Below, piece after piece: positions 1-64,000 of a DNA stretch of 64,000 bases. The stretch is taken from contig JANXCW010000003.1 of the NCBI GenBank assembly GCA_025059775.1, positions 144,284-208,283 of the forward strand. Direction: 5' to 3'. The first letter of the stretch is position 1. Every line of letters begins with the position of its first letter. A model generated the notes under the pieces. That model worked only from the letters and a program-made list of their open reading frames with translations, had not been told where the DNA came from and did no database searches. The translations under genes were made by a program, and so were the position numbers. Origin of the DNA: Armatimonadota bacterium (GTDB lineage: Bacteria; Sysuimicrobiota; Sysuimicrobiia; Sysuimicrobiales; Sysuimicrobiaceae).

Positions 1-2
1 AC

Positions 3-415
3 GTGCTCGTGGGACCCAACGCCACCGTAGGGAGGGCCGCGCGCCTCAGCCTGTTCGGTGGCGCCCTCACCTTCGCCCTGAGCGCGGTCCCCTGGGGGAG
101 TACCTGGAGCGCCCGCCTCCCCCGGAGCCGGCGGGTGGTGCTCGCCCTCTTCGGGGTGGGGATCCTGGCCTTCGGGGCGGGGCCGTTGCTGGCGGAGCTG
201 CGTCCTTGGCTGGCCACTCCCATGCAGCTCCGGAGGCGTACGGGGGCTACGGGATGCCCTACGCCTCCGCGCCCTCCCCTAGCCCGCGGTTCGATTTCCT
301 GGGCGGTCTCGTGGTCCTGCTGTTCGGGGCCGCCGCGTGGCGGTACTACCGGGACTACCGGACCGCGGGGTTACCTGCCCACGGGGCCCTCGCAGTAGGC
401 CTCGTGTTCCTCTGG
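3..415 (+). pseudogene. N-terminal membrane region of the HD-GYP protein, out of frame
   Basis: The window opens inside a gene whose first part can be read only by changing frame twice. From base 3 to about 210 the third frame gives hydrophobic helices (LFGGALTFALSAVPWG, VVLALFGVGILAFGAG). From about 206 to 415 the second frame gives a His-rich loop (AGHSHAAPEAYGGYG) and another helix (FLGGLVVLLFGAAAW). The first frame then continues into the HD-GYP domain that follows. The simplest reading is one membrane-anchored HD-GYP protein with two single-base frameshifts, its start lying outside the window. Sequencing error near a contig end would look the same. Confidence 0.5.
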
Positions 416-417
416 AG

Positions 418-1050
418 GTGCTGTTCGCGGGGGACCTCATCGACCGCATCGAGTCCGGCTACAGCGAGGCGGTGTTTGCCCTGGTGGCTGCCCTGGAGGC
501 CCGGGATCCCTACACGCACGGCCACTCCGCACGGGTGGCTCAACTCGCGGTGCTCCTTGGAGAGGCCATGCGTCTTCCTCCGGAAGAGATCCGCTCTTTG
601 ACCAGGGCGGGTCGGATCCACGACATCGGCAAGATCGCCATCCCCGATCGCATCCTCTACAAGCCGGGACCGCTTACGGAAGAGGAGTACACCCTGGTGC
701 GACAGCATCCCCAGATCGGCTACGACATCGTACGTCGGATTCCCTCGCTCTGGGGTGAACTCCCTGCCATCCTGCACCACCACGAGTGGTACGATGGCCG
801 CGGATATCCCGCGGACCTGGCGGGCGAGCGGATCCCCCTTTCGGCCCGCGTCCTCGCGGTGGCGGACGTCTACGACGCCCTCACCTCCGAGCGTCCGTAC
901 CGGAGAGCTTGGACCCACGAGGCAGCGGTGGCGCACATCCGGGCCATGGCCGGCTCCCAGTTCGATCCCCGCTGCGTGGAGGCCTTCCTCCGGGTGGCGG
1001 ATCGGTGGCGGGCGCGGCAGGCTCCGGACCCCGGGACGGCGGACCCCTAA
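418..1050 (+). CDS. HD-GYP domain cyclic-di-GMP phosphodiesterase (C-terminal part)
   Basis: This frame encodes a complete HD-GYP domain, the family that hydrolyses cyclic-di-GMP to pGpG or GMP at a di- or tri-iron site. Visible motifs are HGHSARVAQL, the HD pair in RIHDIGKI, the HHHEWYDGRGYP segment carrying the GYP signature, and the ADVYDALTSERPYR helix typical of the domain. The GTG at 418 is the first in-frame start after the apparent frameshift; coding sequence upstream in other frames supplies membrane helices, so the natural protein is longer. It converges with and overlaps by 4 bp a GGDEF gene on the other strand, an opposing synthesis and degradation pair. Lying next to a pilus locus, it may tune surface motility (inference). 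Confidence 0.82.
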   Translation: MLFAGDLIDRIESGYSEAVFALVAALEARDPYTHGHSARVAQLAVLLGEAMRLPPEEIRSLTRAGRIHDIGKIAIPDRILYKPGPLTEEEYTLVRQHPQIGYDIVRRIPSLWGELPAILHHHEWYDGRGYPADLAGERIPLSARVLAVADVYDALTSERPYRRAWTHEAAVAHIRAMAGSQFDPRCVEAFLRVADRWRARQAPDPGTADP

Positions 1051-2100
1051 CCCACCAGTTCCATCCGGTTCTTCCCCAGGGCCTTGGCCCGGTAAAGGGC
1101 CTCGTCCGCGAGCTGTAAGAGCACCTTGGGATCCGTGCCGTGGTCCGGGCACAGGGCAACCCCTACGCTGGCGGTGAGGGGTTCTGCCGTGGCCTGCTCG
1201 ATGCGCCGCCGCAGCCCCTCCAGCACCCGGCGCGCCTGGACCAGGTCCATGTCGTAGAGCACCACCGCGAACTCCTCCCCCCGTACCGGGCCACCACGTC
1301 CCCGGCCCGCAGGCCTGCCCGCATGGCCCGGGCCACTTCCCGGAGCAGGTCGTCCCCCGCGGGATGTCCGTAGGCGCCGTTGTAGGCCTTGAAATTGTCG
1401 AGGTCCACCAGGGCCACGGCGAACCGGTGTCCCGATCGGGCAGCCCGGGCGCACTCCTGGACCATTACCGCCTCCAGGTAGCGGCGGTTGTAAAGGCCTG
1501 TGAGGGGGTCCGTCATGGCCATCTCTGCCAGGACCCGGTTGAGCCGGCCGAGCTCCTGGCGTAGGGCCCGGTTCCGCTCTCGCTGTCGACGCATCCGGTC
1601 CAGGGTGGCGCTCATGATCCCACCCGCGGCCACGAGCATCAGCGCCTGCATCACTTCCGCCGCTGGCTGGATCCCGGTCCCGCGTAGCCCCTCCCAGGGC
1701 GGGGGCCCCACCACGGCCGCGAGGTAGGCGACCCCCATCAGCCCCGTGAGGCCCAGCAGGGGCCAGAAGGATCCGTACCCCGCGGCGAAAGCCAGGGCGA
1801 TGAACCAGCCCACCATCAGGGTGGTTCGGGTCTCCGGGACCAGGGCGATGTACCGGCCGAGCAGGGCCACGGCAAACAGGAGGGGAACGTAGACGAAGTG
1901 CGGGTCCCAGGAGCGGACCAGGCGATCATATCCCCGGTGTACTGAGAGAGGAGGAGAAACCCGTGGGCTTGCGCGGTCCAGGCCGCGGTAACCCAAAAAT
2001 CCCGCCAGGTGAAATGCGCTTGGCCCGTGGCCCGGAACACCAGGAGGATCAAACTTGGCACCATGGTTTCAATAATGGTTATGATGATTTGGACATCCAC
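1047..2100 (-). pseudogene. Membrane-bound diguanylate cyclase (GGDEF), frameshifted twice
   Basis: Read in three frames this is one protein. From GTG 2100 an N-terminal membrane part begins (IITIIETMVPSLILLVF); the frame changes near 1920-1945; membrane segments and a coiled linker continue (VPLLFAVALLGRYIALV); then a GGDEF domain runs DPLTGLYNRRYLEAV, VDLDNFKAYN and GHPAGDDLL. At about 1277-1283 the frame breaks again inside a run of six C: one more C would restore RYGGEEF. The inhibitory RxxD site (RAGD) sits five residues before GGEEF, so an intact enzyme would make cyclic-di-GMP with product feedback. The C-terminal ASVGVALCPDHG and ADEALYRAK motifs are present in the last frame. The homopolymer break at the active site may be a sequencing error. 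Confidence 0.75.
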
Positions 2101-2152
2101 CGGTTGAAAAGGTGGCACATGTTTTGCTCCACGTGCGGGTGGAGGGCGGAGA

Positions 2153-2701
2153 ATGAGGGGGGGTGTGGTACGGCGGAGGGACAGGCAAGCCGGGTTCACC
2201 ACCCTCGAGGTGGTCTTCGTGGTGGTGATCCTGGCGGCCCTCCTGGGTCTGGCGTTTCCCGCCTACCAGCGGGTGCTGATGGAGCGTCGAGTGCAGAACA
2301 CCGTCCGGGAGATCGCCGCGGACGTGCGGGTGGCCCAGCAGGCCGCGGTGGCCAAGAGTGCGGAGGCTCGGTGCGTGGGCGTGGCGTTCGAGGAACGCCG
2401 GGTGGGGGTGTACGTGGTGCCTCAGGATGCCTCCTTCGACTGCACCAACCCCGATGCCGCGGGGCTCCGGGCCTATGGGGTCCTCTTGAATTCCCAGGAG
2501 TATCCCGCGGGGGTGACCGTGGACCACCGCCCGCGCGATGCCCTGGCCTTTGTGCCCTCCGGTCTCGTGTACCCCACCTGTGCGGGGCAGAGCTGCACCG
2601 CCTTCCAGGTTACGGTACGGGGCGGGGGGCACACCCGGTCTGTGTGCGTGAACACGGCGGGACTGGTGACGGTGCCGTCTCCGGGAGAGGCGTGTCCGTG
2701 A
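2153..2701 (+). CDS. Type IV prepilin-like protein (GspH/FimT type)
   Basis: A class III signal is clear: a short basic leader (RRRDRQAG) is followed by FTTLEVVFVVVILAALLGLAF, with cleavage expected after the Gly and Glu at position 5 of the mature helix. At 182 residues, with a body rich in beta-strand-like sequence and two Cys near the C-terminus, it fits minor pseudopilins of the GspH/FimT group. It is the first of four prepilin-like genes on this strand and lies 53 bases from the divergent GGDEF gene, so the promoter of the pilus operon is probably in that gap. Processing would be by the prepilin peptidase at 12.9 kb. The exact pseudopilin class is uncertain. Confidence 0.82.
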   Translation: MRGGVVRRRDRQAGFTTLEVVFVVVILAALLGLAFPAYQRVLMERRVQNTVREIAADVRVAQQAAVAKSAEARCVGVAFEERRVGVYVVPQDASFDCTNPDAAGLRAYGVLLNSQEYPAGVTVDHRPRDALAFVPSGLVYPTCAGQSCTAFQVTVRGGGHTRSVCVNTAGLVTVPSPGEACP

Positions 2702-2710
2702 AGGAGGAAG

Positions 2711-3208
2711 ATGCGAAAGGTAACTGGTGAAGGTGGCCTTTCTCTGTTGGAGGTGGTGGTGGCCCTCACGCTCGTGGCGGTGGTGATGCTGGCGAGCGTG
2801 CAGCTGGTGACCCGGGCCGTGGCCCAGATCGGCTCGGCCCGCACCGAGCAGGCGGAACGGCCCGCACGGGCGAAGACGGTGGCCCTGCAGTGGCTGCAGG
2901 GAGAACTCGATTACCTGCGCTCCCGCGGCTACGGGTATCTCGTGCAAAACTATCTGAGCCCGACCGGGGACTGGGTTCGGTCGGGCGCATCGGTCCAGCG
3001 CACCATCACCCGAGCCAGGAAGGAACCGGGGGAGAGCGTTCTGCCCGTGGGTTTTGAGAAGGCCGAGGTGATCCTGGAGGTGGAGGGGTTGGAGGGGTGC
3101 CCGGGCAACTGCATGATCGCGGTGATGCGGGCCCGGGTGCGGCTGTACCGGGAAGAGGGGGATGCCGTCCCCTTCGTGGAGGGGGCGACGAGCGTGGTGC
3201 GGCGATGA
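2711..3208 (+). CDS. Type IV prepilin-like protein (PilV/GspI type)
   Basis: This 165-residue protein starts with a leader ending EGG, then LSLLEVVVALTLVAVVMLAS, a typical type IV pilin helix with Glu5. The remainder is soluble and lacks other membrane segments. The start follows the previous gene by 9 bases with an AAGGAGG-like site, and its stop overlaps the next start as ATGA, so it is translationally coupled to a PilW-like gene. Order and size suggest a minor pilin of the PilV/GspI class, which helps to initiate pilus assembly; the assignment rests on context rather than on a diagnostic motif. Confidence 0.8.
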   Translation: MRKVTGEGGLSLLEVVVALTLVAVVMLASVQLVTRAVAQIGSARTEQAERPARAKTVALQWLQGELDYLRSRGYGYLVQNYLSPTGDWVRSGASVQRTITRARKEPGESVLPVGFEKAEVILEVEGLEGCPGNCMIAVMRARVRLYREEGDAVPFVEGATSVVRR

Positions 3209-3855
3209 GGATCTGCAGGGACGAGCGGGGCTTAACACTGGTGGAGCTCCTGTTGGCGGTGGTGACGCTGGCGGTGGTGCTGGGTACCCTCTTCACGGCC
3301 ACGAGCGGGATGGCCCGGACCTGGACCGTGGGCCAGCACCGGGTAGGGATCCAGCAGGCGGGGCGGGCGTCCTTGGACTGGATGATCCGGCGGATCCGCC
3401 TGGCGGGCCAGGGATACGACCGCCAGCACGCGACCTGCCTTCCCTTTTACAAGGAGGCCACGCCCACGAAATTCGCCTTCCTCGCGGACGTACTCCCGGG
3501 CGGGGTGTGTGGCCCCTTCGAGCGCCTGGAGTACACCCTGGACGGCAACCGCCTCGTGGAGCGTATGACGGGAAGCGATGGCGACGTGTTGCGGGCCCTC
3601 ACCCCCGCGGAGGAGGTGGGGGAGGTCACGGTCACCGACCTCAATTTCTGCTATTACGATCTGGACGATCAGCTGGCCCCGGACCAGACCCTCACCGTGA
3701 TCGCCGGCCAGGAAACCTGCTCCGGTTCGGTTCGGTCCGATAAGCTGGCGGACATCTTCCGCGTGAAGGTTCAGGTGCGGGTGTGGAGCCCGCGGCTGGG
3801 AGAGAGGCTGGTGGTGGCGAGTCAGGCCACGCGGAGGCTGGAGGTGCTGCCGTGA
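3205..3855 (+). CDS. Type IV prepilin-like protein (PilW/GspJ type)
   Basis: The ATG at 3205 overlaps the preceding stop. The leader ends ERG and is followed by LTLVELLLAVVTLAVVLGTLF with Glu5, a class III signal. At 216 residues the protein has the size and the Arg-rich first helix (DWMIRRIRLAGQGYD) commonly seen in PilW/GspJ minor pilins. Cys residues at about 80 and 98 and again in the C-terminal half could form disulfides outside the membrane. It precedes a PilX-like gene with a GTGA overlap, matching the usual fimT-pilV-pilW-pilX order. Confidence 0.82.
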   Translation: MRICRDERGLTLVELLLAVVTLAVVLGTLFTATSGMARTWTVGQHRVGIQQAGRASLDWMIRRIRLAGQGYDRQHATCLPFYKEATPTKFAFLADVLPGGVCGPFERLEYTLDGNRLVERMTGSDGDVLRALTPAEEVGEVTVTDLNFCYYDLDDQLAPDQTLTVIAGQETCSGSVRSDKLADIFRVKVQVRVWSPRLGERLVVASQATRRLEVLP

Positions 3856-5709
3856 GGGGAGATGGGCCCCTGGGGGAAAGGCTTGCCAGACAGGTGCGGA
3901 CGGAGCACGGCATGGCCCTCGTCGTCGCCCTCCTCACCATCTTGGTGCTGCTGCTGCTCACCGCGGCCCTGGTGACCGCGGCCATCACGGAGACCTTCAC
4001 CGCGCAGACCGCGGAGGACTCCGCCCGGGCGTTCCTCGTGGCGGACGCGGCCGCGGCCCGGGCCCTGGCTTCCTTGCGCCTGGACGGGGACTGGGCCGCA
4101 GCAGACCCGGGCGGTCAGGACGCGGTGGGGCGGTGCCCGGACGGAGCGCTCTTCGACCTACTGGCGGGCGAGTGCATGCGGGACGTCCCCTATCCGAGGT
4201 ACGGAGCGGTGGCGGTGAGCGCCACGAGCCCTCCGGGCGGGATCTCCGAACCCGTGTGCGCGGCCCGGACGGTGACGGGACCTGCAGCCTCGCCTGTACC
4301 TCTGCCGCCAGAGGAGAGCTTTGGCCGATACACGGTTGCTGTGCTGGAGGTCCCGGGCTCAAACCAGATCCGGCTGCGGGCGGTGGGCCGGGTGGGCCGG
4401 GCCACCCGAGGGTTTGCGTTCACCGTGAGCCGCGTGACGCCCGCGGACTTCGTCTCGTACTCCGCCCTCCGGGTAGACGCCACCCGTGTCGGGAACGGGA
4501 CCTTCCGGATCCACGGGTCCGTGTACGTGCGCGGGGACTGGGAGTTCAAAGGAAACTCCCAGCAGCTGAACGACCGGCCGGTATCCGATGGTGATCGGGA
4601 GAACGACCCCGTGTACGACAACCAGACCTTCGTGTGCGGCAACCTGATCCTCCAGGGCAACGCTCAGATCGGGACCGCCAATAGGCCCATGCTGGGCGTG
4701 CATATATCGGGGGGAGCGCATCAACCGGGGCGGAGCCATGGAGGTGTACAAGCTGTTGCAGGATAAGGTGGTACCGGACATCCGGCTGGCGAACGTACAG
4801 CAGGCGATCGCGTGCGTGAAAGGTGCTGGCGACCAAGCCGGATGCGATCAGAACTTCCCCGGCCTATGGCAGGCTTACACGAACTCCCTGGACATTTCCG
4901 GGGGGTGGGCCCGGATGCGCCTGTATACCTGGACCGGCGGCTCGTGGACGGAAACCCTGTCTGCCGATCTTCGGTTGGGCTCGACCGCGTGGCGGATCCC
5001 GAAGCGTGACCGGGACACGGCGTGCCGGGCACACCCACAGACCGCTTCCCTCAACGTGGTCCTGCAGGACTGCGCGGCGTACTACGATGGTTCCTCGAGG
5101 CTCTATCTGGGCGCCCGACAGGTGATCTACGTTCCGGGAAGCGTCTCGGTACTCCGGGACGTGGACTATCGGGTGGACAACGATCCGACCCAGTCCTGTG
5201 ATCCAACTAGAAGGGATTCAGATCCCTGTCGCCCCGATGATGCCTCCCTGCTCGTGATCGCCTGTGAGGCCGGCACATCCTGCCATCCTGGCAATGGGTC
5301 ACCTGCCTACGGCTTCGACGTGCAGGAAATGATGCGGGCACAGAGGCCAGCCGCCCGCGGCCTCTTCTACCCGGATACCACCTTCCCGTCCCGGGACCTT
5401 CTCGGGGTGCTGGTTCATGGCCGGGTGCGGTTCGGGCTCAGTGGAAACCTCGCAAACCAGGAGATCAACCTGGTGGTGGTCAGCGGCTGCACTGCGAACC
5501 TGCCGCCCGAGCGGTGCGATCTCACCATGCAGAAGAACCTGCAGCTCTATGGCTCGGTGATCTCCAGGCTGCTGGTGTTCGAGCAGAACGTGGACCTCTA
5601 CCAGGTCCCGGACCTGCGGCGCTACCTGCCCATCACCCTCGATCGCTTCCTGGCCGCGCCGGGCGGGTCCGCGGTGGTGGTTACCCAGTGGCGGGAGATC
5701 GGGTTCTGA
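3852..5709 (+). pseudogene. PilX-like pilus assembly protein, one frameshift
   Basis: GTG 3852 overlaps the previous stop. The N-terminus (EHGMALVVALLTILVLLL) matches the PilX/prepilin helix, here preceded by a longer basic leader. Reading stays in one frame to about 4708 and then continues in another to 5709 (from about GERINRGGAMEVYKLLQD). The switch lies in a run of six G at 4709-4714; five G would restore one protein of about 618 residues. The long soluble part, with Cys-rich loops (CDPTRRDSDPCRPDD, CEAGTSCHPG), is much larger than PilX of model organisms and resembles pilus-tip-associated proteins of environmental lineages. The homopolymer position makes sequencing error as likely as true mutation. 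Confidence 0.65.
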
Positions 5710-5847
5710 GGGATGTCCCGGGAATCGGGCCTCAGACCCTGCAGGAATTTTTTGGAACCCGTCGAACCGAACCCCTCAGGTACACGGGGCCGTCCGCGCA
5801 GGGAAGGGGCAAGGACGTAGCATGCGCCGCGGCAGATCAGGGGAGCT

Positions 5848-6891
5848 ATGGCACGCACTCCCGTAGGGCTGGACATCGGGGCCGCCGCCATCAAGGTGGT
5901 GGAGCTGATGCGGGGGCGGGACGGCTACCGGATCGCGCGCCTCGGCAGTGTCCGCACTCCCGTGGGGTCGCTGCTGGAGGGGGCGGTGGTGGACCCCCAG
6001 AAGTTGGGCGCGGCCGTCCGCACAGCTCTCGAGGAGGCCGGAATCCGCCACCGCCGGGTGGTTACGGCCCTCGGGAGCCGGGCCGCGGTGGTTCGGGAGA
6101 TCCAGGTTCCCCAGATGCCGGAGGAAGAGCTCCGCAGCGCGGTCCGGTTCGAGGCGGAGCGCTACCTGCCCGTGGCCGGGGAAGACCTGCGGGTGGACCA
6201 CCAGGTGGTGGAGGAGATTGAGGAGGGTACCCGCAAGCAACTCAGCGTGCTCTTCGCGGCTGCCCGGGCCGGCGTGGTGGACGGCCTTGTACGGGCCCTG
6301 CAGCTGGCGGGCTTGGGAGCAGAGGTGTTGGAGGTCACCACCTTCGCCCTGGCCCGGGTCTTCCGGCAGGAGGCGAAGGAGGGGCCGGTTCTTGTGGCGG
6401 ACATCGGCGCGGACACCACGGAGATCGTCATCGTCCAGGGCGATCGCCTCCACCTCTCCCGCACCCTGGTGACGGGGGGCAACACCCTCACCCGGGCCGT
6501 CGCCGCAGCCCTGGACCTGGAGCCGGATGCCGCGGAGATCGTGAAGGAGGAGAAGGCCGTAGCACCTGTGGGGGCCCTGCCCATGGAGGACCCCACCGCT
6601 GCGCGGGTGAGCGAGGCCATCTCCCCGGTTCTCGCGGACATCGTGACGGAGCTGCGGCGGAGCGCGGAGTTCTTCCTGACGCGGTCGGGCGGCCGGGAGA
6701 TCCGGAAGGTGTTGCTGGCGGGCGGGACCGCCCGGATCCCGAACCTTGCGACCTTCTTCGCGGATGAACTGGGTCTCCCGGTAGAGGTGGGGGATGTGTT
6801 CCGGTACTACCCCACGGAGCGGCCGATCCAGGATACGGGTCCGGCCTTCGCGGCGGCTACAGGGCTTGCCCTGAGGGGGTTGGAGGAATGA
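5848..6891 (+). CDS. pilM: Type IV pilus assembly ATPase-like protein PilM
   Basis: PilM is the actin-like cytoplasmic protein that binds the PilN tail and links the inner-membrane alignment complex to the motor. This 347-residue protein carries the actin-fold nucleotide motifs VGLDIGAAAIKVVEL near the N-terminus and VADIGADTTEIVIV near residue 185, plus a C-terminal LLAGGTARIPNLATFF segment. Length is as usual for the family. It follows a 139-base gap after the PilX-like gene in which only a T6 run was noticed, and its ATGA overlap with pilN shows tight coupling in a pilMNOP-secretin operon. Confidence 0.93.
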   Translation: MARTPVGLDIGAAAIKVVELMRGRDGYRIARLGSVRTPVGSLLEGAVVDPQKLGAAVRTALEEAGIRHRRVVTALGSRAAVVREIQVPQMPEEELRSAVRFEAERYLPVAGEDLRVDHQVVEEIEEGTRKQLSVLFAAARAGVVDGLVRALQLAGLGAEVLEVTTFALARVFRQEAKEGPVLVADIGADTTEIVIVQGDRLHLSRTLVTGGNTLTRAVAAALDLEPDAAEIVKEEKAVAPVGALPMEDPTAARVSEAISPVLADIVTELRRSAEFFLTRSGGREIRKVLLAGGTARIPNLATFFADELGLPVEVGDVFRYYPTERPIQDTGPAFAAATGLALRGLEE

Positions 6892-7463
6892 GCATCCGCA
6901 TCAACCTGCTGGCTCCCGAGCGGAGGCGGCGGCGCGTCACGCCCGTGATGGTAGGCGTCGGGGTTCTCGCGGCCCTGGTGCTGGTCGGAGCGGTGGTGGC
7001 GGTGGTGATGCAGATGCGGGTGGCCTCGGGCCGGGCACAGCTGGCGCGGCTGCGGGCGGAAGTGGACCGGCTGCGGCCTGAAGCGCAGGAGGTGGAGCGG
7101 ATGCGCCGGGTGGTGGAGGGGCTGCGCCGGCGGGAAGCCCTCGTCCGGCAGTTCTTCGCCTCCCAGATTCCCGCCGCGGAGGCCATCCTGGACCTCAGCC
7201 TCTCCATCCCGCAGGATTCCTGGATCACCCTGTTCGCGGTTCAGGGAGGCCGGGCGGTGCAGATCGAGGGGGTCACGGCCCGGGACAACGAGTCCATCGC
7301 CCTCTTCCTGGTGAACCTGGAGCGGACCCCACACTTCGAGAACATGGACCTCCAGGTGAGCGAGCTCCAGCGCATCGGCACGCAGGACGTGCTGCGGTTC
7401 ACCCTCACGGGCGCCCTCTCAGGAGGCCCGCCGCCCACGCTGCCGGGAGGAGAGACGCAGTGA
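6888..7463 (+). CDS. pilN: Type IV pilus inner-membrane protein PilN
   Basis: The N-terminal MSIRINLLAPERR resembles the conserved INLLP-type motif by which PilN docks into PilM. One transmembrane helix follows (VGVGVLAALVLVGAVVAVV), then a coiled coil (about residues 40-90, with many Arg and Glu) and a small alpha/beta periplasmic domain. The length of 191 residues is typical. Its start overlaps the pilM stop and its stop overlaps the pilO start (GTGA). Function is inferred from family and order: PilN-PilO heterodimers connect the motor to the secretin. Confidence 0.9.
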   Translation: MSIRINLLAPERRRRRVTPVMVGVGVLAALVLVGAVVAVVMQMRVASGRAQLARLRAEVDRLRPEAQEVERMRRVVEGLRRREALVRQFFASQIPAAEAILDLSLSIPQDSWITLFAVQGGRAVQIEGVTARDNESIALFLVNLERTPHFENMDLQVSELQRIGTQDVLRFTLTGALSGGPPPTLPGGETQ

Positions 7464-8077
7464 CCCTGCGGCCTCGGGAGCAGGTTCTTCTCCTGGTGGC
7501 GGCGTCGCTTGGGATCCTCGTGGGGTTCTACTACCTCGTGTACCTGCCCCGGAGCGCTGAGCTGCGGCGGCTGGAGGGAGAGGTCCAAAAGGTCACCGCG
7601 GAGCAGCAGCGCCTGAGCGCCCTCGTAGCTTCCCGGCCGGAGGTGGAGCGGGAGTTCAACGAGGTGCGGGGGAGGCTCGCAGAGTTGGAGGCGAAGCTCC
7701 CGCCTGCCCGGGAGATCCCGACGCTGCTGGTGCAGCTGGAGCAGACCGTGCGGCAGTCCCGGGCCCGGATTACCCTGATCCGCCCCGGACCGCTCGCGGC
7801 GCCGACGCCACCGCCCGGCCCGCGGCCCGGAGGGCAGCGCCCGCAGGAACCCCAGGCACCCTCCTACCAACAGTTCTCCGTGGAGCTGGGCGCCCGAGGG
7901 GACTACGAGGCCCTGGTGGATTTCCTACAGCGGCTGCAGAACTTCCCGCGGCTCCTGGTGCTCTCCGAGGTGCGCCTGAGCCCCGCGGAGCAGCCGCGGC
8001 CCGGGCAGGCTCCTGTTCTGCAGCTCTCCGTGCGCGCCACTACCTACGTCCTCCCCGAGACGGAGGCGAAGCCGTGA
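7460..8077 (+). CDS. pilO: Type IV pilus inner-membrane protein PilO
   Basis: This 205-residue protein has a short cytoplasmic tail, one membrane helix (VLLLVAASLGILVGFYYLVYL), a coiled coil (residues about 35-85) and a C-terminal ferredoxin-like domain ending in a beta strand. A Pro-rich insert (APTPPPGPRPGGQRP) lies between the coil and the domain. Position directly after pilN and the GTGA overlaps on both sides fit PilO, the PilN partner that bridges to PilP and the secretin. There is no single catalytic motif; the call rests on topology and gene order. Confidence 0.88.
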   Translation: MTLRPREQVLLLVAASLGILVGFYYLVYLPRSAELRRLEGEVQKVTAEQQRLSALVASRPEVEREFNEVRGRLAELEAKLPPAREIPTLLVQLEQTVRQSRARITLIRPGPLAAPTPPPGPRPGGQRPQEPQAPSYQQFSVELGARGDYEALVDFLQRLQNFPRLLVLSEVRLSPAEQPRPGQAPVLQLSVRATTYVLPETEAKP

Positions 8078-8700
8078 TCGCGCCCGGCCAGGGAGAGCAG
8101 CAGAGCCGTCTGTTGCCCTATCTCGCGGCGGTCCTGGTGGTCCTGCTGGGCTACGTGGCGTACACAAGGATTTCGGCCCGGCAGCGGCCGCAGGCCCTTC
8201 CGCCCTTCACCCCGCCTCCCGTGGCCGCTACCCCCGCGCCAGAGGCCACTCCCACCGCGGCCCCGAGTCCCTCTCCTACCCCGTCTTCCATCCGGGTGGC
8301 GCTCCCCGCACGGCCCGTGGGCCGCCCCAACCCCTTCAACCCCCTGATCGTCCCCCAGGTTGCCACGCCCGCGCCGAGGACGGCCACGCGGCCCGCGCCC
8401 CCTCCGCTTCCTCCTGCGCCGCCGCCCTTCTTCCCGGGGGAGGGACCGAGGCCGGGGCAGGCTCCCCCGCTGGGTCCTGTACCCACCCCGCAGCCTCAGG
8501 TCCCCTTCCGGGCCACGGGCACGGTCATCCAGGGCGGCGTGCGGCTTGCGGTTCTGCAGGCGAGGGATCGGATCTACTTCGCGCGGGTGGGTGACGTCGT
8601 CGAAGGATTTCGAATCGTGGCGGTCGAACCGGAGTTCGTGCGGGTCCAGCGCGGCACCTTCGAGCACGTGTTCCACCTGAGGGAGGTCGAAGCACCATGA
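8074..8700 (+). CDS. PilP/GspC-like pilus periplasmic linker protein
   Basis: A single membrane helix near residues 14-28 (YLAAVLVVLLGYVAY) is followed by a very long Pro/Ala-rich linker (about residues 42-150, with repeated PTP and PSP units) and a compact C-terminal beta domain (ATGTVIQGGVRLAVLQARDRIYFA is its start). This architecture matches the PilP/GspC group, which spans the periplasm and contacts the secretin N-domains. PilP is normally a lipoprotein; here there is no lipobox and a membrane helix instead, nearer to GspC. It sits between pilO and the secretin with overlapping codons on both sides. Confidence 0.72.
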   Translation: MIAPGQGEQQSRLLPYLAAVLVVLLGYVAYTRISARQRPQALPPFTPPPVAATPAPEATPTAAPSPSPTPSSIRVALPARPVGRPNPFNPLIVPQVATPAPRTATRPAPPPLPPAPPPFFPGEGPRPGQAPPLGPVPTPQPQVPFRATGTVIQGGVRLAVLQARDRIYFARVGDVVEGFRIVAVEPEFVRVQRGTFEHVFHLREVEAP

Positions 8701-11117
8701 CGCAACGCACATCCGCCCTCGCGCTCACGCTTACCCTGGTCCTGGGGCTTGCGGGAACCGTGATCCCTGCTGCTCCGCCCGTGCAGGTGACGGAGGTATC
8801 CCTGAAGGGAACGGAGGGGAGCCTGGAACTGACGATCCGGGCCAGCGGGCCCGTGCAGTACCGGCTGGTGGACTGGGCAGGCAAACCCGCGGGACTTGTG
8901 GTTCTGGACATCCAGGAGGCCACCCTGGCGGTTCCGGCGGGCGATCTGCCGCTCCGGCATCCGTCCATCGTCCGAGCCCGCATCAACCAGCAGGACGCTA
9001 CCACGGTGCGCCTTGCCATCGAGCTCCGGGAGCCCCGGGTGGTACAGGTGCGGCTCGCACAGGATCGGAAGGGGGTGGTGGTGGCCTTCGGGGAACCTGT
9101 CCGCCAGCCCGTCCTGCACGTCATCCGGGGCGTGCGGATTGGCCAGACAAATGGCGCGGTGCGGGTGGAGGTGATTGCGGACGGCCCCTTCACCTTTCGG
9201 GAGGTCTCGTGGGCCGGAAAGCCCGCGACCCTGGTGGTCGTGGACCTCGTGGGCGTGCAGCTGGCCGGCGGTTCCCGCCGGATCCCGGGAGATGGCGCGA
9301 TCCGAGAGGTTCGGCTGGGAGAACAGGGAAGCGGCGTGGTGCGGCTCGTGGTGGACCTCCGGGAGCATAGGCCGGTTCAGCTGGTGCGGGAATCGGGAGG
9401 GAGAAGGCTTGCGGTGGTGCTCCCCGGCGCAACCCTGACGGGCACCACCGGAAGTCCTCAAGCCCAGGCTCCGCGCCGGGCGCAGGCTCCCTCCGCTCCG
9501 GCCCCCACGCCACCGCCCGGTCCTACCCGGGAGTGCTTCGACGACCTCCAGCCGAGGCCGGGGCCTCAGGTCCCGAACCAGCGGCGCTTTACCCTCTCCT
9601 TCCTCAATGAACGGCTGGCGGTGATCCTCACCGCCATTGCCCGCCTCACGGGTGTGAACATCGTGGTGAGCCCGGAGGCCGGGGAGCGGCGGTTGACCAT
9701 CCGGCTGCTGAACGTAACCCTGCGGGAGGCCTTGGATCTCGTCACCCGGCCCCTGGGATTAGCGTACGTCCTCGTGGACCGGAACGTGCTCGTAGTGCCC
9801 GCCGACCAGGTGCCGCCGGAGGCGGCGGTGGTGTGCCACTACCGGTTGCGATACGCGCGCGCGGAGGATGTGGCGCGGGTCGTTACCCCGCTTCTGTTCG
9901 GAGAACGGCTGGCCCCGCCCGCGCCCACCATTGTGCAGGTGGGTCCCACGCCTCCGCCCACACCTACGCCCGCGCCCACGCCGGTCGTTGTCCGCACGCA
10001 GGTGACGGTGGATCGGGCCACCAATAGCCTCCTCGTGGTGGCCTCCCGGTCGGACCAGGCCCGGGTGTGGGAGATCATCCGGCGGCTGGACATCCCGGAA
10101 GCGCAGCCGACCCCGCCGCCGCCGAGCCCCCCACCCCCAACCCGGGTCACCCGGGTGTACCGGCTTCAGTGGATCTTCGTGGACGAGCGGCCGCGGGCAG
10201 GGGCGGAGGCGGAGCGGATTCTAGTCCCCATCGGACCACCGGATCCCGGCGCCGCGCTGGTGGCCATGGTCCGCCAGCACGCGGGCCTCCGGGCGGAGGA
10301 CGTGACTTTCGACTACCGACAGAACGCCATCGTGGTGACCGCGACGGAGGAGCAGCACCGGCTCATTCAAGATCTCCTGGCCCAGATTGACGTGCCGGGG
10401 GACCAGCTCCTCATCGAGGCCAGCGTGCTGGACATCAACCTGAGCGACCTCAAGGACCTGGGGGTGGAGTGGAGCAACATCCTGACCTTGCCCTTCGCCG
10501 AGCTTGAGCCCAACCCAGGCCAGATCCTCTTCAACCCCATCACCCGAGGCCCTCTGAACTTCCAGGCCGTTCTCCGGCTCCTCCTGGAGCAGAACCGGGC
10601 CCGGGTGATGGCGAACCCCCGGGTGGTGACCCGGGACGGGCAGCCAGCCACGGTTCTGGTGGGCGATCGGATCGAGATCACCCTGCCCGGCACGGGCCCT
10701 CAAGGCCAGGCCATCGCGGTTACCCGCACCATTGAAGTAGGCGTCCGTCTCAACATCACCCCGAAGATCAATCCGGAAGGGGACATCACGCTGCGGATCC
10801 TCACGGATGTGAGCTCGCTCGCCGCTCCGCCCACCCCGCAACTGGTGCACATCCGTACCCGACAGGCGGCCACCACCCTGCGGGTGCAGGAAGGGAGTCC
10901 CGTTGTGCTCGCGGGCCTCATCCAGAACGAGGAGCGGCGGCGGGTGGTGAAAGTACCCGTGCTGGGAGACATCCCGGTGATCGGGTCGCTCTTCCGGAGT
11001 GAGCGGACCGAGCAGGTCAACACGGAGATCGTGTTCATCATCACCCCCCGGCGACTGCCGAGGGTGCTGGCCCCGCCGACGCCGGCTCCCAGCCCCTCGC
11101 CTCAGCCGGCGCCATAG
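8697..11117 (+). CDS. pilQ: Type IV pilus secretin (PilQ type, two AMIN domains)
   Basis: Secretins form the outer-membrane gate for the pilus. The 806-residue protein has a signal peptide (about 1-25) and two AMIN domains (about 27-133 and 138-243) that bind the cell wall; both carry the repeated SWAGKPATLVV-like strand. A Pro-rich linker follows, then an N0 domain (about 297-367, FLNERLAVILTAIARLTGVN), a NolW/N1 domain starting near 381 with a Pro-rich insert, and the secretin domain (about 570-785; PGDQLLIEASVLDINLSD and VPVLGDIPVIGSLFRSE). The tail is Pro-rich. A secretin implies an outer membrane or similar diderm envelope, which informs the taxonomic guess. Confidence 0.93.
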   Translation: MTQRTSALALTLTLVLGLAGTVIPAAPPVQVTEVSLKGTEGSLELTIRASGPVQYRLVDWAGKPAGLVVLDIQEATLAVPAGDLPLRHPSIVRARINQQDATTVRLAIELREPRVVQVRLAQDRKGVVVAFGEPVRQPVLHVIRGVRIGQTNGAVRVEVIADGPFTFREVSWAGKPATLVVVDLVGVQLAGGSRRIPGDGAIREVRLGEQGSGVVRLVVDLREHRPVQLVRESGGRRLAVVLPGATLTGTTGSPQAQAPRRAQAPSAPAPTPPPGPTRECFDDLQPRPGPQVPNQRRFTLSFLNERLAVILTAIARLTGVNIVVSPEAGERRLTIRLLNVTLREALDLVTRPLGLAYVLVDRNVLVVPADQVPPEAAVVCHYRLRYARAEDVARVVTPLLFGERLAPPAPTIVQVGPTPPPTPTPAPTPVVVRTQVTVDRATNSLLVVASRSDQARVWEIIRRLDIPEAQPTPPPPSPPPPTRVTRVYRLQWIFVDERPRAGAEAERILVPIGPPDPGAALVAMVRQHAGLRAEDVTFDYRQNAIVVTATEEQHRLIQDLLAQIDVPGDQLLIEASVLDINLSDLKDLGVEWSNILTLPFAELEPNPGQILFNPITRGPLNFQAVLRLLLEQNRARVMANPRVVTRDGQPATVLVGDRIEITLPGTGPQGQAIAVTRTIEVGVRLNITPKINPEGDITLRILTDVSSLAAPPTPQLVHIRTRQAATTLRVQEGSPVVLAGLIQNEERRRVVKVPVLGDIPVIGSLFRSERTEQVNTEIVFIITPRRLPRVLAPPTPAPSPSPQPAP

Positions 11118-11165
11118 CGGACGGACGATGAGCGGATGGAGCGCTGAGTGAGGGAGTGGTGGACG

Positions 11166-12413
11166 ATGCGGAAGATCCTGCAGGGGATAAGCCTGGTGGT
11201 GGTGGCCGTGTTGGTGCTCGCGGCCTGCGAGCAGTCCCTGGGACTGCGGCTGCTGGCCCCGGAGGACAACGCGGTCATCAGCTGCTCGTCCGCGGACGCG
11301 GGCCTGGTACGGTTCAGCTGGACTCCCGTGGCGGCCGCCCGTAGCTACACGATTGTGATTTACGACGGGTCGGGCAATCAGTTCCTCACCCGAACTGTTG
11401 CGACCACAACCATTGACCTGCAGCTTCCCTGCGGGGCCTCGTATTCCTGGCAGGTGGCGGCGAATCCGGGTGGAACCAGCTACTGGACTCCCAGGCGCCA
11501 GTTCACGCTCGGGGCGGAGACCTTTAGCTTGATCACGCCTGCGAACGGGGACGCGGTGAACTGCATCACGGCACCCAAGACCAAAGTGCGCTTTGCTTGG
11601 ACAGTGGTGCGGGACGCAGCCTCCTACAACTTGGTGGTTTGGAACGGGCGGGGTGAGGTGGCGGGTACGGCGAACTTGACCGGCACCAGTACGGAGGTAG
11701 AGCTCTTTTGCGGCGATACGTATCGGTGGCAGGTTACGGCCGTGAAGAACTTCCCAAGTCCTCCGGTCCAGAGCCCGGTGTGGACCTTCAGCATTACGGG
11801 CGCACCCGGGGTCACTCCACTGCAGCTCCTGTCCCCGCCGGACGGGGCGACGATCGAGTGTCTGGCGCCGGACAACGGGCGGGTGAACTTCGACTGGACG
11901 GACGTCCCGAACGCCACGAACTACACGTTGGAGGTGTACCGGGCCTCGGACGGCGCCCTGTTCCTGAGCCGGACGCTCACCGCGAGCCAGACCACGGAGA
12001 CCGTGGTGTGCCGGCCGGAGCTCGCCCTCCAGTACCGGTGGCGGGTGGGGGCACACATGAACTCCCAGGTGTTCTGGAGCAGCTTCTCCACATTCACCAT
12101 GACCGTGGAGAAGCCGTTCCTGGTGAGCCCGCCGAATGGGGCCACGATTCCCAGCAGCTCGACGTGCAACGGTAATCCGGGAGTTCTGTTCACGTGGACC
12201 GTGGTCCTGAACGCTACCTCGTACCGGGTGGACGTGTTCAACTCGAGTGGTGCCTTGGTCGGCTCCACGGTGGTAACGGGGGCCACGACAACCTCCGCCT
12301 GCGTTGGCCTACCCATGACGCCAGGCATCTACACTTGGAGAGTCACGGCCATTAAGCAGGCGCCCAATCCGCCCGTGACCAGTGACATGTGGAGCTTCCA
12401 GATCGTGCCCTGA
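11166..12413 (+). CDS. Lipoprotein of four tandem Fn3/Ig-like domains
   Basis: The ATG at 11166 gives a lipoprotein signal with the lipobox LAAC (Cys21). The mature part consists of four repeats of roughly 95-105 residues, each with the pattern LLSPPDGATIEC, a VRFSWTPV-type strand, a YTLEVY strand, then a second Cys and a YRWRV strand. Each domain therefore seems to hold a disulfide between its first strand and the segment before the last strand. This is an Fn3/Ig-like beta sandwich plan. The gene lies directly after the secretin and before a TPR protein and the prepilin peptidase, so a role as a pilus or surface accessory lipoprotein is likely, but no function is known to me. Confidence 0.75.
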   Translation: MRKILQGISLVVVAVLVLAACEQSLGLRLLAPEDNAVISCSSADAGLVRFSWTPVAAARSYTIVIYDGSGNQFLTRTVATTTIDLQLPCGASYSWQVAANPGGTSYWTPRRQFTLGAETFSLITPANGDAVNCITAPKTKVRFAWTVVRDAASYNLVVWNGRGEVAGTANLTGTSTEVELFCGDTYRWQVTAVKNFPSPPVQSPVWTFSITGAPGVTPLQLLSPPDGATIECLAPDNGRVNFDWTDVPNATNYTLEVYRASDGALFLSRTLTASQTTETVVCRPELALQYRWRVGAHMNSQVFWSSFSTFTMTVEKPFLVSPPNGATIPSSSTCNGNPGVLFTWTVVLNATSYRVDVFNSSGALVGSTVVTGATTTSACVGLPMTPGIYTWRVTAIKQAPNPPVTSDMWSFQIVP

Positions 12414-12895
12414 TGCGGGGAGGGGCCGTGAGGAGAGTTTGGATCTACCTGGCCGCGGGAGTCCTCCTCCTCACGGCCCCTCTTTCCGCCCAGGACTACG
12501 CCCCCGTCCTGCTGTACCCCACGGAGCAGGCCTTCCGCGAGGCCACCGCCTCCCTCAGCCGGGCCGCAGAGCAACAGCCCCGGAGTGCGGAGGCCCGGTT
12601 CCGGCTGGGCTACGCGTACCACGTGGCCTGGCGGCTGTGGCGGGGCGGCCTTATTCCGTACGGGGCGGGGTACGACCGGCTCGCAGAGGGGGAGTTCCGG
12701 GCCGCCATCGAGGCCGACCCCAGGCACTTCGGGGCCCACCTCCTGCTGTACGGACTCTACCAGTCCCGGGACGACTGGAAGGCGGCGGAGCGGCTGTTGC
12801 CGCGGCTGCTGGAACTGAGCCGGGACGTGGACGTGCTCTCCCGCGGGATCCGTCCAGCCCCCGGTCCCCCCCCGCAACCCCCACCCTCCCCGTAG
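12413..12895 (+). CDS. Secreted TPR-like protein of the pilus locus
   Basis: ATG 12413 overlaps the previous stop (TGATG). A signal peptide is visible (VWIYLAAGVLLLTAPLSAQD, cleavage after LSA). The mature protein of about 130 residues holds two to three tetratricopeptide-like helical pairs (AEQQPRSAEARFRLGYAYHV and EGEFRAAIEADPRHFGAHLL). The C-terminus is a Pro-rich tail encoded by long C runs. TPR proteins such as PilF act as pilotins for secretins; the placement beside secretin and peptidase genes makes that a reasonable guess, although no lipobox is seen. Confidence 0.7.
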   Translation: MRGGAVRRVWIYLAAGVLLLTAPLSAQDYAPVLLYPTEQAFREATASLSRAAEQQPRSAEARFRLGYAYHVAWRLWRGGLIPYGAGYDRLAEGEFRAAIEADPRHFGAHLLLYGLYQSRDDWKAAERLLPRLLELSRDVDVLSRGIRPAPGPPPQPPPSP

Positions 12896-12901
12896 TTCGG
12901 C

Positions 12902-13651
12902 ATGTCCGTCCTGGCCTTCGTCATGGGGGCTGTCTTCGGTTCTTTTACCAACGTCCTCATCCACCGGATTCCCCGGGGAGAGTCGGTGGTTTGGCCGCCG
13001 TCGCGGTGCCCATCCTGCGGGCACCGGCTGCGGTGGTGGGAGAACGTGCCGCTCCTGAGCTTTGCGATCCTGCGGGGCCGGTGCGCGGCGTGTTCGGCGC
13101 CCATTTCCTGGCGGTACCCTCTGGTAGAGCTCCTGGTGGCCCTCCTCTTCACCTACGCCTGGGTCCGCCATGGTCCGGGCTGGGATGCCCTGGGCACCGC
13201 GGCTCTCGGGATGCTGCTCGTGGCGGTGTTCTTCATCGACTTGGAGCATCACATCGTCCCGGACCGGATTACCCTCCCCGGCATGGTACTGGGGCTCGTG
13301 CTCTCGCTGGCCCGGGGAGGACTGGAGGGGTTTACCGAGGCCCTCCTCTCGGGTGCCGGCGCGGGCGGGGCTCTGCTGGTGGTGGCCCTGGTAAGCCCCG
13401 GCGGCATGGGTGGGGGGGACATCAAGCTCGCAGCCATGCTGGGCTGTTTTCTGGGATGGCCCGGGATCGTGGTGGGGATGTTTTTGGGGGTGCTGCTCGG
13501 GGGACTCGCGGCCCTGGTTCTGCTCCTCAGCGGCCGCAAGGGCCGCAAGGACCTCATCCCCTTTGGCCCAGCCCTGGCTCTGGGAGGGTTTGTCGGGATG
13601 GAATGGGGGTCGCAGCTTCTCTCCACCTACCTGCGCCTGTTCGGGCCGTGA
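12902..13651 (+). CDS. pilD: Prepilin peptidase PilD
   Basis: This is the bifunctional membrane aspartyl protease that cleaves prepilin leaders and N-methylates the new terminus. The 249-residue protein has the N-terminal GAVFGSFTNVLIHRIPRGE motif and the two zinc-binding CxxC pairs (CPSCGHRL and CAAC) of the methylase domain. The catalytic Asp residues lie in DLEHHIVPDRITLPG and in GMGGGDIKLAAMLG. About seven membrane helices are present. It would process the four prepilin-like proteins at the start of the locus. Confidence 0.95.
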   Translation: MSVLAFVMGAVFGSFTNVLIHRIPRGESVVWPPSRCPSCGHRLRWWENVPLLSFAILRGRCAACSAPISWRYPLVELLVALLFTYAWVRHGPGWDALGTAALGMLLVAVFFIDLEHHIVPDRITLPGMVLGLVLSLARGGLEGFTEALLSGAGAGGALLVVALVSPGGMGGGDIKLAAMLGCFLGWPGIVVGMFLGVLLGGLAALVLLLSGRKGRKDLIPFGPALALGGFVGMEWGSQLLSTYLRLFGP

Positions 13652-13661
13652 GGAGGCGCTA

Positions 13662-14528
13662 GTGCGGGCCTCAGATCGTGCGCAGATCCTGGAGGCTTGG
13701 CGGGAGCTCGTGCGGAGGGGCTCCGGCCGGGCTCGGTCGGAGCAGGCGCTGCGGGAGTGGGGCCAGGTTCTCCTGGAAGCCACGGAGCACTTCCTGGTGG
13801 GCCGGACCTCTGCCGTGGAGGAGGCTGTCCTCGATCTGGTGAAGGGAGCCCCTGTGGGCCCCGTGGCGGAGCCCCTGGAACTGGTGCTCCTGTTCCGGCG
13901 GGCGGCGCTCCGGACCCTGGTGGGGCTTCCTCCACCGATGCGGGAGGCCCTAGAGGAGGCTTTCGACCGGGCCGCGCTCGTGCTGGCCGCCTGGCATGAT
14001 GGAAAGCATCCCCGCCCGGAGCCCGGACCGGTCCTGCGTGTGCCAGAGCCCGAGGGGTTCGACCTCTCGAGTTTTCACTTGGTCCTTCCCCTGGAGATCC
14101 AGCGCTCCCTGCGGTACGGACGGTCCCTGAGCCTCATGCTGATCGCGCTGGACGCATACGACGATCTCGCTGCCCTCTACGGCCCGGAGGTGGCGGATCG
14201 GGCCATGGAGGAACTTGCAGGGCTTTTAGCCCGCAAGCTCCGGGCCACCGACACCCGCTACCGCGTGGGCCCGGACCGGATCGCGGTGCTCCTCCCCGAG
14301 ACCGGACCCGAGGATGCCCTGGTGGCCGCGGAACGGGTACGGGAGCAGGCGGCCTCCGCGGGCACGGCCCTGGTGGCCGAGGAGGCCCGCAGCCTTACCG
14401 TGACCATTGGCATCGCCTCCTGCCCCGAGCACGGTTCGGATGCCGAGACCATGCTGCGGCGGGCAGAGCAGGCCCTGGAGGCCGCCCGGCGCATGGGCGG
14501 GAACCTGAGCCTCGTGTACCGGCCCTGA
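13662..14528 (+). CDS. Degenerate GGDEF-domain protein
   Basis: GTG 13662 lies 10 bases after pilD. The first 130 residues are a helical region of unknown type; the C-terminal half is a GGDEF fold (LEIQRSLRYGRSLSLMLIALDAYDDL, VTIGIASCPEHGSDAETMLRRAEQALEAA are its landmark regions in order). The active-site loop reads RYRVGPDRIAVLLPE, so GGDEF/GGEEF is replaced by VGPDR. Catalysis of cyclic-di-GMP synthesis is therefore not expected; such proteins can act as GTP or c-di-GMP receptors. Position at the end of the pilus locus suggests a regulatory link to pilus function (inference). Confidence 0.8.
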   Translation: MRASDRAQILEAWRELVRRGSGRARSEQALREWGQVLLEATEHFLVGRTSAVEEAVLDLVKGAPVGPVAEPLELVLLFRRAALRTLVGLPPPMREALEEAFDRAALVLAAWHDGKHPRPEPGPVLRVPEPEGFDLSSFHLVLPLEIQRSLRYGRSLSLMLIALDAYDDLAALYGPEVADRAMEELAGLLARKLRATDTRYRVGPDRIAVLLPETGPEDALVAAERVREQAASAGTALVAEEARSLTVTIGIASCPEHGSDAETMLRRAEQALEAARRMGGNLSLVYRP

Positions 14529-14628
14529 TGTGCCCTCCTGCCTTTTTGCTCCGCCTGGATCCCGAGGCAGCGGTTGCACCCCTAGCCCGCTCTGCCCTGT
14601 CAGTTCGGGAGTGGTCCTAGCCCGCGTT

Positions 14629-14655
14629 TTGTCCGCACGTCCCTTCTGGTACCAT
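14629..14655 (+). promoter_or_regulatory. Possible promoter of the efp operon
   Basis: In the 163-base gap before efp, TTGTCC (14629-14634) and TACCAT (14650-14655) are spaced by 15 bases, and the second element is preceded by TGG, giving an extended minus-10 form. The match is only partial and the spacing is short, so this is a weak prediction. Confidence 0.25.
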
Positions 14656-14691
14656 ACGGACGGAAGCTGGGAAGCACGGGAGGGAGCAGGG

Positions 14692-15252
14692 TTGATCTCC
14701 ACGAACGATCTCCGGTACGGCGTGCACATCGTCCTGGAGGGGGAGCTCTACACGGTGCTGGAGGCTCAGCATGTGAAGCTCGGCCGAGGGTCCGCGTACG
14801 TGCGGGCCAAGATCCGAAACCTCCGCACGGGGGCGACCATCGAGCGGAAGTTCAACGCAGGAGAACGGGTGCCCCTCGCGGTCCTGGAGAGCCGGACCAT
14901 GCAGTACCTGTACCGGGATGAGGCGAACTTCACCTTCATGGACACGGAAACCTACGAGCAGCTCGCCATCCCCACCTCCGTGGTGGGCGAAGCCGCACGG
15001 TTTTTGAAGGAGGGCATGGAGGTGGAGGTGGTTTTCCACGAGGGAACCCCCATCGAGGTGGAGCTACCGACCAGCGTGGAGCTCCTGGTGGTGGAAACCC
15101 CACCCGGGGTGCGGGGCGATACCGCCCAGGGCGGAAGCAAGCCCGCTCGGTTGGAGACGGGAGCCGTGGTGCAGGTGCCCCTCTTTGTGGAGGTGGGCGA
15201 CCGGATCCGGGTGGACACCCGGACCGGGCAGTACCTGGAGCGGGTGCGGTAA
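14692..15252 (+). CDS. efp: Elongation factor P
   Basis: EF-P relieves ribosome stalling at polyproline. TTG 14692 is chosen because the product then starts MISTNDLRYGVHIVLEG as in the family and is preceded by GGGAGCAGG. The 186-residue protein has the usual three beta-barrel domains and the C-terminal RIRVDTRTGQYLERV signature. The tip of domain I reads HVKLGRGSAY: the residue normally modified as lysine is Arg32, in a KLGRG context like that of Thermus, not the PGKG loop of Bacillus or E. coli. No modification gene (epmA, earP, ymfI) is in the window. Many Pro-rich proteins in this window give it plausible clients. Confidence 0.96.
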   Translation: MISTNDLRYGVHIVLEGELYTVLEAQHVKLGRGSAYVRAKIRNLRTGATIERKFNAGERVPLAVLESRTMQYLYRDEANFTFMDTETYEQLAIPTSVVGEAARFLKEGMEVEVVFHEGTPIEVELPTSVELLVVETPPGVRGDTAQGGSKPARLETGAVVQVPLFVEVGDRIRVDTRTGQYLERVR

Positions 15253-15258
15253 GAAGCC

Positions 15259-15714
15259 ATGGGCGGCCGCCGCAGGGCCCGGGAAGCCATCCTCCAGATC
15301 CTTTACGAGGCGGAGGTGGGCCGCAGGCCCCTCGAGCAGGTGATGGCGGATTACGTGGAGGGACCGGTCACCAACGAGGGGACACCGGGTGCGGCTTGGG
15401 ACGAGGACACCTGGCAGTTCATCGTGCGGACCGCCAGGGGAGCGTGGGAGCATCGGGTGGAGGCGGATGCCCTCATCGGTCAGTACGCGGAGGGCTGGCC
15501 TGTGGATCGCCTTGCCCGGGTGGACCTCGCGATTCTGCGGTTGGCCCTCTACGAACTCCTCCACACGGACACGCCGCCCGCGGTGGCCATCAACGAGGCC
15601 GTGGAGTTGGCGCACAGGTACGGCACGGAGGATTCCCACCGGTTCATCAACGGGATCCTGGGCCGCATCTACCGGGAGCGGCTTGCGCTTATGGGCAGTT
15701 CGGGCCGTGGGTGA
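15259..15714 (+). CDS. nusB: Transcription antitermination protein NusB
   Basis: NusB with NusE (S10) binds boxA RNA in rRNA antitermination. The 151-residue protein starts MGGRRRAREAILQILYEAEVG, the conserved RNA-binding first helix, and ends with the characteristic AINEAVELAHRYGTEDSHRFINGIL segment. It lies six bases after efp, a very common bacterial arrangement (efp-nusB), and overlaps the acylphosphatase gene. Nothing is missing. Confidence 0.95.
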   Translation: MGGRRRAREAILQILYEAEVGRRPLEQVMADYVEGPVTNEGTPGAAWDEDTWQFIVRTARGAWEHRVEADALIGQYAEGWPVDRLARVDLAILRLALYELLHTDTPPAVAINEAVELAHRYGTEDSHRFINGILGRIYRERLALMGSSGRG

Positions 15715-15985
15715 GCGGGTGCGCGCGCACGCCATCCTCCGGGGCCGGGTGCAGGGTGTAGGGTTCCGGTTCTTCGCGGTGGACTGGGCAGAGCGGCTAG
15801 GGGTATGCGGCTACGCCCGGAACCTGCCGGACGGCGCCCTGGAGGTGGTGGCGGAGGGAGACCCGGAGGCCGTGAGAAGCTTTCTAGAGGCCATGCGCCG
15901 GGGCCCCCGGGCCGCGCGGGTAGAGGACATGCAGGTGCGTTGGGAGGCGCCGCGGGGGGAGCATGGCTTTTCCATCCGGTACTGA
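15707..15985 (+). CDS. acyP: Acylphosphatase
   Basis: Acylphosphatase hydrolyses carboxyl-phosphate bonds. The 92-residue product contains the P-loop GRVQGVGFRFF with the catalytic Arg, and the catalytic Asn in GYARNLPDGALEVVAEG. The GTG at 15707 is preferred because it gives a standard-length N-terminus and overlaps the nusB stop; GTG 15719 is a possible alternative. Its 3' end overlaps the polyprenyl synthetase start. Confidence 0.92.
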   Translation: MGERVRAHAILRGRVQGVGFRFFAVDWAERLGVCGYARNLPDGALEVVAEGDPEAVRSFLEAMRRGPRAARVEDMQVRWEAPRGEHGFSIRY

Positions 15986-16838
15986 GGCGGCCCTCGAAGG
16001 GTTTGTGCGCACGTGGAGCCCGCGCATCGAGGAGGCCCTGGACCGCTGGCTCCCCCCGGAGGAGGAGGAGCCGAGTGTTCTACACCGTGCCATCCGGCAC
16101 AGCGTCTTCGGCTCGGGAAAGCGCTTCCGGCCGCTCCTGGTGCTCGCTGCCAGCGAGACATGCGGGCTCGCACCGGAGCGGGCCCTGCGGGCCGCGTGCG
16201 CGGTGGAGGCCATCCATACCTACTCCCTCATCCACGACGACCTCCCGAGCATGGACAACGCGGACCTCCGCCGGGGGCGGCCCACCTGTCATGTGGCCTT
16301 CGGAGAGGCCATGGCCATCCTCGCGGGAGACGCCCTCCATGCCCTCGCCTTCTGCTGGCTCACGCGGCTTGGGGAGGACGGGATCCCACCGGATCGGGTC
16401 GCGTGGGCCATCCGGGAGGTATCGGAGGCCATCGGCCCCTGGGGCATGGTGGGCGGCCAAGTCCTGGATCTACTGGCCGAGAAGGGACATTTCCCAGCGA
16501 GTCGGGTCGGTGAGATCCACCGCCGGAAAACCGGCGCCCTCATCCGGACCTGCGCGCGCCTGGGCCCCATTCTGAGCGGTTCCTCCCAGGACCTGGATCC
16601 CCTCACCGCGTACGGGGAACACCTGGGGCTCGCGTTTCAGATCGCGGACGACGTCCTCGACGCGGAGGAGGAATCCTGGCTCCCGAAGGCCACCTATCCC
16701 CGGGTGTTCGGTCTGGAGGAGTCCCAGCGGTTGAGCCGGTTAGAGATGGAGCAGGCGGTGCAGGCCCTGGAGCCACTGGGCGAGCGGGCGGAGGTGCTGC
16801 GAGCCCTGGCTCGGTTCGCGGTAGAGCGGGCGTGGTGA
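15963..16838 (+). CDS. ispA: Polyprenyl (farnesyl/geranylgeranyl) diphosphate synthase
   Basis: This condenses isopentenyl diphosphate with allylic diphosphates. The first Asp-rich motif is DDLPSMDNAD and the second is DDVLDAEE; the GSGKRFRPLLVLAA and KTGALI substrate segments are also present. The short FARM (DDxxxxD) and its upstream HTYSLIHDDLP context fit the bacterial IspA type making C15-C20 products. At 291 residues it is of normal length. It overlaps acyP upstream and tlyA downstream; the neighbour in many genomes, dxs, is not here. Confidence 0.93.
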   Translation: MAFPSGTEAALEGFVRTWSPRIEEALDRWLPPEEEEPSVLHRAIRHSVFGSGKRFRPLLVLAASETCGLAPERALRAACAVEAIHTYSLIHDDLPSMDNADLRRGRPTCHVAFGEAMAILAGDALHALAFCWLTRLGEDGIPPDRVAWAIREVSEAIGPWGMVGGQVLDLLAEKGHFPASRVGEIHRRKTGALIRTCARLGPILSGSSQDLDPLTAYGEHLGLAFQIADDVLDAEEESWLPKATYPRVFGLEESQRLSRLEMEQAVQALEPLGERAEVLRALARFAVERAW

Positions 16839-17641
16839 GCGCGGCCCGAAAGAAGGAGCGGCTGGACACGCTCCTGGTGCGCCGGGGGCTTGCGCCCAGC
16901 CGGGAGCGGGCCCAGGCGTACGTGCTGGCGGGCCGGGTGTTCGTGGACGGGCGGCGGGTGGACAAACCCGGGACCCCGGTACCGGAGGAGGCGGTCCTGG
17001 AGGTCCGAGGCCCAGATCACCCGTATGTGAGCCGGGGGGGCGTGAAATTGGAGCGGGCCCTGCAGGATTTCCACCTGGACGTGCGGGGCGCGGTTGCCCT
17101 GGACCTGGGAGCGAGCGCGGGCGGGTTCACGGATTGTCTGCTGCAGCACGGGGCAAGGCGGGTGTACGCGGTAGACGTGGGCTGGGGCCAGCTCCACCCG
17201 AAGCTCCGGCAGGATCCCCGGGTGGTGGTGCTGGAGAGGACCCACGCAAAGGATCTCTCCCCCCAGCTCATCCCGGAGCCCCTGGATTTCGCATGCGCGG
17301 ACGTCTCCTTCATCTCCCTCACCCGGGCCCTGCCGCCCGTGGTTCCCCTCCTGCGGGAAGGGGCGCCCGTGGTGGCCCTGGTGAAACCGCAGTTCGAGGC
17401 AGGCCGGGGGATGGTAAGGGAGGGCGTGGTGCGGGATCCCCAGGTGCACCGGGCCGTGATCCGCAAGGTGGTGGAGGAGCTCTCGAGGCACGGGCTTGGC
17501 GCCCGGGCCGTGATCCCGTCTCCGATCCGGGGGGATGCGGGGAACGTGGAGTTCCTGGTGCTGCTCCGAAAGGGAGAGCACGCTTCCCTCTCCGAGGAAG
17601 AGATCGAGGCCTCCGTGGAGGAGGCCCAGAGGCTTCCGTGA
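16832..17641 (+). CDS. tlyA: TlyA-family rRNA 2'-O-methyltransferase
   Basis: An N-terminal S4 RNA-binding domain (RLDTLLVRRGLAPSRERAQA) is followed by a Rossmann methyltransferase domain with the SAM loop ALDLGASAGGFTDCLL and the conserved VALVKPQFE segment. TlyA proteins 2'-O-methylate 16S and, in long forms, 23S rRNA and set capreomycin sensitivity; some are annotated as haemolysins. At 269 residues with a full S4 domain it fits the longer form. It is coupled to nadK by a GTGA overlap, the standard tlyA-nadK-recN order. Confidence 0.93.
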   Translation: MVSAARKKERLDTLLVRRGLAPSRERAQAYVLAGRVFVDGRRVDKPGTPVPEEAVLEVRGPDHPYVSRGGVKLERALQDFHLDVRGAVALDLGASAGGFTDCLLQHGARRVYAVDVGWGQLHPKLRQDPRVVVLERTHAKDLSPQLIPEPLDFACADVSFISLTRALPPVVPLLREGAPVVALVKPQFEAGRGMVREGVVRDPQVHRAVIRKVVEELSRHGLGARAVIPSPIRGDAGNVEFLVLLRKGEHASLSEEEIEASVEEAQRLP

Positions 17642-18506
17642 GCATCATTGGGTTCTTCATAAACCCCGAGAAGCTCAGGGAGGTTCCGCAGGCTGCGGGG
17701 TTCCTGCGGGAGGCCGTGGAGGCGTTGCGGGCGCGGGGTGTGGGCGTGTGGGTGAACGCGGAAAGCGCCCGGCTCCTCGGTGCAGAGCAGCTTGGGGAGG
17801 AGGAGGAGCGGATCGTGGAGGCCGCGGACGCTCTGGTGGCCGCGGGCGGAGACGGCACCATCCTTCGGGCTGCCCGCCTCACCGCACCCCGGGGACTGCC
17901 TGTCCTCGGGGTAAACCTGGGGGGATTCGGATTCCTCGCGGAACTGCAACCCGAGGATCTCCCCGCAGCCATGCCGCGGCTGCTGGAGCGGACGTACACG
18001 GTGGAGGAGCGCATGATGCTCGCCTCCTGGGTGCGGCGGGGAGGTGAGGCGGTCCACCGGACCCTTGCCCTCAACGACGTGGTGATCACCAAGGGCGGGT
18101 ACGCGCGCCTCATGCCCATCCGGGCGTACGTGAACCACGAGCACCTGGCCACCTACCTCGCGGACGGGCTCATCGTGGCTACGCCCACGGGTTCCACCGC
18201 GTACTCCCTCTCCGCGGGCGGCCCCATCCTCAGCCCCACGGTCCGGGCCTTGGTGGTCACCCCCATCTGCCCCCACACCCTCAACGCCCGCTCTGTGATC
18301 CTAGATGCCTCGGACGTGGCAATCCTGGAGGTGGTGGAGGACGTGGAGGACGTGTGGCTCACGGTGGACGGCCAGATCGGCCTCCCCCTGCGGCCGGGAG
18401 ACCGCGTGGAGGTGCGGGAAGCGGACGAGCGTGCCCGGCTCGTGCGCCTGCGGCCGCCCTCGTTCTACGATCTTCTCCGAAGGAAGTTCGGTTGGGGAGG
18501 GCGGTA

Positions 18507-18507
<1 letters not shown>
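17638..18507 (+). CDS. nadK: NAD kinase
   Basis: NAD kinase makes NADP. GTG 17638 gives a 289-residue protein beginning MSIIGFFINPEK. The nucleotide motif VAAGGDGTILRAAR, GFGFLAEL, the NDVVITKG strand and the TPTGSTAYSLSAGGP loop are all present. It overlaps the tlyA stop and shares its last base with the recN start. Length and motifs are standard. Confidence 0.95.
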
Positions 18508-21960
<3,453 letters not shown>

Positions 21961-21969
21961 GAGGCCGAG

Positions 21970-22515
21970 GTGGAGGACCGGCCGGAGGAAGTCCTCTCGT
22001 TCCGGTACCCCTTCGAGGGAAGACTGGTGCGGGTGCGGGTCGAAGAGGTACGGCTTCCCAGCGGACGGACCGCCACCCGGGAGATCGTGGAGCACCGGGG
22101 TGCCGTGGCCATGGTCCCGGTGACGGAGGGGAACGAGGTGCTGCTCGTGCGGCAGTACCGCCGGGCCCTGGATCAATGGACCCTGGAGATCCCTGCAGGC
22201 ACCCTCGAGCCGGGGGAGACGGTGGAGGCGTGCCTGCACCGGGAACTCGCGGAGGAACTGGGCATGGAGGCAGATCGGGTGGAGCCACTCCTCACGTTCT
22301 TCCCCTCTCCCGGGTTCCTCACGGAGCGGGTCCACCTGTACCTGTGCACCGGGCTCCGGCCAAGGCCCAGGCCTCAGGGAGATGAGGAGGTCCTACAGGC
22401 CGTGTGGGTTCCTCTCCCGGAGGCCTTGGACATGATCGGTCGGGAGATCCAGGATGCGAAGAGCATCCTGGGGATCCTGCTGGCCGCGAGACGGGGTGGA
22501 ACCCATGGAGCGTGA
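21970..22515 (+). CDS. nudF: ADP-ribose pyrophosphatase (Nudix hydrolase)
   Basis: The Nudix box is complete: AGTLEPGETVEACLHREL followed by AEELGM, including the REXXEE core that binds magnesium. Its flanking strands (VLLVRQYRRALDQWTLEIPAG) are typical of ADP-ribose pyrophosphatases of the NudF/YqkG group. The 181-residue product starts at GTG 21970 nine bases after pyrG. It overlaps xerD, matching the Firmicutes order nudF-xerD-punA. Confidence 0.9.
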   Translation: MEDRPEEVLSFRYPFEGRLVRVRVEEVRLPSGRTATREIVEHRGAVAMVPVTEGNEVLLVRQYRRALDQWTLEIPAGTLEPGETVEACLHRELAEELGMEADRVEPLLTFFPSPGFLTERVHLYLCTGLRPRPRPQGDEEVLQAVWVPLPEALDMIGREIQDAKSILGILLAARRGGTHGA

Positions 22516-23431
22516 GGAGCTGAGGGCGCTCCTCGGGCCCGTGGACGCCTTCCTGGAGCACCTGCGGCTGGAAGCGGGGTGTAGCCCGCACACCTGCGCC
22601 GCCTACCGGACGGACCTGGTGGACTTCGCCCGGTTCGTACGGGCGCGGGGGGTAACGGATCTCCGAAGGGTGTCCCGGGCGGAGGTGACCCTCTACCTGT
22701 TCAGCCTCCGACACCGGGGCATGGCTCCGGCCACGGTGGCGCGGCGGCTCGCGGCCCTCCGGGCCCTGTACCGGTTCCTCGTGCAGGAGGGCGAGACGAG
22801 GGCGGACCCCACGGAGGACGTCACGGGTCCAAGGCGACGGCGTCCGCTTCCGAGGGTACTCTCCCGGGAAGAGGTGGCGCGCCTGCTGAACGCTCCCCCT
22901 GCGCAGACCCCGGAGGGGCTGCGGGACCGCGCCATCCTGGAGCTGCTCTACGCCAGCGGGCTGCGGGTGGCGGAACTGGTGGGGCTGGAGGTGGGGGATG
23001 TGGATCTGGAGGCGGAGCTCGTGCGGGTCACGGGAAAGGGCCGCCGGCAGCGGGTGGTGCCCGTGGGGAGCTACGCCGTTCGAGCCCTGGAGGCCTACCT
23101 GACCCTGGGGCGGCCCGCGTTGTTGCGCGGACGACAGGCCCGCGCGCTGTTCGTGAGCCGGAGGGGAAGGTCGCTGAGCCGGCAGTGGATCTGGGGAATG
23201 CTGCGCCGGTACGCACACCTCGCAGGAATCCGCTCTCCTGTAAGCCCGCACGTGCTGCGCCACTCCTTCGCCACGCACCTGTTAGAGGGCGGGGCGGACC
23301 TGCGGGCGGTCCAGGAGCTCCTGGGCCACGCCAGCATCGCCACCACCCAGATCTACACCCATGTCACCCGGGAGCACCTCCGCCGGGTCTTCGACCGCGC
23401 CCATCCCCGGGATCGGATACCCGTGCCATGA
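22505..23431 (+). CDS. xerD: Tyrosine recombinase XerD/XerC
   Basis: A chromosome-dimer resolvase of the tyrosine recombinase family, 308 residues. The N-terminal SAM-like DNA-binding domain (LEHLRLEAGCSPHTCAAYRT) precedes the catalytic domain with Arg in SGLRVAELVGLEV, Lys in VTGKGRRQRVVPVG, His-Arg in HVLRHSFATHLLEGG, His in LLGHASIATTQ and the Tyr nucleophile in IYTHV. Its position between nudF and punA is the conserved housekeeping xerD place, so it is not a sign of a mobile element. Its stop overlaps the punA start. Confidence 0.93.
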   Translation: MEREELRALLGPVDAFLEHLRLEAGCSPHTCAAYRTDLVDFARFVRARGVTDLRRVSRAEVTLYLFSLRHRGMAPATVARRLAALRALYRFLVQEGETRADPTEDVTGPRRRRPLPRVLSREEVARLLNAPPAQTPEGLRDRAILELLYASGLRVAELVGLEVGDVDLEAELVRVTGKGRRQRVVPVGSYAVRALEAYLTLGRPALLRGRQARALFVSRRGRSLSRQWIWGMLRRYAHLAGIRSPVSPHVLRHSFATHLLEGGADLRAVQELLGHASIATTQIYTHVTREHLRRVFDRAHPRDRIPVP

Positions 23432-24255
23432 GGGGGATCTGGGAGCGCGTGCAAGAGGCAGTTTCGGCCATCCAGGCCCGGGTGCGAATCCGGCCCGAAA
23501 TCGGCGTCGTCCTGGGGACAGGGCTGGGAGCCCTGGTGGACCACGTGGAGCGGGTGGGTACGGTGCCCTATGCGGAGATTCCACACTTTCCCCGGCCCAC
23601 GGTGGAGGGGCACGCGCAGGAGCTCGTCCTGGGGCATCTGGAGGGGAAGTCCGTGGCGGTCCTGCGGGGCCGGGTTCACCTCTACGAGGGCTACTCCCCG
23701 CAGGAGGTGGTCTTCCCGGTGCGGGTACTGCACGGACTGGGCTGTCGCCTGCTCCTGGTGACCAATGCCGCGGGCGGACTCAACCGGGAGTGGCGGGCGG
23801 GGGATCTGATGGTGATCTCCGACCACATCAACCTCCAGGGCACCAATCCTCTCCTCGGTCCCAACGACGAGCGCCTGGGCCCTCGGTTTCCGGACATGTC
23901 CCGGGCGTACGATCCGGAACTCGTGGCCCTCGCGGAGCGGTGCGCCCTACTGGAGCGCATTCCCCTGCGCAAGGGGGTCTACGTGGCGGTCTTAGGTCCT
24001 TCCTACGAGACGCCCGCGGAGCTCCGGATGCTGCGGCTGCTGGGCGCGGATGCGGTCGGCATGTCCACGGTCCCGGAGGTGATCGCGGCTCGGCACCTGG
24101 GGATGCGGGTGCTGGGGATCAGCGCCATCACGGACATGGCCACGGGCGAGGTGGTGCAGCCCGTGACCCACGAGGAGGTGCTCCGGGTGGCCAGGGAGCT
24201 GGAGCCCCGGTTCGTACGGCTGGTGCGATGCATCGTGCGGGAGCTGCCCCTGTAG
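23428..24255 (+). CDS. punA: Purine-nucleoside phosphorylase
   Basis: This 275-residue enzyme phosphorolyses purine nucleosides. It carries the trimeric PNP signatures: VVLGTGLGALVDHV for phosphate binding, HFPRPTVEGHAQELVLG, and LVTNAAGGLN with GPSYETPAELRMLR and VGMSTVPEVIAARHLGMRVLG around the base pocket. ATG 23428 overlaps the xerD stop. With the downstream pyrimidine phosphorylase it forms a nucleoside salvage pair. Confidence 0.95.
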   Translation: MRGIWERVQEAVSAIQARVRIRPEIGVVLGTGLGALVDHVERVGTVPYAEIPHFPRPTVEGHAQELVLGHLEGKSVAVLRGRVHLYEGYSPQEVVFPVRVLHGLGCRLLLVTNAAGGLNREWRAGDLMVISDHINLQGTNPLLGPNDERLGPRFPDMSRAYDPELVALAERCALLERIPLRKGVYVAVLGPSYETPAELRMLRLLGADAVGMSTVPEVIAARHLGMRVLGISAITDMATGEVVQPVTHEEVLRVARELEPRFVRLVRCIVRELPL

Positions 24256-24261
24256 GGGGAG

Positions 24262-24278
24262 CCCGTGCAACGCACGGG
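24262..24278 (+). other. Stem-loop between punA and pdp
   Basis: A perfect 7-bp inverted repeat, CCCGTGC (24262-24268) and GCACGGG (24272-24278), encloses the loop AAC. No T run follows, so it is not an intrinsic terminator; it could protect or space the mRNA between the two salvage genes. Confidence 0.4.
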
Positions 24279-24367
24279 GGACCGCGGGAGCTTCCAGCGG
24301 ACGGGGCCGCCTTCGGGAGGTGGCGGAGAAAAAGGGGGGAGTTGCGGCGTTCCGGATGGAGGATCGC

Positions 24368-25672
24368 ATGAGGCCGTATGATCTCATCCGCAAGAAGCGG
24401 GACGGAGGGGAGCTCACCGCGGAGGAACTTACCTTCCTGGTGGACGGGTTCGTGCGGGGCGAGGTGGCGGACTACCAGGTGAGCGCGTGGCTCATGAGCG
24501 TGTACTTCCGTGGGATGACGGACCGGGAGACCGCGGACCTCACCCTGGCCATGGCCCGCTCCGGCTGGATGCTGGACCTGAGCGGGATCCCGGGGCCGAA
24601 GGTGGACAAGCACAGCAGCGGCGGGGTGGGGGACAAGACCTCCTTAGTGGTGGTACCGCTCGTGGCCTCCTGCGGGGTGAAGGTGCCCAAGATGTCGGGA
24701 CGCGGCCTGGGGCACACGGGTGGGACCATCGACAAGCTGGAATCCATCCCCGGGCTGCGCACGGAGATTCCCATAGACCGATTCCTGGAGCAGGTGCGGC
24801 GGGTGGGATGTGCCATCGTGGCGCAGTCCGAGGATCTCGCGCCCGCGGATAAGAAGATGTATGCTCTCCGGGACGTGACCGCCACCGTGGACAGCATCCC
24901 CCTGATTGCCAGCAGCATCATGAGCAAGAAGCTGGCGGCGGGGGCGGATGCCATTGTGCTGGACGTGAAGACGGGGAGCGGGGCCTTCATGAAGCGGGTG
25001 GAGGATGCCGTGCGCCTGGCCCGGAGCATGGTGGAGATTGGGCGACAGTTGGGAAGGCGGACGGTGGCGGTGGTGAGCGACATGGACCAGCCCCTGGGAC
25101 GGGCGGTGGGGAATGCCCTGGAGGTGAGAGAGGCCATCGGGGCCCTGCGCGGGGAGGGGCCGGAGGACTTGGTGGAGCTGTGTCTCGTGCTGGGCACCCA
25201 GATGCTTCTGGTGGCCGGACACGTGCAAACGGAAGAGGAGGGACGACGGCTTCTGCGCGCTCAACTGCACAGTGGGGCGGGGCTCCAGAAGCTCGCGGAG
25301 ATGGTCGCGGCTCAGGGGGGAGACCCCGCCGTGGTGGACGATCCTGGACGGCTCCCACGGGCCTCCGTGACGGTGGAGGTGACGGCTGCCGAAAGCGGGT
25401 ACGTGCAAGCCATGGACACGGAGGCCATCGGCCGGGCCGCGGTGGCTCTGGGTGCAGGCCGGTTCCGCAGGGAAGATCGGATCGACCACGGGGTAGGGCT
25501 ATGGGTGGAAGAGAAGGTGGGCTCGAGCGTGGACAGAGGCCAGCCGCTCGCGCGACTCCTCTGCCGGGATGCGGAAACCGGGGCGGTGGTCGCCCGGTGC
25601 GTCCGGATGGCCTACCGGATCGGGCCGGAAGCCCCCCGGGGGCGGTCGCTGATCCACACCCTGGTGGCGTAA
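24368..25672 (+). CDS. pdp: Pyrimidine-nucleoside (thymidine) phosphorylase
   Basis: The product phosphorolyses uridine, deoxyuridine or thymidine. ATG 24368 gives MRPYDLIRKKRDGGELT, the usual N-terminus, and a 434-residue protein. The family signature KVDKHSSGGVGDKTSL, the glycine-rich MSGRGLGHTGGTIDKLE and LDVKTGSGAFMK are all present. It belongs to the glycosyltransferase family 3 fold with a C-terminal barrel-sandwich domain. An ATG at 24356 is possible but unlikely. Confidence 0.95.
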   Translation: MRPYDLIRKKRDGGELTAEELTFLVDGFVRGEVADYQVSAWLMSVYFRGMTDRETADLTLAMARSGWMLDLSGIPGPKVDKHSSGGVGDKTSLVVVPLVASCGVKVPKMSGRGLGHTGGTIDKLESIPGLRTEIPIDRFLEQVRRVGCAIVAQSEDLAPADKKMYALRDVTATVDSIPLIASSIMSKKLAAGADAIVLDVKTGSGAFMKRVEDAVRLARSMVEIGRQLGRRTVAVVSDMDQPLGRAVGNALEVREAIGALRGEGPEDLVELCLVLGTQMLLVAGHVQTEEEGRRLLRAQLHSGAGLQKLAEMVAAQGGDPAVVDDPGRLPRASVTVEVTAAESGYVQAMDTEAIGRAAVALGAGRFRREDRIDHGVGLWVEEKVGSSVDRGQPLARLLCRDAETGAVVARCVRMAYRIGPEAPRGRSLIHTLVA

Positions 25673-25701
25673 GGCGGATTGCGATCCCTGGTAATGCCCT
25701 C

Positions 25702-27081
25702 GTGGTTCTGGTAGGCCCCGCGGGAAGCGGCAAGAGCACCTTTGCGCAGAAGTGGTTTTCTCCCACGCAGATCGTGAGCAGCGACCGATGTCGGGCCATG
25801 ATCAGCGATGAGGAATCGAACCTGGCGGTGAGCGGGCGGGCTTTCCAGCTCTTCTACGAGCTCATCCGCCACCGCCTCGCCCTGGGGCGGCTCACCGTGG
25901 CGGACAGCACTGCCCTCTCGCCCCGGGTCCGGCGGGAGCTTCGGGGCCTGGCCCGCCGGGCAGGGGTTCCCGTGGTGGTTCTCGTATTTCTCACCTCGCG
26001 GGAGATGTGTCTTGCCCGGGACGGAGCCCGGGAACGTCGGGTGGGACCGGAGGTGATCGAGCGACACCACCGGATGCTGCAGGCCGCCCTGGAGCAGATC
26101 CCCCGGGAGGGCTACGACGCCTGGTACGTGTTGGACGAGCGCGGGCAGGATGAGATCGCCATCGAGATCGCCGCCCCCTCTAGACCACGTGCGGAGACTC
26201 CATCCAATCGGAAGGAGGTGAGGGAGATGGCCATCAGCCGCGTGGGGGTGGTGGGGTGTGGTCTGATGGGGTCCGGTATTGTGGAGGTGTGCGCCCGGGC
26301 CGGGTATCAGGTGGTGGTGCGGGAGGTAAACGAGGACCTCCTGCGGCGAGGCCTGCGCCGGGTGGAGCAGTCCATGGCCCGGGCCGTGGAACGGCAGAAG
26401 ATGACCCCGGAGGAGCGGGACGCGGCGTGGACCCGGATCCACGGAACCACGCGGCTGGAGGAGCTGGGGGAGTGCGATCTCGTGATCGAGGCCATTACGG
26501 AGAACATGGACCTTAAAAAGGAGCTGTGGCGGGCCCTGCACGGGATCTGCCCGAACCACACCATCTTCGCCAGCAACACAAGTTCGCTGTCCATCACGGA
26601 GATGGCCTCCGTGACCGGCCGGGCAGACCGGTTCTGCGGCCTGCACTTCTTCAACCCGGTGCCCGTGATGCGTCTGGTGGAGCTGGTGCGGGGAGCGCTC
26701 ACCAGCGAGCAGACCGTCCAGACCTGCCGGTCCTTTGCGGAGTCCCTGGGCAAGACCGTGGTGGTGGCAAAGGACTACCCCGGCTTCATCGTGAACTCCC
26801 TCTCTCTGCCCTACCTGCTCGAAGCGGTCCGGGCCCTGGAGCGGGGGCTTGCCACGAAGGAGGACATCGATACCGCGGTGCGCCTCGGTCTCAACCATCC
26901 CATGGGGCCGTTCGAGTTCCTGGACCTGGTGGGGATCGACACCACGTACTACATCGCGGAGGCCATGTTCGCAGAGCTGAAGGATCCCAAGTACGCTCCG
27001 CCCGTGCTGCTCAAGCAGATGGCCCTGGCAGGCCTGCACGGACGCAAAACAGGGAAGGGGTTCTACGAGTACGGCGGATAG
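25702..27081 (+). CDS. P-loop polynucleotide-kinase-like domain in frame with 3-hydroxyacyl-CoA dehydrogenase
   Basis: One uninterrupted frame carries two domains. Residues 1 to about 165 are a kinase of the AAA_33/PNK type: Walker A VLVGPAGSGKST, SSDRCRAMISDE and the lid segment ARDGARERRVG with two Arg. From ATG 26227 a complete dehydrogenase follows (listed separately). The kinase start is unclear: GTG 25702 gives a short first strand, and ATT 25678 just after AAGGCGG is another option. No stop separates the domains. However, at 26173-26177 (five C) one extra C would end the kinase at a TAG, and a strong AAGGAGGTGA site precedes ATG 26227, so two genes were probably the ancestral state. 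Confidence 0.6.
   Translation: MVLVGPAGSGKSTFAQKWFSPTQIVSSDRCRAMISDEESNLAVSGRAFQLFYELIRHRLALGRLTVADSTALSPRVRRELRGLARRAGVPVVVLVFLTSREMCLARDGARERRVGPEVIERHHRMLQAALEQIPREGYDAWYVLDERGQDEIAIEIAAPSRPRAETPSNRKEVREMAISRVGVVGCGLMGSGIVEVCARAGYQVVVREVNEDLLRRGLRRVEQSMARAVERQKMTPEERDAAWTRIHGTTRLEELGECDLVIEAITENMDLKKELWRALHGICPNHTIFASNTSSLSITEMASVTGRADRFCGLHFFNPVPVMRLVELVRGALTSEQTVQTCRSFAESLGKTVVVAKDYPGFIVNSLSLPYLLEAVRALERGLATKEDIDTAVRLGLNHPMGPFEFLDLVGIDTTYYIAEAMFAELKDPKYAPPVLLKQMALAGLHGRKTGKGFYEYGG
26227..27081 (+). CDS. 3-hydroxybutyryl-CoA (3-hydroxyacyl-CoA) dehydrogenase
   Basis: The NAD(P)-dependent dehydrogenase oxidises (S)-3-hydroxyacyl-CoA to the 3-ketoacyl-CoA. The 284-residue protein has the Rossmann motif GVVGCGLMGSGIVEVCARAG, the ITENMDLKKELW and SNTSSLSITEMA segments, and the catalytic His in GLHFFNPVPVMRLVE. 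The C-terminal dimer domain reads PGFIVNSLSLPYLLEA and NHPMGPFEFLDLVGID. ATG 26227 has an excellent ribosome binding site nine bases upstream. It could serve the acyl-CoA metabolism encoded at 42-49 kb, although it is not in that cluster. Confidence 0.92.
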   Translation: MAISRVGVVGCGLMGSGIVEVCARAGYQVVVREVNEDLLRRGLRRVEQSMARAVERQKMTPEERDAAWTRIHGTTRLEELGECDLVIEAITENMDLKKELWRALHGICPNHTIFASNTSSLSITEMASVTGRADRFCGLHFFNPVPVMRLVELVRGALTSEQTVQTCRSFAESLGKTVVVAKDYPGFIVNSLSLPYLLEAVRALERGLATKEDIDTAVRLGLNHPMGPFEFLDLVGIDTTYYIAEAMFAELKDPKYAPPVLLKQMALAGLHGRKTGKGFYEYGG

Positions 27082-27134
27082 CCTCCCCGCGGCACACCCT
27101 GCAGGAGCCAGGGAATCCGGTGGGGAGGGCGGAC

Positions 27135-28061
27135 TCACGGAGAGGGTGCGGCCGATTCCAGGTATGCCACCTCCTCCGGGGTGAGAGACCAGCCCAGGGC
27201 TCCGGCGTTCTCCTCCACCTGACGGGCGTTCTTCGCCCCGGGGATGGGCACGGCGCCTCGGCAGACCAGCCAGTTCAGGGCCACCTGCGCCGGTGTTTTC
27301 CCCCGCGCCTGGGCGACCTCCCGGAGCGCGCGCAGCAGGTCGGCCCGCTGGTGCACGAGCCGGGCGAACCGGGCCCTCCGCACCCCACCCGGCAGGCGGT
27401 CTGGCCCGTACCTGCCCGCCAGCAGGCCCATCCCGAGAGGGCTGTACGCGAGCAGCACCGCCTGCAGCTCGCGGCACGCGTCCACCACGCCGTTGCGCTC
27501 CGGCCTGCGGTCGAGGAGGCTGTAGGAGACCTGCACCGTCGCAAGCCGCACACCCCTCCGGCCGAGGCGATCCGCGGCCCGGCGGATCTGGTCCGCGCGG
27601 AAGTTGGAGACGCCCACCTGCTCGGCCAGGCCCTCTTCGACCGCGTCCGCCAGTGCCTCGGCCCAGAACTCCACGGACCGGGGCAGGAATGGCCAGTGCA
27701 CCTGGTACAGGAACACGCGGTCCAGGTTCAACCGGCGCAGGCTCGCGCGTAGCGCCCTCACTAGGCTCCGGCGGGTCAGGCGCCAGGGGAAAGGCATGAA
27801 CTTGGTGGCCACCAGCACCGGCGCCTCGGTTTCCCGTACCAGGCGTCCCAGCAGCCGCTCCGCGTACCCACCTCCGTACACCTCCGCGGTGTCCACGAGC
27901 CGCAGGCCGGCCCGGACCGCGGCGCCGAACGCCCCCCGCAGGTCTTCCTCCCCGTAGCCGCGCCCAAATCCCCACACCCACCGGTCGCCCCACTGCCAGG
28001 TACCGAGGCCCAGAGCGGGGACCCAGCGGCCCCCGAGCCACACGCCCTGCACGCTCTCCAC
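27135..28061 (-). CDS. Aldo/keto reductase
   Basis: A 308-residue NADPH-dependent oxidoreductase of the AKR superfamily. The catalytic tetrad is visible as Asp-Tyr in VDTAEVYGGG, Lys in VATKFMPFPWR and His in LYQVHWPF; the cofactor segments VGVSNFRADQIRRAA and GAVPIPGAKNARQVEENA follow. It converges with the dehydrogenase gene across a 54-base gap. Substrate is not predictable from the sequence. Confidence 0.9.
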   Translation of the reverse strand: MESVQGVWLGGRWVPALGLGTWQWGDRWVWGFGRGYGEEDLRGAFGAAVRAGLRLVDTAEVYGGGYAERLLGRLVRETEAPVLVATKFMPFPWRLTRRSLVRALRASLRRLNLDRVFLYQVHWPFLPRSVEFWAEALADAVEEGLAEQVGVSNFRADQIRRAADRLGRRGVRLATVQVSYSLLDRRPERNGVVDACRELQAVLLAYSPLGMGLLAGRYGPDRLPGGVRRARFARLVHQRADLLRALREVAQARGKTPAQVALNWLVCRGAVPIPGAKNARQVEENAGALGWSLTPEEVAYLESAAPSP

Positions 28062-28132
28062 ACGCCCAAGATTACCGCAGGAAGCCCCCGGGGCGGTTTC
28101 CCTCCGGCCGGGTTGCCCAGACCCTCAACGGT

Positions 28133-28765
28133 TCAGGAGGTGGGTTCGGCCTCGTCGGATTTGCAGAGGAGGTCCACCAGGGCGACCAGTTGGTGCAGCC
28201 CGGGGTGGGAGCTGGCCTGGCGGACCCTGGTGGCCAGGGCGGGTAACCAGCTGCTCACGTGTTCCCGCAGGAAGGACCGCCGAGCCTGGCTGCACACCTC
28301 CGCGTCTTCTTCACGGCCTACGAGGCACGCGCACGCCTCCTGCGTGCACACGAAGGCCAAAAACTCCAGCTGAGCGGCCAGGTGGTCTGGACGGTCGCCG
28401 CGGGCCTCGAAGCCAAACGCCCGGTAGAACCCAGCGATGTCCGCAATCTGCTGCAGATTCGGCCCGCCCAGGGCAGGCGAGGCCTGGGCGGCGTAGCTGG
28501 CCGCGTACGGCGGGACCGAGCCGCGCTCGAAGACGCGTGCGTACTCCGTGCGGTAGGCCTCCGGGTCTTGTTCCACCTGCTCGAGGAAGGCGCGGAAGCG
28601 GGCTCGGCCCTCGGTGAGCTCCAGCTGTGCCAGGCTCCGGTCCAGCCACTCCACCGAGTCCCGCGGGACCGCGCCGCCGCTCCACGGTGCCAGCAGCCTC
28701 GCGCAGGCTCCGTATGCTACCGCCCTGGCCAGCAGGCGCCGGGGAGCTCCGCAATCTGTGCTCAC
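28133..28765 (-). CDS. TorD/DmsD-like molybdoenzyme chaperone (delta subunit)
   Basis: The start is GTG 28765, overlapping the preceding gamma-subunit stop. The 210-residue, all-helical protein carries the TorD-family pattern YRTEYARVFERGSVPPYAASYA followed by IAGFYRAFGFEARGDRPDHLAAQLEFLAFV, typical of chaperones that insert molybdenum cofactor and guard twin-arginine export of catalytic subunits. The gene is the last of an alpha-beta-gamma-delta set, the usual place for such a chaperone. No redox centre is expected. Confidence 0.85.
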   Translation of the reverse strand: MSTDCGAPRRLLARAVAYGACARLLAPWSGGAVPRDSVEWLDRSLAQLELTEGRARFRAFLEQVEQDPEAYRTEYARVFERGSVPPYAASYAAQASPALGGPNLQQIADIAGFYRAFGFEARGDRPDHLAAQLEFLAFVCTQEACACLVGREEDAEVCSQARRSFLREHVSSWLPALATRVRQASSHPGLHQLVALVDLLCKSDEAEPTS

Positions 28766-29664
28766 GGTTCCACCCGCAGCTGGCCCAGGAGGGTGATGGA
28801 CTTGCGGGCTCCCCGGTCGCCGTGGGCCCCCTGCCACACCCCGAAGGCCACCGCGTACGTGCCACCCGGACGGAGCGTGATCTCCTTGGGATCAGCGGCG
28901 CGAAGGGGCTTGCCGAGCACCACCCGCCACCGCCCCTCCTTCCAGGTACCTCGTCCCGCGGCGTTCTGGGTCGGTAGCTGTTCCAACGTCCCGGCTCCCT
29001 GCGCTACCAACTTCTCCACGGGGCTGGCCTTGCGGGGCTGGGAGAGGGGGTTGCCCACGTGCCACCCGGGCAGCCACCGGCGGGCTTCAGGGGGATAGGC
29101 GTCCGGGAGTTTCGGCGGGTGCTGCGCACCCACCAGAGGCGGGTAGAAGTCGAAGGCCACGTTGGGAAACGCCGTCTCGAGGTCCTGGAAGCCTGCGTCC
29201 ACGTCCAGCTGCCAGTCTGCGCGCCAGTGCAGCACCGTCGCCGGCGTCTTCGGCGTCCCCATCATCCACTCGGTGGCGCCCGCACCCGCGGGCAAGAGCA
29301 TGACCCCGCATCCGTCTTTGAACTCCCGGCTTTTGACCGTCCTCCGATCCGGACGGGGGTCCTGCCACTCCAGGAGGAACGCCACCCGTTGGCCGTCGTG
29401 GGCGGCGCGGACCCGCAACGAGGCCACGGACGGACGTATCTTGGTGGGCAGCGCCATGGCCTGGCCCACCAGACCGACCTCTGTGGGCGGCACGCTGCGC
29501 CAGACCTCCGCCTCGGGATCCACTGCCAGGGGTGCGGGGACACGCAGCGCCCGCAGGTCGGGCTGGGCGGAGGGCTGTGCCGGCGCCGAGGAGGGCAGGG
29601 CAACTGTGCCCAGAGCTGCGAGTCCGGCCAGGGCCTGACGTCGGGTGATCTTTTGGACCGCCAT
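28762..29664 (-). CDS. Gamma subunit of DMSO-reductase type II enzyme (heme b, NxrC/EbdC-like)
   Basis: A twin-arginine-like signal (KITRRQALAGLAALGTVAL) leads a 300-residue beta-rich protein. The region RAAHDGQRVAFLLEWQDPRPD and the later LPDAYPPEARRW resemble the heme-binding gamma subunits of ethylbenzene dehydrogenase, selenate and chlorate reductases and NxrC-type proteins. These are periplasmic and hold one heme b between Met and Lys or His. It lies directly after the iron-sulfur subunit and overlaps the chaperone gene. It would pass electrons between the beta subunit and a soluble or membrane carrier. Confidence 0.8.
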   Translation of the reverse strand: MAVQKITRRQALAGLAALGTVALPSSAPAQPSAQPDLRALRVPAPLAVDPEAEVWRSVPPTEVGLVGQAMALPTKIRPSVASLRVRAAHDGQRVAFLLEWQDPRPDRRTVKSREFKDGCGVMLLPAGAGATEWMMGTPKTPATVLHWRADWQLDVDAGFQDLETAFPNVAFDFYPPLVGAQHPPKLPDAYPPEARRWLPGWHVGNPLSQPRKASPVEKLVAQGAGTLEQLPTQNAAGRGTWKEGRWRVVLGKPLRAADPKEITLRPGGTYAVAFGVWQGAHGDRGARKSITLLGQLRVEP

Positions 29665-29673
29665 GGGAGCACC

Positions 29674-30813
29674 TCAGGTGACGTTGTACCGGTAGGCCCG
29701 GTGGTCCGGGTCGTAGGCGGGCCGGACCATGGTGGGCTCCTTGAGGGGTACGCGCACCACCTCCTCCCCGCGGTCGTCGTACCCATACACGAGCCCCCGG
29801 GCGACCCGGAAACGGTGCACGATCCGGTCCGTGGACACCGCCAGCAGGAGCACGCCCCGCAGCTCCTCATCCTTCCCCTCCATGGCCCGTCGGTAGGTGG
29901 CCGCGGCCTGCTCCACGCCGGGTCCGAAGAGCATCTGGAGGAACCGGAGGTTGCCCACGTGCACGGGCGGGATGTAGTACACGTTCGCCTCCAGACCCAG
30001 CTGCGGAAGTAGCGGCAGGGCCACCTTGCGCACGTGGACGAGGAAGTCCACGGGGTTGTCGGGGCGTGCCCGGTCTGGGGTGCTCACGAACCCGAAGGTC
30101 CGGATCTTCCCGATACAGGTACGCATGCAGCGGGGCTGGATCCCCCGTTCCACCGCGGGGAAGCAGAGCACGCACTTCTCCGACACCCGGGTGGTGTGGT
30201 TGTAGAAGACCTTCTTGAACGGGCACTCCTTCAGGCACTCACGGTACCCGCGGCACCGCTGCTGGTCCAGAAGCACGATGCCGTCCTCGGGCCGCTTGTA
30301 GATGGCCGTGCGGGGGCAGCTGGCCAGGCACGCAGGGTACGTGCAGTGGTTGCAGATGCGGGGTAGGTAGAAGAACCACAGGTCGTGGGGCAAGCGCAGG
30401 TAGAAACGCTCCTCCGTGAGGGGCGCGTTCGTCTCGTCCTCTCCCCGGTTCGGATACGCGTAGTCCAGGTCCTCGGGGAGGTAGCCCAGGGCGCGCTCGC
30501 CCGCTGGCGCCGCCTCGAAGACGGTCTTGCCCCGGTAGACGCCGCCCTCCCAGGTCTGCGGACCGAGCCTTTCCAGAATCCGCACGTCCCACGCCAGGGG
30601 GTAGGAGCCCCAGGGCTTGGTCTCCACGTTGTTCCAGAACATGTACTCCTGGCCCTTACCGGACGTCCACGTGGTCTTGCAGGCCATGGTGCAGGTCTGG
30701 CAGGCGATGCACTTGTTGGTGTCGAACACCGCCGCCGCCTGCCGACGGGGCCGTTGGCCCTCGAAGGGGTAGTCCATCTCCCGGCCGATCTGCCAGTTGT
30801 ACACCTTCGGCAT
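29674..30813 (-). CDS. nxrB: Iron-sulfur beta subunit of NXR/Nar-type enzyme (NxrB/NarH-like)
   Basis: ATG 30813 gives 379 residues starting MPKVYNWQIGREMDYPFEG, very like NxrB starts. Four Cys clusters are clear: CIACQTCTMACK; CNHCTYPACLASCPR; CRGYRECLKECPFKK; and CVLCFPAVERGIQPRCMRTC. They would hold three 4Fe-4S and one 3Fe-4S or fourth cluster; the CRGY site has Tyr where the third-position Cys is replaced (Trp in NarH). The tail NVYYIPPVHVGNLRFLQMLFGPG is the family C-terminal signature. It follows the alpha gene by two bases. It has no signal of its own, so it is probably exported with alpha. Confidence 0.9.
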   Translation of the reverse strand: MPKVYNWQIGREMDYPFEGQRPRRQAAAVFDTNKCIACQTCTMACKTTWTSGKGQEYMFWNNVETKPWGSYPLAWDVRILERLGPQTWEGGVYRGKTVFEAAPAGERALGYLPEDLDYAYPNRGEDETNAPLTEERFYLRLPHDLWFFYLPRICNHCTYPACLASCPRTAIYKRPEDGIVLLDQQRCRGYRECLKECPFKKVFYNHTTRVSEKCVLCFPAVERGIQPRCMRTCIGKIRTFGFVSTPDRARPDNPVDFLVHVRKVALPLLPQLGLEANVYYIPPVHVGNLRFLQMLFGPGVEQAAATYRRAMEGKDEELRGVLLLAVSTDRIVHRFRVARGLVYGYDDRGEEVVRVPLKEPTMVRPAYDPDHRAYRYNVT

Positions 30814-30815
30814 AA

Positions 30816-33800
30816 CTACCTCCGCTTCAAGACGATGAACTCCCCAGCCAGGTACCGGCGCACCGCCTCCGACTCGAAGCGGGGTCGGAAGCCTTGCGCC
30901 GCGGGCGCCCACAGGCCCTTGCCGTCCTCCCCACCGGACTCGGCGCGACGGATCCGTACGTAACTCTCCTTCGGCGCACCGATAGCCCCGTGGACGTCGA
31001 GGGAAAAGCCAGTGGCCAGGACCTGGCCAATGGTTTCTTTGCGAACGAGGCTGTCCGTCAACAGCGTGGGCCGGAGCCACGCGCGGGTCACGGACTGATG
31101 ACTGCCATACCGGTAGGCGGCCTGGTAGTTGGTCCGAGGGTTCTTGGCCAATCCGTCCCGGCGCTTCTCGTGCCCCTCCACGCTCCCGTGGGTGGCTACG
31201 TAAAAGTGGAACCAGGCGCGGCCGGTCCCCTGCATGATGCTCGGGTAGTAGCGGGCCCGGACGAGCCAACGGAAGATGCGCCGCTCCTCCGGCCTGCGCT
31301 CGTAGCCTACGAACGGGCGGTCCTGTGGGTCAGCCTCGCACCACACGTAGTCTCCGTCCGCGATCCCCAAGCGTCGCGCGTCCTCGGGGTTCAGGTCGAT
31401 GTAGCCCTCGCTGACCCAGGGCTTGCGGCGGTCGTGCCGGTAGAAGTCTCCGAAAGGCCCCCAGAAAACCACGTCCAGGTCCGTGCTGGCTCCCGTGGAG
31501 TGGCAGGCGTGGCGGTACTTGGGGGTGATCAAGACGTGCGTATAGCCGATCTTGCGCAGGGGGTGGCGGCTCGCCACGACCTCCTCGGGGCTGCGGATCA
31601 CGTTGCGGACCTGCCGGACTTCGGTGCGGAGGTCTTCCGTTCGCAAGCCGTACGCCTCCGGGGGAGCCGGCCGCAAGGCGGGGTGTGGCTTGGCCACGAT
31701 GACGTTGGGCTCATGGTGGGTCCCGTCCACGGGCTCCCGGTGGACGGGTAGGTTCTCCCCGTGCTCGAGGAATTCGTCCTCCTCCCGGTAGAACTCCAGG
31801 CGGCCTGTCTTCGTGTACCAGGGCTTGCTCTCCTGGGTCTGCTCCCAGCCCACCACCCTGGGGCTGGTCCGGGTGAGCAGGTACAGGGGTGTGCCATTGC
31901 GGCAGCTTTCGAGGAGCTGCCGGTAGGTATAGCCACGGGTGGTGTTGCCTGCCCGGAAGACGCGGTCGATGTACACCTCCGGCTTGCCCGTGAGCACGAA
32001 GTGCCAGTAGTCGCGGAACCGGCGGTCCCCCGTGAGCTCGGCGAGCTTCCCTGCCACCCCGGCCCAGCACTCGAGGTCATCCCGGGTGTCGAACAGGCGC
32101 GGGAGAGGGGAGGGAGGCCAGGCCTGAAGGAAGGGATTGGTCACGGCGGCATACACGTCGTGGAGCTTGCGTTCGACCCAGGAGTCGACCGCGAACACCA
32201 CGTCGGCGTACTCGCAGGTGGCGGTCCAGAACCAGTCCGCCACCACCACCATTTCCACCTTCGGGAGGGTGTTCACCACGAGGTTGTACGCCCACTTGGC
32301 GTTGCCGAGGATGGAGTTCGTGTTGGCCCACAGGGCAGCCTTCGTCGGGGTCGGCATGTGGGTCTTCCCGGTAAATTGCTTGCGGCCCACCCGCAGCGGC
32401 CGGTCGTCGTAGTTGAAGAAGTGCGCCGACTCGCCCCTCCAGTACGCCCGGACGCGGGCTGCCCGGTCAGGGTCGAGCTCCGGATGGAAGGGGTCCTCGT
32501 GGATGTACTGGACGATGCCGGGAAGTAAGGCCAAGCGGTAGTTGCCCGCGTAGCTCCCCACCGTGCCCCCGAAGTGGCCGACGTTGTTGCTGAGAGCCGC
32601 CACCAGGATGATGGCGCGGTCCTTCAGATCGGCGTTGAAGAAGTGGTTGGGGCCCATGCCGGTCACGAACAGGGTCTTCGCCTTGTTCTGGGCGATCTGG
32701 CGTGCCAGGTTCACCACGGCCTGTGGCGGGGCTCCGGTGATCCGGCTGGCGTTCTCCGGTGTCCACGTGTCCAGGAGGTACTGCTTCAGGAGGTCGAACA
32801 CAGGCCGCACGGCCACCCGCCTCCCGTCCCGGAGCGTTACCTGGAACTCTCCTTCGAGGGCCGGGTCGAGCCCCGTGGCTGCGAAGTGACGGCCCACCTG
32901 GTCGCGGGTGACCGGTTTCGGGGAGTTGGTCCTGCGGTCCCACACCACGAAGTCGTCCCACTCCTCCCGCAGGGCTTGAGGAATGAGCTGCGCCTCTTGC
33001 TCCGCGGGCGGGGGGATGGGTTCGCCGGGCTGCAGGACCCGGGTGCCGTTCCGTAAGGGTGCGGGCCGGTGGTCCGAGAACACGTCCCGGGCCCGCAGCT
33101 CCTTGAGTGTGTCCATGCGGACCAGGAGCGGCAGGTCCGTGAACTGCTTGACGAAGTCCTCGTCGTACAGCCGCTCGCGAAGGAGGACCTGTGCTAGGCC
33201 CAGGGCGAAGGCGGGGTCGGTGCCCGGCCGGATCACGATCACCTCGTCCGCCTTGGAGCTGCTGGACTGGTACTCGGGGGCGATGGTGACCACGCGGGCG
33301 CCGTGCAGCTTGGCCTCCGTGAGCCAGTGGCCGTCCGGCATCTTGGTGGCGATCCAGTTCTTGCCCCACAGAAGAATCAGGCGCGCGTTCTCCGCGGTAT
33401 ACAGGTCGAAGTCCAGGGTCTGCTGCCCCGTGACCATGGGGTGTCCAGGGGGTAGGTCGGTGTGCCAAGCGTAGTTGTCCCAGCCGCGGCCGCCCTTGGC
33501 CTCCTCCGGCCCCACCTTGCGGACGTAGGCGTCCAGCAGGGCGACCATATTGGCCATGCGGTACAATCCCCCAGTGCGGAACGGCGCGATGAAGGGCATC
33601 CCACCTCGGAACTTGAGCGTGCGGGTGCCGGCCCCTTCCATGGCCTCCACCATGTCGGGGTCGTAGCCCTGTCGCAGGAGCCGCTGTCTGCCGACCTCCC
33701 CGGAGTACGTCTGCGCGATGTTCAGCAGTGCCTTCGCCACGTACGTGAACGCCTCGTCCCAGCTCACCCGGACGAACTCCTCCTTGCCGCGTCCCTCGAA

Positions 33801-34358
33801 GTAGCCCGCGGGCGGCGCGCCTGTTTCGGGGTCACGGGGGAACCCTGCGTCCACCCACTCCTTGAAGCCCTTGCGGACCATGGGGCCCTTGACGCGGCGG
33901 TCGGAGTAGAACCGCCGCACGTACGCGAGCCCGCTGATGCAGATGCGCGGGTCCCACCGGGCGGAAGCCTGGTTGCCGTACAGGTCCGTGGCTTTGCCGT
34001 AGCCGAAGCTGGGGTCCGCGTACACCACCACGCCGTTTTTCACGCTGGCCCGCAGCAGGCACCCGTGGGTGTCGTTGGGCGCGCACAGGTAGTGGAAGGT
34101 CAGTTCGGGGGTGTACAGCTCCCGGTAGACCTTCTCCCAGTCCCGGTTGGGGTACTTCTGCAAGGGGTTCGTGCCGGGCTCGAGGGGCTGCAGCACGGAG
34201 AAGCTGAGCAGTTCGTCCGGAAGCTCGAGTCCCGCAAGGGCTGCCGCAGCGGCCGGAAGGCTGGCCAGGAACTCCCGGCGGGTCAGGCGAAACGTCGGAC
34301 CCAACGGACCCACCTCCTTCCGCGAGGCCTCGAAAGCACGATAGGCAGCGTGCCGCAC
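30816..34358 (-). CDS. nxrA: Molybdopterin alpha subunit, nitrite oxidoreductase/nitrate reductase type
   Basis: The 1180-residue catalytic subunit has a twin-arginine signal (RLTRREFLASLPAAAAA, residues 24-40), so it works outside the cytoplasm. The proximal 4Fe-4S site reads C92-x3-D96-x3-C100 with C140 downstream; NarG has H-x3-C-x3-C. The Mo-ligand Asp is predicted as D301 in TDLPPGHPMVTG, aligned with CDLPPASP of NarG. FKEWVDAGFPRDPETGAPP and GKATDLYGNQASARWDPR are hallmarks I associate with the NXR, anammox and archaeal-type nitrate reductase branch. Direction (nitrite oxidation or nitrate reduction) cannot be read from sequence. It heads an alpha-beta-gamma-chaperone operon. Confidence 0.85.
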   Translation of the reverse strand: MRHAAYRAFEASRKEVGPLGPTFRLTRREFLASLPAAAAALAGLELPDELLSFSVLQPLEPGTNPLQKYPNRDWEKVYRELYTPELTFHYLCAPNDTHGCLLRASVKNGVVVYADPSFGYGKATDLYGNQASARWDPRICISGLAYVRRFYSDRRVKGPMVRKGFKEWVDAGFPRDPETGAPPAGYFEGRGKEEFVRVSWDEAFTYVAKALLNIAQTYSGEVGRQRLLRQGYDPDMVEAMEGAGTRTLKFRGGMPFIAPFRTGGLYRMANMVALLDAYVRKVGPEEAKGGRGWDNYAWHTDLPPGHPMVTGQQTLDFDLYTAENARLILLWGKNWIATKMPDGHWLTEAKLHGARVVTIAPEYQSSSSKADEVIVIRPGTDPAFALGLAQVLLRERLYDEDFVKQFTDLPLLVRMDTLKELRARDVFSDHRPAPLRNGTRVLQPGEPIPPPAEQEAQLIPQALREEWDDFVVWDRRTNSPKPVTRDQVGRHFAATGLDPALEGEFQVTLRDGRRVAVRPVFDLLKQYLLDTWTPENASRITGAPPQAVVNLARQIAQNKAKTLFVTGMGPNHFFNADLKDRAIILVAALSNNVGHFGGTVGSYAGNYRLALLPGIVQYIHEDPFHPELDPDRAARVRAYWRGESAHFFNYDDRPLRVGRKQFTGKTHMPTPTKAALWANTNSILGNAKWAYNLVVNTLPKVEMVVVADWFWTATCEYADVVFAVDSWVERKLHDVYAAVTNPFLQAWPPSPLPRLFDTRDDLECWAGVAGKLAELTGDRRFRDYWHFVLTGKPEVYIDRVFRAGNTTRGYTYRQLLESCRNGTPLYLLTRTSPRVVGWEQTQESKPWYTKTGRLEFYREEDEFLEHGENLPVHREPVDGTHHEPNVIVAKPHPALRPAPPEAYGLRTEDLRTEVRQVRNVIRSPEEVVASRHPLRKIGYTHVLITPKYRHACHSTGASTDLDVVFWGPFGDFYRHDRRKPWVSEGYIDLNPEDARRLGIADGDYVWCEADPQDRPFVGYERRPEERRIFRWLVRARYYPSIMQGTGRAWFHFYVATHGSVEGHEKRRDGLAKNPRTNYQAAYRYGSHQSVTRAWLRPTLLTDSLVRKETIGQVLATGFSLDVHGAIGAPKESYVRIRRAESGGEDGKGLWAPAAQGFRPRFESEAVRRYLAGEFIVLKRR

Positions 34359-34387
34359 CGTGCAGGCACACTACCCGACCGATCCTG

Positions 34388-34404
34388 CGGACTTTTTCTG
34401 TCCG
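34388..34404. other. Small stem-loop upstream of nxrA
   Basis: CGGAC (34388-34392) and GTCCG (34400-34404) flank a TTTTTCT loop 30 bases before the alpha-subunit start. It lies in the leader region of the minus-strand operon. Its role is unknown. Confidence 0.3.
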
Positions 34405-34413
34405 TACCTGCTT

Positions 34414-34465
34414 GATACCCCATCGGGAGGTGTAGATCCATCGGTTCTCGACCCGATGGGGTATC
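34414..34465. repeat. Perfect 14-bp inverted repeat between yeeE-like gene and nxrA
   Basis: The arms GATACCCCATCGGG (34414-34427) and CCCGATGGGGTATC (34452-34465) are exactly complementary, with a 24-base spacer. The element fills the 124-base gap between the transporter and the molybdoenzyme operon. No T run follows on the minus strand, so it is not a classic terminator. It could be a large operator, an mRNA-processing hairpin or a dispersed repeat. Confidence 0.6.
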
Positions 34466-34482
34466 GGGTGTAGGCCCGAACT

Positions 34483-35586
34483 TCAGAGAAATCTCCGGCC
34501 TACGAGGAAAGTAGTTGCCCTCAGCCCTGCCCGGGCCCCCAGGTACAGGCCCAGGGCGTAGATCCAGCCGTCCACCCGGAGGGTGGCCACCGCGCTCCAG
34601 AAGCCGGAGACGTTGCAGCCGATGGCTACCCACACCGCCACGCCCATGCCCACCCCGCCCAGGAATCCCGTGAGCGCCTCCCGCATCCGCCACGCCCGGA
34701 ACCCCGCGAATTCCCCGGCCAGCAGGGCTCCGGTGAGGGCCCCCAGGATGAGGCCCACGTCCAGGTGGAATCCCGGATCGAGGGCCGGGATGCGCATCCC
34801 CCAGTACCGGGCCCACGGAAGGTCCCGGACCCCGGGATCCACGGTTCCGGCTGCCCACAGCACGAACCGCGCCAGGGGCAGCTGCACGCCCAGGGCGGAG
34901 TGGTACGCGAACTGGATCACGAAGAGGAGGGCAAACGCGGTCCCGCCCACCCATGCGGGCCAGGGGTGCTCGAAGACCCGTTCCAGGAAGGTTCCCGGGT
35001 TGGCGGCAGAAGGCACGGGGCTGGGCCGTGGCCCGAGGCGCAGGTACAGAACGCTCAGGGCGGCCAGGTTGAGGACAGTGGCAGGCCCCAGGCCGATGAG
35101 GTCCGGAAGGAAGATCCGCCACCCCTGATCCAGGAGCCGTTCCGTGAGGGGCCACGTATAGGCGGCACCGAGGCCGTTCCCTACGAGGATTCCCAGAAAA
35201 GCCGCGAGGCTCTTGGACTGTCCCGTGCCCAGGCGGTACAGGGTTCCCGTCATACATCCGCCTGCGAAGGGCATGGAGAACCCGAAGAGGGCAGATCCCA
35301 CCAGGGTGTGCAGGCCGAAGGGGATGCGGGGGGGACGATTCCACCCCAGTGCCATCACCAGCGCGGAGCCCGCGGACGCCACGGCCAGGCCCAGGAGGAT
35401 GCCCCGCAGGAGTTCCCGGTTTCCGTAGAAAGCGGAGGCAAAGCACAGCCTGGTACGCTGCAGCACGAAGCCGTAGCCCAGCCCCAGGAGGAGCAGCACC
35501 GCCGCGGCCTGCAGGCCCTGCGTCCAGGCCAGTCCCGCCGTGACCGCGGTTAGGGCCACCACCGCCGCGGCGGCACCCAGGTTCAT
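34483..35586 (-). CDS. YeeE/YedE-family sulfur-compound transporter (TsuA type)
   Basis: A polytopic membrane protein of 367 residues with about nine to ten helices. The two homologous halves carry the Cys motifs of the family: RTRLCFASAFYG, FAGGCMTGTLYRLG and AIGCNVSGFWSA. In TsuA these Cys line the path that relays thiosulfate through the membrane. ATG 35586 is chosen because the sequence before it is not hydrophobic. With TusA-like and sulfide-dehydrogenase genes upstream on the same strand it probably imports thiosulfate or a related sulfur species, or handles sulfane sulfur. Confidence 0.85.
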   Translation of the reverse strand: MNLGAAAAVVALTAVTAGLAWTQGLQAAAVLLLLGLGYGFVLQRTRLCFASAFYGNRELLRGILLGLAVASAGSALVMALGWNRPPRIPFGLHTLVGSALFGFSMPFAGGCMTGTLYRLGTGQSKSLAAFLGILVGNGLGAAYTWPLTERLLDQGWRIFLPDLIGLGPATVLNLAALSVLYLRLGPRPSPVPSAANPGTFLERVFEHPWPAWVGGTAFALLFVIQFAYHSALGVQLPLARFVLWAAGTVDPGVRDLPWARYWGMRIPALDPGFHLDVGLILGALTGALLAGEFAGFRAWRMREALTGFLGGVGMGVAVWVAIGCNVSGFWSAVATLRVDGWIYALGLYLGARAGLRATTFLVGRRFL

Positions 35587-35590
35587 CCGG

Positions 35591-36028
35591 TCACTCCTCC
35601 ACGATGAACTCCCCGTACATGGTGGCGTCGTGCCCCGGTACCGTGCACACATACCGGTACCGGCCCGGCCGATCCGGTACGAACCGGATCTCCTCCCGCT
35701 CCCCCGGGCCCAGCACCCGGGTCCTCGCGCCGGAGAAGACCGGCTCCAGATACGGGGCCCGCTCCCGCGGGCCCACCACCCAGAGGTCGTGCTGCAGGCT
35801 ATCCCGGTTCTCCAGCATCAGCCGCACCGGCCGTCCCACTCTGACCCGGAGAAGGGGGCCGGGGATGCGGCCTCCGAACCGCATCCCCGGATCTGCGGTC
35901 ACCACGAGAACCTGTTCCCCTACCGATGCGCGGCTCCGAACCTGGCAGCCCGTGAGGAGAGCCGCGAGGAGGATCACACAGGCGTTCCCGATCAGCCGTA
36001 GGCGGCCCGCAGGATCCCGTACTCCCAC
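35591..36028 (-). CDS. Cupredoxin lipoprotein
   Basis: GTG 36028 begins inside the end of the flavoprotein gene and yields a lipoprotein signal ending LLAALLTGC. The mature domain is a cupredoxin with a complete type 1 copper site: His in LQHDLWVV, then Cys, His and Met in YVCTVPGHDATMYGEF. About 100 mature residues form the beta sandwich. A membrane-anchored blue copper protein beside a sulfide dehydrogenase flavoprotein that lacks a cytochrome partner suggests it is that enzyme's electron acceptor, or a donor and acceptor for the molybdoenzyme (inference). GTG 35977 is an alternative start with an unusually short signal. Confidence 0.82.
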   Translation of the reverse strand: MGVRDPAGRLRLIGNACVILLAALLTGCQVRSRASVGEQVLVVTADPGMRFGGRIPGPLLRVRVGRPVRLMLENRDSLQHDLWVVGPRERAPYLEPVFSGARTRVLGPGEREEIRFVPDRPGRYRYVCTVPGHDATMYGEFIVEE

Positions 36029-37257
36029 CGTTTCCGATCCTCCACGTGCTTGGGGCTGGCGGGTGCGGTTCGGCTGCGAGCTCCCACGGGCCGTCCCTCC
36101 CGGTCCCACGCGGCCTCCACGAAGAGGGCCTCCCGGCGCGAGACGTACGGCCAGCACTGGTTGAACACAGGGTCGGGCTCTCCCCGGTCGCGGCCCAGGG
36201 CCCGGGCGATGGCGTAGGCGGCGTTGCGGCCCTGCAGGAAAGCCGTGAACGCGCTCTTGGTGTACGGGGAGGCGGCCACGTCGCCCATGGCGTACACGTT
36301 CTCGTGGCTGCGGCTGCGCCAGGTGGCGGGGTCGATGGGGATGAAGGGCGCTCCCAGCCCCGCCTCCTCCACAAAGAGCGGCGCCCGCTGGGACGGGATC
36401 ACGCTCGCGAGGTCGAACCGCTGCCGCTCGCCCCGGTCGGAGATCAGGGTTCGGGTGGCGGGGTCCAGCTCCACCACCTTGAAACTGGGCTTGTAGACGA
36501 TGCCCTTCTCGGAGAGCACCCGGCGCCACAGGTCCGCGAGGGCCGGCGGTTGGGGCCGGTCGCTGCTGTCGAGCACCACCACCTCCGCCCGGATCCCCTT
36601 GTTCCTCCAGTATTCCTGCACCAGGCACGCGATCTCGTAGGGGCCGGGTGGGCACTTGTAGGGCGGAGGAGGTACCGCGATGACGAACGTGCCGCCCCGG
36701 AACGCTTCCACGGCCCGGCGGAGCTCCAGGGTTCCCGCCCAGGTCCACGCATGCGGGCTCAGCCTGCGGTTCTCCAGGAGGTTGCGGATCTCGTCCTCCG
36801 CGGGCACCAGACCCGTGGCCACCGCGAGCACCGTGTACTCGATAAAGCCCTGGGGCGTGATCACCCGGTTGTCCCGCAGGCGCAGCCCTGTAACGGGTGC
36901 CCGGATGACCTGGATCCCGTCCCGCTGGAGCCCCTCGAAGGTCACCGTGACCTTTCGGGGATCCTCCAGTCCCACGATGTAGTCCACGTGGGAGGGCCCG
37001 GACACATAGCTGGGATTGCGCTCCAGCACCACCACCTCCACGTCCGGGGCCAGCTTGCGCAGGGTCCGGGCGCACATGGCGCCGCTGATTCCTGCCCCCA
37101 CGATCACCACCCGGCGGGTGGGGCGAGGGAGGATGGGCCGGCTGGGCTCCTGCGCCACGGCCCAGCCCAAGAACTCCTCCCCAAAGCTTCCCGTGGCCGC
37201 GGCCAGGGTGGCCCCACCCAGGACCTTGAGGACCTGCCTTCGCGTGAGCCGATCCAT
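35992..37257 (-). CDS. fccB: Sulfide dehydrogenase flavoprotein (FccB-like)
   Basis: The 421-residue protein has a twin-arginine signal (DRLTRRQVLKVLGGATLA) and an FAD-binding Rossmann fold (RRVVIVGAGISGAMCARTL). It matches the flavocytochrome c sulfide dehydrogenase flavoprotein: Cys in PPYKCPPGPYE and Cys in FNQCWPYVS are the pair that forms the redox disulfide over the flavin. The NVYAMGDVA segment binds FAD, and the C-terminal domain is of FccB type. No fccA cytochrome gene is adjacent; a cupredoxin overlaps its 3' end instead. Periplasmic oxidation of sulfide to sulfane sulfur is the likely reaction. Confidence 0.87.
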   Translation of the reverse strand: MDRLTRRQVLKVLGGATLAAATGSFGEEFLGWAVAQEPSRPILPRPTRRVVIVGAGISGAMCARTLRKLAPDVEVVVLERNPSYVSGPSHVDYIVGLEDPRKVTVTFEGLQRDGIQVIRAPVTGLRLRDNRVITPQGFIEYTVLAVATGLVPAEDEIRNLLENRRLSPHAWTWAGTLELRRAVEAFRGGTFVIAVPPPPYKCPPGPYEIACLVQEYWRNKGIRAEVVVLDSSDRPQPPALADLWRRVLSEKGIVYKPSFKVVELDPATRTLISDRGERQRFDLASVIPSQRAPLFVEEAGLGAPFIPIDPATWRSRSHENVYAMGDVAASPYTKSAFTAFLQGRNAAYAIARALGRDRGEPDPVFNQCWPYVSRREALFVEAAWDREGRPVGARSRTAPASPKHVEDRKRWEYGILRAAYG

Positions 37258-37268
37258 GCTTCACCCCC

Positions 37269-38054
37269 TTAGGTACACGTGGCGATGTAGTTCAGGACTT
37301 CGGGTGTGGCGATGACCTGATAGGAGAAGACAAGATCCTGCCCTTCCGCCACCAGGTATCGGTCCTCGTAGTCCGTGAGGTGCAGTTCCAAGGCAGTGCG
37401 GTCGGAGGAGGTCACCAGGCAGCTTTCGGGTCTGCACCGGCTCTCTAGGGAGGCCCGTCCGTCCCGCACCTCCAGGTAGTCCCGGGTCCTCAACACGCCC
37501 ACGGTTCCCTTCCCAGCACGCACCTCCACCCGGAGGATGGTGCCGGGCACGAGCTGGTAGACGGGAAGCAACAGCCGCGTGCCCCGTATCTGAACCGTGC
37601 CCTGGTTGCGCACAAGGTTCTGGCCCCTGCGCAATCGGGCCATGGACTCCTCGACGGTGCCGGGCTCGTACCGGAGGACGGTCTCCCCGGGCTGCAGGTG
37701 ACGGAGGCGTACATAGAACGTACTCCCCGAGTCGCTCGCGAGCGGGTAGCGGAGGGCTTTCATGTGGGTGAACACCCGGGCGGTGCGGGGGATCTGCCCA
37801 GATCGGAACTGCGCGAGCTCGTTCGCGTCTCCCGTGTGCTCGTAGATCACCACCTCCACGAGTCCCTGGGTGTGCACCTCCAGCACTGTGCGCTCCCCCG
37901 GTCGCACCACCCGCTCTTGCACGGTATCTTCCCGGAAGACCAGGGTCTGCGCCCGGGCCTCCCCCCCTGAACCCTCTCCCCCGGAGAGGAGCATCTGGGA
38001 CGCGAGGAACCCGTTGAGCAGCAGCGCCAGGAGAAAAGCGGGCCACCGCACCAT
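37269..38054 (-). CDS. Secreted protein of unknown function in the sulfur cluster
   Basis: I do not recognise this 261-residue protein. It has a signal peptide (residues about 1-37, MVRWPAFLLALLLNGFLASQ, then a Gly-rich stretch ending ARAQT). The mature part is rich in beta-strand-like sequence with no membrane helix. Cys residues occur in SRCRPESCLVTSS and near the end (IATCT). It stands 11 bases upstream of fccB and downstream of the TusA-like gene on the same strand, so a role in periplasmic sulfur chemistry or complex assembly is plausible only by context. Confidence 0.7.
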   Translation of the reverse strand: MVRWPAFLLALLLNGFLASQMLLSGGEGSGGEARAQTLVFREDTVQERVVRPGERTVLEVHTQGLVEVVIYEHTGDANELAQFRSGQIPRTARVFTHMKALRYPLASDSGSTFYVRLRHLQPGETVLRYEPGTVEESMARLRRGQNLVRNQGTVQIRGTRLLLPVYQLVPGTILRVEVRAGKGTVGVLRTRDYLEVRDGRASLESRCRPESCLVTSSDRTALELHLTDYEDRYLVAEGQDLVFSYQVIATPEVLNYIATCT

Positions 38055-38072
38055 GGTCCTCCCTCCTTAGCC

Positions 38073-38345
38073 TTAGCGCATCCGGCGGATCCGGAACCGG
38101 TAGATCCCGTCCTGCCTCCCCAGGGGCTCGACCTCGTGGCCTGCCAGGTGGGCCCAGTTCCGGAGGTCGGCTTCGGCCTGGGGATCCGTTGCGAGCACCT
38201 CCAGCACCTGCCCAACGTGAAGGCCGCGGAGAGCTTCCTGGGTCTTCAAAAGCGGCAGGGGGCACAGCAGCCCCCGACAGTCCAGGACCGCGTCCGCGGG
38301 CCTTTCCGCCTCGGGTGCGGCCTTTTCCGGGATGTCCGTGCGCAT
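38073..38345 (-). CDS. tusA: TusA/SirA-family sulfur carrier protein
   Basis: The 90-residue protein holds the family motif DCRGLLCPLPLLKTQEAL, in which the Cys of CPxP carries persulfide sulfur. The C-terminal strand pattern (GQVLEVLATDPQAEADLRNWA) is also typical. In sulfur oxidisers TusA-like proteins deliver sulfane sulfur in the cytoplasm. Being the first gene of a minus-strand run that includes a YeeE-type transporter and FccB, it probably receives imported sulfur (inference). The 17-residue acidic N-terminal extension is unusual. Confidence 0.9.
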   Translation of the reverse strand: MRTDIPEKAAPEAERPADAVLDCRGLLCPLPLLKTQEALRGLHVGQVLEVLATDPQAEADLRNWAHLAGHEVEPLGRQDGIYRFRIRRMR

Positions 38346-38548
38346 GGGGCAACCCTCCAGGGAAACCTCGGTGTTTCGTACGGGATATCCGGGAAAGCGG
38401 GGGTGAGGCTAGGCGCGAAGCCCCTGCCCCCGCACAGGACAGATACACTGGCGGGGCGCGAAGAAGACCGTCACCTGTCGCCGGCTCACGATCCTAAGTT
38501 TACCGGGGGCCCCCGGGGAAGGGCAAGGCGGAAGTACAATGGGGGTGC
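38346..38548. other. Divergent intergenic region without a confident signal
   Basis: This 203-base gap separates the minus-strand sulfur operon from the plus-strand FAD oxidoreductase. It must contain the promoter for at least the former. I found no convincing sigma-70 pair. A GC palindrome (CCGGGGGCCCCCGG) lies near 38500-38515 and a TACAAT hexamer sits about 10 bases before the ATG at 38549. Confidence 0.5.
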
Positions 38549-39718
38549 ATGGCGCCTGCGGACGTGGTCATCATCGGCGGCGGGTGCATGGGAGCCAGCG
38601 TGGCCTTCCACCTGGCACGTCGCCTGCAGGGCAAGGTCCTTCTCCTCGAGCGGGACCGGGTAGGGATGGGGCCCACCGGCCGCACGGTGGGGATCATCCG
38701 GCTGCACTACTCCCACGAACCCCTCATCGCGCTTGCCCTGCGCAGCCTGGACGCGTTTGCACACTTCGGGATCCTCACGGGTCGCAGCGCGGACTTCACC
38801 CGCACGGGATTTTTGCTGCTGGTTCCGGAGGGGGAGTGGGAGGGGCTACTGGCCAACGTAGCGTTGCAGCGACGCCTGGGAGCCCGGGTGGAGCTCCTCA
38901 CCGCGGAGGAAGTGGTCCGGATGGACCCCAGGCTGAGCCCGGAGGGGATCGCGGGCGGAGCGTACGAGCCGGAGAGCGGGTTCGCGGACGGATACGCAAC
39001 CGCGACGGGCTTTGCGGCCGCAGCCCGGGAACGGGGCGTGGAGATCGAAGAGGGGGTCCGGGCGGAATCCCTCGAGGTGCGGAACGGAAGGATCGTGGGC
39101 GTGCAGACCTCCCGGGGAGCGGTGGGCACCGAAAGGGTTCTCGTGGCCGCGGGGCCATGGAGCGTGGATCTCCTGCGGCCCCTCGGCATCGAGCTCCCCA
39201 TCGTGGCGGCCCGGGAGCAGGTGGTGCACCTGGCACCTCCCCAGGCCTTCGGGCCTCTGCGGGTGGTCCTGGAGGACCTCGCCCTGGGCTTTTATGCGCG
39301 GCCTGAGACCGGAGGGACGGTGTTGGCGGGGGTGCTGGAGGAGGAGCCGGAGGAGATCGTGAACCCCGACGGATTTCACCCAGGCGTGGACTTGCACTTC
39401 GTGGAGCGGGTAGCTCGGGTGTGGAGCGCACGCTTTCCGCAAGCCCGGGAATCCCATTTCCTGGGGGGATATGCCAGCCTGTACGATGTCACCCCCGATT
39501 GGCAGCCCATCCTGGGCCCGGTGGAGGGAATCGAGGGGCTTTACCTGGCCGCGGGTTTTAGCGGGCACGGGTTTAAGCTCAGCCCAGCGCTTGGCGAGGA
39601 GCTGAGCCGGTGGTTGGTGGGGGAAGAGCCCACCGTGGACCTCGCAGCTTTCTCCCTCCGCCGGTTCCGGGAGGGGAAGCTCCTGCGGGGAAGACACCGG
39701 AAGGGGCTTCTCGGGTAG
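38549..39718 (+). CDS. FAD-dependent amine/amino-acid oxidoreductase (DAO family, sarcosine-oxidase-beta-like)
   Basis: The 389-residue protein begins with the dinucleotide-binding motif DVVIIGGGCMGASVAFHLAR and has the DAO-family features: VGMGPTGRTVGIIRLHYS near the flavin, a central AGPWSVDLLRPLG segment and a C-terminal GLYLAAGFSGHGFKLSPALG loop. It is closest in pattern to sarcosine oxidase beta and dimethylglycine dehydrogenase-like enzymes that oxidise secondary amines. No partner subunit is nearby, so the substrate is open. Its stop lies three bases from the stop of the convergent oxidase-like gene. Confidence 0.85.
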   Translation: MAPADVVIIGGGCMGASVAFHLARRLQGKVLLLERDRVGMGPTGRTVGIIRLHYSHEPLIALALRSLDAFAHFGILTGRSADFTRTGFLLLVPEGEWEGLLANVALQRRLGARVELLTAEEVVRMDPRLSPEGIAGGAYEPESGFADGYATATGFAAAARERGVEIEEGVRAESLEVRNGRIVGVQTSRGAVGTERVLVAAGPWSVDLLRPLGIELPIVAAREQVVHLAPPQAFGPLRVVLEDLALGFYARPETGGTVLAGVLEEEPEEIVNPDGFHPGVDLHFVERVARVWSARFPQARESHFLGGYASLYDVTPDWQPILGPVEGIEGLYLAAGFSGHGFKLSPALGEELSRWLVGEEPTVDLAAFSLRRFREGKLLRGRHRKGLLG

Positions 39719-39720
39719 GC

Positions 39721-41014
39721 CTATGGTTCCTGCAGGAGGATCGGGGTCGGGGCGGGTGAGCCCACCCCACCCCGCAGGGACCGCCAGGCCGAGATCAGGA
39801 ACCATCCGCCCCCGCAGGCGGCGAGCACACCGGAGATGGCCAGGAGGGTGAGGGGAAGGGTCCACGGGTGCGGGCCCGACAGGTAGGCCTTGCGGGGCAT
39901 CCCGGATCCCGCGGCCACCAGCAGCGCGGCCACCGTGAGTACGGCTCCGCTTCCGAAAAGGTGCAGCTGAGCCCTGCCTGCGCGCGGCAGGACCTCGCAC
40001 CCGTTTTCCTCCAGAATCCGGTACACCATGCCCACGAAGGCGGTGGTGACCCCGCCTACCAGCATGGCATGGTAGTGGGCGGTGATCCGGAGGGTCTGGG
40101 CAGCACCGATCGGTGCGAGGATCCCGCCCAGCAGGTACAGCCCCACGGACCACTCCAAGGCCGACCGCTCAAGAAGGCCACCGGGCCGCGGGGGGAGCGC
40201 TGCGGATACGCTGTACAAGCACCCAAAGGTGCACCAGGGTGGGGACACTCAGGCCAAGGCCCAAAGCCGCGTTTTTCAGGCTCCAATCCGGCATGCCGGA
40301 TGGGTCGGGTGCCAAGTACAGCAGGGAGGGGAGAAAGGCGAGGAGGCCGGAGAGGGCGTAGGCGGTGCGCACCGGGGATCTGTGCGTAGGCGCGATCCTC
40401 CATCCGGCCTCTGCCAGGGCATGCCAGGCGAGGGCCAGGGCCGTCACGTACACGAACTGCAAGGCGTGCCCCGCTCCCCACAGGGCCGCCTGCGGGTGGT
40501 CCCCTCCCACTCTCAGAAGACCTACTACGGCCCCCAAGAGCGTGGCCCCATACGCCAGGGCCAGGCATCTGGCACCCCATCGGGGAGTCTCCGGGCACGC
40601 CGCCCGTGCAAGCGGCGCAAGCGCCAGGAGGACTCCGAAGGCCAGGAAGAGGTATCCCGCCCAATACAGGGGGGAAGCCACGAACGGCAGGTAGTCCACC
40701 ACCACGGGCCGACCGGGGAGCGCAAGTCCCGCGAGCAGGCACCCGAAGCCCAGGGCGGCCAGACGCAGACCCGATGTGGGCGGTCGGAGGCACGACAGAT
40801 GGAGGGCCACCGCGGTGCTGCACCCCAGCAGCCACACCACCAGGGAGAAGGTGACGTGCCCCACCAGGGTCTTGTAGAAGGCCTCAGGAGGAATCCCGTG
40901 TGCAAACAGCGGTAGCCTTCCTCCGGTGATGAGAACGGCCAGCACGCCCGCCGTGGCCGCGGCGGCAAGACTGAGCCTCACCCACTCCACCACGCCGCGG
41001 CCGTTGGCATCCAT
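39721..41014 (-). pseudogene. Heme-copper-oxidase-like subunit I, one frameshift
   Basis: Two frames join near 40190-40200, beside a run of six G, to give one membrane protein of about 430 residues from ATG 41014. Histidines expected of the superfamily are present: YKTLVGHVTFSLVVWLLG (low-spin heme, helix II), WGAGHALQFVYVTALALAW (copper site, helix VI) and RITAHYHAMLVGGVTTAF (helix X heme pair). The HPEVY motif and the double His of canonical oxidases are absent (VPTLVHLWV has one). It may be an atypical NO reductase-like or oxidase-like protein. The homopolymer break could be a sequencing error. Confidence 0.6.
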
Positions 41015-41021
41015 GCGTCCC

Positions 41022-42374
41022 TCAGTGCCCGATGGGCCACGAGCGGGACAGGTTCCAGTAGTTGCCCAGGTACATGAAGACGAAGAAAGCCGCGAACAGC
41101 AGACACAGGACGAAGGTGCCGGGGACCGCGGGAACTTCCCTTGCCCCGTGTCCTGGGTTGCCGCCGAGCGGCAGCGCGTACTGCCGGCGCAGTTCGTCGT
41201 CGGTAAGCCGCTTTCCGAGCAGGACCGTGGCCACCACCAGGACCACGAACGGGGCACCGCCCAGCAGGGCCAGTATCCCCCCGACCCCGGCCACCGCCAG
41301 GAGTCGGTAGACCTCGTCCGGCCATGCGAAGGCCAAGGGCAACCCCCGGAACCGGAAGATGTCCGGCTGCTTGCGGGGAAGTCCGTACCGGACGCCCAGC
41401 TGCAGGTAGGCCAGAACCAGGAGGCCGACGCCGACCCCGAACAGCCACGGCTGCCACCGGGCCCAACGCTCCCCCACCACACGGCGGTTGATCCACTTCC
41501 ACCCCACGGACAGCGCCCCGCTGGGCTCTGTTTGCAGGTGGTGGGCGCTCCCCAGGTTGATGGCGACCAGGTACAGGACGAAAGCCGCGCGAGACACCTT
41601 CTCGCTCGGCGTGCGGCCGCCCACGGTGAGCTGCGCCAGCAGGTACCACACCGCTACCGTGGCAGCCAGGTTGATTTGCTGGGACGGATGGGCAAAACCC
41701 CAGTACACCAGCTTCCAGAGGAATGGATCCAGGTGCGCCAGCAGCCCCGCGGACCACGGCAAGGCAGGTACGAAGACCAGCGCGCCCACCAGCAGGGTGG
41801 CCACCGCCAGCACCGCGCCCACGGTATCCGCCACGCTCACGTCCTCGCACCCCATCTCCAGCAACTCCAGGGCGATCCTCCGGACGGTCCGCGGATCCGC
41901 CCGGCCGCTGTAGGGGCACCACCACGCCACGCTGATGTAGCCGCGCACCGACATCCCTTCTCGGTGCGCTTCCCGTACCACCTCCCGGAAGGTCCGCAAA
42001 GACGCCTCCACCGTCATCCCCAGATTGGCCTGGGCGAAGGCGTCCGTGGCCGCGGTGAACACCGCAATGGTCCGGACCCCGCAGGCGACGGCCCGTTGCA
42101 ATCCCCGCAGGTTTGGAACCAGCGCGATGTGGTGGACTCCTTCCCGCGGCCGCAGGCGGTGCACCACCTCCTCCGTGTCCGCCATCTGAGGTACCCGATC
42201 TGGCCGCACGAACGACCCCACCTCGATCCACCGCAGCCCTGCCTCCGCCAGGGCCTCGATGAAGGCCACCTTGACGTCCGTGGGGAGGATCTCGGGCTCG
42301 TTCTGGAGGCCGTCCCGGGGGCCCACCTCCACCACCCGGACGGTAGAGGGAAGGGAATCGAGGGGAACGGTCAT
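41022..42374 (-). CDS. Chimeric frame: N-terminal HMG-CoA lyase joined to partial B-type heme-copper oxidase
   Basis: One open frame of 450 residues holds two unrelated pieces. Residues 1 to about 187 are HMG-CoA lyase (VEVGPRDGLQNEPEILPT; IEVGSFVRPDRVPQMADTEE), the last leucine-degradation enzyme, cut at SVADTVG before its catalytic His and Cys loops. From about 188 the sequence is a heme-copper oxidase: helix VI with YWGFAHPSQQINLA and helix VII with NLGSAHHLQTEPSG. Helices I-IV are missing, and near residue 295 the sequence jumps to the end region (GERWARWQPWLFG, YGLPRKQPD), losing the helix X heme ligands. Neither part can be an active enzyme as it stands. A deletion junction or an assembly misjoin near 41813 must be involved. 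Confidence 0.7.
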   Translation of the reverse strand: MTVPLDSLPSTVRVVEVGPRDGLQNEPEILPTDVKVAFIEALAEAGLRWIEVGSFVRPDRVPQMADTEEVVHRLRPREGVHHIALVPNLRGLQRAVACGVRTIAVFTAATDAFAQANLGMTVEASLRTFREVVREAHREGMSVRGYISVAWWCPYSGRADPRTVRRIALELLEMGCEDVSVADTVGAVLAVATLLVGALVFVPALPWSAGLLAHLDPFLWKLVYWGFAHPSQQINLAATVAVWYLLAQLTVGGRTPSEKVSRAAFVLYLVAINLGSAHHLQTEPSGALSVGWKWINRRVVGERWARWQPWLFGVGVGLLVLAYLQLGVRYGLPRKQPDIFRFRGLPLAFAWPDEVYRLLAVAGVGGILALLGGAPFVVLVVATVLLGKRLTDDELRRQYALPLGGNPGHGAREVPAVPGTFVLCLLFAAFFVFMYLGNYWNLSRSWPIGH

Positions 42375-42868
42375 GGGAGCAGTTCCAGCTCCACCACCGC
42401 GGCTCCGCCCGCCACCTGCGATCCGGGCTCCACCCGGATGGCCACCACCCGGGCCCTCACCGGAGCCCGCATGACGGTCTCCATCTTCATGGCCTCCAGG
42501 ACATACAGCGGTTCACCATGCTCCACCACCTACCCGGCCTGCACGAGGATGCGGGTCACCACTCCGGGCATGGGCGCCCCTAAGTTCGGACGGAAGGACT
42601 CGGGTTCCGGGCTGCGCACCGAGACCTCGTGGACAAACGTGTGGGTCTCGCCATCCAGGTGCAGGTTGTGGCGGTCGCCTTCGGAGGCGAAGTGTACAAG
42701 CCACCGCCTCTCACCCGCGACGACCGCGTAGGCGTTCGGCCCCACCGGCCGGATCCGAAACGAGAACTCCCGGCCGTCCGCAAATACCCGGATCGTAGGG
42801 GATTCCTCCAGGACCTCCACCTCCACCACCCGCTCGCGCCACCGGAGCACGAACCGTTCCTGCCTCAT
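42371..42868 (-). pseudogene. Biotin carboxyl carrier protein with internal stop
   Basis: From ATG 42868 the frame gives a carrier subunit (FVLRWRERVVEVEVLEE, then NLGAPMPGVVTRILVQAG), is interrupted by TAG at 42530-42532, and continues in the same frame with VVEHGEPLYVLEAMKMETVM to TGA 42371. The biotin-accepting Lys (codon 42485-42487) thus lies after the stop. GAG to TAG is the simplest change, a substitution and not an indel. The ends overlap the biotin carboxylase stop and the HMG-CoA lyase start (ATGA), so operon structure is preserved. As read, the product cannot carry biotin. Confidence 0.78.
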
Positions 42869-44341
42869 CCGAGCCTCCAGCTCCGCAGTCGATCCCAGGG
42901 ATCCACAAACCCCTGCGGTAGCCGCGGGGCGGTCTTTGCCAGGCCGTAACCGGAGAGGACGGCGGCCAGGGCGAAGAGCGCCTCCGTGGGAGGATGTGGG
43001 TGCCAATCTGCGAAGTGGTCCGTGAGGAACGCGGTGGGGAGGTCGCCGGACTGAAAGGCGGGATGATCCAGCACGTCCCGCAGGAACGCGAGGTTCGTGG
43101 TGGGCCCGAGGATCACGTAGGAGGCAAGGGCCTGTCGGAGGCGCGCGATGGCGGCGGGACGGTCCGGGCCCAGGCGATGACCTTGGAGAGCAGGGGATCG
43201 TAGGAGACGGAAACCCTCTGGCCCGTTCGGATCCCGGAATCGATGCGCACTCCCGGGAGATGTGGTTCTACAGGTGCAGGATGGTTCCCGCGGAAGGTGC
43301 GAAGCCCCGCTCTGGATCCTCCGCGTACACCCGCGCCTCCATGGCCCATCCCCGCAGGACCACCCCCTCTTGCCGCAGCGTCAGGGCCTCTTCTGCGGCG
43401 ATCCGCAGCTGCTGGTGCACCAAGTCCACACCCGTCACGAGTTCTGTTACGGGATGCTCTACCTGGAGCCGGGCGTTCACCTCGAGGAAGGCGAAGTTCT
43501 CCTCCCCGTCCACCAGGAACTCCACGGTTCCCGCGTTCACGTACCCCGCTTCCCGCATCAGCCGCAGGGCCGCCCGCGCAAGCCGCCCGCGGAGCTCCGG
43601 ATCGAGCGCCACGGAGGGTGCCTCCTCCAGCACCTTCTGGTACCGGCGCTGCACGGAGCACTCCCGCTCCCCCAGATGCACCGCGTTCCCGTACCGGTCC
43701 AGGAGAACCTGCACCTCGATGTGCCGTGGCCGCTCCAGGTACCGTTCCAGCAGGAGTGCGTCGGTGCCGAAGGCAGCCAGAGCCTCCCGTCGGGCGCCGG
43801 GGAGGGCTTCTCGGAGCTCCTCGGGGTTGTGCACCACCCGCATGCCCCTTCCGCCTCCTCCTGCTGCGGCTTTGAGCAGGGGCGGAAATCCGACCCGCTG
43901 CGCCTGGCGAAGGGCCTCCTCGTCCCGCACGGGGCGGTCGGTGCCCGCAAGTACAGGCACTCCCAACCGTGCCGCCAACCGCCGGACCGCGGCCTTGTCT
44001 GCCACAGCCTCCAGAACCTCAGGAGGTGGGCCGATGAAAGCGATCCCCGCTTCCCGACAGGCCGCGGCGAACTCCGGGTTCTCCGCCAGAAACCCGTATC
44101 CGGGGTGGATGGCCTCCGCGCCCGTGGCCCTGGCCGCGTCCAGGATCCGCCCGATGTGGAGGTAGGACTGCTCCGGCTCCGCGGGGCCGATCGGCACCGC
44201 CTCCTCCGCCAGCCACACGTGGAGGCTATCTTCGTCTGCCTCCGAGTACACGGCCACCGTGCGGATCCCCAGCTCCCGGCAGGCCCGGAGGATGCGGACC
44301 GCGATCTCGCCCCGATTGGCCACCAGGACCTTCCGGAACAT
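42865..44341 (-). pseudogene. Biotin carboxylase subunit of methylcrotonyl-CoA carboxylase, two frameshifts
   Basis: ATG 44341 starts FRKVLVANRGEIAVRILRAC, the standard biotin carboxylase N-terminus. ATP-grasp motifs follow (KAAAGGGGRGMRVV, EVNARLQVEHPVTEL, biotin-carboxylase ARVYAEDPERGFAPSAGTI). Near 43272 the frame breaks at GTILHL; adding one G restores EPHLPGVRIDSG. Near 43172 one missing G in a GGGG run breaks it again before ARLRQALASYVILGPTTNLAF. The remaining frame runs to 42865. Joined, the protein is about 490 residues. With the carboxyltransferase and hydratase upstream it belongs to leucine degradation (LiuD role). Confidence 0.78.
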
Positions 44342-45113
44342 CACCGGTCCATCCAGGCGGGCGGCCGCTTCTCCAAAAACGCCCGCATCCCTTCCTGTGC
44401 CTCCGGGCCCGCCCGCAGTTCTGCGAGGAGCTCCACCGCAAACCGCCGCGCCTCCTCCCACGGCAGGGAAGGGACCGCTCCGAACAACTGCTTCACCGCG
44501 GCCAGGGCCCGCGGACCCGCGGCCAGCAGCGCGTTTCCCCAGCCCTCGATCACCTCGTCCACGTCCGGGCTCACCTCGTGCACGAGGCCCATCGCCTGTG
44601 CCTGCTCCGCAGCGAACCGCTGTCCCAGAAGGGCCGCCCCCAGGAGCGGTTCACCCGGCGCAAGGGGAAGGGAAGGATCATGGCGGGGGCAAGTCCCAGG
44701 CGCACCTCCGGCAAGCCGAACACCGCACCCGGGTGGGCCACAGCGAGATCGCAGGCCGCCCCCAGCCCCACCCCGCCGCCCAGGGTCGGCCCGTGCACCC
44801 GGGCGATCACGGGCTTGGGGCAGTCCGCGATGGCCTCCAGCATGATGAACAGACGCTCCGCGTCCCGGCGGTTTTCATCCGGTGGAGCATGCCAGGAGGT
44901 CAGCATCCTGCGAATATCCGCACCCGCGCAGAAGGAGGGGCCTTCCGCCGCCAGCACGATGTACCGCACATGTTCTTTTTCTTTCTTCCCGATCTCCCGG
45001 AACGCTTGTGTGAGAGCATCCATGAGCTCCGGGGAAAGAGCGTTGTGGACCTCCGACCGCGTCAGGGTGATCACCGTGCGCGGCCCCTCCTCCTGCACGC
45101 GAATCGGTGGCAT
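44341..45113 (-). pseudogene. Enoyl-CoA hydratase (methylglutaconyl-CoA hydratase), one frameshift
   Basis: The crotonase fold is evident: VHNALSPELMDALT, AEGPSFCAGADIRRM (oxyanion hole) and HGPTLGGGVGLGAACDLAVA, EVRLGLAPAMI. After RRV near 44656 the frame is lost; one extra G (GTGG for GTG) would restore EPLLGAALLGQRF and lead into AMGLVHEVSPDVDEV. Its stop overlaps the biotin carboxylase start. Context between the methylcrotonyl-CoA carboxylase subunits suggests methylglutaconyl-CoA hydratase (LiuC). Confidence 0.78.
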
Positions 45114-45128
45114 CCGCTTCCTCCGTGG

Positions 45129-46677
45129 TCACATGCGGAACACCCCGGGCTTCATCCCCTCGATGGGCGCGTTCAGCGCCACCGACAGGGCCAGGCCGAG
45201 GGCATCGCGGGTTGCGGTCGGCTCCAGGATCCCATCGTCCCACAGCCGGGCGGTGCTGTAATAAGGACTTCCTTCCCGCTCGTACTTCTCCAGGATGGGA
45301 CGCGCGATGGCCTCCTCCTCCGGAGAGAGGGCCTTGCCTTCCCGCCGGAGCTGCTCCCGCTTCACCGTGGCCAGGACCTCCGCGGCCTGCTCCGGCCCCA
45401 TGACGGTGATGCGGGCGTTGGGCCACATCCACAGAAAGCGCGGCTCATAGGCCCGGCCGCGCATGGCGTAGTTCCCGGCCCCGTAGGATCCTCCGATGAT
45501 CACCGTGAACTTCGGCACCTGGCAGGTGGCCACTGCGTGCACCATCTTGGCTCCCGCTCGGGCGATGCCCGCGGCCTCATACTGCCGGCCCACGATGAAC
45601 CCCGTGATGTTCTGCAAAAACACGAGAGGAATCCGGCGCTGGCCGCACAGCTCGATGAAGTGGGCGCCTTTCTCGGCGCTCTCCACGAACAGCACCCCGT
45701 TGTTCGCTACGATCCCCACCAGGATCCCATGGAGGCGAGCGAAGCCGCACACCAGGGCGATAATCTCCCGGACGTCGTAGGGCTGCCGCAGGTCCCCGGG
45801 GCAGGATCCCGTAGATCTCCTCGGGGTCGTAGTAGGGATCCTCGGGCGGGGCCACGTCCACCTCCGGCGGGGCTTGCGGCGATTCAGGGTAGTCACGATG
45901 GCACGCACGATGCGCAGCGCCTCCCACTCGCTTTCCGCATAGTGCTCCACCACCCCGGAGCGGCGGGCGTGCACGTCCGCGCCGCCTAGCTCTTCCGCGG
46001 TGACGTCCTCTCCGGTGGCGGCCTTGGCCAGCGGCGGACCCGCGAGGAAGATGGTGCCGCTCCCCCGCACGATCACCGCCTCGTCGCTCATGGCAGGGAC
46101 GTAGGCGCCACCCGCGGTGCACATCCCCAGCACCGCCGCGATCTGGGAGATCCCCAGAGCGCTCATGCGGGCCTGGTTGTAGAAGATGCGGCCGAAGTGG
46201 TCCCGATCCGGGAACACCTCCGCCTGCAAGGGCAGATAGACGCCGCCGGAGTCCACCAGGTAGATGCAGGGGAGGCAGTTCTGGAGAGCGATCTCCTGGG
46301 CCCGCAGGTGCTTTTTCACCGTCAGGGGGAAGTACGTGCCGCCCTTGACGGTGGCGTCGTTGGCCACGATCATGCACTCCACCCACCCGGCCGATCCCTG
46401 TGACCAGGCTCGCCCCCGGCGCCTCGTTGTCGTACATCCCCCAGGCCGCCAGGGGCGAGAGTTCGAGGAAAGGGGAGCCGGGATCCAGGAGGTGTTCGAT
46501 GCGCTCTCGGGCGGTGAGCTTGCCGAGCTGCCGCTGTCGGCGCAGGGCCCGCTCTCCTCCCCCTTGGCGGACCCATCGGAGCCGCTCCCGGAGCTCCTCG
46601 ACGAGCCGCAGGTGGTGGGCCCGGTTCTGCCGGAACTCCTCCGTGTCCGTGTGCACCCGGGACGGGATCCGCTCCAT
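45129..46677 (-). pseudogene. Methylcrotonyl-CoA carboxylase carboxyltransferase subunit, three frameshifts
   Basis: ATG 46677 begins [17 protein letters not shown]. The conserved [19 protein letters not shown] lies in one frame up to about 46395. From [20 protein letters not shown] another frame takes over and includes the signature [15 protein letters not shown] and [18 protein letters not shown]. Between about 45890 and 45803 the first frame is needed again ([20 protein letters not shown]), after which the second frame resumes with [12 protein letters not shown] and ends normally ([11 protein letters not shown]). The breaks are single-base G losses or gains (the first could be +1 or -2). 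The intact protein would be LiuB/MccB of leucine degradation. Confidence 0.78.
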
Positions 46678-46759
46678 AGGGCCCCACGGGCAGGATACAC
46701 CAACTCTCCACTCTGCGCAGTTGTCCAAGATCCTCCCGGGGGGATACCATCGAACCGGC
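46678..46759. other. Divergent intergenic gap between carboxyltransferase and acyl-CoA dehydrogenase genes
   Basis: The 82-base gap lies between two outward-reading starts and should hold the promoters of the leucine operon (minus) and of the dehydrogenase-etf operon (plus). I could not identify a convincing promoter pair or operator. Confidence 0.4.
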
Positions 46760-47869
<1,110 letters not shown>

Positions 47870-47873
<4 letters not shown>

Positions 47874-48658
47874 ACGTGGTGGTGTGCATCAAGCAGGTGC
47901 CGGATACCGAACAGCCCATCCGGGTGAGGTCGGATGGGAGCGGCATCGAGGAGCAGGGCATCAACTGGATCCTCAACTACTACGACGAGCACGCGGTGGA
48001 AGAAGCGCTCCGTCTGCGGGAAAGGCATGGGGGGCGTGTGACCGTGGTGTGCGCAGGCCCCGCCCGGGCCACGGAGGCCATCCGCACCGCGCTCGCCATG
48101 GGCGCAGATGAAGGAATCCTCGTGAGCGACCCGCTCCTGGAGGAGGCGGACCACCTGGGCCTGGCGCGGGCCCTGGCACGGACCATCCAGCGCCTCAGCT
48201 GGGACGTGGTGCTGTGCGGCCGGCTTGCCACGGACGATAACGCGGCGGTGGTGGGCCCCGCCCTGGCGGAATTCCTGGGTGTCCCGCAGGCCACCGCCAT
48301 CACCAAGCTGGAGATCACAGACGGCATGGCCCGCGTGGAGCGGGAGGTGGAGGGGGGCGTGGAGGTGCTGGAGGTACAGCTCCCGGCCGTGTTCAGCGTG
48401 GAGCGCACCATCAACGAACCCCGATATCCCACGCTTCCGGGCATCATGCGGGCCAAGCGCCAGGAGATCCGAACCCTAACCCTGGCGGATCTGGGTCTTG
48501 CAGGCTCCGAGGCGGGGGGGGAGGCAGCCCGGGTGCGGTACATGCGCTTTGATCCGCCGCCCCGGCGGGAAGCGGGGGAGGTGATCCGGCCGGAGAGTCC
48601 GGAGGAGGCGGCGGAGCGGATCGCGGCGTTCCTGCGGGACGTGGCGAAGGTGCTGTAG
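47870..48658 (+). CDS. etfB: Electron transfer flavoprotein beta subunit
   Basis: The 262-residue protein starts [19 protein letters not shown] and has the AMP-binding and interface segments of EtfB ([50 protein letters not shown]). ATG 47870 overlaps the dehydrogenase stop, so the two are coupled. Together with etfA it takes electrons from acyl-CoA dehydrogenases. The gene is intact, unlike its upstream neighbour. Confidence 0.95.
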
Positions 48659-48673
48659 ATGGGAGGGAAGGCC

Positions 48674-49663
48674 ATGGAGGAGATCTGGGTCCTTGTGGAT
48701 CACGCCGCGGGACAGCTGCGGCGGATCACCCTGGAGCTACTGGGCAAGGGCCGGGCGCTCGCGGACGCCCGCGGCGGTCGGTTGGTGGCCCTGGTTCTGG
48801 GGCATGGAGTTGAGCATCTCGCCGGGCCGCTTGCAGAACACGGGGCGGATGGAGTTCTCCTGGCCGACCATCCCGCGCTTGCGTCGTACCGGGTGGAGGC
48901 GTATGCCCACGTGATGGGCGAAGCCATCCAGGAGCACCGCCCGTGGGCGGTGCTCGTACCCTCCACCGCGGACGGGCGGGACCTGGCGCCCCGTGTGGCC
49001 GCACGCCTGGGGACGGGGATCGTGACGGACGTGGAGGACCTGTGGGTGGAGGGGGATCGGCTCGTAGCCCGGCGGCCCATGTTCACCCGAAAGGTGGTGG
49101 GAACCGTGGCCTTCGTGGGAGATGGACCGCGGATCGCGGTGGTGCTGCCCAAGGTGTTCCCCCCCGCGGGCCGGCAGCAGGGGAGGACCGCGGAGGTCCG
49201 GCGTCTGGAGGTGGATCCGGAGGCGGTACCCGTGCGAACCCGGATTGTGGAGCGCCGGGAGGTGCGACGGGAGCGGGTTTCGCTCACGGAGGCGGAGATC
49301 GTGGTGAGCGGGGGTCGTGGGCTGCGGGGTCCGGAGAACTTCGCCCTGCTGGAGGAGCTGGCCGCGGAGCTGGGAGCCGCGGTGGGCTCCAGCCGTCCGC
49401 CCGTGGACAGCGGCTGGGTGCCCCACGACTACGAGATCGGGCAGACGGGCAAGACCGTGAGCCCGACCGTGTACATCGCGGTGGGGATCTCCGGCGCTCC
49501 GCAACACCTGGCGGGCATGTCGGGCTCGAAGTACATCATTGCCGTCAACAAGGATCCCAATGCCCCCATCTTCCAGGTGGCGACCCTGGGGGTGGTGGGG
49601 GACCTGTTTGAGATCGTTCCGCGTCTCGTGGCGGCGGTGCGGCGCGCGAAGACGGCTTCGTAA
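48674..49663 (+). CDS. etfA: Electron transfer flavoprotein alpha subunit
   Basis: ATG 48674 has GGGAGGGAAGG just upstream and gives 329 residues. The FAD-binding C-terminal domain is complete: [58 protein letters not shown] and [16 protein letters not shown]. EtfA with EtfB passes electrons from acyl-CoA dehydrogenases to an ETF-quinone oxidoreductase, which is not in this window. ATG 48659 is an alternative start with no good ribosome site. Confidence 0.95.
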
Positions 49664-49703
49664 GCGCCCGAAGACGTCCCTCGGGGCAGAAGGGAGGCAT
49701 ACC

Positions 49704-50687
49704 GTGCGCGCCATCGTCCCCGTGGCAGGGTTCGGCACGCGGCTGCGGCCGCATACCTATACCCTTCCCAAGGCCCTCATCCCCGTGGCCGGCAAACCCA
49801 TCCTGGGCCACATCCTGGATACCCTGCTGGATCTGGGGATCCGGGAGGTGGTGCTGGTGGTGGGGTATCTCGGGGAGAAGATCGAGGCATACGTGCGGGA
49901 GCACTATGCGCTCACCGCCCACTTCGTGCGGCAGGAGCAGCCTCTCGGGAACGGCCACGCCATCTATGTGGCCCGGGAGTTCCTCACGGGCGAACCCGTC
50001 CTCATCCTCCTCGGGGATACCATCCTACGCGGGGATCTGCGCTCCGTGGTGCGGAGCCCCACCTCCCTCATCGGAGTGCGGGAGGTGGCGGATCCTCGGC
50101 GGTTCGGGGTGGTGGAGGTGGATCCGGATGGCCGCGTACGGCGATTCGTGGAAAAACCCCAGCTTCCCCCCTCCAACCTGGCCATCGTGGGCCTCTATTA
50201 CCTCACGAACACGCGCCTGCTGCGCCGCTGCCTGGAGCGGCTGGTGGAGGAGGACCACCGGGTGGCGGGGGAGTACTGGCTTGTGGACGCCCTGCAGTTC
50301 TATGTGGATGCCGGGGAGGTCGTCCGGGTCTATCCCGTGGAGGAGTGGTACGACTGTGGGACCGTGGAGGCGGTGTTGAGCGCCAACCGGGCTCTGCTGG
50401 ACGTTCTGAGCCCACCGCCGCCGAACCTCACGGGGGCTCTGGTGCAACCTCCCGTGGCCATCGCGCCGGGAGCCGTGATCGAGGCCTCCGTAATCGGCCC
50501 CTATGTGTCCGTGGCGGAGGGAGCCCGGATCGTGCGGTCCGTGGTAAGCAACTCCGTCGTGAACCGGAACGCCACCGTGGAGCACGTGGTTCTCGAAGGA
50601 TCCCTCATCGGGGAGCGGGCATACCTCTCGGGCCGCCCCGCTCGGGTGAACCTGGGGGATCAGAGCGAGATCGAGATGGGAGGGTGA
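49704..50687 (+). CDS. Sugar nucleotidyltransferase with C-terminal left-handed beta-helix
   Basis: GTG 49704, preceded by GAAGGGAGG, gives 327 residues starting [20 protein letters not shown]. This is the NTP-transferase signature with [13 protein letters not shown], and [10 protein letters not shown] carries the metal-binding Asp. The C-terminal third has hexapeptide-like strands ([23 protein letters not shown]). The pattern resembles glucose-1-phosphate thymidylyltransferases of the long form and related NDP-sugar pyrophosphorylases. The sugar and nucleotide are not determined. It is the last gene before the urea operon. Confidence 0.87.
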
Positions 50688-50710
50688 AGGAACGGCTGGA
50701 CAAAAAGGAC

Positions 50711-50739
50711 TTGACATTCTCGTCCCTTCTTGGTAGTTA
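50711..50739 (+). promoter_or_regulatory. Candidate promoter of the urea operon
   Basis: A perfect minus-35 TTGACA lies at 50711-50716. At 17 bases spacing the expected minus-10 position (50734-50739) reads TAGTTA, a poor match that lies inside the palindrome at 50729-50750. A strong minus-35 with a weak, operator-covered minus-10 suggests regulated transcription. Confidence 0.4.
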
Positions 50740-50750
50740 GCATTACCAAG
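50729..50750. promoter_or_regulatory. Palindromic operator-like site upstream of urtA
   Basis: CTTGGTA (50729-50735) and TACCAAG (50744-50750) are perfect inverted repeats separated by eight bases. The inner part fits GTA-N8-TAC, the consensus of the nitrogen regulator NtcA of cyanobacteria, which controls urea uptake there. This organism is not evidently a cyanobacterium, so a different dimeric regulator is possible. It overlaps the predicted minus-10 region. Confidence 0.5.
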
Positions 50751-50786
50751 CGAGGCTCAACCACGACGTTGGGTCTCCAGTGGCCA

Positions 50787-50816
50787 GGGCGCCGATTCGG
50801 CGCCCTTTTTCTTTTT
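50787..50816 (+). terminator. Intrinsic terminator in the urtA leader
   Basis: The hairpin GGGCGCC (50787-50793), closed further by one G-C pair over an ATT loop, pairs with GGCGCCC (50799-50805). It is followed by TTTTTCTTTTT. It lies only 24 bases before the urtA start, downstream of the only visible promoter. It either ends transcription of the nucleotidyltransferase gene or acts as an attenuator in the urea operon leader. Confidence 0.8.
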
Positions 50817-50840
50817 GAATCTCGGCGAGGAGGTGAATGC

Positions 50841-52034
50841 ATGCGCCCTATCGCACTGGCCATTTTGGGGACCCTGAGCATCCTCTCCGCGTACTCCGGT
50901 GGTCTGGCGGCCGAGTCCGTGGTAAAGGTCGGCGTGCTGCACTCCCTCTCGGGCACCATGGCCATCAGCGAGGTCACGGTCAGGAACGCGACCCTTCTGG
51001 CCGTTGACGAGATCAACGCCGCAGGAGGGGTGTTGGGGCGTCGGATCCAGGCCGTGGTCGAGGACGGTGCCTCGGAGCCCGCCACGTTTGCCCAGAAGGC
51101 CCAGAAGCTGATCCAGCAGGATCGCGTGGTCACCGTGTTCGGAGGCTGGACGTCGGCGAGCCGGAAGGCCATGCTCCCCGTGTTCGAACGGTTCCGACAC
51201 CTCCTGTGGTACCCCGTGCAGTTCGAGGGGAACGAGTGCTCCCCCAACATCATGTATTCGGGCGCGCAGCCCAACCAGCAGCTCCTGCCCGCGCTCGATT
51301 GGGCGTTCCAGAGAGGCTACCGGCGTGTGTTCCTCGTGGGGTCGGACTACGTGTTCCCCCGCACCGCCAACCTGATCCTCAAGAAGCACATCGTCCAGCG
51401 GGGCGGCGTGGTGGCTGGAGAGGAGTACGTCCCCCTCGGGGGAACCGACTTCAGCTCCGTGGTGAACAAGATCCGGGCCTCCCAGGCACAGGTGGTGTTC
51501 AATACCATCAACGGCGACTCCAACGTGGCGTTCTTCAAGCAGATGGCCGCCGCGGGCCTCACTCCGGACAAATTGCCCGTGATGTCCTTCAGCATTGCGG
51601 AACAGGAGGCGAAGGCCATCGGGCCCGGCCTGCTCGCCGGGAGCTACGCGGCCTGGAACTATTTCCAGAGCCTCCCGCTTGCGGCCAACCGACGCTTCGT
51701 GGCCGCCTACCAGGCACGGTACGGACGGGACGCGGCCGTGACGGATCCCATGGTCCACGGGTATGTGGACGTCCTCGTGTGGAAGGCCTCGGTGGAGCGC
51801 GCCAGGAGCTTCGACCCGGACGCGGTGCGAAAGGCGGCTGTTCAACTGCCCTGGCTGGAGACCCCCATGGGGAAGGTCCGCTTCGACCGGAACCAGAGCC
51901 TGTACCAGGTGGCCTACGTGGGGCAGCTGGACCGCACCGGCCAGTTCCGGATCCTGTGGCAGTCCCGGGAGCCCATCAAGCCGGAGCCCTATGACCCCCT
52001 GGTCTTCCCCGGGAAGACCTGTCGGCTCCACTAG
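50841..52034 (+). CDS. urtA: Urea ABC transporter, substrate-binding protein
   Basis: ATG 50841 follows GCGAGGAGGTGAATGC. A signal peptide (residues 1-20, PIALAILGTLSILSAYSGG, with AAESV at the mature start) leads a 397-residue periplasmic-binding protein of the amide/branched-chain type. UrtA features include VGVLHSLSGTMAISE, LLWYPVQFEGNECSPNIMYSGA and NTINGDSNVAFFKQ. There is no lipobox Cys, so it is released to the periplasm. It captures urea for UrtBCDE and is followed by the whole transporter and urease. Confidence 0.94.
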   Translation: MRPIALAILGTLSILSAYSGGLAAESVVKVGVLHSLSGTMAISEVTVRNATLLAVDEINAAGGVLGRRIQAVVEDGASEPATFAQKAQKLIQQDRVVTVFGGWTSASRKAMLPVFERFRHLLWYPVQFEGNECSPNIMYSGAQPNQQLLPALDWAFQRGYRRVFLVGSDYVFPRTANLILKKHIVQRGGVVAGEEYVPLGGTDFSSVVNKIRASQAQVVFNTINGDSNVAFFKQMAAAGLTPDKLPVMSFSIAEQEAKAIGPGLLAGSYAAWNYFQSLPLAANRRFVAAYQARYGRDAAVTDPMVHGYVDVLVWKASVERARSFDPDAVRKAAVQLPWLETPMGKVRFDRNQSLYQVAYVGQLDRTGQFRILWQSREPIKPEPYDPLVFPGKTCRLH

Positions 52035-52046
52035 GGAGGAACGGCG

Positions 52047-52967
52047 ATGCGGGAAGGGGCCCTGGTGCTCGGCCAGCTCTTCAACGGGCTCAGCGTGGGA
52101 TCCATCCTGCTGCTGGCCTCGCTGGGACTAGCACTGACCTTCGGGCTCATGCGGGTCATCAACATGGCCCATGGGGAGCTCCTCATGGTGGGGGGCTACC
52201 TGGCCTACCTCGCGCACCTGTGGGTCCCGGGATCCCTCTCTTTCCTGGTGGCCCTGCCCCTGGGGTTTTTCGGAGCCGCGTTGCTGGGGGTGGTGCTCGA
52301 GTGGACGGTGATCCGGCACCTGTACGGTCGACCCCTGGAGACCCTCCTGGCCACGTGGGGGATCAGCCTTGGCCTCCAGCAGGCGGCTCGGAACCTGTTC
52401 GGGCCCACGGGCGTGGAGGTGACCGCGCCCGCGTGGCTCCAGGGGGCGCTCACCGTGGAGCACGGGGTTCTCAGGGGGATGTCGCTGCCGCACGTGCGCT
52501 TCTTCGTGCTGGCCCTCAGCGTGGTCGTTCTGTGGGGCCTGTGGCAGATGCTGCACAGGACACGGCTCGGGCTCTACGTCCGCGCGGTCAACCAGAACCG
52601 GGAGGTGTGCAGCGCCATCGGTGTACCCACGCCGATGGTGGATCGGACGGTCTTCGCCCTGGGCGCCGGGCTGGCGGGCCTGGCAGGGGCTGCCCTCGCC
52701 CTCATCGCGCCCGTGACCCCTACCGTGGGGCAGAGCTACATCGTGGATGCCTTCCTCGTGGTCATCGTAGGAGGGGTGGGGAGCCTCACGGGCACCGCTC
52801 TAGCCTCCGCGCTGGTTGGGACGATCTCCTCCGCGCTCCAGGTGTTCACCAGCGTGAGCTTTGCCAAGGTGCTGCTCCTCCTGGCCGTCGTTGCCTTCTT
52901 GCAACTCCGCCCCAGAGGTCTGGTTTCGGCGCGTTCCCGTTCGTTGGAGGAGGCGGTGTATGGGTAG
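52047..52967 (+). CDS. urtB: Urea ABC transporter permease UrtB
   Basis: A 306-residue inner-membrane permease of the LivH type with eight or so helices. It has the family motifs GLALTFGLMRVINMAHGELLM near the N-terminus and YIVDAFLVVIVGGVGSLTGT near the C-terminus. It lies 12 bases after urtA and overlaps urtC. The set urtABCDE followed by urease fixes urea as the substrate. Confidence 0.94.
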   Translation: MREGALVLGQLFNGLSVGSILLLASLGLALTFGLMRVINMAHGELLMVGGYLAYLAHLWVPGSLSFLVALPLGFFGAALLGVVLEWTVIRHLYGRPLETLLATWGISLGLQQAARNLFGPTGVEVTAPAWLQGALTVEHGVLRGMSLPHVRFFVLALSVVVLWGLWQMLHRTRLGLYVRAVNQNREVCSAIGVPTPMVDRTVFALGAGLAGLAGAALALIAPVTPTVGQSYIVDAFLVVIVGGVGSLTGTALASALVGTISSALQVFTSVSFAKVLLLLAVVAFLQLRPRGLVSARSRSLEEAVYG

Positions 52968-54003
52968 GTTGACGAAAGTCGTGGTCGCTTGCGCACTGCT
53001 GGCGGCTCCCTGGTTTCTGTCCGGCTACGACCTCGCGCTGCTGGGCCGGTTCCTGGCCCTCGCGCTACCGGCCCTCGGGATCGTCTGGACCTGGGGGTAC
53101 GCCGGGGTGCTGAACCTGGGCCAGGGCGTGTTCTTCGGGCTCGGAGGATATGCGCTCGCCATGCACCTCAAGCTGGCGGCGCTGTCGCCTGGAGAGCTCC
53201 CCGACTTCATGGTATGGAACGGGGTGCCTGCATTGCCCTGGTGGTGGGCACCGTTCCGCTCGCCCGCCTTCAGCCTGCTCGCGGTGCTCTGCCTGCCCAC
53301 GGCCGCTGCGGCCGCGTTGGGAGCGCTCCTATTCCGCAGGCGCGTCACCGGGGTCTATATCTCCCTCATCACACAGGCCCTCGCCCTGGCCTTCTCCACG
53401 CTTTTGATCAGCCAGCAGGGGCTTACCGGAGGGTTCAACGGGCTCACGAACTTCCGCACCTTCCTGGGCCGGGATGTGACGTCTCCCGAGTTCCTCCGGA
53501 TTCTCTACTGGGTGACGGTCCTTGTGGTGCTCGCCGCGGTGGCGGGCACACGCGGGTTGCTCAGGACGGACTTCGGGCGCTTGCTTTTGGCGGTCCGCGA
53601 TGCGGAAAACCGGGTTCGCTTCCTGGGCTACGATCCCACCCCACCCAAGGTGGTCGCCTTTGCTCTCTCCGCCCTTCTGGCCGGGGTGGGGGGCGCCCTC
53701 TTCACGCTCCACCTGGGAGTGATCTCCCCTGCCATGGTGGGGGTCGTACCCTCCATCGAGATGGTGATCTGGGCCGCGGTGGGCGGAAGAACGAACCCTG
53801 TAGGCGCCGTGGCCGCCGCGGTGGCCATCAACCTGGTGAAGGATCGGATCAGCAGCGCGTTCCCGGATGCCTGGTTGTATCTCGCGGGGTTGCTGTTTGT
53901 CGCCACCGTTCTCGTTGGCCCCGTGGCGAGCCGGTGGTGGGGAGGGCTCCGCGCCAGAATGTCTTCTCGACGCGTGGAGGGGGAAGTGGTCTATGTCCCG
54001 TGA
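52960..54003 (+). CDS. urtC: Urea ABC transporter permease UrtC
   Basis: ATG 52960 overlaps the urtB stop and gives 347 residues with about ten helices, the LivM-type partner permease. The segments WTWGYAGVLNLGQGVFFGLGG and GLTGGFNGLTNF are conserved in UrtC. Its 3' end overlaps urtD. Length is normal. Confidence 0.93.
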   Translation: MGRLTKVVVACALLAAPWFLSGYDLALLGRFLALALPALGIVWTWGYAGVLNLGQGVFFGLGGYALAMHLKLAALSPGELPDFMVWNGVPALPWWWAPFRSPAFSLLAVLCLPTAAAAALGALLFRRRVTGVYISLITQALALAFSTLLISQQGLTGGFNGLTNFRTFLGRDVTSPEFLRILYWVTVLVVLAAVAGTRGLLRTDFGRLLLAVRDAENRVRFLGYDPTPPKVVAFALSALLAGVGGALFTLHLGVISPAMVGVVPSIEMVIWAAVGGRTNPVGAVAAAVAINLVKDRISSAFPDAWLYLAGLLFVATVLVGPVASRWWGGLRARMSSRRVEGEVVYVP

Positions 54004-54742
54004 GTTCCTCTCGGTGCAGGGGATCACGGTCCTCTACGAAGGGTTTCGGGCCCTGAACGAGGTCCATCTCCGGTTGCACCCCGGGGAGGTACGCGTGCTG
54101 GTCGGCCCCAACGGGGCAGGAAAATCTACCCTGCTGGACGTCATCGCGGGACGGGTCCGGCCCGCCTCTGGGCGGATCCTCCTGGACGGGAGGGACATCA
54201 CGCGGTGCAGCGAGCGGGAACGGGCGCGGTTGGGGATCCAGCGAAAGTTCCAGACGCCAAGCGTACTGGAAGAGCTCACCGTAGAGGAGAACGTGCGACT
54301 CGCGATACGGGCGGCAGAGGGCTGGACGCGCCTCGTCGCCCGCCCTGCGCCCGAAGTGGGGGGTGTCGTGGAGTCGGTCCTGCGGACCGTCGGACTCGAT
54401 TCCAAACGTCATCTGCGGGCCGGGGCCCTTTCCCACGGCGAGAAGCAGTGGCTTGAGATCGCCATGGTGACCGCTGCGGGGCCTCGCCTCCTCCTGTTGG
54501 ACGAGCCCACCGCGGGCATGACCCGCGGCGAAACCGAGCAGACCGCGGAGCTGGTACGCGCACTCGGGGAGCGCTACACGGTGCTCGTAGTCGAGCACGA
54601 CATGGAATTCGTGGGGATGCTGCGGGCTCCCGTGACCGTCCTGCACATGGGTCAGGTCCTGCGGGAGGGAAGCCTGGAAGAGATCCGGTCGGATCCGGAG
54701 GTCCGTGCCGTCTACCTGGGGAGGGTGGAAGCAAGATGCTGA
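53993..54742 (+). CDS. urtD: Urea ABC transporter ATP-binding protein UrtD
   Basis: ATG 53993 lies inside the end of urtC. The 249-residue ATPase has Walker A VGPNGAGKST, Q-loop RKFQTPSVLEELTVEEN and a signature LSHGEKQWLEIAM in place of LSGGQ, usual for UrtD. Walker B is LLLLDEPTAGMT, with the switch His in VVEHDMEFV. It is the LivG-type partner of UrtE and overlaps its start. Confidence 0.94.
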   Translation: MSREFLSVQGITVLYEGFRALNEVHLRLHPGEVRVLVGPNGAGKSTLLDVIAGRVRPASGRILLDGRDITRCSERERARLGIQRKFQTPSVLEELTVEENVRLAIRAAEGWTRLVARPAPEVGGVVESVLRTVGLDSKRHLRAGALSHGEKQWLEIAMVTAAGPRLLLLDEPTAGMTRGETEQTAELVRALGERYTVLVVEHDMEFVGMLRAPVTVLHMGQVLREGSLEEIRSDPEVRAVYLGRVEARC

Positions 54743-55434
54743 GAGTGGTCGGGGTGTCGGCCGCGTACGGGGAGAGCCCCGTCCTGTGGGACGTACACCT
54801 CGAGGTGGGGCGGGGGGAGGCGGTGTGCCTCCTCGGCCGGAACGGAGTCGGCAAAACGACCCTGCTGCGCGCGATCGTGGGGCTGCACCCAGTCCGACGG
54901 GGCGCCATCTGGCTTGATGAAGAGGAAGTTTCCCTCCTGCCGCCCTACCAGCGCGCGCGCCGTGGGTTGGCATACGTGCCGCAGGGGAGGGGCATCCTCC
55001 CGCACCTCACGGTGGAGGAGAACCTGCGGGTGGCCGCGGCCGCCTGCGCGGGCGGAGAAGCGGAGGCCCGTCTGGAGGAAGCCGCGGACCGTTTCCCGGT
55101 CCTGCGGCACCTGTGGCGACGAAAGGGCGGGCTCCTCTCGGGTGGCGAGCAGCAGCTCCTGGCCATCGCCCGGGCCCTCGTGATGCGGCCTCGATTCCTG
55201 CTGTTGGACGAACCCACGGAGGGCATCCAGCCATCCCTGGTCGACGAGATCGGCGAAATCCTCCGGCGGATCCGGGAGCGGGAGGGGATCGGGCTCCTGC
55301 TCGTGGAGCAGTACCTGGAGTTTGCGTGGTCGCTCACGGACCGGTTCTACGTGCTGCAGAAAGGTCGCGTGGTAAGGGAAGGGATCACCCACCGGACCGC
55401 TCCGGGGGAGGTGGCGCACCTGCTCAGCATGTAG
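54736..55434 (+). CDS. urtE: Urea ABC transporter ATP-binding protein UrtE
   Basis: The 232-residue LivF-type ATPase has Walker [13 protein letters not shown], signature [15 protein letters not shown], Walker [15 protein letters not shown] and the typical [18 protein letters not shown] segment. It overlaps urtD and is followed 14 bases later by ureA, so uptake and hydrolysis genes share a transcript. Confidence 0.95.
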
Positions 55435-55448
55435 GGAGGAGGAAGCGG

Positions 55449-55751
55449 ATGCGACTCACGGAGCGGGAGATCGACAAGCTCCTCATCTTCGTGGCGGCGG
55501 AGGTGGCCCGGCGCCGCCGGGCCCGCGGCCTCAAGCTGAACTACCCGGAGGCTGTGGCGCTCATCACCGCGGAGGTCCTGGAGGGAATCCGAGATGGAAG
55601 GAGCGTTCCGGAGCTCATGCAGCTCGGACGCAAGGTCCTCACGCGGGAGGACGTCCTAGAGGGGGTGCCCGAGATGATCCGGGAGATCCAGGTAGAGGGG
55701 ACATTTCCCGACGGTACCAAACTCGTGACCATTCACGATCCGATCCCTTAA
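55449..55751 (+). CDS. ureA: Urease gamma subunit
   Basis: The 100-residue gamma subunit starts [20 protein letters not shown] and includes [21 protein letters not shown] and the C-terminal [16 protein letters not shown], all standard. ATG 55449 follows GTAGGGAGGAGGAAGCGG, a strong ribosome site. Gamma, beta and alpha are separate genes here, with ureJ inserted between gamma and beta. Confidence 0.96.
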
Positions 55752-55762
55752 GGAGGTGTTCC

Positions 55763-56359
55763 GTGCGAATGAGGATCTGCGCGATGTTGGGAATCCTAGG
55801 CAGCCTGCTGGCCACGCCCGCCTGGGCGCACGTGGGGGTCGGCCCCACGTCCGGGTTCTCCTCCGGGGCACTCCACCCCTTGGGGGGAGTGGACCACTGG
55901 GTGGCTATGGTGGCGGTGGGAATCTGGGCGCGGTTTCTGGGAGGACGTGGGACCCTCATGGTACCGCTCGGGTTCCTCGCCAGCATGATCCTGGGCAGCC
56001 TGGTCGGAATGCAGGGCCGTGCCGTCCTCTTTGCGGAGACCGGGATCCTCGCATCCCTCGTCTTCTTCGGGGGCCTCCTGTTGGCGGCCGTGAGCCTTCC
56101 GGTTTGGCTTGGCTCGACACTCGTCGCCCTGTTCGCCTTCTTCCATGGCCACGCCCATGGCACGGAAGTCCCGCCGGGCGCGATGGGGTGGTCCTACGTT
56201 TTGGGGTTCGTGGCCGCCACGGCCCTCCTCCACCTCCTCGGGATCCTCCTCGGCGAGGGACTGTTGCGGGGCGGTGACCGCTTGCGGCGCCGCGATCTTC
56301 TGGTTCGCCTGGCGGGGCTCGGTGTGCTGGTGCTGGCCGTGGGAGGGATGCGGGCGTGA
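55763..56359 (+). CDS. ureJ: HupE/UreJ family nickel-related membrane protein
   Basis: A signal peptide ([20 protein letters not shown]) is followed by about six hydrophobic segments. The family markers [19 protein letters not shown] (with His-Pro and Asp-His) and [14 protein letters not shown] (His-rich) are present; these His and Asp residues are thought to bind nickel. At 198 residues it is of normal size. UreJ/HupE proteins supply nickel for urease or hydrogenase. Placement between ureA and ureB ties it to urease here. Confidence 0.9.
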
Positions 56360-56712
56360 TCCCGGGAGAGATTTGGGTGCAGGAAGGAGAAATCGTGCTC
56401 AATGAGGGCCGCAGGAAGGTACGCCTGCGCGTGGAGAACACCGGGGACCGGCCCATCCAGGTGGGTTCCCACGCGCACTTCTTTGAGGTGAACCGCGCCC
56501 TTCGGTTCGATCGCACGCAGGCGTATGGATTCCGGTTGGACATCCCTGCCGGCACCGCGGTCCGGTTCGAGCCCGGTCAGGTTCGGGAGGTGGAACTGGT
56601 GGAACTGGCCGGAGAGAGAAAGGTGTACGGGATGAATGGACTCGTGATGGGATCCCTGGAGCTTTATCGAGAGCAGGCTTTCGAAAGAGCCCGGGAGAGG
56701 GGGTTTCTATGA
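56356..56712 (+). CDS. ureB: Urease beta subunit
   Basis: The 118-residue beta subunit starts [19 protein letters not shown] and holds the conserved [19 protein letters not shown] and [16 protein letters not shown] segments. It overlaps ureJ upstream and ureC downstream. Nothing is unusual. Confidence 0.96.
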
Positions 56713-58415
56713 GGATTTCCCGGCGCGCGTATGCGGACCTGTACGGGCCGACCAAGGGCGACCGGATCCGCCTGGCGGACACGGACCTCGTGCTGGAAGT
56801 CGAGGAGGACTGGAGGGTTCCGGGGGAAGAGGTGGTCTTCGGAGGCGGCAAGGTGGTCCGGGACGGAATGGGCCAGTCTCAGAGGTCCCGGGCCGAGGGG
56901 AGCCCGGATCTGGTCATCACCAACGTGGTGGTGCTGGACTACTGGGGCGTGGTGAAAGCGGATGTGGGCATCCGGGACGGCCGCATCGTGGCCATCGGGA
57001 AGGCGGGAAACCCCGAGATCCAGGACGGTGTGACCCCCGGCCTGGAGATCGGGCCTGGCACCGAGATCCTCAGCGGGGAGGGGAAGATCCTCACGGCGGG
57101 GGGGATCGACGCCCATGTCCACTTCATCTGTCCACAACAGGCGTGGGAGGCCCTCTGCAGCGGGATCACCACCATGATCGGAGGCGGCACGGGCCCCGCG
57201 GAGGGAACTAAGGCCACCACCTGTACCCCAGGCCCCTGGTACCTCGCCCGGATGATGGAGGCGGTGGAGGCCCTGCCTTTGAACTTCGGATTCCTCGGAA
57301 AGGGGAACGCCTCCACACGGGCCCCTCTGGAAGAGCAGATCCTGGCAGGAGCTGTGGGGCTCAAACTCCACGAGGACTGGGGATGCACGCCTGCGGCGAT
57401 CGACGCCGCCCTCTCCGTGGCCGAGGATTACGACGTGCAGATTGCGATCCACACGGACACCCTGAACGAGAGCGGTTTCGTGGAGGACACTCTGGCCGCC
57501 TTCCGCGGCCGCACCATCCACACCTACCACTCGGAGGGAGCAGGCGGAGGCCACGCCCCGGATATCCTCCGGGTGGTCGGCTATCCGAACGTTCTGCCTA
57601 GCAGCACGAACCCCACCATGCCCTACACGGTCAACACCCTGGAGGAGCACCTGGACATGCTCATGGTCTGCCACCACCTGAACCCTCAGGTCCCTGAGGA
57701 CGTGGCGTTTGCGGAGTCGCGGATCCGGCCGGAGACCATGGCTGCGGAGGACGTCCTGCACGACCTGGGAGCCATCAGCATGATGAGCAGCGACTCCCAG
57801 GCCATGGGGCGGGTGGGAGAAGTCATCCTCCGGACATGGCAGACCGCGCACAAGATGAAGCGTGAGCGCGGCCCGCTGCCGGAGGACTCCCAACGCAACG
57901 ACAACTTCCGGATCCGGCGCTACCTGGCGAAGTACACCATCAACCCCTCCATCGCCCACGGGATCGCGGAGTACGTGGGGTCTGTGGAGGTAGGGAAGAT
58001 CGCGGATCTGGTCCTCTGGCGGCCTGCCTTCTTCGGGGTCAAGCCGGACGTGGTGATCAAGGGGGGCGTCATCGTCGCCTCCCTCATGGGGGACCCGAAC
58101 GCTTCCATCCCCACTCCGGAGCCGGTCCGCTACCGGCCGATGTTCGGCGCCCTGGGGCGGTGCCGGGAAGCGGTGGCGTTCACCTTCGTCTCCTCGGTCT
58201 CCCTGGAGCGCGGCACCCTCTCCTCCCGGCTGCGGCGGCAGGTGCTCCCGGTTCGGGGCACGAGGACGGTGACGAAACGGGACATGAAGCTCAACGACGC
58301 CCTACCCCGGGTGGAGGTGGATCCGGACAGCTACGAGGTGCGGGTGGACGGAGTCCGGGTGACGAGCGAGGCGGCCCGGGTCCTGCCGCTCGCCCAGCGC
58401 TACTTCCTGTTCTAG
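56709..58415 (+). CDS. ureC: Urease alpha subunit
   Basis: The catalytic subunit, 568 residues, hydrolyses urea to ammonia and carbamate at a di-nickel centre. Nickel ligands and active-site residues are visible: the His pair in [14 protein letters not shown], the Lys that becomes carbamylated in [12 protein letters not shown], His in IHTDTLNES and [12 protein letters not shown], the flap His in [20 protein letters not shown], and Asp in [16 protein letters not shown]. The mobile flap reads MVCHHL with its Cys. It is intact and of standard length. Confidence 0.97.
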
Positions 58416-58426
58416 GAGGCTGTCTA

Positions 58427-58498
58427 TGAAACGCAGAACGTGCGGCGAGGGACCGGGGTCCCCCAAAATCGCGCCAGCGGTTTTGGGATTGGTCTAGC
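58427..58498 (+). other. Short leader-like frame and hairpin between ureC and ureE
   Basis: After ureC, a GGAGG site is followed by a 23-codon frame (MKRRTCGEGPGSPKIAPAVL and three more residues) that ends at TAG just before ureE. Within it, CCAAAATCGC and GCGGTTTTGG form an imperfect stem-loop (about 58469-58494). It may only space the mRNA or tune ureE translation; I see no sign that the peptide is conserved. Confidence 0.3.
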
Positions 58499-58499
58499 C

Positions 58500-58934
58500 A
58501 TGATGATCACGGAACTGCCCTCCGGATCGGAGCCCCCGGGGCTGCGGGTGGTGGAGATCCCCATGACCGCGGAGGAGCGATGCCACATCCGACGCCGGGT
58601 GGTGGCGCCGGATGGTACGGTGCTGCTGCTTGCTCTCCCCACGGGAACCGTGCTCCGGCCCGGGCAGATCCTGGCGGTACGGGGGAGCGTGGCCTACCGG
58701 GTGGCCGCGGCGGAGGAGGACGTTCTGGTGGTGCGCCCGCGGGATCTGGAGGAAGCCGTGCGGATCGGGCACTTCTTCGGGAACCTGCACCGGGCGCTTG
58801 AGGTACAGGGCGGGGAGGTGGTCGTCCTCTGGGACGAAGCCCTCTTTGCGCGCGTCCAACAGGCGGGATGGCGGGCGGAACGCGACCGCCGCCCGTTTCA
58901 CGGACAGATGCAGGGAGGCCACCGACACCCATGA
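58500..58934 (+). CDS. ureE: Urease accessory protein UreE (nickel metallochaperone)
   Basis: The 144-residue protein has the N-terminal UreE domain (MTAEERCHIRRRVVAPDGTVLLLAL) and the C-terminal metal-binding domain (EAVRIGHFFGNLHRALEVQGGEVVV) containing the conserved GHxxGNLH nickel ligand. The tail is short with only a few His (HGQMQGGHRHP). UreE delivers nickel to UreG. ATG 58500 or 58503 may be the start; the ribosome site is weak. Confidence 0.92.
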   Translation: MMITELPSGSEPPGLRVVEIPMTAEERCHIRRRVVAPDGTVLLLALPTGTVLRPGQILAVRGSVAYRVAAAEEDVLVVRPRDLEEAVRIGHFFGNLHRALEVQGGEVVVLWDEALFARVQQAGWRAERDRRPFHGQMQGGHRHP

Positions 58935-59584
58935 TGCCCCGGGACCTTCTCACCCTGTTCCAGTGGTTCGACTCCCAGTTCCCCGTGGGGGCCTATGCCC
59001 ACTCGGGAGGCCTGGAGGCCTACGCACAGCGCGGAGCAGGGCCGAGGGAGGTACGGCGGCTCGCGGAGGTGTTTGTGGAGTTCGGCGCGCTCCGGCTGGA
59101 TCTCGCCGCCTGCGCCCTGGCCTGGCGGACGGCGCCGGACGGAGTGGCCCTGGACCGGCTCGCCTCGGAGTTGACCGCCTGGCGGGCCATTCCCGGCGCG
59201 CGGGAGTCCAGCCTGAAGATGGGCCGTCGGTGGCTCCGCATGGTGCGGCGTCTGTACCCTTCCCTGGAGCTCCCTGCCCTCCGGCACCCCCACCATGCGG
59301 TGGTGGTGGGATGCTGGGCGCGGCTCGTGGGGATTCCGGAGCGGGCGCTCCTGCTCGCCTACGGGCACAGCGCCCTCACCGCCCTCCTCTACGCCGCAAC
59401 CCGGTGCATGCCTGTGAGTCCAGAGCAGGTGCAGGAAATGCTTCGGGACCTCCAGGAAGGGCTTGTGGCGCGGGTGGGGGAGGTGGTGGAGGATCCGTCC
59501 CGCCACCTCTGGAGCTGCACCCCTGCCTGGGACATCCGTGCCCATGAGCAGGCGCTGCTGCCGACGCGCCTGTTTCAGAGCTAG
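58931..59584 (+). CDS. ureF: Urease accessory protein UreF
   Basis: The 217-residue all-helical protein starts MMPRDLLTLFQWFDSQFPVG and has the family segment YAHSGGLEAYAQ and the C-terminal LWSCTPAWDIRAHEQA. UreF with UreD and UreG forms the activation complex on apo-urease. ATG 58931 overlaps the ureE stop. Confidence 0.94.
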   Translation: MMPRDLLTLFQWFDSQFPVGAYAHSGGLEAYAQRGAGPREVRRLAEVFVEFGALRLDLAACALAWRTAPDGVALDRLASELTAWRAIPGARESSLKMGRRWLRMVRRLYPSLELPALRHPHHAVVVGCWARLVGIPERALLLAYGHSALTALLYAATRCMPVSPEQVQEMLRDLQEGLVARVGEVVEDPSRHLWSCTPAWDIRAHEQALLPTRLFQS

Positions 59585-59611
59585 CTCCGCACAGGAAAGG
59601 AGGTGTGCGCG

Positions 59612-60234
<623 letters not shown>

Positions 60235-60238
<4 letters not shown>

Positions 60239-61071
60239 CCCTGGAGGACCAGAAGTGGGATTCCGCGGGGGTAGACGGCCGGCTCCGGGTGTCCCTGATC
60301 CGTCGGGGAAGACGAACCGTGATCGCGGACCTGGAAGGTAGCGGCCCGCTGCGCGTGGTCCGGCCCTTCCCCCTCGAAGAGGATCGGATCCTCCTCCAGC
60401 TCCTCACCGTGGGCCCGGGCCTCCTTGCAGGGGATCGGTACCGGGTGGAGATCCGGGTCGGAGAGGGCGCTAAGGCCGTGGTGGTACACCCATCCGCGGC
60501 CAAGGTGCACCGGATGGCTCCGGGCCGAAGGGCTACCCAGCACGTGCGGATCGCCGTGGAGGAGGCCGGGGAACTGGAGTACTACCCGGGCCTCGGAATT
60601 CCGTACCCTGAAGCGGAACTCCACCAGTGCACCGAGGTGTTCCTCTCCCCTGGCTCACGCTTCGGCTGGTTCGAGATCTGGACCACGGGGCGGAGTGCGA
60701 AGGGGGAACATCTGGAGTTTCGTACGCTCCGGGTGGAGACGGGCATCTACGTGGGCGAAGATCCGATCTACCGGGACCTGTTGCTCCTGGTCCCGCGGAG
60801 GGATCTCGTGGATGCCCCAGGCCTGCTGGAAGGGGCGCGGTACGTGGCCAGTGGGTTCTGGCGGTGGGGGGATGCGGATCCGGAGTTCCGGGAGGGCGAT
60901 GGCTCCGTGCTCGTGGCGGGACGGACCGGCTTCGGGGACCTCTACCTCAGGGCCCTTGCCTGGGACAAACTTTCCCTTCAGAAGGATCTCCTGGCCGTGC
61001 TGGGAGCTTGGCGCGCACGGTGGGGCCTTGGCGAAGTTCCGTGGTTCCGGTACGGGAGTGGGTGGGGGTAG
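60235..61071 (+). CDS. ureD: Urease accessory protein UreD (UreH)
   Basis: GTG 60235 overlaps the ureG stop. The 278-residue beta-rich protein includes family segments [23 protein letters not shown] (in part), [36 protein letters not shown] and [18 protein letters not shown]. UreD is the scaffold that binds UreA-B-C and passes nickel through its tunnel. It is last in the operon, giving urtABCDE-ureAJBCEFGD. Confidence 0.93.
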
Positions 61072-61122
61072 GGAGGAGCGGGGGCGGCCGGGAGTCCCGT
61101 GGACTGCAAGACGGCCTCCGGT

Positions 61123-61152
61123 TTGACGCCTCCGGGGCTCCTCGTGTACCCT
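61123..61152 (+). promoter_or_regulatory. Candidate promoter of rplM-rpsI
   Basis: TTGACG (61123-61128), five of six consensus, and TACCCT (61147-61152), three of six, are spaced by 18 bases in the 116-base gap before rplM. It is the best pair in this gap. A transcript start near 61160 would leave a leader of about 28 bases. Confidence 0.4.
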
Positions 61153-61187
61153 GTCGGGTGGTGCATTCGCGGGCGAGGTGAGAACGC

Positions 61188-61622
61188 GTGAGGACCTATC
61201 AGCAGAAACCCTCGGAGGTCCAGCGCAGCTGGTGGCTCGTGGACGCTCAGGGCAAGGTCCTGGGCCGGCTGGCGAGTCAAGTGGCAAGCCTCCTCCGGGG
61301 CAAGCACAAGCCCACCTTCACCCCGCATGTGGACAGTGGGGACTTCGTGATCGTGGTGAACGCGGAGAAGGTGCGGCTCACGGGGCGCAAGGCGGATCGG
61401 AAGGTGTACTACTGGCACTCGGGCTACCCGGGAGGGCTGAAGTCCGCCACCGCGGGAGAACTCCTGCGGACCAAACCTGAGGAGCTCTTCCGGCTTGCGG
61501 TCCAGCGCATGCTTCCCAAGACACGGCTCGGCCGACAGATGCTCCGTAAGCTAAAGGTCTACCGCGGTCCGAATCATCCGCACGCGGCCCAGCAACCCCG
61601 GAAGCTGGAGGTGGAGGGATGA
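61188..61622 (+). CDS. rplM: 50S ribosomal protein L13
   Basis: The 144-residue protein begins [20 protein letters not shown], then [20 protein letters not shown] and [19 protein letters not shown], all L13 hallmarks, with [21 protein letters not shown] near the end. GTG 61188 has a GAGGTGAG site upstream. It overlaps rpsI, the universal rplM-rpsI pair. Confidence 0.97.
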
Positions 61623-62020
61623 GCACCGCGGTGGCCCCGCAGATCCAGGCTACGGGACGACGCAAGGAAGCAAGCGCCCGGGTGTTCCTGCGGCCCGGCC
61701 CCGGTCGGATCCTGGTGAACGGCAGACCCTACGACGAGTACTTCGTGGGCATGGCCCGGCGGGCGCGGGTGGTAGAACCCCTCCTCCTCACCAATACCCT
61801 GGAGCGGTTCGACGTCTACGCCACGGTGGCGGGCGGAGGCCAGACGGGGCAGAGCGACGCGGTGCGCCACGGCATCGCCCGGGCCCTGGCGGAGGTGGAT
61901 CCCTCCCTGCGGAGCCTCCTGCGGCAGCACGGGCTGTTGACCCGGGATCCCCGGGTGAAGGAGCGGAAGAAGTACGGTCGCAAGCGGGCCCGGCGCGGAT
62001 TCCAGTACTCCAAGCGCTAA
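61619..62020 (+). CDS. rpsI: 30S ribosomal protein S9
   Basis: The 133-residue product contains [17 protein letters not shown], the [19 protein letters not shown] signature and the basic tail [17 protein letters not shown] that reaches the ribosomal P site. ATG 61619 overlaps the rplM stop. Confidence 0.97.
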
Positions 62021-62035
62021 CCGTCTGCTACCCCC

Positions 62036-62066
62036 GGAAAGGGGCGGTCCCACGCCGCCCCTTTCC
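62036..62066 (+). terminator. Hairpin terminator after rpsI
   Basis: A 12-bp perfect stem, GGAAAGGGGCGG (62036-62047) with CCGCCCCTTTCC (62055-62066), lies 15 bases after the rpsI stop. The following sequence is C/T-rich, not a pure T run, so termination may be partial or factor-assisted. Confidence 0.6.
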
Positions 62067-62146
62067 CGCTTCCGCAGCTTAGGAGCCCCTCCTCGGGGTG
62101 AGGTGCTAAAGTGGAGGAAGGGCAGATCTCCGCGGAGGGAGGATCT

Positions 62147-63496
62147 GTGGCGAGGACGCGGGTGTTGATCCTGGGGGCGGCAGGACGGGACTTCCACAAC
62201 TTCAACGTGTACTACCGGCACCGGCCCCACTACCAGGTGGTGGCCTTCACCGCGGCCCAGCTGCCCGCCATCGCGGGCCGCCGCTACCCACCGGAGCTGA
62301 GCGGCCCCCATTATCCCGAGGGAATTCCCATCGAGCCGGAGGAACGCCTGGAGGAGCTGGTCCGCACCCACCAGGTGGACGAGGTGGTCTTCGCCTACAG
62401 CGACGTCAGCCACGAGCACGTCATGCACCTGGCCAGCCGGGCTCTCGCCGCGGGCGCGGGGTTTCGGATCCTGGGGTCCCGCGAGACCATGCTGCGCAGC
62501 GACCGGCCGGTCCTGAGCGTGTGTGCGGTGCGCACGGGAGCAGGTAAGAGCCCCACGAGCCGCTACCTCGCGGCCCTCCTGCGGGAGATGGGTCAGCGGG
62601 TGGTGGTGGTCCGCCATCCCATGCCCTACGGGGATCTACGCGAGCAGGTGGTGCAGCGGTTCGCGAGCCTGGAGGATCTGGAGCGGGTTCCCCTCACCCT
62701 GGAGGAGCGGGAGGAGTACGAGCCGCACCTGCGGCAGGGACAGGTGGTGTTCTCCGGGGTGGACTACGAGCAGGTGCTGGCCGCGGCGGAGCAGGAGGCG
62801 GACGTGATCCAGTGGGAGGGCGGGAACAACGACCTTCCTTTCTTTGTCCCCGATCTGCACCTGGTGGTGTGCGATCCCCTGCGGCCCGGCCACGAGCTGC
62901 GCTACCACCCCGGAGAGGCCAACCTGCGGATGGCGGACGTGGTGGTGATCAACAAGGTCTCCACCGCCCGCCGGGAGCATGTGGAGGCGGTGCGCCGGAG
63001 TGTGGCCGCGGTCAACCCGCGCGCTCGCGTGGTGGAGGTGGACAGCGTACTGGCCGTGGATCGGCCGGACCTCCTGCGGGGTCGGCGGGCCCTGGTGGTG
63101 GAGGATGGACCCACCACCACCCACGGGGGTATGGGCTACGGCGCGGGGTACATCGCGGCCCGTGCGTACGGGGCGGAGATCGTGGATCCCCGGCCCGCGG
63201 CGGTGGGTTCCCTCCGGGAGGCCTACGCGGCCTACCCTCACCTCCAGCACGTGTTGCCCGCCCTCGGATACACGCCCCAGCAGCTCCAGGAGCTGGAGGA
63301 GACCATCAACCGGGCGGAGGCGGACGTGGTGGTGTTCGGGACCCCGGTGGACCTGGTACGGATCCTGCCCCACCTCAACAAGCCCGCGGTGCGGGTCACC
63401 TACGAGATCGAGGAGGGAACTCCGCAGCTTCGGGAGATCCTGGAGGAGTGGCTGGTGCGGATGGGCCGGCTCAGCCGCACGGAGGCGGCGAGGTAG
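62147..63496 (+). CDS. Cyclic 2,3-diphosphoglycerate synthetase-like GTPase
   Basis: GTG 62147 is preferred because GGAGGGAGG lies just upstream; GTG 62111 would add 12 residues. The 449-residue protein has an N-terminal Rossmann-like domain (RVLILGAAGRDFHNFNVYYR), a central P-loop in VCAVRTGAGKSPTSRYLA and a QWEGGNNDLPFFVPDLHLVVCD segment, NKV in VVVINKVSTA, and GPTTTHGGMGYGAGYIAA. These match proteins annotated as cyclic 2,3-diphosphoglycerate synthetases in thermophilic archaea and as GTPases in some bacteria. It sits directly before ornithine carbamoyltransferase. Whether it makes cDPG in bacteria is not known to me. Confidence 0.75.
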   Translation: MARTRVLILGAAGRDFHNFNVYYRHRPHYQVVAFTAAQLPAIAGRRYPPELSGPHYPEGIPIEPEERLEELVRTHQVDEVVFAYSDVSHEHVMHLASRALAAGAGFRILGSRETMLRSDRPVLSVCAVRTGAGKSPTSRYLAALLREMGQRVVVVRHPMPYGDLREQVVQRFASLEDLERVPLTLEEREEYEPHLRQGQVVFSGVDYEQVLAAAEQEADVIQWEGGNNDLPFFVPDLHLVVCDPLRPGHELRYHPGEANLRMADVVVINKVSTARREHVEAVRRSVAAVNPRARVVEVDSVLAVDRPDLLRGRRALVVEDGPTTTHGGMGYGAGYIAARAYGAEIVDPRPAAVGSLREAYAAYPHLQHVLPALGYTPQQLQELEETINRAEADVVVFGTPVDLVRILPHLNKPAVRVTYEIEEGTPQLREILEEWLVRMGRLSRTEAAR

Positions 63497-63498
63497 CG

Positions 63499-64000
63499 AT
63501 GGGATCGGGACTCCGCGGTCGCGACCTTCTGTCCATGGAGGACCTGAGCCGGGAGGAAATCCTGGAGATCCTGGATCTGGCGAGCGCGCTCAAACGGGAG
63601 CAACGCCTACAACGCCCCCACCGGATACTCCCGGACCGGACCCTCGTCCTCCTGTTCGAGAAGCCCTCTCTCCGGACCCGGGTCACCTTTGAGGTGGCCA
63701 TGCGGCAGCTCGGGGGCCATACCGTCTACCTCACCCAGCAGGACGTCGGATTGGGGGTGCGGGAGACGGTGGGAGATGTGGCCCGCAATCTCAGTCGGTG
63801 GGTGGACGGGATCGTGGCCCGGGTCTTCCACCATCGCACGGTGGAAGAGCTCGCAGGGGCCGCGAATGTCCCCGTGCTCAACGCCCTCAGCGACCGAGAA
63901 CACCCGTGTCAGACCCTCGCGGACCTGCTGACCATCCGGGAGAAGCTGGGGACGTTTCAGGGAGCTGTGGTGGCGTGGGTGGGGGATGGAAACAACGTGT
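63499..64000 (+). CDS. argF: Ornithine carbamoyltransferase, 3' end outside window
   Basis: The frame gives 167 residues and runs off the window. The carbamoyl-phosphate motif is FEKPSLRTRVTFEVAM (S-x-R-T-R form) and the second substrate motif is DREHPCQTLADLLTIREK, both diagnostic of ornithine rather than aspartate carbamoyltransferase. ATG 63499 lies two bases after the GTPase stop. It could act in arginine synthesis or catabolism; the context does not decide. Confidence 0.9.
   Translation, partial: MGSGLRGRDLLSMEDLSREEILEILDLASALKREQRLQRPHRILPDRTLVLLFEKPSLRTRVTFEVAMRQLGGHTVYLTQQDVGLGVRETVGDVARNLSRWVDGIVARVFHHRTVEELAGAANVPVLNALSDREHPCQTLADLLTIREKLGTFQGAVVAWVGDGNNV

Follow-up and report, generated by a model that had tools for sequence, protein, structure and literature searches.

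A complete periplasmic NxrABC(D)/Nar complex encoded beside sulfur and blue-copper genes in a Sysuimicrobiaceae genome

The type II DMSO reductase family acts on diverse substrates. In the nitrite oxidoreductase (NXR) of Kuenenia stuttgartiensis (7b04), the alpha subunit NXR-A holds the FS0 cluster by C67, D71, C75, and C115 (3Cys/1Asp) and molybdenum by D275, with N70 as the substrate Asn, and the enzyme works in both directions in vitro (PMC8387239). Candidatus Nitrotoga, which carries an NXR of another clade, is an autotrophic nitrite oxidizer that grows on nitrite, with the Calvin cycle as its route of carbon fixation (PMC6050957). The same study places periplasmic nitrate reductase (pNar) of the Hydrogenobacter thermophilus type in the Nitrotoga clade (Hydrogenobacter is absent from our tree), and reports that nitrite-oxidizing enrichments from hot springs, at 75 °C, contained an archaeal NxrA of that clade. 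Nxr/Nar genes in Sysuimicrobiota were already published in 2024 (PMC11604079).

We describe an nxr locus from a hot-spring bacterium of the Sysuimicrobiaceae, a family of the uncultured phylum Sysuimicrobiota, in a genome of 2.35 Mb that is 99% complete. Among named relatives, 'Armatimonadota' MAG QQ_201912_bins_187 and an uncultured MAG come nearest. The window, the whole stretch of DNA that was analyzed, covers 64,000 nucleotides. Nine minus-strand genes follow one another in the order tusA, a gene for an exported protein, fccB-like, cupredoxin, yedE, nxrA, nxrB, nxrC, and nxrD, with overlaps or short gaps throughout save 124 bp between yedE and nxrA. New here are this nine-gene run with its TusA, FccB-type, blue-copper, and YedE members, and the finding that nxrAB passed from genus to genus; the passages of PMC11604079 consulted mention neither the sulfur/blue-copper neighborhood nor such an exchange.

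Subunits and cofactor sites of the exported complex

The gene for the molybdenum catalytic (alpha) subunit, nxrA/pNarG (30816–34358, minus strand, as are all features below), is an intact open reading frame with a GTG start, encoding a Tat-exported protein of 1,180 amino acids. It is no chance reading, because a dN/dS of ~0.10–0.12 against three relatives points to purifying selection. Among solved structures, Kuenenia NXR-A (7b04_B) matches best by far (934 bits, E 9e-280, near full-length alignment); perchlorate reductase, ethylbenzene dehydrogenase (EbdA), and NarG score 208, 146, and ~140 bits.

A sequence-only reading of this DNA had listed a Tat signal, C92-x3-D96-x3-C100, C140, and D301. 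A script confirmed the five ligand residues, the Tat signal is present as well, and all align with 7b04. R27-R28, the twin arginine of the signal (34275–34280), is invariant in 62 of 62 relatives. C92, N95, D96, and C100 (34059–34085) fall on Kuenenia C67, N70, D71, and C75, with N95 as the predicted substrate-site Asn. The fourth FS0 ligand, C140 (33939–33941), falls on C115, and the molybdenum ligand D301 (33456–33458), in an HTDLPPGHP loop, on D275; both are invariant. The alignment thus sets D96 on the ligand D71, where it would bind iron by homology, and homology to 7b04 supports a 3Cys/1Asp FS0 site in NxrA. At the C92 and D96 positions NarG has H and C, which bears out the contrast drawn earlier with the H-x3-C-x3-C motif. 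The claim that this is not ordinary cytoplasmic NarG likewise holds: identity is ~24–26%, and the score against the narG model is 170.7 bits, with a cut-off of 1084.

The beta, gamma, and chaperone genes of the same reading are also in place. nxrB (29674–30813) encodes the iron-sulfur (beta) subunit with four clusters, which matches NXR-B (7b04_A) with 366 bits and scores below the TIGR03478 cut-off. nxrC (28762–29664) encodes a heme-b gamma subunit with a signal peptide and an EB_dh Pfam match; the axial ligands M155 and K305 of NXR-C (7b04_C) fall on its M135 and K288 in the alignment. nxrD (28133–28765) encodes a TorD/NarJ-type assembly chaperone (Nitrate_red_del, 68 bits; TIGR03482, 71 bits). 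The locus presents the Tat signal on alpha, the EBDH-type heme-b gamma subunit, the TorD-type chaperone, the FS0 C-x3-D-x3-C with a downstream Cys, and the molybdenum Asp that characterize the periplasmic NXR/pNar branch. It holds the full gene set for an exported NxrABC(D)/periplasmic-Nar complex, which the trees below assign to the Nitrotoga/pNar clade.

This complex resembles Kuenenia NXR-ABC in its subunits, FS0 ligands, molybdenum Asp, substrate Asn, Met/Lys gamma heme b, and Tat export, but it belongs to another clade, and the Kuenenia loop reads HGDQAPGHP. With Nitrotoga NXR it shares the clade and the ABCD gene set; identity is 49%, however, and the Nitrotoga loop reads HTDLAPGCP, with Q-M after the molybdenum ligand where NxrA has Q-T.

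Clade placement and the FS0 aspartate

A 64-row tree was followed by a careful 36-row tree with an approximately unbiased (AU) test. Nitrospira rows were recognized by ~59% identity to Brocadia NxrA and by repeated copies, and the trees are without Nitrospina, Hydrogenobacter, EbdA, PcrA, SerA, ClrA, and DdhA. In the larger tree, NxrA lies inside a 47-row clade (SH-aLRT 97) with Nitrotoga NXR and proteins of Gallionella/Ferrovum, Thiomargarita, haloarchaea, Planctomycetes, Myxococcota, Actinobacteria, and Nitrososphaeria; the sister clade holds Nitrospira, Brocadia, Methylomirabilis, and other Sysuimicrobiota families. Support in the 36-row tree is 91/97 for the Nitrotoga/pNar clade and 100/100 for the Nitrospira/anammox clade. 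The AU test rejects a union of the window's group with the latter (p 6e-5), the group having been defined with the 64-row tree already at hand. Twenty-four columns distinguish the two clades, and NxrA has the Nitrotoga/pNar state in 24/24. As judged from these alignments, NxrA is a member of the Nitrotoga/pNar clade, sister to Nitrospira/anammox NXR. Its own subgroup of 12 rows (99/100) joins Nitrososphaeria and other archaea, Acidimicrobiia, Dehalococcoidia, and Bacterium HR24, where a sister relation to HR24 has a support of just 86/81.

The closest proteins outside the family are the Nxr-like proteins of Nitrososphaeria, HR24, and Acidimicrobiia/Dehalococcoidia (~68–72% identity). The Thiomargarita and haloarchaeal homologues, exported like other periplasmic nitrate reductases and members of the same clade, reach ~49–51%, and anammox (Brocadia) NxrA ~42%. 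NxrA/NarG of the Sysuimicrobiota families Kaftiobacteriaceae and Humicultoraceae (PMC11604079) is of the Nitrospira/anammox type at ~44% identity, the match to these families being presumed. Sysuimicrobiota as a phylum thus holds both nxr clades, in different families, and this spread of nxr types over families matches the description of Sysuimicrobiota (CSP1-3) in PMC11604079.

Two candidate affiliations were set aside. Cytoplasmic NarG is rejected on the score, identity, and C/D replacements given above, and the EbdA/PcrA/SerA/ClrA/DdhA group on a TIGR03479 score of 333 bits with a cut-off of 984.75, these enzymes being absent from the tree.

The sequence-only reading had assigned the protein to the NXR/anammox branch and had proposed a phylogeny as the check. 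The assignment stands for the periplasmic branch in the broad sense, and the protein does lie outside classical NarG; the Nitrospira/Nitrospina/anammox clade itself is rejected by the AU test and the 24 columns, and NxrA groups with Nitrotoga/pNar, away from Nitrospira/anammox NxrA. The FKEWVDAGFPRDPETG block, which had been cited for that branch, is present, but it is general to the whole periplasmic branch, and F165 within it, one of the 24 diagnostic columns (W165 in the Nitrospira/anammox clade), points to the other sub-clade. The Asp ligand had been read as a further pointer to NXR/anammox enzymes, and this does not survive: FS0 Asp occurs in 45/47 sequences of the Nitrotoga/pNar clade and 14/15 of the Nitrospira/anammox clade, 59/62 altogether, and natural variants carry Cys at the D96 position (L022, L090, L092, and L188). 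Since it is common to both clades, FS0 Asp separates neither the clades nor oxidation from reduction; it is rejected as a mark of nitrite oxidation and is unusable for annotating a nitrite oxidizer.

Sulfur and blue-copper neighbors and the history of the module

Upstream of nxrA lie five genes. tusA (38073–38345) encodes a sulfurtransferase (TusA Pfam, 80 bits). The next gene (37269–38054) encodes a conserved exported protein, 63–80% identical in two relatives, with two predicted beta-rich halves; its AlphaFold model is of fair quality (pLDDT 78), Foldseek comparison gave uninformative TM-scores of ~0.3 or less, and a PDB sequence search came back empty. The fccB-like gene (35992–37257) encodes a flavoprotein with a Tat signal that belongs to the flavocytochrome c sulfide dehydrogenase family (1fcd_A, 135 bits; FCSD_central) and keeps both active-site Cys, in CPPGPYE and NxC motifs aligned with 1fcd_A. 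It is followed by a blue-copper lipoprotein (35591–36010), a cupredoxin with His and Cys-x4-His-x3-Met ligands, recognized by cupredoxin Pfams, PDB matches to blue-copper proteins and NirK, and direct reading. yedE (34483–35586) encodes a YeeE/YedE-type sulfur (thiosulfate) transporter (Sulf_transp, 143 bits). Direct reading of the five sulfur-side products found no CxxCH heme motif; the cytochrome c subunit that partners flavocytochrome c sulfide dehydrogenase is therefore missing from the operon, and the cupredoxin is the sole evident soluble carrier among these genes. When the operon was scanned for promoters and terminators, no signal exceeded that of shuffled sequence, and a literature search turned up no fitting precedent that ties FccB and a cupredoxin to Nar. 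Elsewhere, a cupredoxin/CuA-type protein adjoins nxrA in Thaumarchaeota L022, and cupredoxin-like ORFs lie within ~8 kb of nxrA in L017 and L074.

The order tusA-hyp-fccB-cupredoxin-yedE-nxrABCD is kept in the window's genome, in G036 of the same genus, and in G039 of another genus. Four relatives within the family carry nxr genes, three of them intact and one, G035, decayed by internal deletions and stops; G035 also has no close fccB. In G040, of the same genus as G039, nxrA is present without a close fccB, and in G038 the sulfur genes occur without nxrA; both contigs end in yedE, at the junction. Across the genes tusA to yedE, G036 is the nearest relative of the window (fccB pS 0.30, vs 0.47 to G039). 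The nxrA gene of G036, in turn, shows a pS of 0.32 to G039, 0.30 to G040, and 0.43 to the window, a pattern which indicates that nxrAB, at least, moved between genera. On these divergences nxrAB was exchanged independently of the sulfur genes, which follow the genera, with the border of exchange near 34360–34480. Such an exchange is in line with horizontal acquisitions described in PMC11604079. A strict functional link between the sulfur genes and nxrABCD, and with it the claim that the nine genes form one functional unit, is weakened by the incongruent divergence and by the G038/G040 distribution.

Direction of catalysis and source of electrons

The sequence-only reading fairly asked whether the enzyme oxidizes nitrite or reduces periplasmic nitrate. 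Homology cannot fix the direction of the reaction, because Kuenenia NXR catalyzes both in vitro. We infer, with moderate confidence, that the complex serves mainly periplasmic nitrate reduction, possibly fed by sulfide, in a facultative, denitrification-capable thermophile. The adjacent sulfide-oxidation genes suggest that nitrate is reduced with electrons from sulfide, and the gene order kept in two genera, NosZ, NirK, the lack of RuBisCO, and the degraded nxrA of G035, a genome that also lacks a close fccB, count toward this reading. Single-family searches of the window's genome found nitrous oxide reductase (NosZ) over its cut-off, an incomplete NirK at the edge of a contig, two intact aa3-type oxidases, and a few c-type cytochromes elsewhere; the nitrite reductase of G036 is very near the solved copper NirK 6hbe (544 bits), and RuBisCO was found in 0/6 family genomes. 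Such a setting is easier to square with a facultative organism capable of at least partial denitrification than with an autotroph dedicated to nitrite oxidation. Against sulfide-fed nitrate reduction we counted the 124-bp gap between yedE and nxrA, and the closest relatives, from hot springs and Nitrososphaeria, which recall the archaeal NxrA of the 75 °C enrichments.

In the proposed mechanism, Tat would export NxrA together with folded NxrB, and NxrC would be exported separately. Nitrate would bind at molybdenum (D301, N95), and the electron path would comprise FS0 (3Cys/1Asp), the four NxrB clusters, and the Met/Lys heme b of NxrC. Sulfide would be oxidized by the FccB-like flavoprotein, which may pass electrons through the blue-copper lipoprotein to the Nxr complex. 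A bolder form, which we hold to be doubtful, makes the operon self-contained: a periplasmic path from sulfide to nitrate without c-type cytochromes would run from the FccB-like protein through the blue-copper lipoprotein to NxrC-NxrB-NxrA, and TusA/YedE would handle the sulfur product.

The adjacency may be incidental, since the history of the sulfur genes differs from that of nxrABCD. It is quite conceivable, if somewhat less than likely, that a periplasmic nitrate reductase here draws on the general respiratory chain and that the sulfur genes are chance neighbors of a mobile nxrABCD module. Synonymous divergence differs across the yedE-nxrA border, the G038 and G040 contigs break at that same border, and the flanks examined in other phyla, including those of the Nxr-like relatives closest outside the family, have no TusA, FccB, YedE, or other sulfur genes beside nxrA. 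Chance is harder to reconcile with an adjacency that recurs in two genera and has every gene on one strand, and with G036, where a further molybdenum protein of the sulfite-oxidase family, with a cytochrome c gene, lies on the other side, beyond nxrD. In direction this account overlaps with sulfide-fed nitrate reduction; it differs in the donor.

Nitrite oxidation is a serious rival to nitrate reduction, although on balance we think it unlikely. A working NXR would turn periplasmic nitrite into nitrate and send electrons from NxrC through cupredoxin or cytochrome c to O2 by way of an aa3 or CuA-type oxidase. The shared clade with Nitrotoga and the hot-spring archaea fits such a role, the Met/Lys heme b implies a high potential, and O2 could be the acceptor, because aa3-type oxidases are present. 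G036 and G039 also have a CuA-type oxidase operon a short way upstream of tusA; the window's own copy (39721–42374), however, is broken in this assembly to PF00115 fragments with deletions relative to G036. Unlike Nitrotoga, the family is without RuBisCO, and NosZ, together with NirK in relatives, fits respiration of nitrate and nitrite, though NirK is found in nitrite oxidizers too. The sulfur-oxidation neighbors, moreover, would give low-potential electrons that a nitrite oxidizer does not need for Nxr.

That the main substrate is chlorate, perchlorate, selenate, a hydrocarbon, or dimethyl sulfide is very improbable despite the variety of substrates in the family, given the far higher score to NXR than to perchlorate reductase or EbdA, scores far under the TIGR03479 and EbdA cut-offs, and retention of all NXR ligands and N95.

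Nitrate reduction, plausibly fed by sulfide, remains our preferred reading of a complex whose clade mixes proven nitrite oxidizers (Nitrotoga) and nitrate reducers, and the locus bears on thermophilic nitrite oxidation. With both clades within one phylum, and the window's type beside sulfide-oxidation and blue-copper genes, Sysuimicrobiota offers a tractable pair for learning what sets the direction of these enzymes.

Variation at and around nxrA

Cys replaces the Asp ligand at the FS0 iron-sulfur cluster in the exported molybdenum alpha subunit of L022, L090, L092 and L188, loci with members from both the Nitrotoga/pNar and the Nitrospira/anammox NXR clades; in these natural variants, FS0 is probably a Cys4 cluster. 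Immediately upstream of nxrA in L022, from a Thaumarchaeota MAG, lie two genes (L022:7404-9779), one coding for a membrane protein and the other for a protein of the CuA/cupredoxin type; the pair is a possible electron partner. The window's family holds a decayed locus in genome G035 (L098, G035:C2:44000-63900): here, nxrA is degenerate, with deletions and stops, nxrB is mostly retained, and nxrC is not present. The G035 genome also lacks the close fccB. The window encodes an exported protein (37269-38054) that is seen, next to fccB, only in the window's family and is 63-80% conserved among relatives there.

Heme-copper oxidase genes

The heme-copper oxidase operon at 39721-42374 is broken in the window and whole in G036, G039, and G040. 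Relative to G036, of the window's own genus, the sequence lacks 345 bp and about 1.7 kb, which fuses HMG-CoA lyase to COX1. Between these gaps, a 337-bp piece (41487-41823) shares 94% identity with G038, from another genus, and 83% with G036; its flanks are 70-74% identical to G038. This mosaic is the product of misassembly or recombination. Elsewhere, a COX1/CcoN-like protein of 463 aa (L137, G000:C2:149298-150533), with similar proteins in four relatives, lacks, on visual inspection, the histidines that a Cu site should have.

Other metabolic genes

At 46400-48658, a single 752-aa frame carries an acyl-CoA dehydrogenase and an ETF domain, which are two ORFs in G036; the joined frame perhaps stems from a frameshift. 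Finally, a branched-chain-type ABC transporter is followed by HupE/UreJ, urease beta, and urease alpha genes (55763-58415), a set that possibly serves urea uptake and use.

Follow-up and report, generated by a model that had tools for sequence, protein, structure and literature searches.

The closest described counterpart of the locus analysed here is the sulfide dehydrogenase FccAB (FCSD; structures 1fcd, 3vrd and 5n1t), in which the flavoprotein FccB works with the cytochrome FccA; we take Cys161 and Cys337 of 1fcd to be the two redox-active cysteines and Cys42 of FCSD to be the cysteine for covalent FAD. The flavoprotein of our locus has the protein family, the PF21706 domain, the two redox cysteines and export in common with FccAB, but it is without the FAD-tethering Cys42, a detectable C-terminal domain PF09242 and FccA, and a cupredoxin is encoded beside it. 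Copper genes have been described next to fccAB in the thiocyanate clusters of Thioalkalivibrio, where copCD is the neighbor and the copper genes are tied to thiocyanate dehydrogenase in the excerpted report (PMC5328954). Those clusters resemble our locus in having FCSD near copper-protein genes, but fccA is present there. The FCSD of 5n1t is of this thiocyanate-cluster kind, and the structure is presumably a complex with CopC, which to our knowledge is not a type-1 copper carrier. None of the titles and abstracts listed for cupredoxin together with flavocytochrome c or sulfide oxidation described an FCSD-cupredoxin pair.

The other described counterpart is the nitrite oxidoreductase (NXR) cluster. 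In the excerpted account of the NXR clusters of Nitrospina, Nitrospira and Kuenenia, two cupredoxin-like proteins are among the conserved genes, and copper carriers to the oxidase or the bc complex are proposed (Lucker et al. 2013, PMC3578206). As excerpted, these clusters combine NxrABC, a chaperone and nearby cupredoxin-like proteins, as our locus does; unlike it, they include c-type cytochromes and, within the same excerpts, no TusA/YeeE/FCSD module. NXR-like genes and sqr have been reported in the phylum Sysuimicrobiota (CSP1-3), for one class and one order, in the partial text of PMC11604079.

The window, that is, the whole 64-kb stretch of DNA that was analysed, contains on one strand, and in one apparent operon, tusA, a gene for a 261-residue protein (hyp261), the flavoprotein and cupredoxin genes, yeeE, genes for NxrA-, NxrB- and NxrC-like subunits and a chaperone gene (Table 1). 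While the observation made in the sequence-only reading was confirmed, the surrounding TusA, YeeE and NXR genes went unmentioned there. The order from TusA to YeeE is kept in four genomes, namely, the window genome (G000), its genus mate G036 (locus L033), G038 and G039, and the NXR genes follow YeeE in three of the four, the contig of G038 stopping inside yeeE. A tusA gene occupies the equivalent position in G036, G038, G039 and G040. In G040, one contig stops in hyp261 after tusA and another starts in yeeE before nxrA, so that a flavoprotein and a cupredoxin gene would fall in the gap.

Table 1. Features of the locus, with positions in the window
Feature	Position	Strand	Support
TusA-family sulfurtransferase, first gene of the sulfur module	38073..38345	-	PF01206 E=8.7e-23
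hyp261, 261 aa, membrane-anchored, candidate sulfur carrier	37269..38054	-	two tandem beta-sandwich domains, penultimate Cys
FCSD-type flavoprotein (FccB-like), 421 aa, apparent Tat signal	35992..37257	-	PF21706 E=1.6e-19
Small auracyanin-like cupredoxin, exported, type-1 copper site, 145 aa	35591..36028	-	PF00127 over cut-off
YeeE/YedE-family sulfur transporter	34483..35586	-	PF04143 E=6.9e-42
NxrA-like molybdoenzyme catalytic subunit, 1180 aa	30816..34358	-	full-length match to 7b04
NxrB-like iron-sulfur subunit	29674..30813	-	TIGR03478 E=7.1e-77, below its cut-off
NxrC-like heme b subunit	28762..29664	-	PF09459 EB_dh E=2e-27; TIGR03477 below cut-off
Molybdoenzyme assembly chaperone	28133..28654	-	PF02613 E=6.1e-19
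Chimeric ORF: HMG-CoA-lyase-like gene start and terminal oxidase subunit I remnants	41022..42374	-	

The flavoprotein begins with an apparent twin-arginine signal, and its FCSD_central domain (PF21706) scored 70.6 bits against a cut-off of 27. The solved FCSD flavin subunits matched it at E values of 1e-36 to 1e-38. Its residues C202 and C368 align with Cys161 and Cys337 of 1fcd, respectively, and both are conserved in the clade; loss of the second redox cysteine was considered and ruled out, since the Cys337 equivalent is the conserved cysteine of the NTCYS motif and not that of GWCPVD. At the position of the FAD tether, all six clade members (G000, G036, G038, G039, G017 and G005) have glycine instead of cysteine (Gly87 in the window protein), and PF09242 gave no match in the window flavoprotein (E 0.1) or in those of G036 and G017 (0.01). 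Its last 54 residues could be aligned with the C-terminal region of FCSD (hhalign 93.6%), and this homology by profile comparison indicated that the flavoprotein has diverged in this region rather than had it replaced. Since the six clade members form one lineage, the loss of the tether cysteine and of PF09242 may be a single event. Thus, the label FccB given in the sequence-only reading stands as to the FCSD family, PF21706 and both redox cysteines, whereas the tether cysteine, PF09242 and an adjacent FccA are all missing; the label is too strong and is better relaxed to FCSD-type flavoprotein, with sulfide as its probable substrate by homology.

That the flavoprotein is a sulfide:quinone reductase (SQR), or another disulfide-active flavoprotein in need of neither cytochrome nor cupredoxin, appears improbable. 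Its best NCBIfam match was indeed SQR_III_seleno (NF049943, E=6.8e-38), yet the 130.6 bits obtained are far under the cut-off of 525, and, while the clade formed a long branch adjoining SQR-like sequences from the phylum in a FastTree phylogeny, SQR structures matched the protein only at E values of about 1e-11, compared with about 1e-37 for the FCSD flavin subunits, its nearest solved relatives. The aligned FCSD-type C terminus and the apparent Tat signal also argue against an SQR, whereas the frequency of cytochrome-less FCSD-like proteins in Proteobacteria, described below, is in line with one.

The sequence-only reading had stated that no c-type cytochrome is adjacent to the flavoprotein gene, and this was borne out: no gene called in the 64-kb window carried a CxxCH motif, and the motif was likewise absent within 3 kb of the flavoprotein gene in loci L033 to L037. 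An FccA-like cytochrome encoded elsewhere and co-inherited with the flavoprotein, which the same reading had named as counterevidence, was searched for genome-wide with Pfam PF13442, at a threshold that a true FccA (that of L100) passes, and none was seen. The four PF13442 matches in the window genome all lie in the diheme cytochrome of the bc complex and in cbb3-type oxidase subunits, and the two in G017 fall in one open frame. In G036, a single further monoheme cytochrome is encoded next to a SoxC-like gene, and in G038, two small ones are encoded next to genes that we take to be copper-handling-like. An organism devoid of c-type cytochromes was ruled out, given the cytochrome assembly genes and PF13442 proteins present.

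A wider genome scan reached 2 close relatives (L090 and L091, apparently the G038 and G039 contigs) and 25 distant loci. A clear FccA was encoded within 3 kb in only 1 of the 25 loci (L100), as judged by a six-frame scan for CxxCH over 3 kb around the gene, in which motif-bearing ORFs of L102 (antisense) and L107 (111 aa) were not counted as FccA, several loci had less than 3 kb on one side, and two (L115 and L116) were weak matches, left out of the homologue alignment and tree. With an adjacent FccA in so few homologues, the lack of an adjacent CxxCH is weak evidence on its own. Outside the phylum, four of eight further homologues have an adjacent diheme cytochrome. All five FccA-adjacent controls (L100, L212, L214, L215 and L216) possess both the FAD-tether cysteine and PF09242; the canonical L100 protein and those of L211 to L217 (the gene calls of L217 may include antisense genes) carry this domain, and that of L218 does not.

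Cytochrome-less FCSD-like proteins are a common kind. Those of L098, L099, L107 and the second copy in L100, from Proteobacteria, are encoded next to soxY and soxZ and near YeeE, and they resemble the window flavoprotein in having sulfur-carrier and transporter neighbors and no cytochrome; PF09242 is absent from the two tested (L098 and L100), and three are also without Cys42. They differ from our locus in that the carrier genes are soxYZ rather than hyp261 and in that no cupredoxin of the window kind was detected beside them. As some FCSD-like proteins have no FccA and no cupredoxin detected beside them, the lost domain alone does not imply a copper partner. What is new at our locus is the dedicated cupredoxin, together with hyp261 and NXR. 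The module of L212 consists of a TusA-containing fusion, YeeE, FccB with a diheme FccA directly 3′ of it, a two-subunit molybdoenzyme, soxY and soxZ; it looks like a cytochrome version of the same plan, with the cupredoxin of our locus where FccA is.

As a separate observation, an FCSD-like gene lies within 1.5 kb of selA in 13 of the 25 distant loci (L093 to L097, L101 to L105, L111, L113 and L114), mostly labelled Azonexus, Dechloromonas and other Proteobacteria, and fdh- and selB-like genes occur in L101. This neighborhood possibly links the FCSD-like gene to selenium or formate dehydrogenase.

The cupredoxin gene starts at a GTG inside the 3′ end of the flavoprotein gene, and the ORF coordinates reproduce the 37-base overlap (36028 to 35992) that had been noted before. 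The same overlap occurs only in G036; it is 4 bases in G039, and there is a gap in G038. Likewise, the complete His-Cys-His-Met copper site claimed for this protein was recovered, as H80, C128, H133 and M137 (C-x4-H-x3-M), invariant in all four cupredoxin orthologues. Pfam Copper-bind (PF00127) scored 24.4 bits against a cut-off of 21.2, and the copper-motif regular expression matched twice in the window, whereas 1 of 30 trinucleotide-shuffled windows had any match (ORFs of at least 100 aa). The assignment as a lipoprotein is sound for the window copy, which has a clear lipobox (LLTGC), but not for the orthologues, of which G036 has a weaker FVGC and G038 and G039 have no cysteine in that segment. 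Between G000 and G036, dN/dS was 0.13 for the flavoprotein and 0.47 for the cupredoxin; both are under purifying selection, and the cupredoxin evolves faster.

The top Foldseek matches of the cupredoxin included the auracyanins 6kol, 1qhq and 2aan, amid laccase domains, and auracyanin was its best single-domain structural match. In Chloroflexi, auracyanin works in the photosynthetic or respiratory chain, and we know of no link between it and FCSD. The full type-1 site and the likeness to auracyanin point to a role in electron transfer rather than in copper delivery. A CuA-type subunit II gene does lie upstream in G036, G038 and G039, as might be expected of a protein delivering copper to a CuA oxidase or another copper enzyme; given the site, the auracyanin similarity and, in the window genome, an intact cupredoxin gene alongside degraded oxidase genes, such a function is highly improbable.

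Co-occurrence was assessed in 43 genomes of one phylum and 386 relatives, with the flavoprotein clade counted at at least 60% identity over the best piece. Among the 43 genomes, the flavoprotein clade was found in 6, NXR in 9 (one of them, G035, decayed) and both in 5, the sixth flavoprotein genome, G038, being cut at a contig end. A Fisher test of flavoprotein against NXR (5/6 versus 4/37) gave p=7e-4 with shared ancestry ignored. A close cupredoxin was present in 4 of the 43. The sequence-only reading had called for co-occurrence of FccB and the cupredoxin in related genomes, and this holds for all four genomes with an intact locus but not for G017 and G005, whose flavoproteins, the G005 copy being frameshifted, are found without an orthologue of the window cupredoxin (best matches, 3e-6 and 3e-4). 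These two genomes weaken the case for an obligatory flavoprotein-cupredoxin pair. In both, no CxxCH lies within 3 kb of the flavoprotein gene, and the NXR loci are located elsewhere and are of another type.

The NxrA-like subunit matched nitrite oxidoreductase subunit A (7b04) over residues 24 to 1175 (E=9e-280). As to class, it is NxrA-type with NxrB and NxrC partners present, the NCBIfam type II cut-offs being unreached; the enzyme is of the NXR type within the type II DMSO reductase family and may work as a nitrate reductase. The window NxrA grouped with a separate set at 53 to 59% identity, distinct from a group at 40 to 46%. The 53 to 59% group includes 15 genomes outside the phylum (L125 to L139), several with the gene beside multiheme cytochromes. 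Upstream of the sulfur module, intact terminal oxidase subunits CoxB and CoxA are encoded in G036, G038 and G039 (L033 to L035), while the window genome retains only residues 182 to 295 and 410 to 564 of CoxA, and CoxB was not seen there. The loss, visible in the chimeric ORF, in which an HMG-CoA-lyase-like start is fused to the CoxA remnants, is either a deletion or a misassembly.

Because published NXR clusters include cupredoxins (PMC3578206, as excerpted), the window cupredoxin may serve NXR or the oxidase. It could link the NXR-like enzyme to the upstream oxidase as their carrier, passing electrons from the heme b of NxrC to CuA, with the flavoprotein co-transcribed but using another acceptor. 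NxrABC in the same operon, the CuA-type oxidase upstream in relatives, the two cupredoxin-like proteins conserved in the NXR clusters of the excerpted account (Lucker et al. 2013, PMC3578206) and the presence in G017 and G005 of NXR and the flavoprotein but not of the cupredoxin are in keeping with this role. Nevertheless, no cupredoxin match was present among the genes called around NXR in G017, G005, G001 and G004, and among 20 NXR neighborhoods outside the phylum, there was a single match to the window cupredoxin, in a 494-aa protein. Its near absence from these NXR loci argues against the cupredoxin as a standard NXR part. Moreover, cupredoxin and NXR are intact in the window genome, whereas its oxidase is degraded. 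Taken with these data, a carrier role confined to NXR and the oxidase is possible but somewhat unlikely.

The hyp261 protein had no Pfam or NCBIfam match. Its model (pLDDT 86) comprises a helix at residues 4 to 23 (membrane) and two beta-sandwich domains, and the gene was found in 6 of the 386 genomes, always in the same gene order. The penultimate cysteine is conserved (CT in the alignment; CQ in G017, as read from the DNA). A SoxYZ homologue was ruled out on sequence, since comparison with SoxY and SoxZ yielded hhalign values of 5.3% and 0.1% and no Pfam match; the best hit of the structure search (Z 6.0) was among unrelated jelly-roll-like chains, with no Sox protein among the matches listed, and the C-terminal end differs from the GGCGG-type end of the L100 SoxY. 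Thus, hyp261 may stand for SoxYZ as a candidate sulfur carrier, an assignment drawn from its position and its penultimate cysteine, given that it has no sequence relation to SoxY or SoxZ.

In G040, a second copy of hyp261 (L220, 480-8496) is preceded by a two-subunit molybdoenzyme similar to that of L212, two genes of the GcvH type and a lipoate ligase gene, which suggests a wider role in sulfur oxidation. The GcvH-like and lipoate ligase genes resemble those of the sHdr sulfur pathway, which carries such genes according to the partial text of PMC12423496. The same partial text describes YeeE-type transporters (SoxT) as importers of sulfane sulfur (PMC12423496).

Our best, though tentative, reading of the locus is a periplasmic sulfur-oxidation module together with an NXR-type enzyme, in which the flavoprotein donates electrons to the cupredoxin. 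Judging from homology, the flavoprotein would oxidize sulfide, or sulfane sulfur on the candidate carrier hyp261, by means of C202, C368 and FAD. Lacking both the FAD-tether cysteine and a recognizable C-terminal domain typical of cytochrome-partnered FccB, it would transfer single electrons to the auracyanin-like cupredoxin and not to FccA, and the cupredoxin would pass them to a terminal oxidase. From the known roles of YeeE and TusA, the former would take in carrier sulfur, which the latter would receive. As a shared carrier, the cupredoxin may in addition pass electrons to or from NXR. With respect to the proposal in the sequence-only reading that the cupredoxin stands in place of FccA, the missing cytochrome partner, the adjacency conserved in all four genomes and the loss of the tether cysteine and PF09242 speak for it, but the pairing is not obligatory. 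The arrangement is real and conserved, and a copper partner is plausible on the genomic data; these features suggest that copper may have replaced heme in this electron route, although adjacency does not prove electron transfer from flavoprotein to cupredoxin.

A broader reading, which we consider doubtful, is that the operon as a whole encodes a copper-based variant of sulfide dehydrogenase, its flavoprotein having neither cytochrome nor covalent FAD, with a dedicated cupredoxin, the lineage-specific, two-domain hyp261 for SoxYZ and a carrier shared with the co-transcribed NXR, thereby combining sulfur and nitrite lithotrophy. Should this hold, a blue-copper protein could take the place of the heme partner in a classic sulfur-oxidation enzyme, a swap that would account for some cytochrome-less homologues of FCSD. 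One small copper carrier would then tie sulfide oxidation to nitrite oxidation in a lineage that is largely uncultured, and hyp261 would represent a new family of sulfur carriers.

Several further observations concern the surroundings of the locus. In G036, a SoxC-like sulfite dehydrogenase and a monoheme cytochrome are encoded about 4 kb past NXR (L087, 5469-7302); none was called in the window. In G035, nxrA has decayed to fragments with stops, and nxrB is largely readable (L086, 8737-11664). The window ORFs at 39721-40218 and 40169-41014 correspond to one 431-aa gene of relatives, apparently split by a frameshift, and a frameshift in G036 (L033, 11217-12382) interrupts the divergent FAD oxidase gene that neighbors tusA (window 38549-39718).
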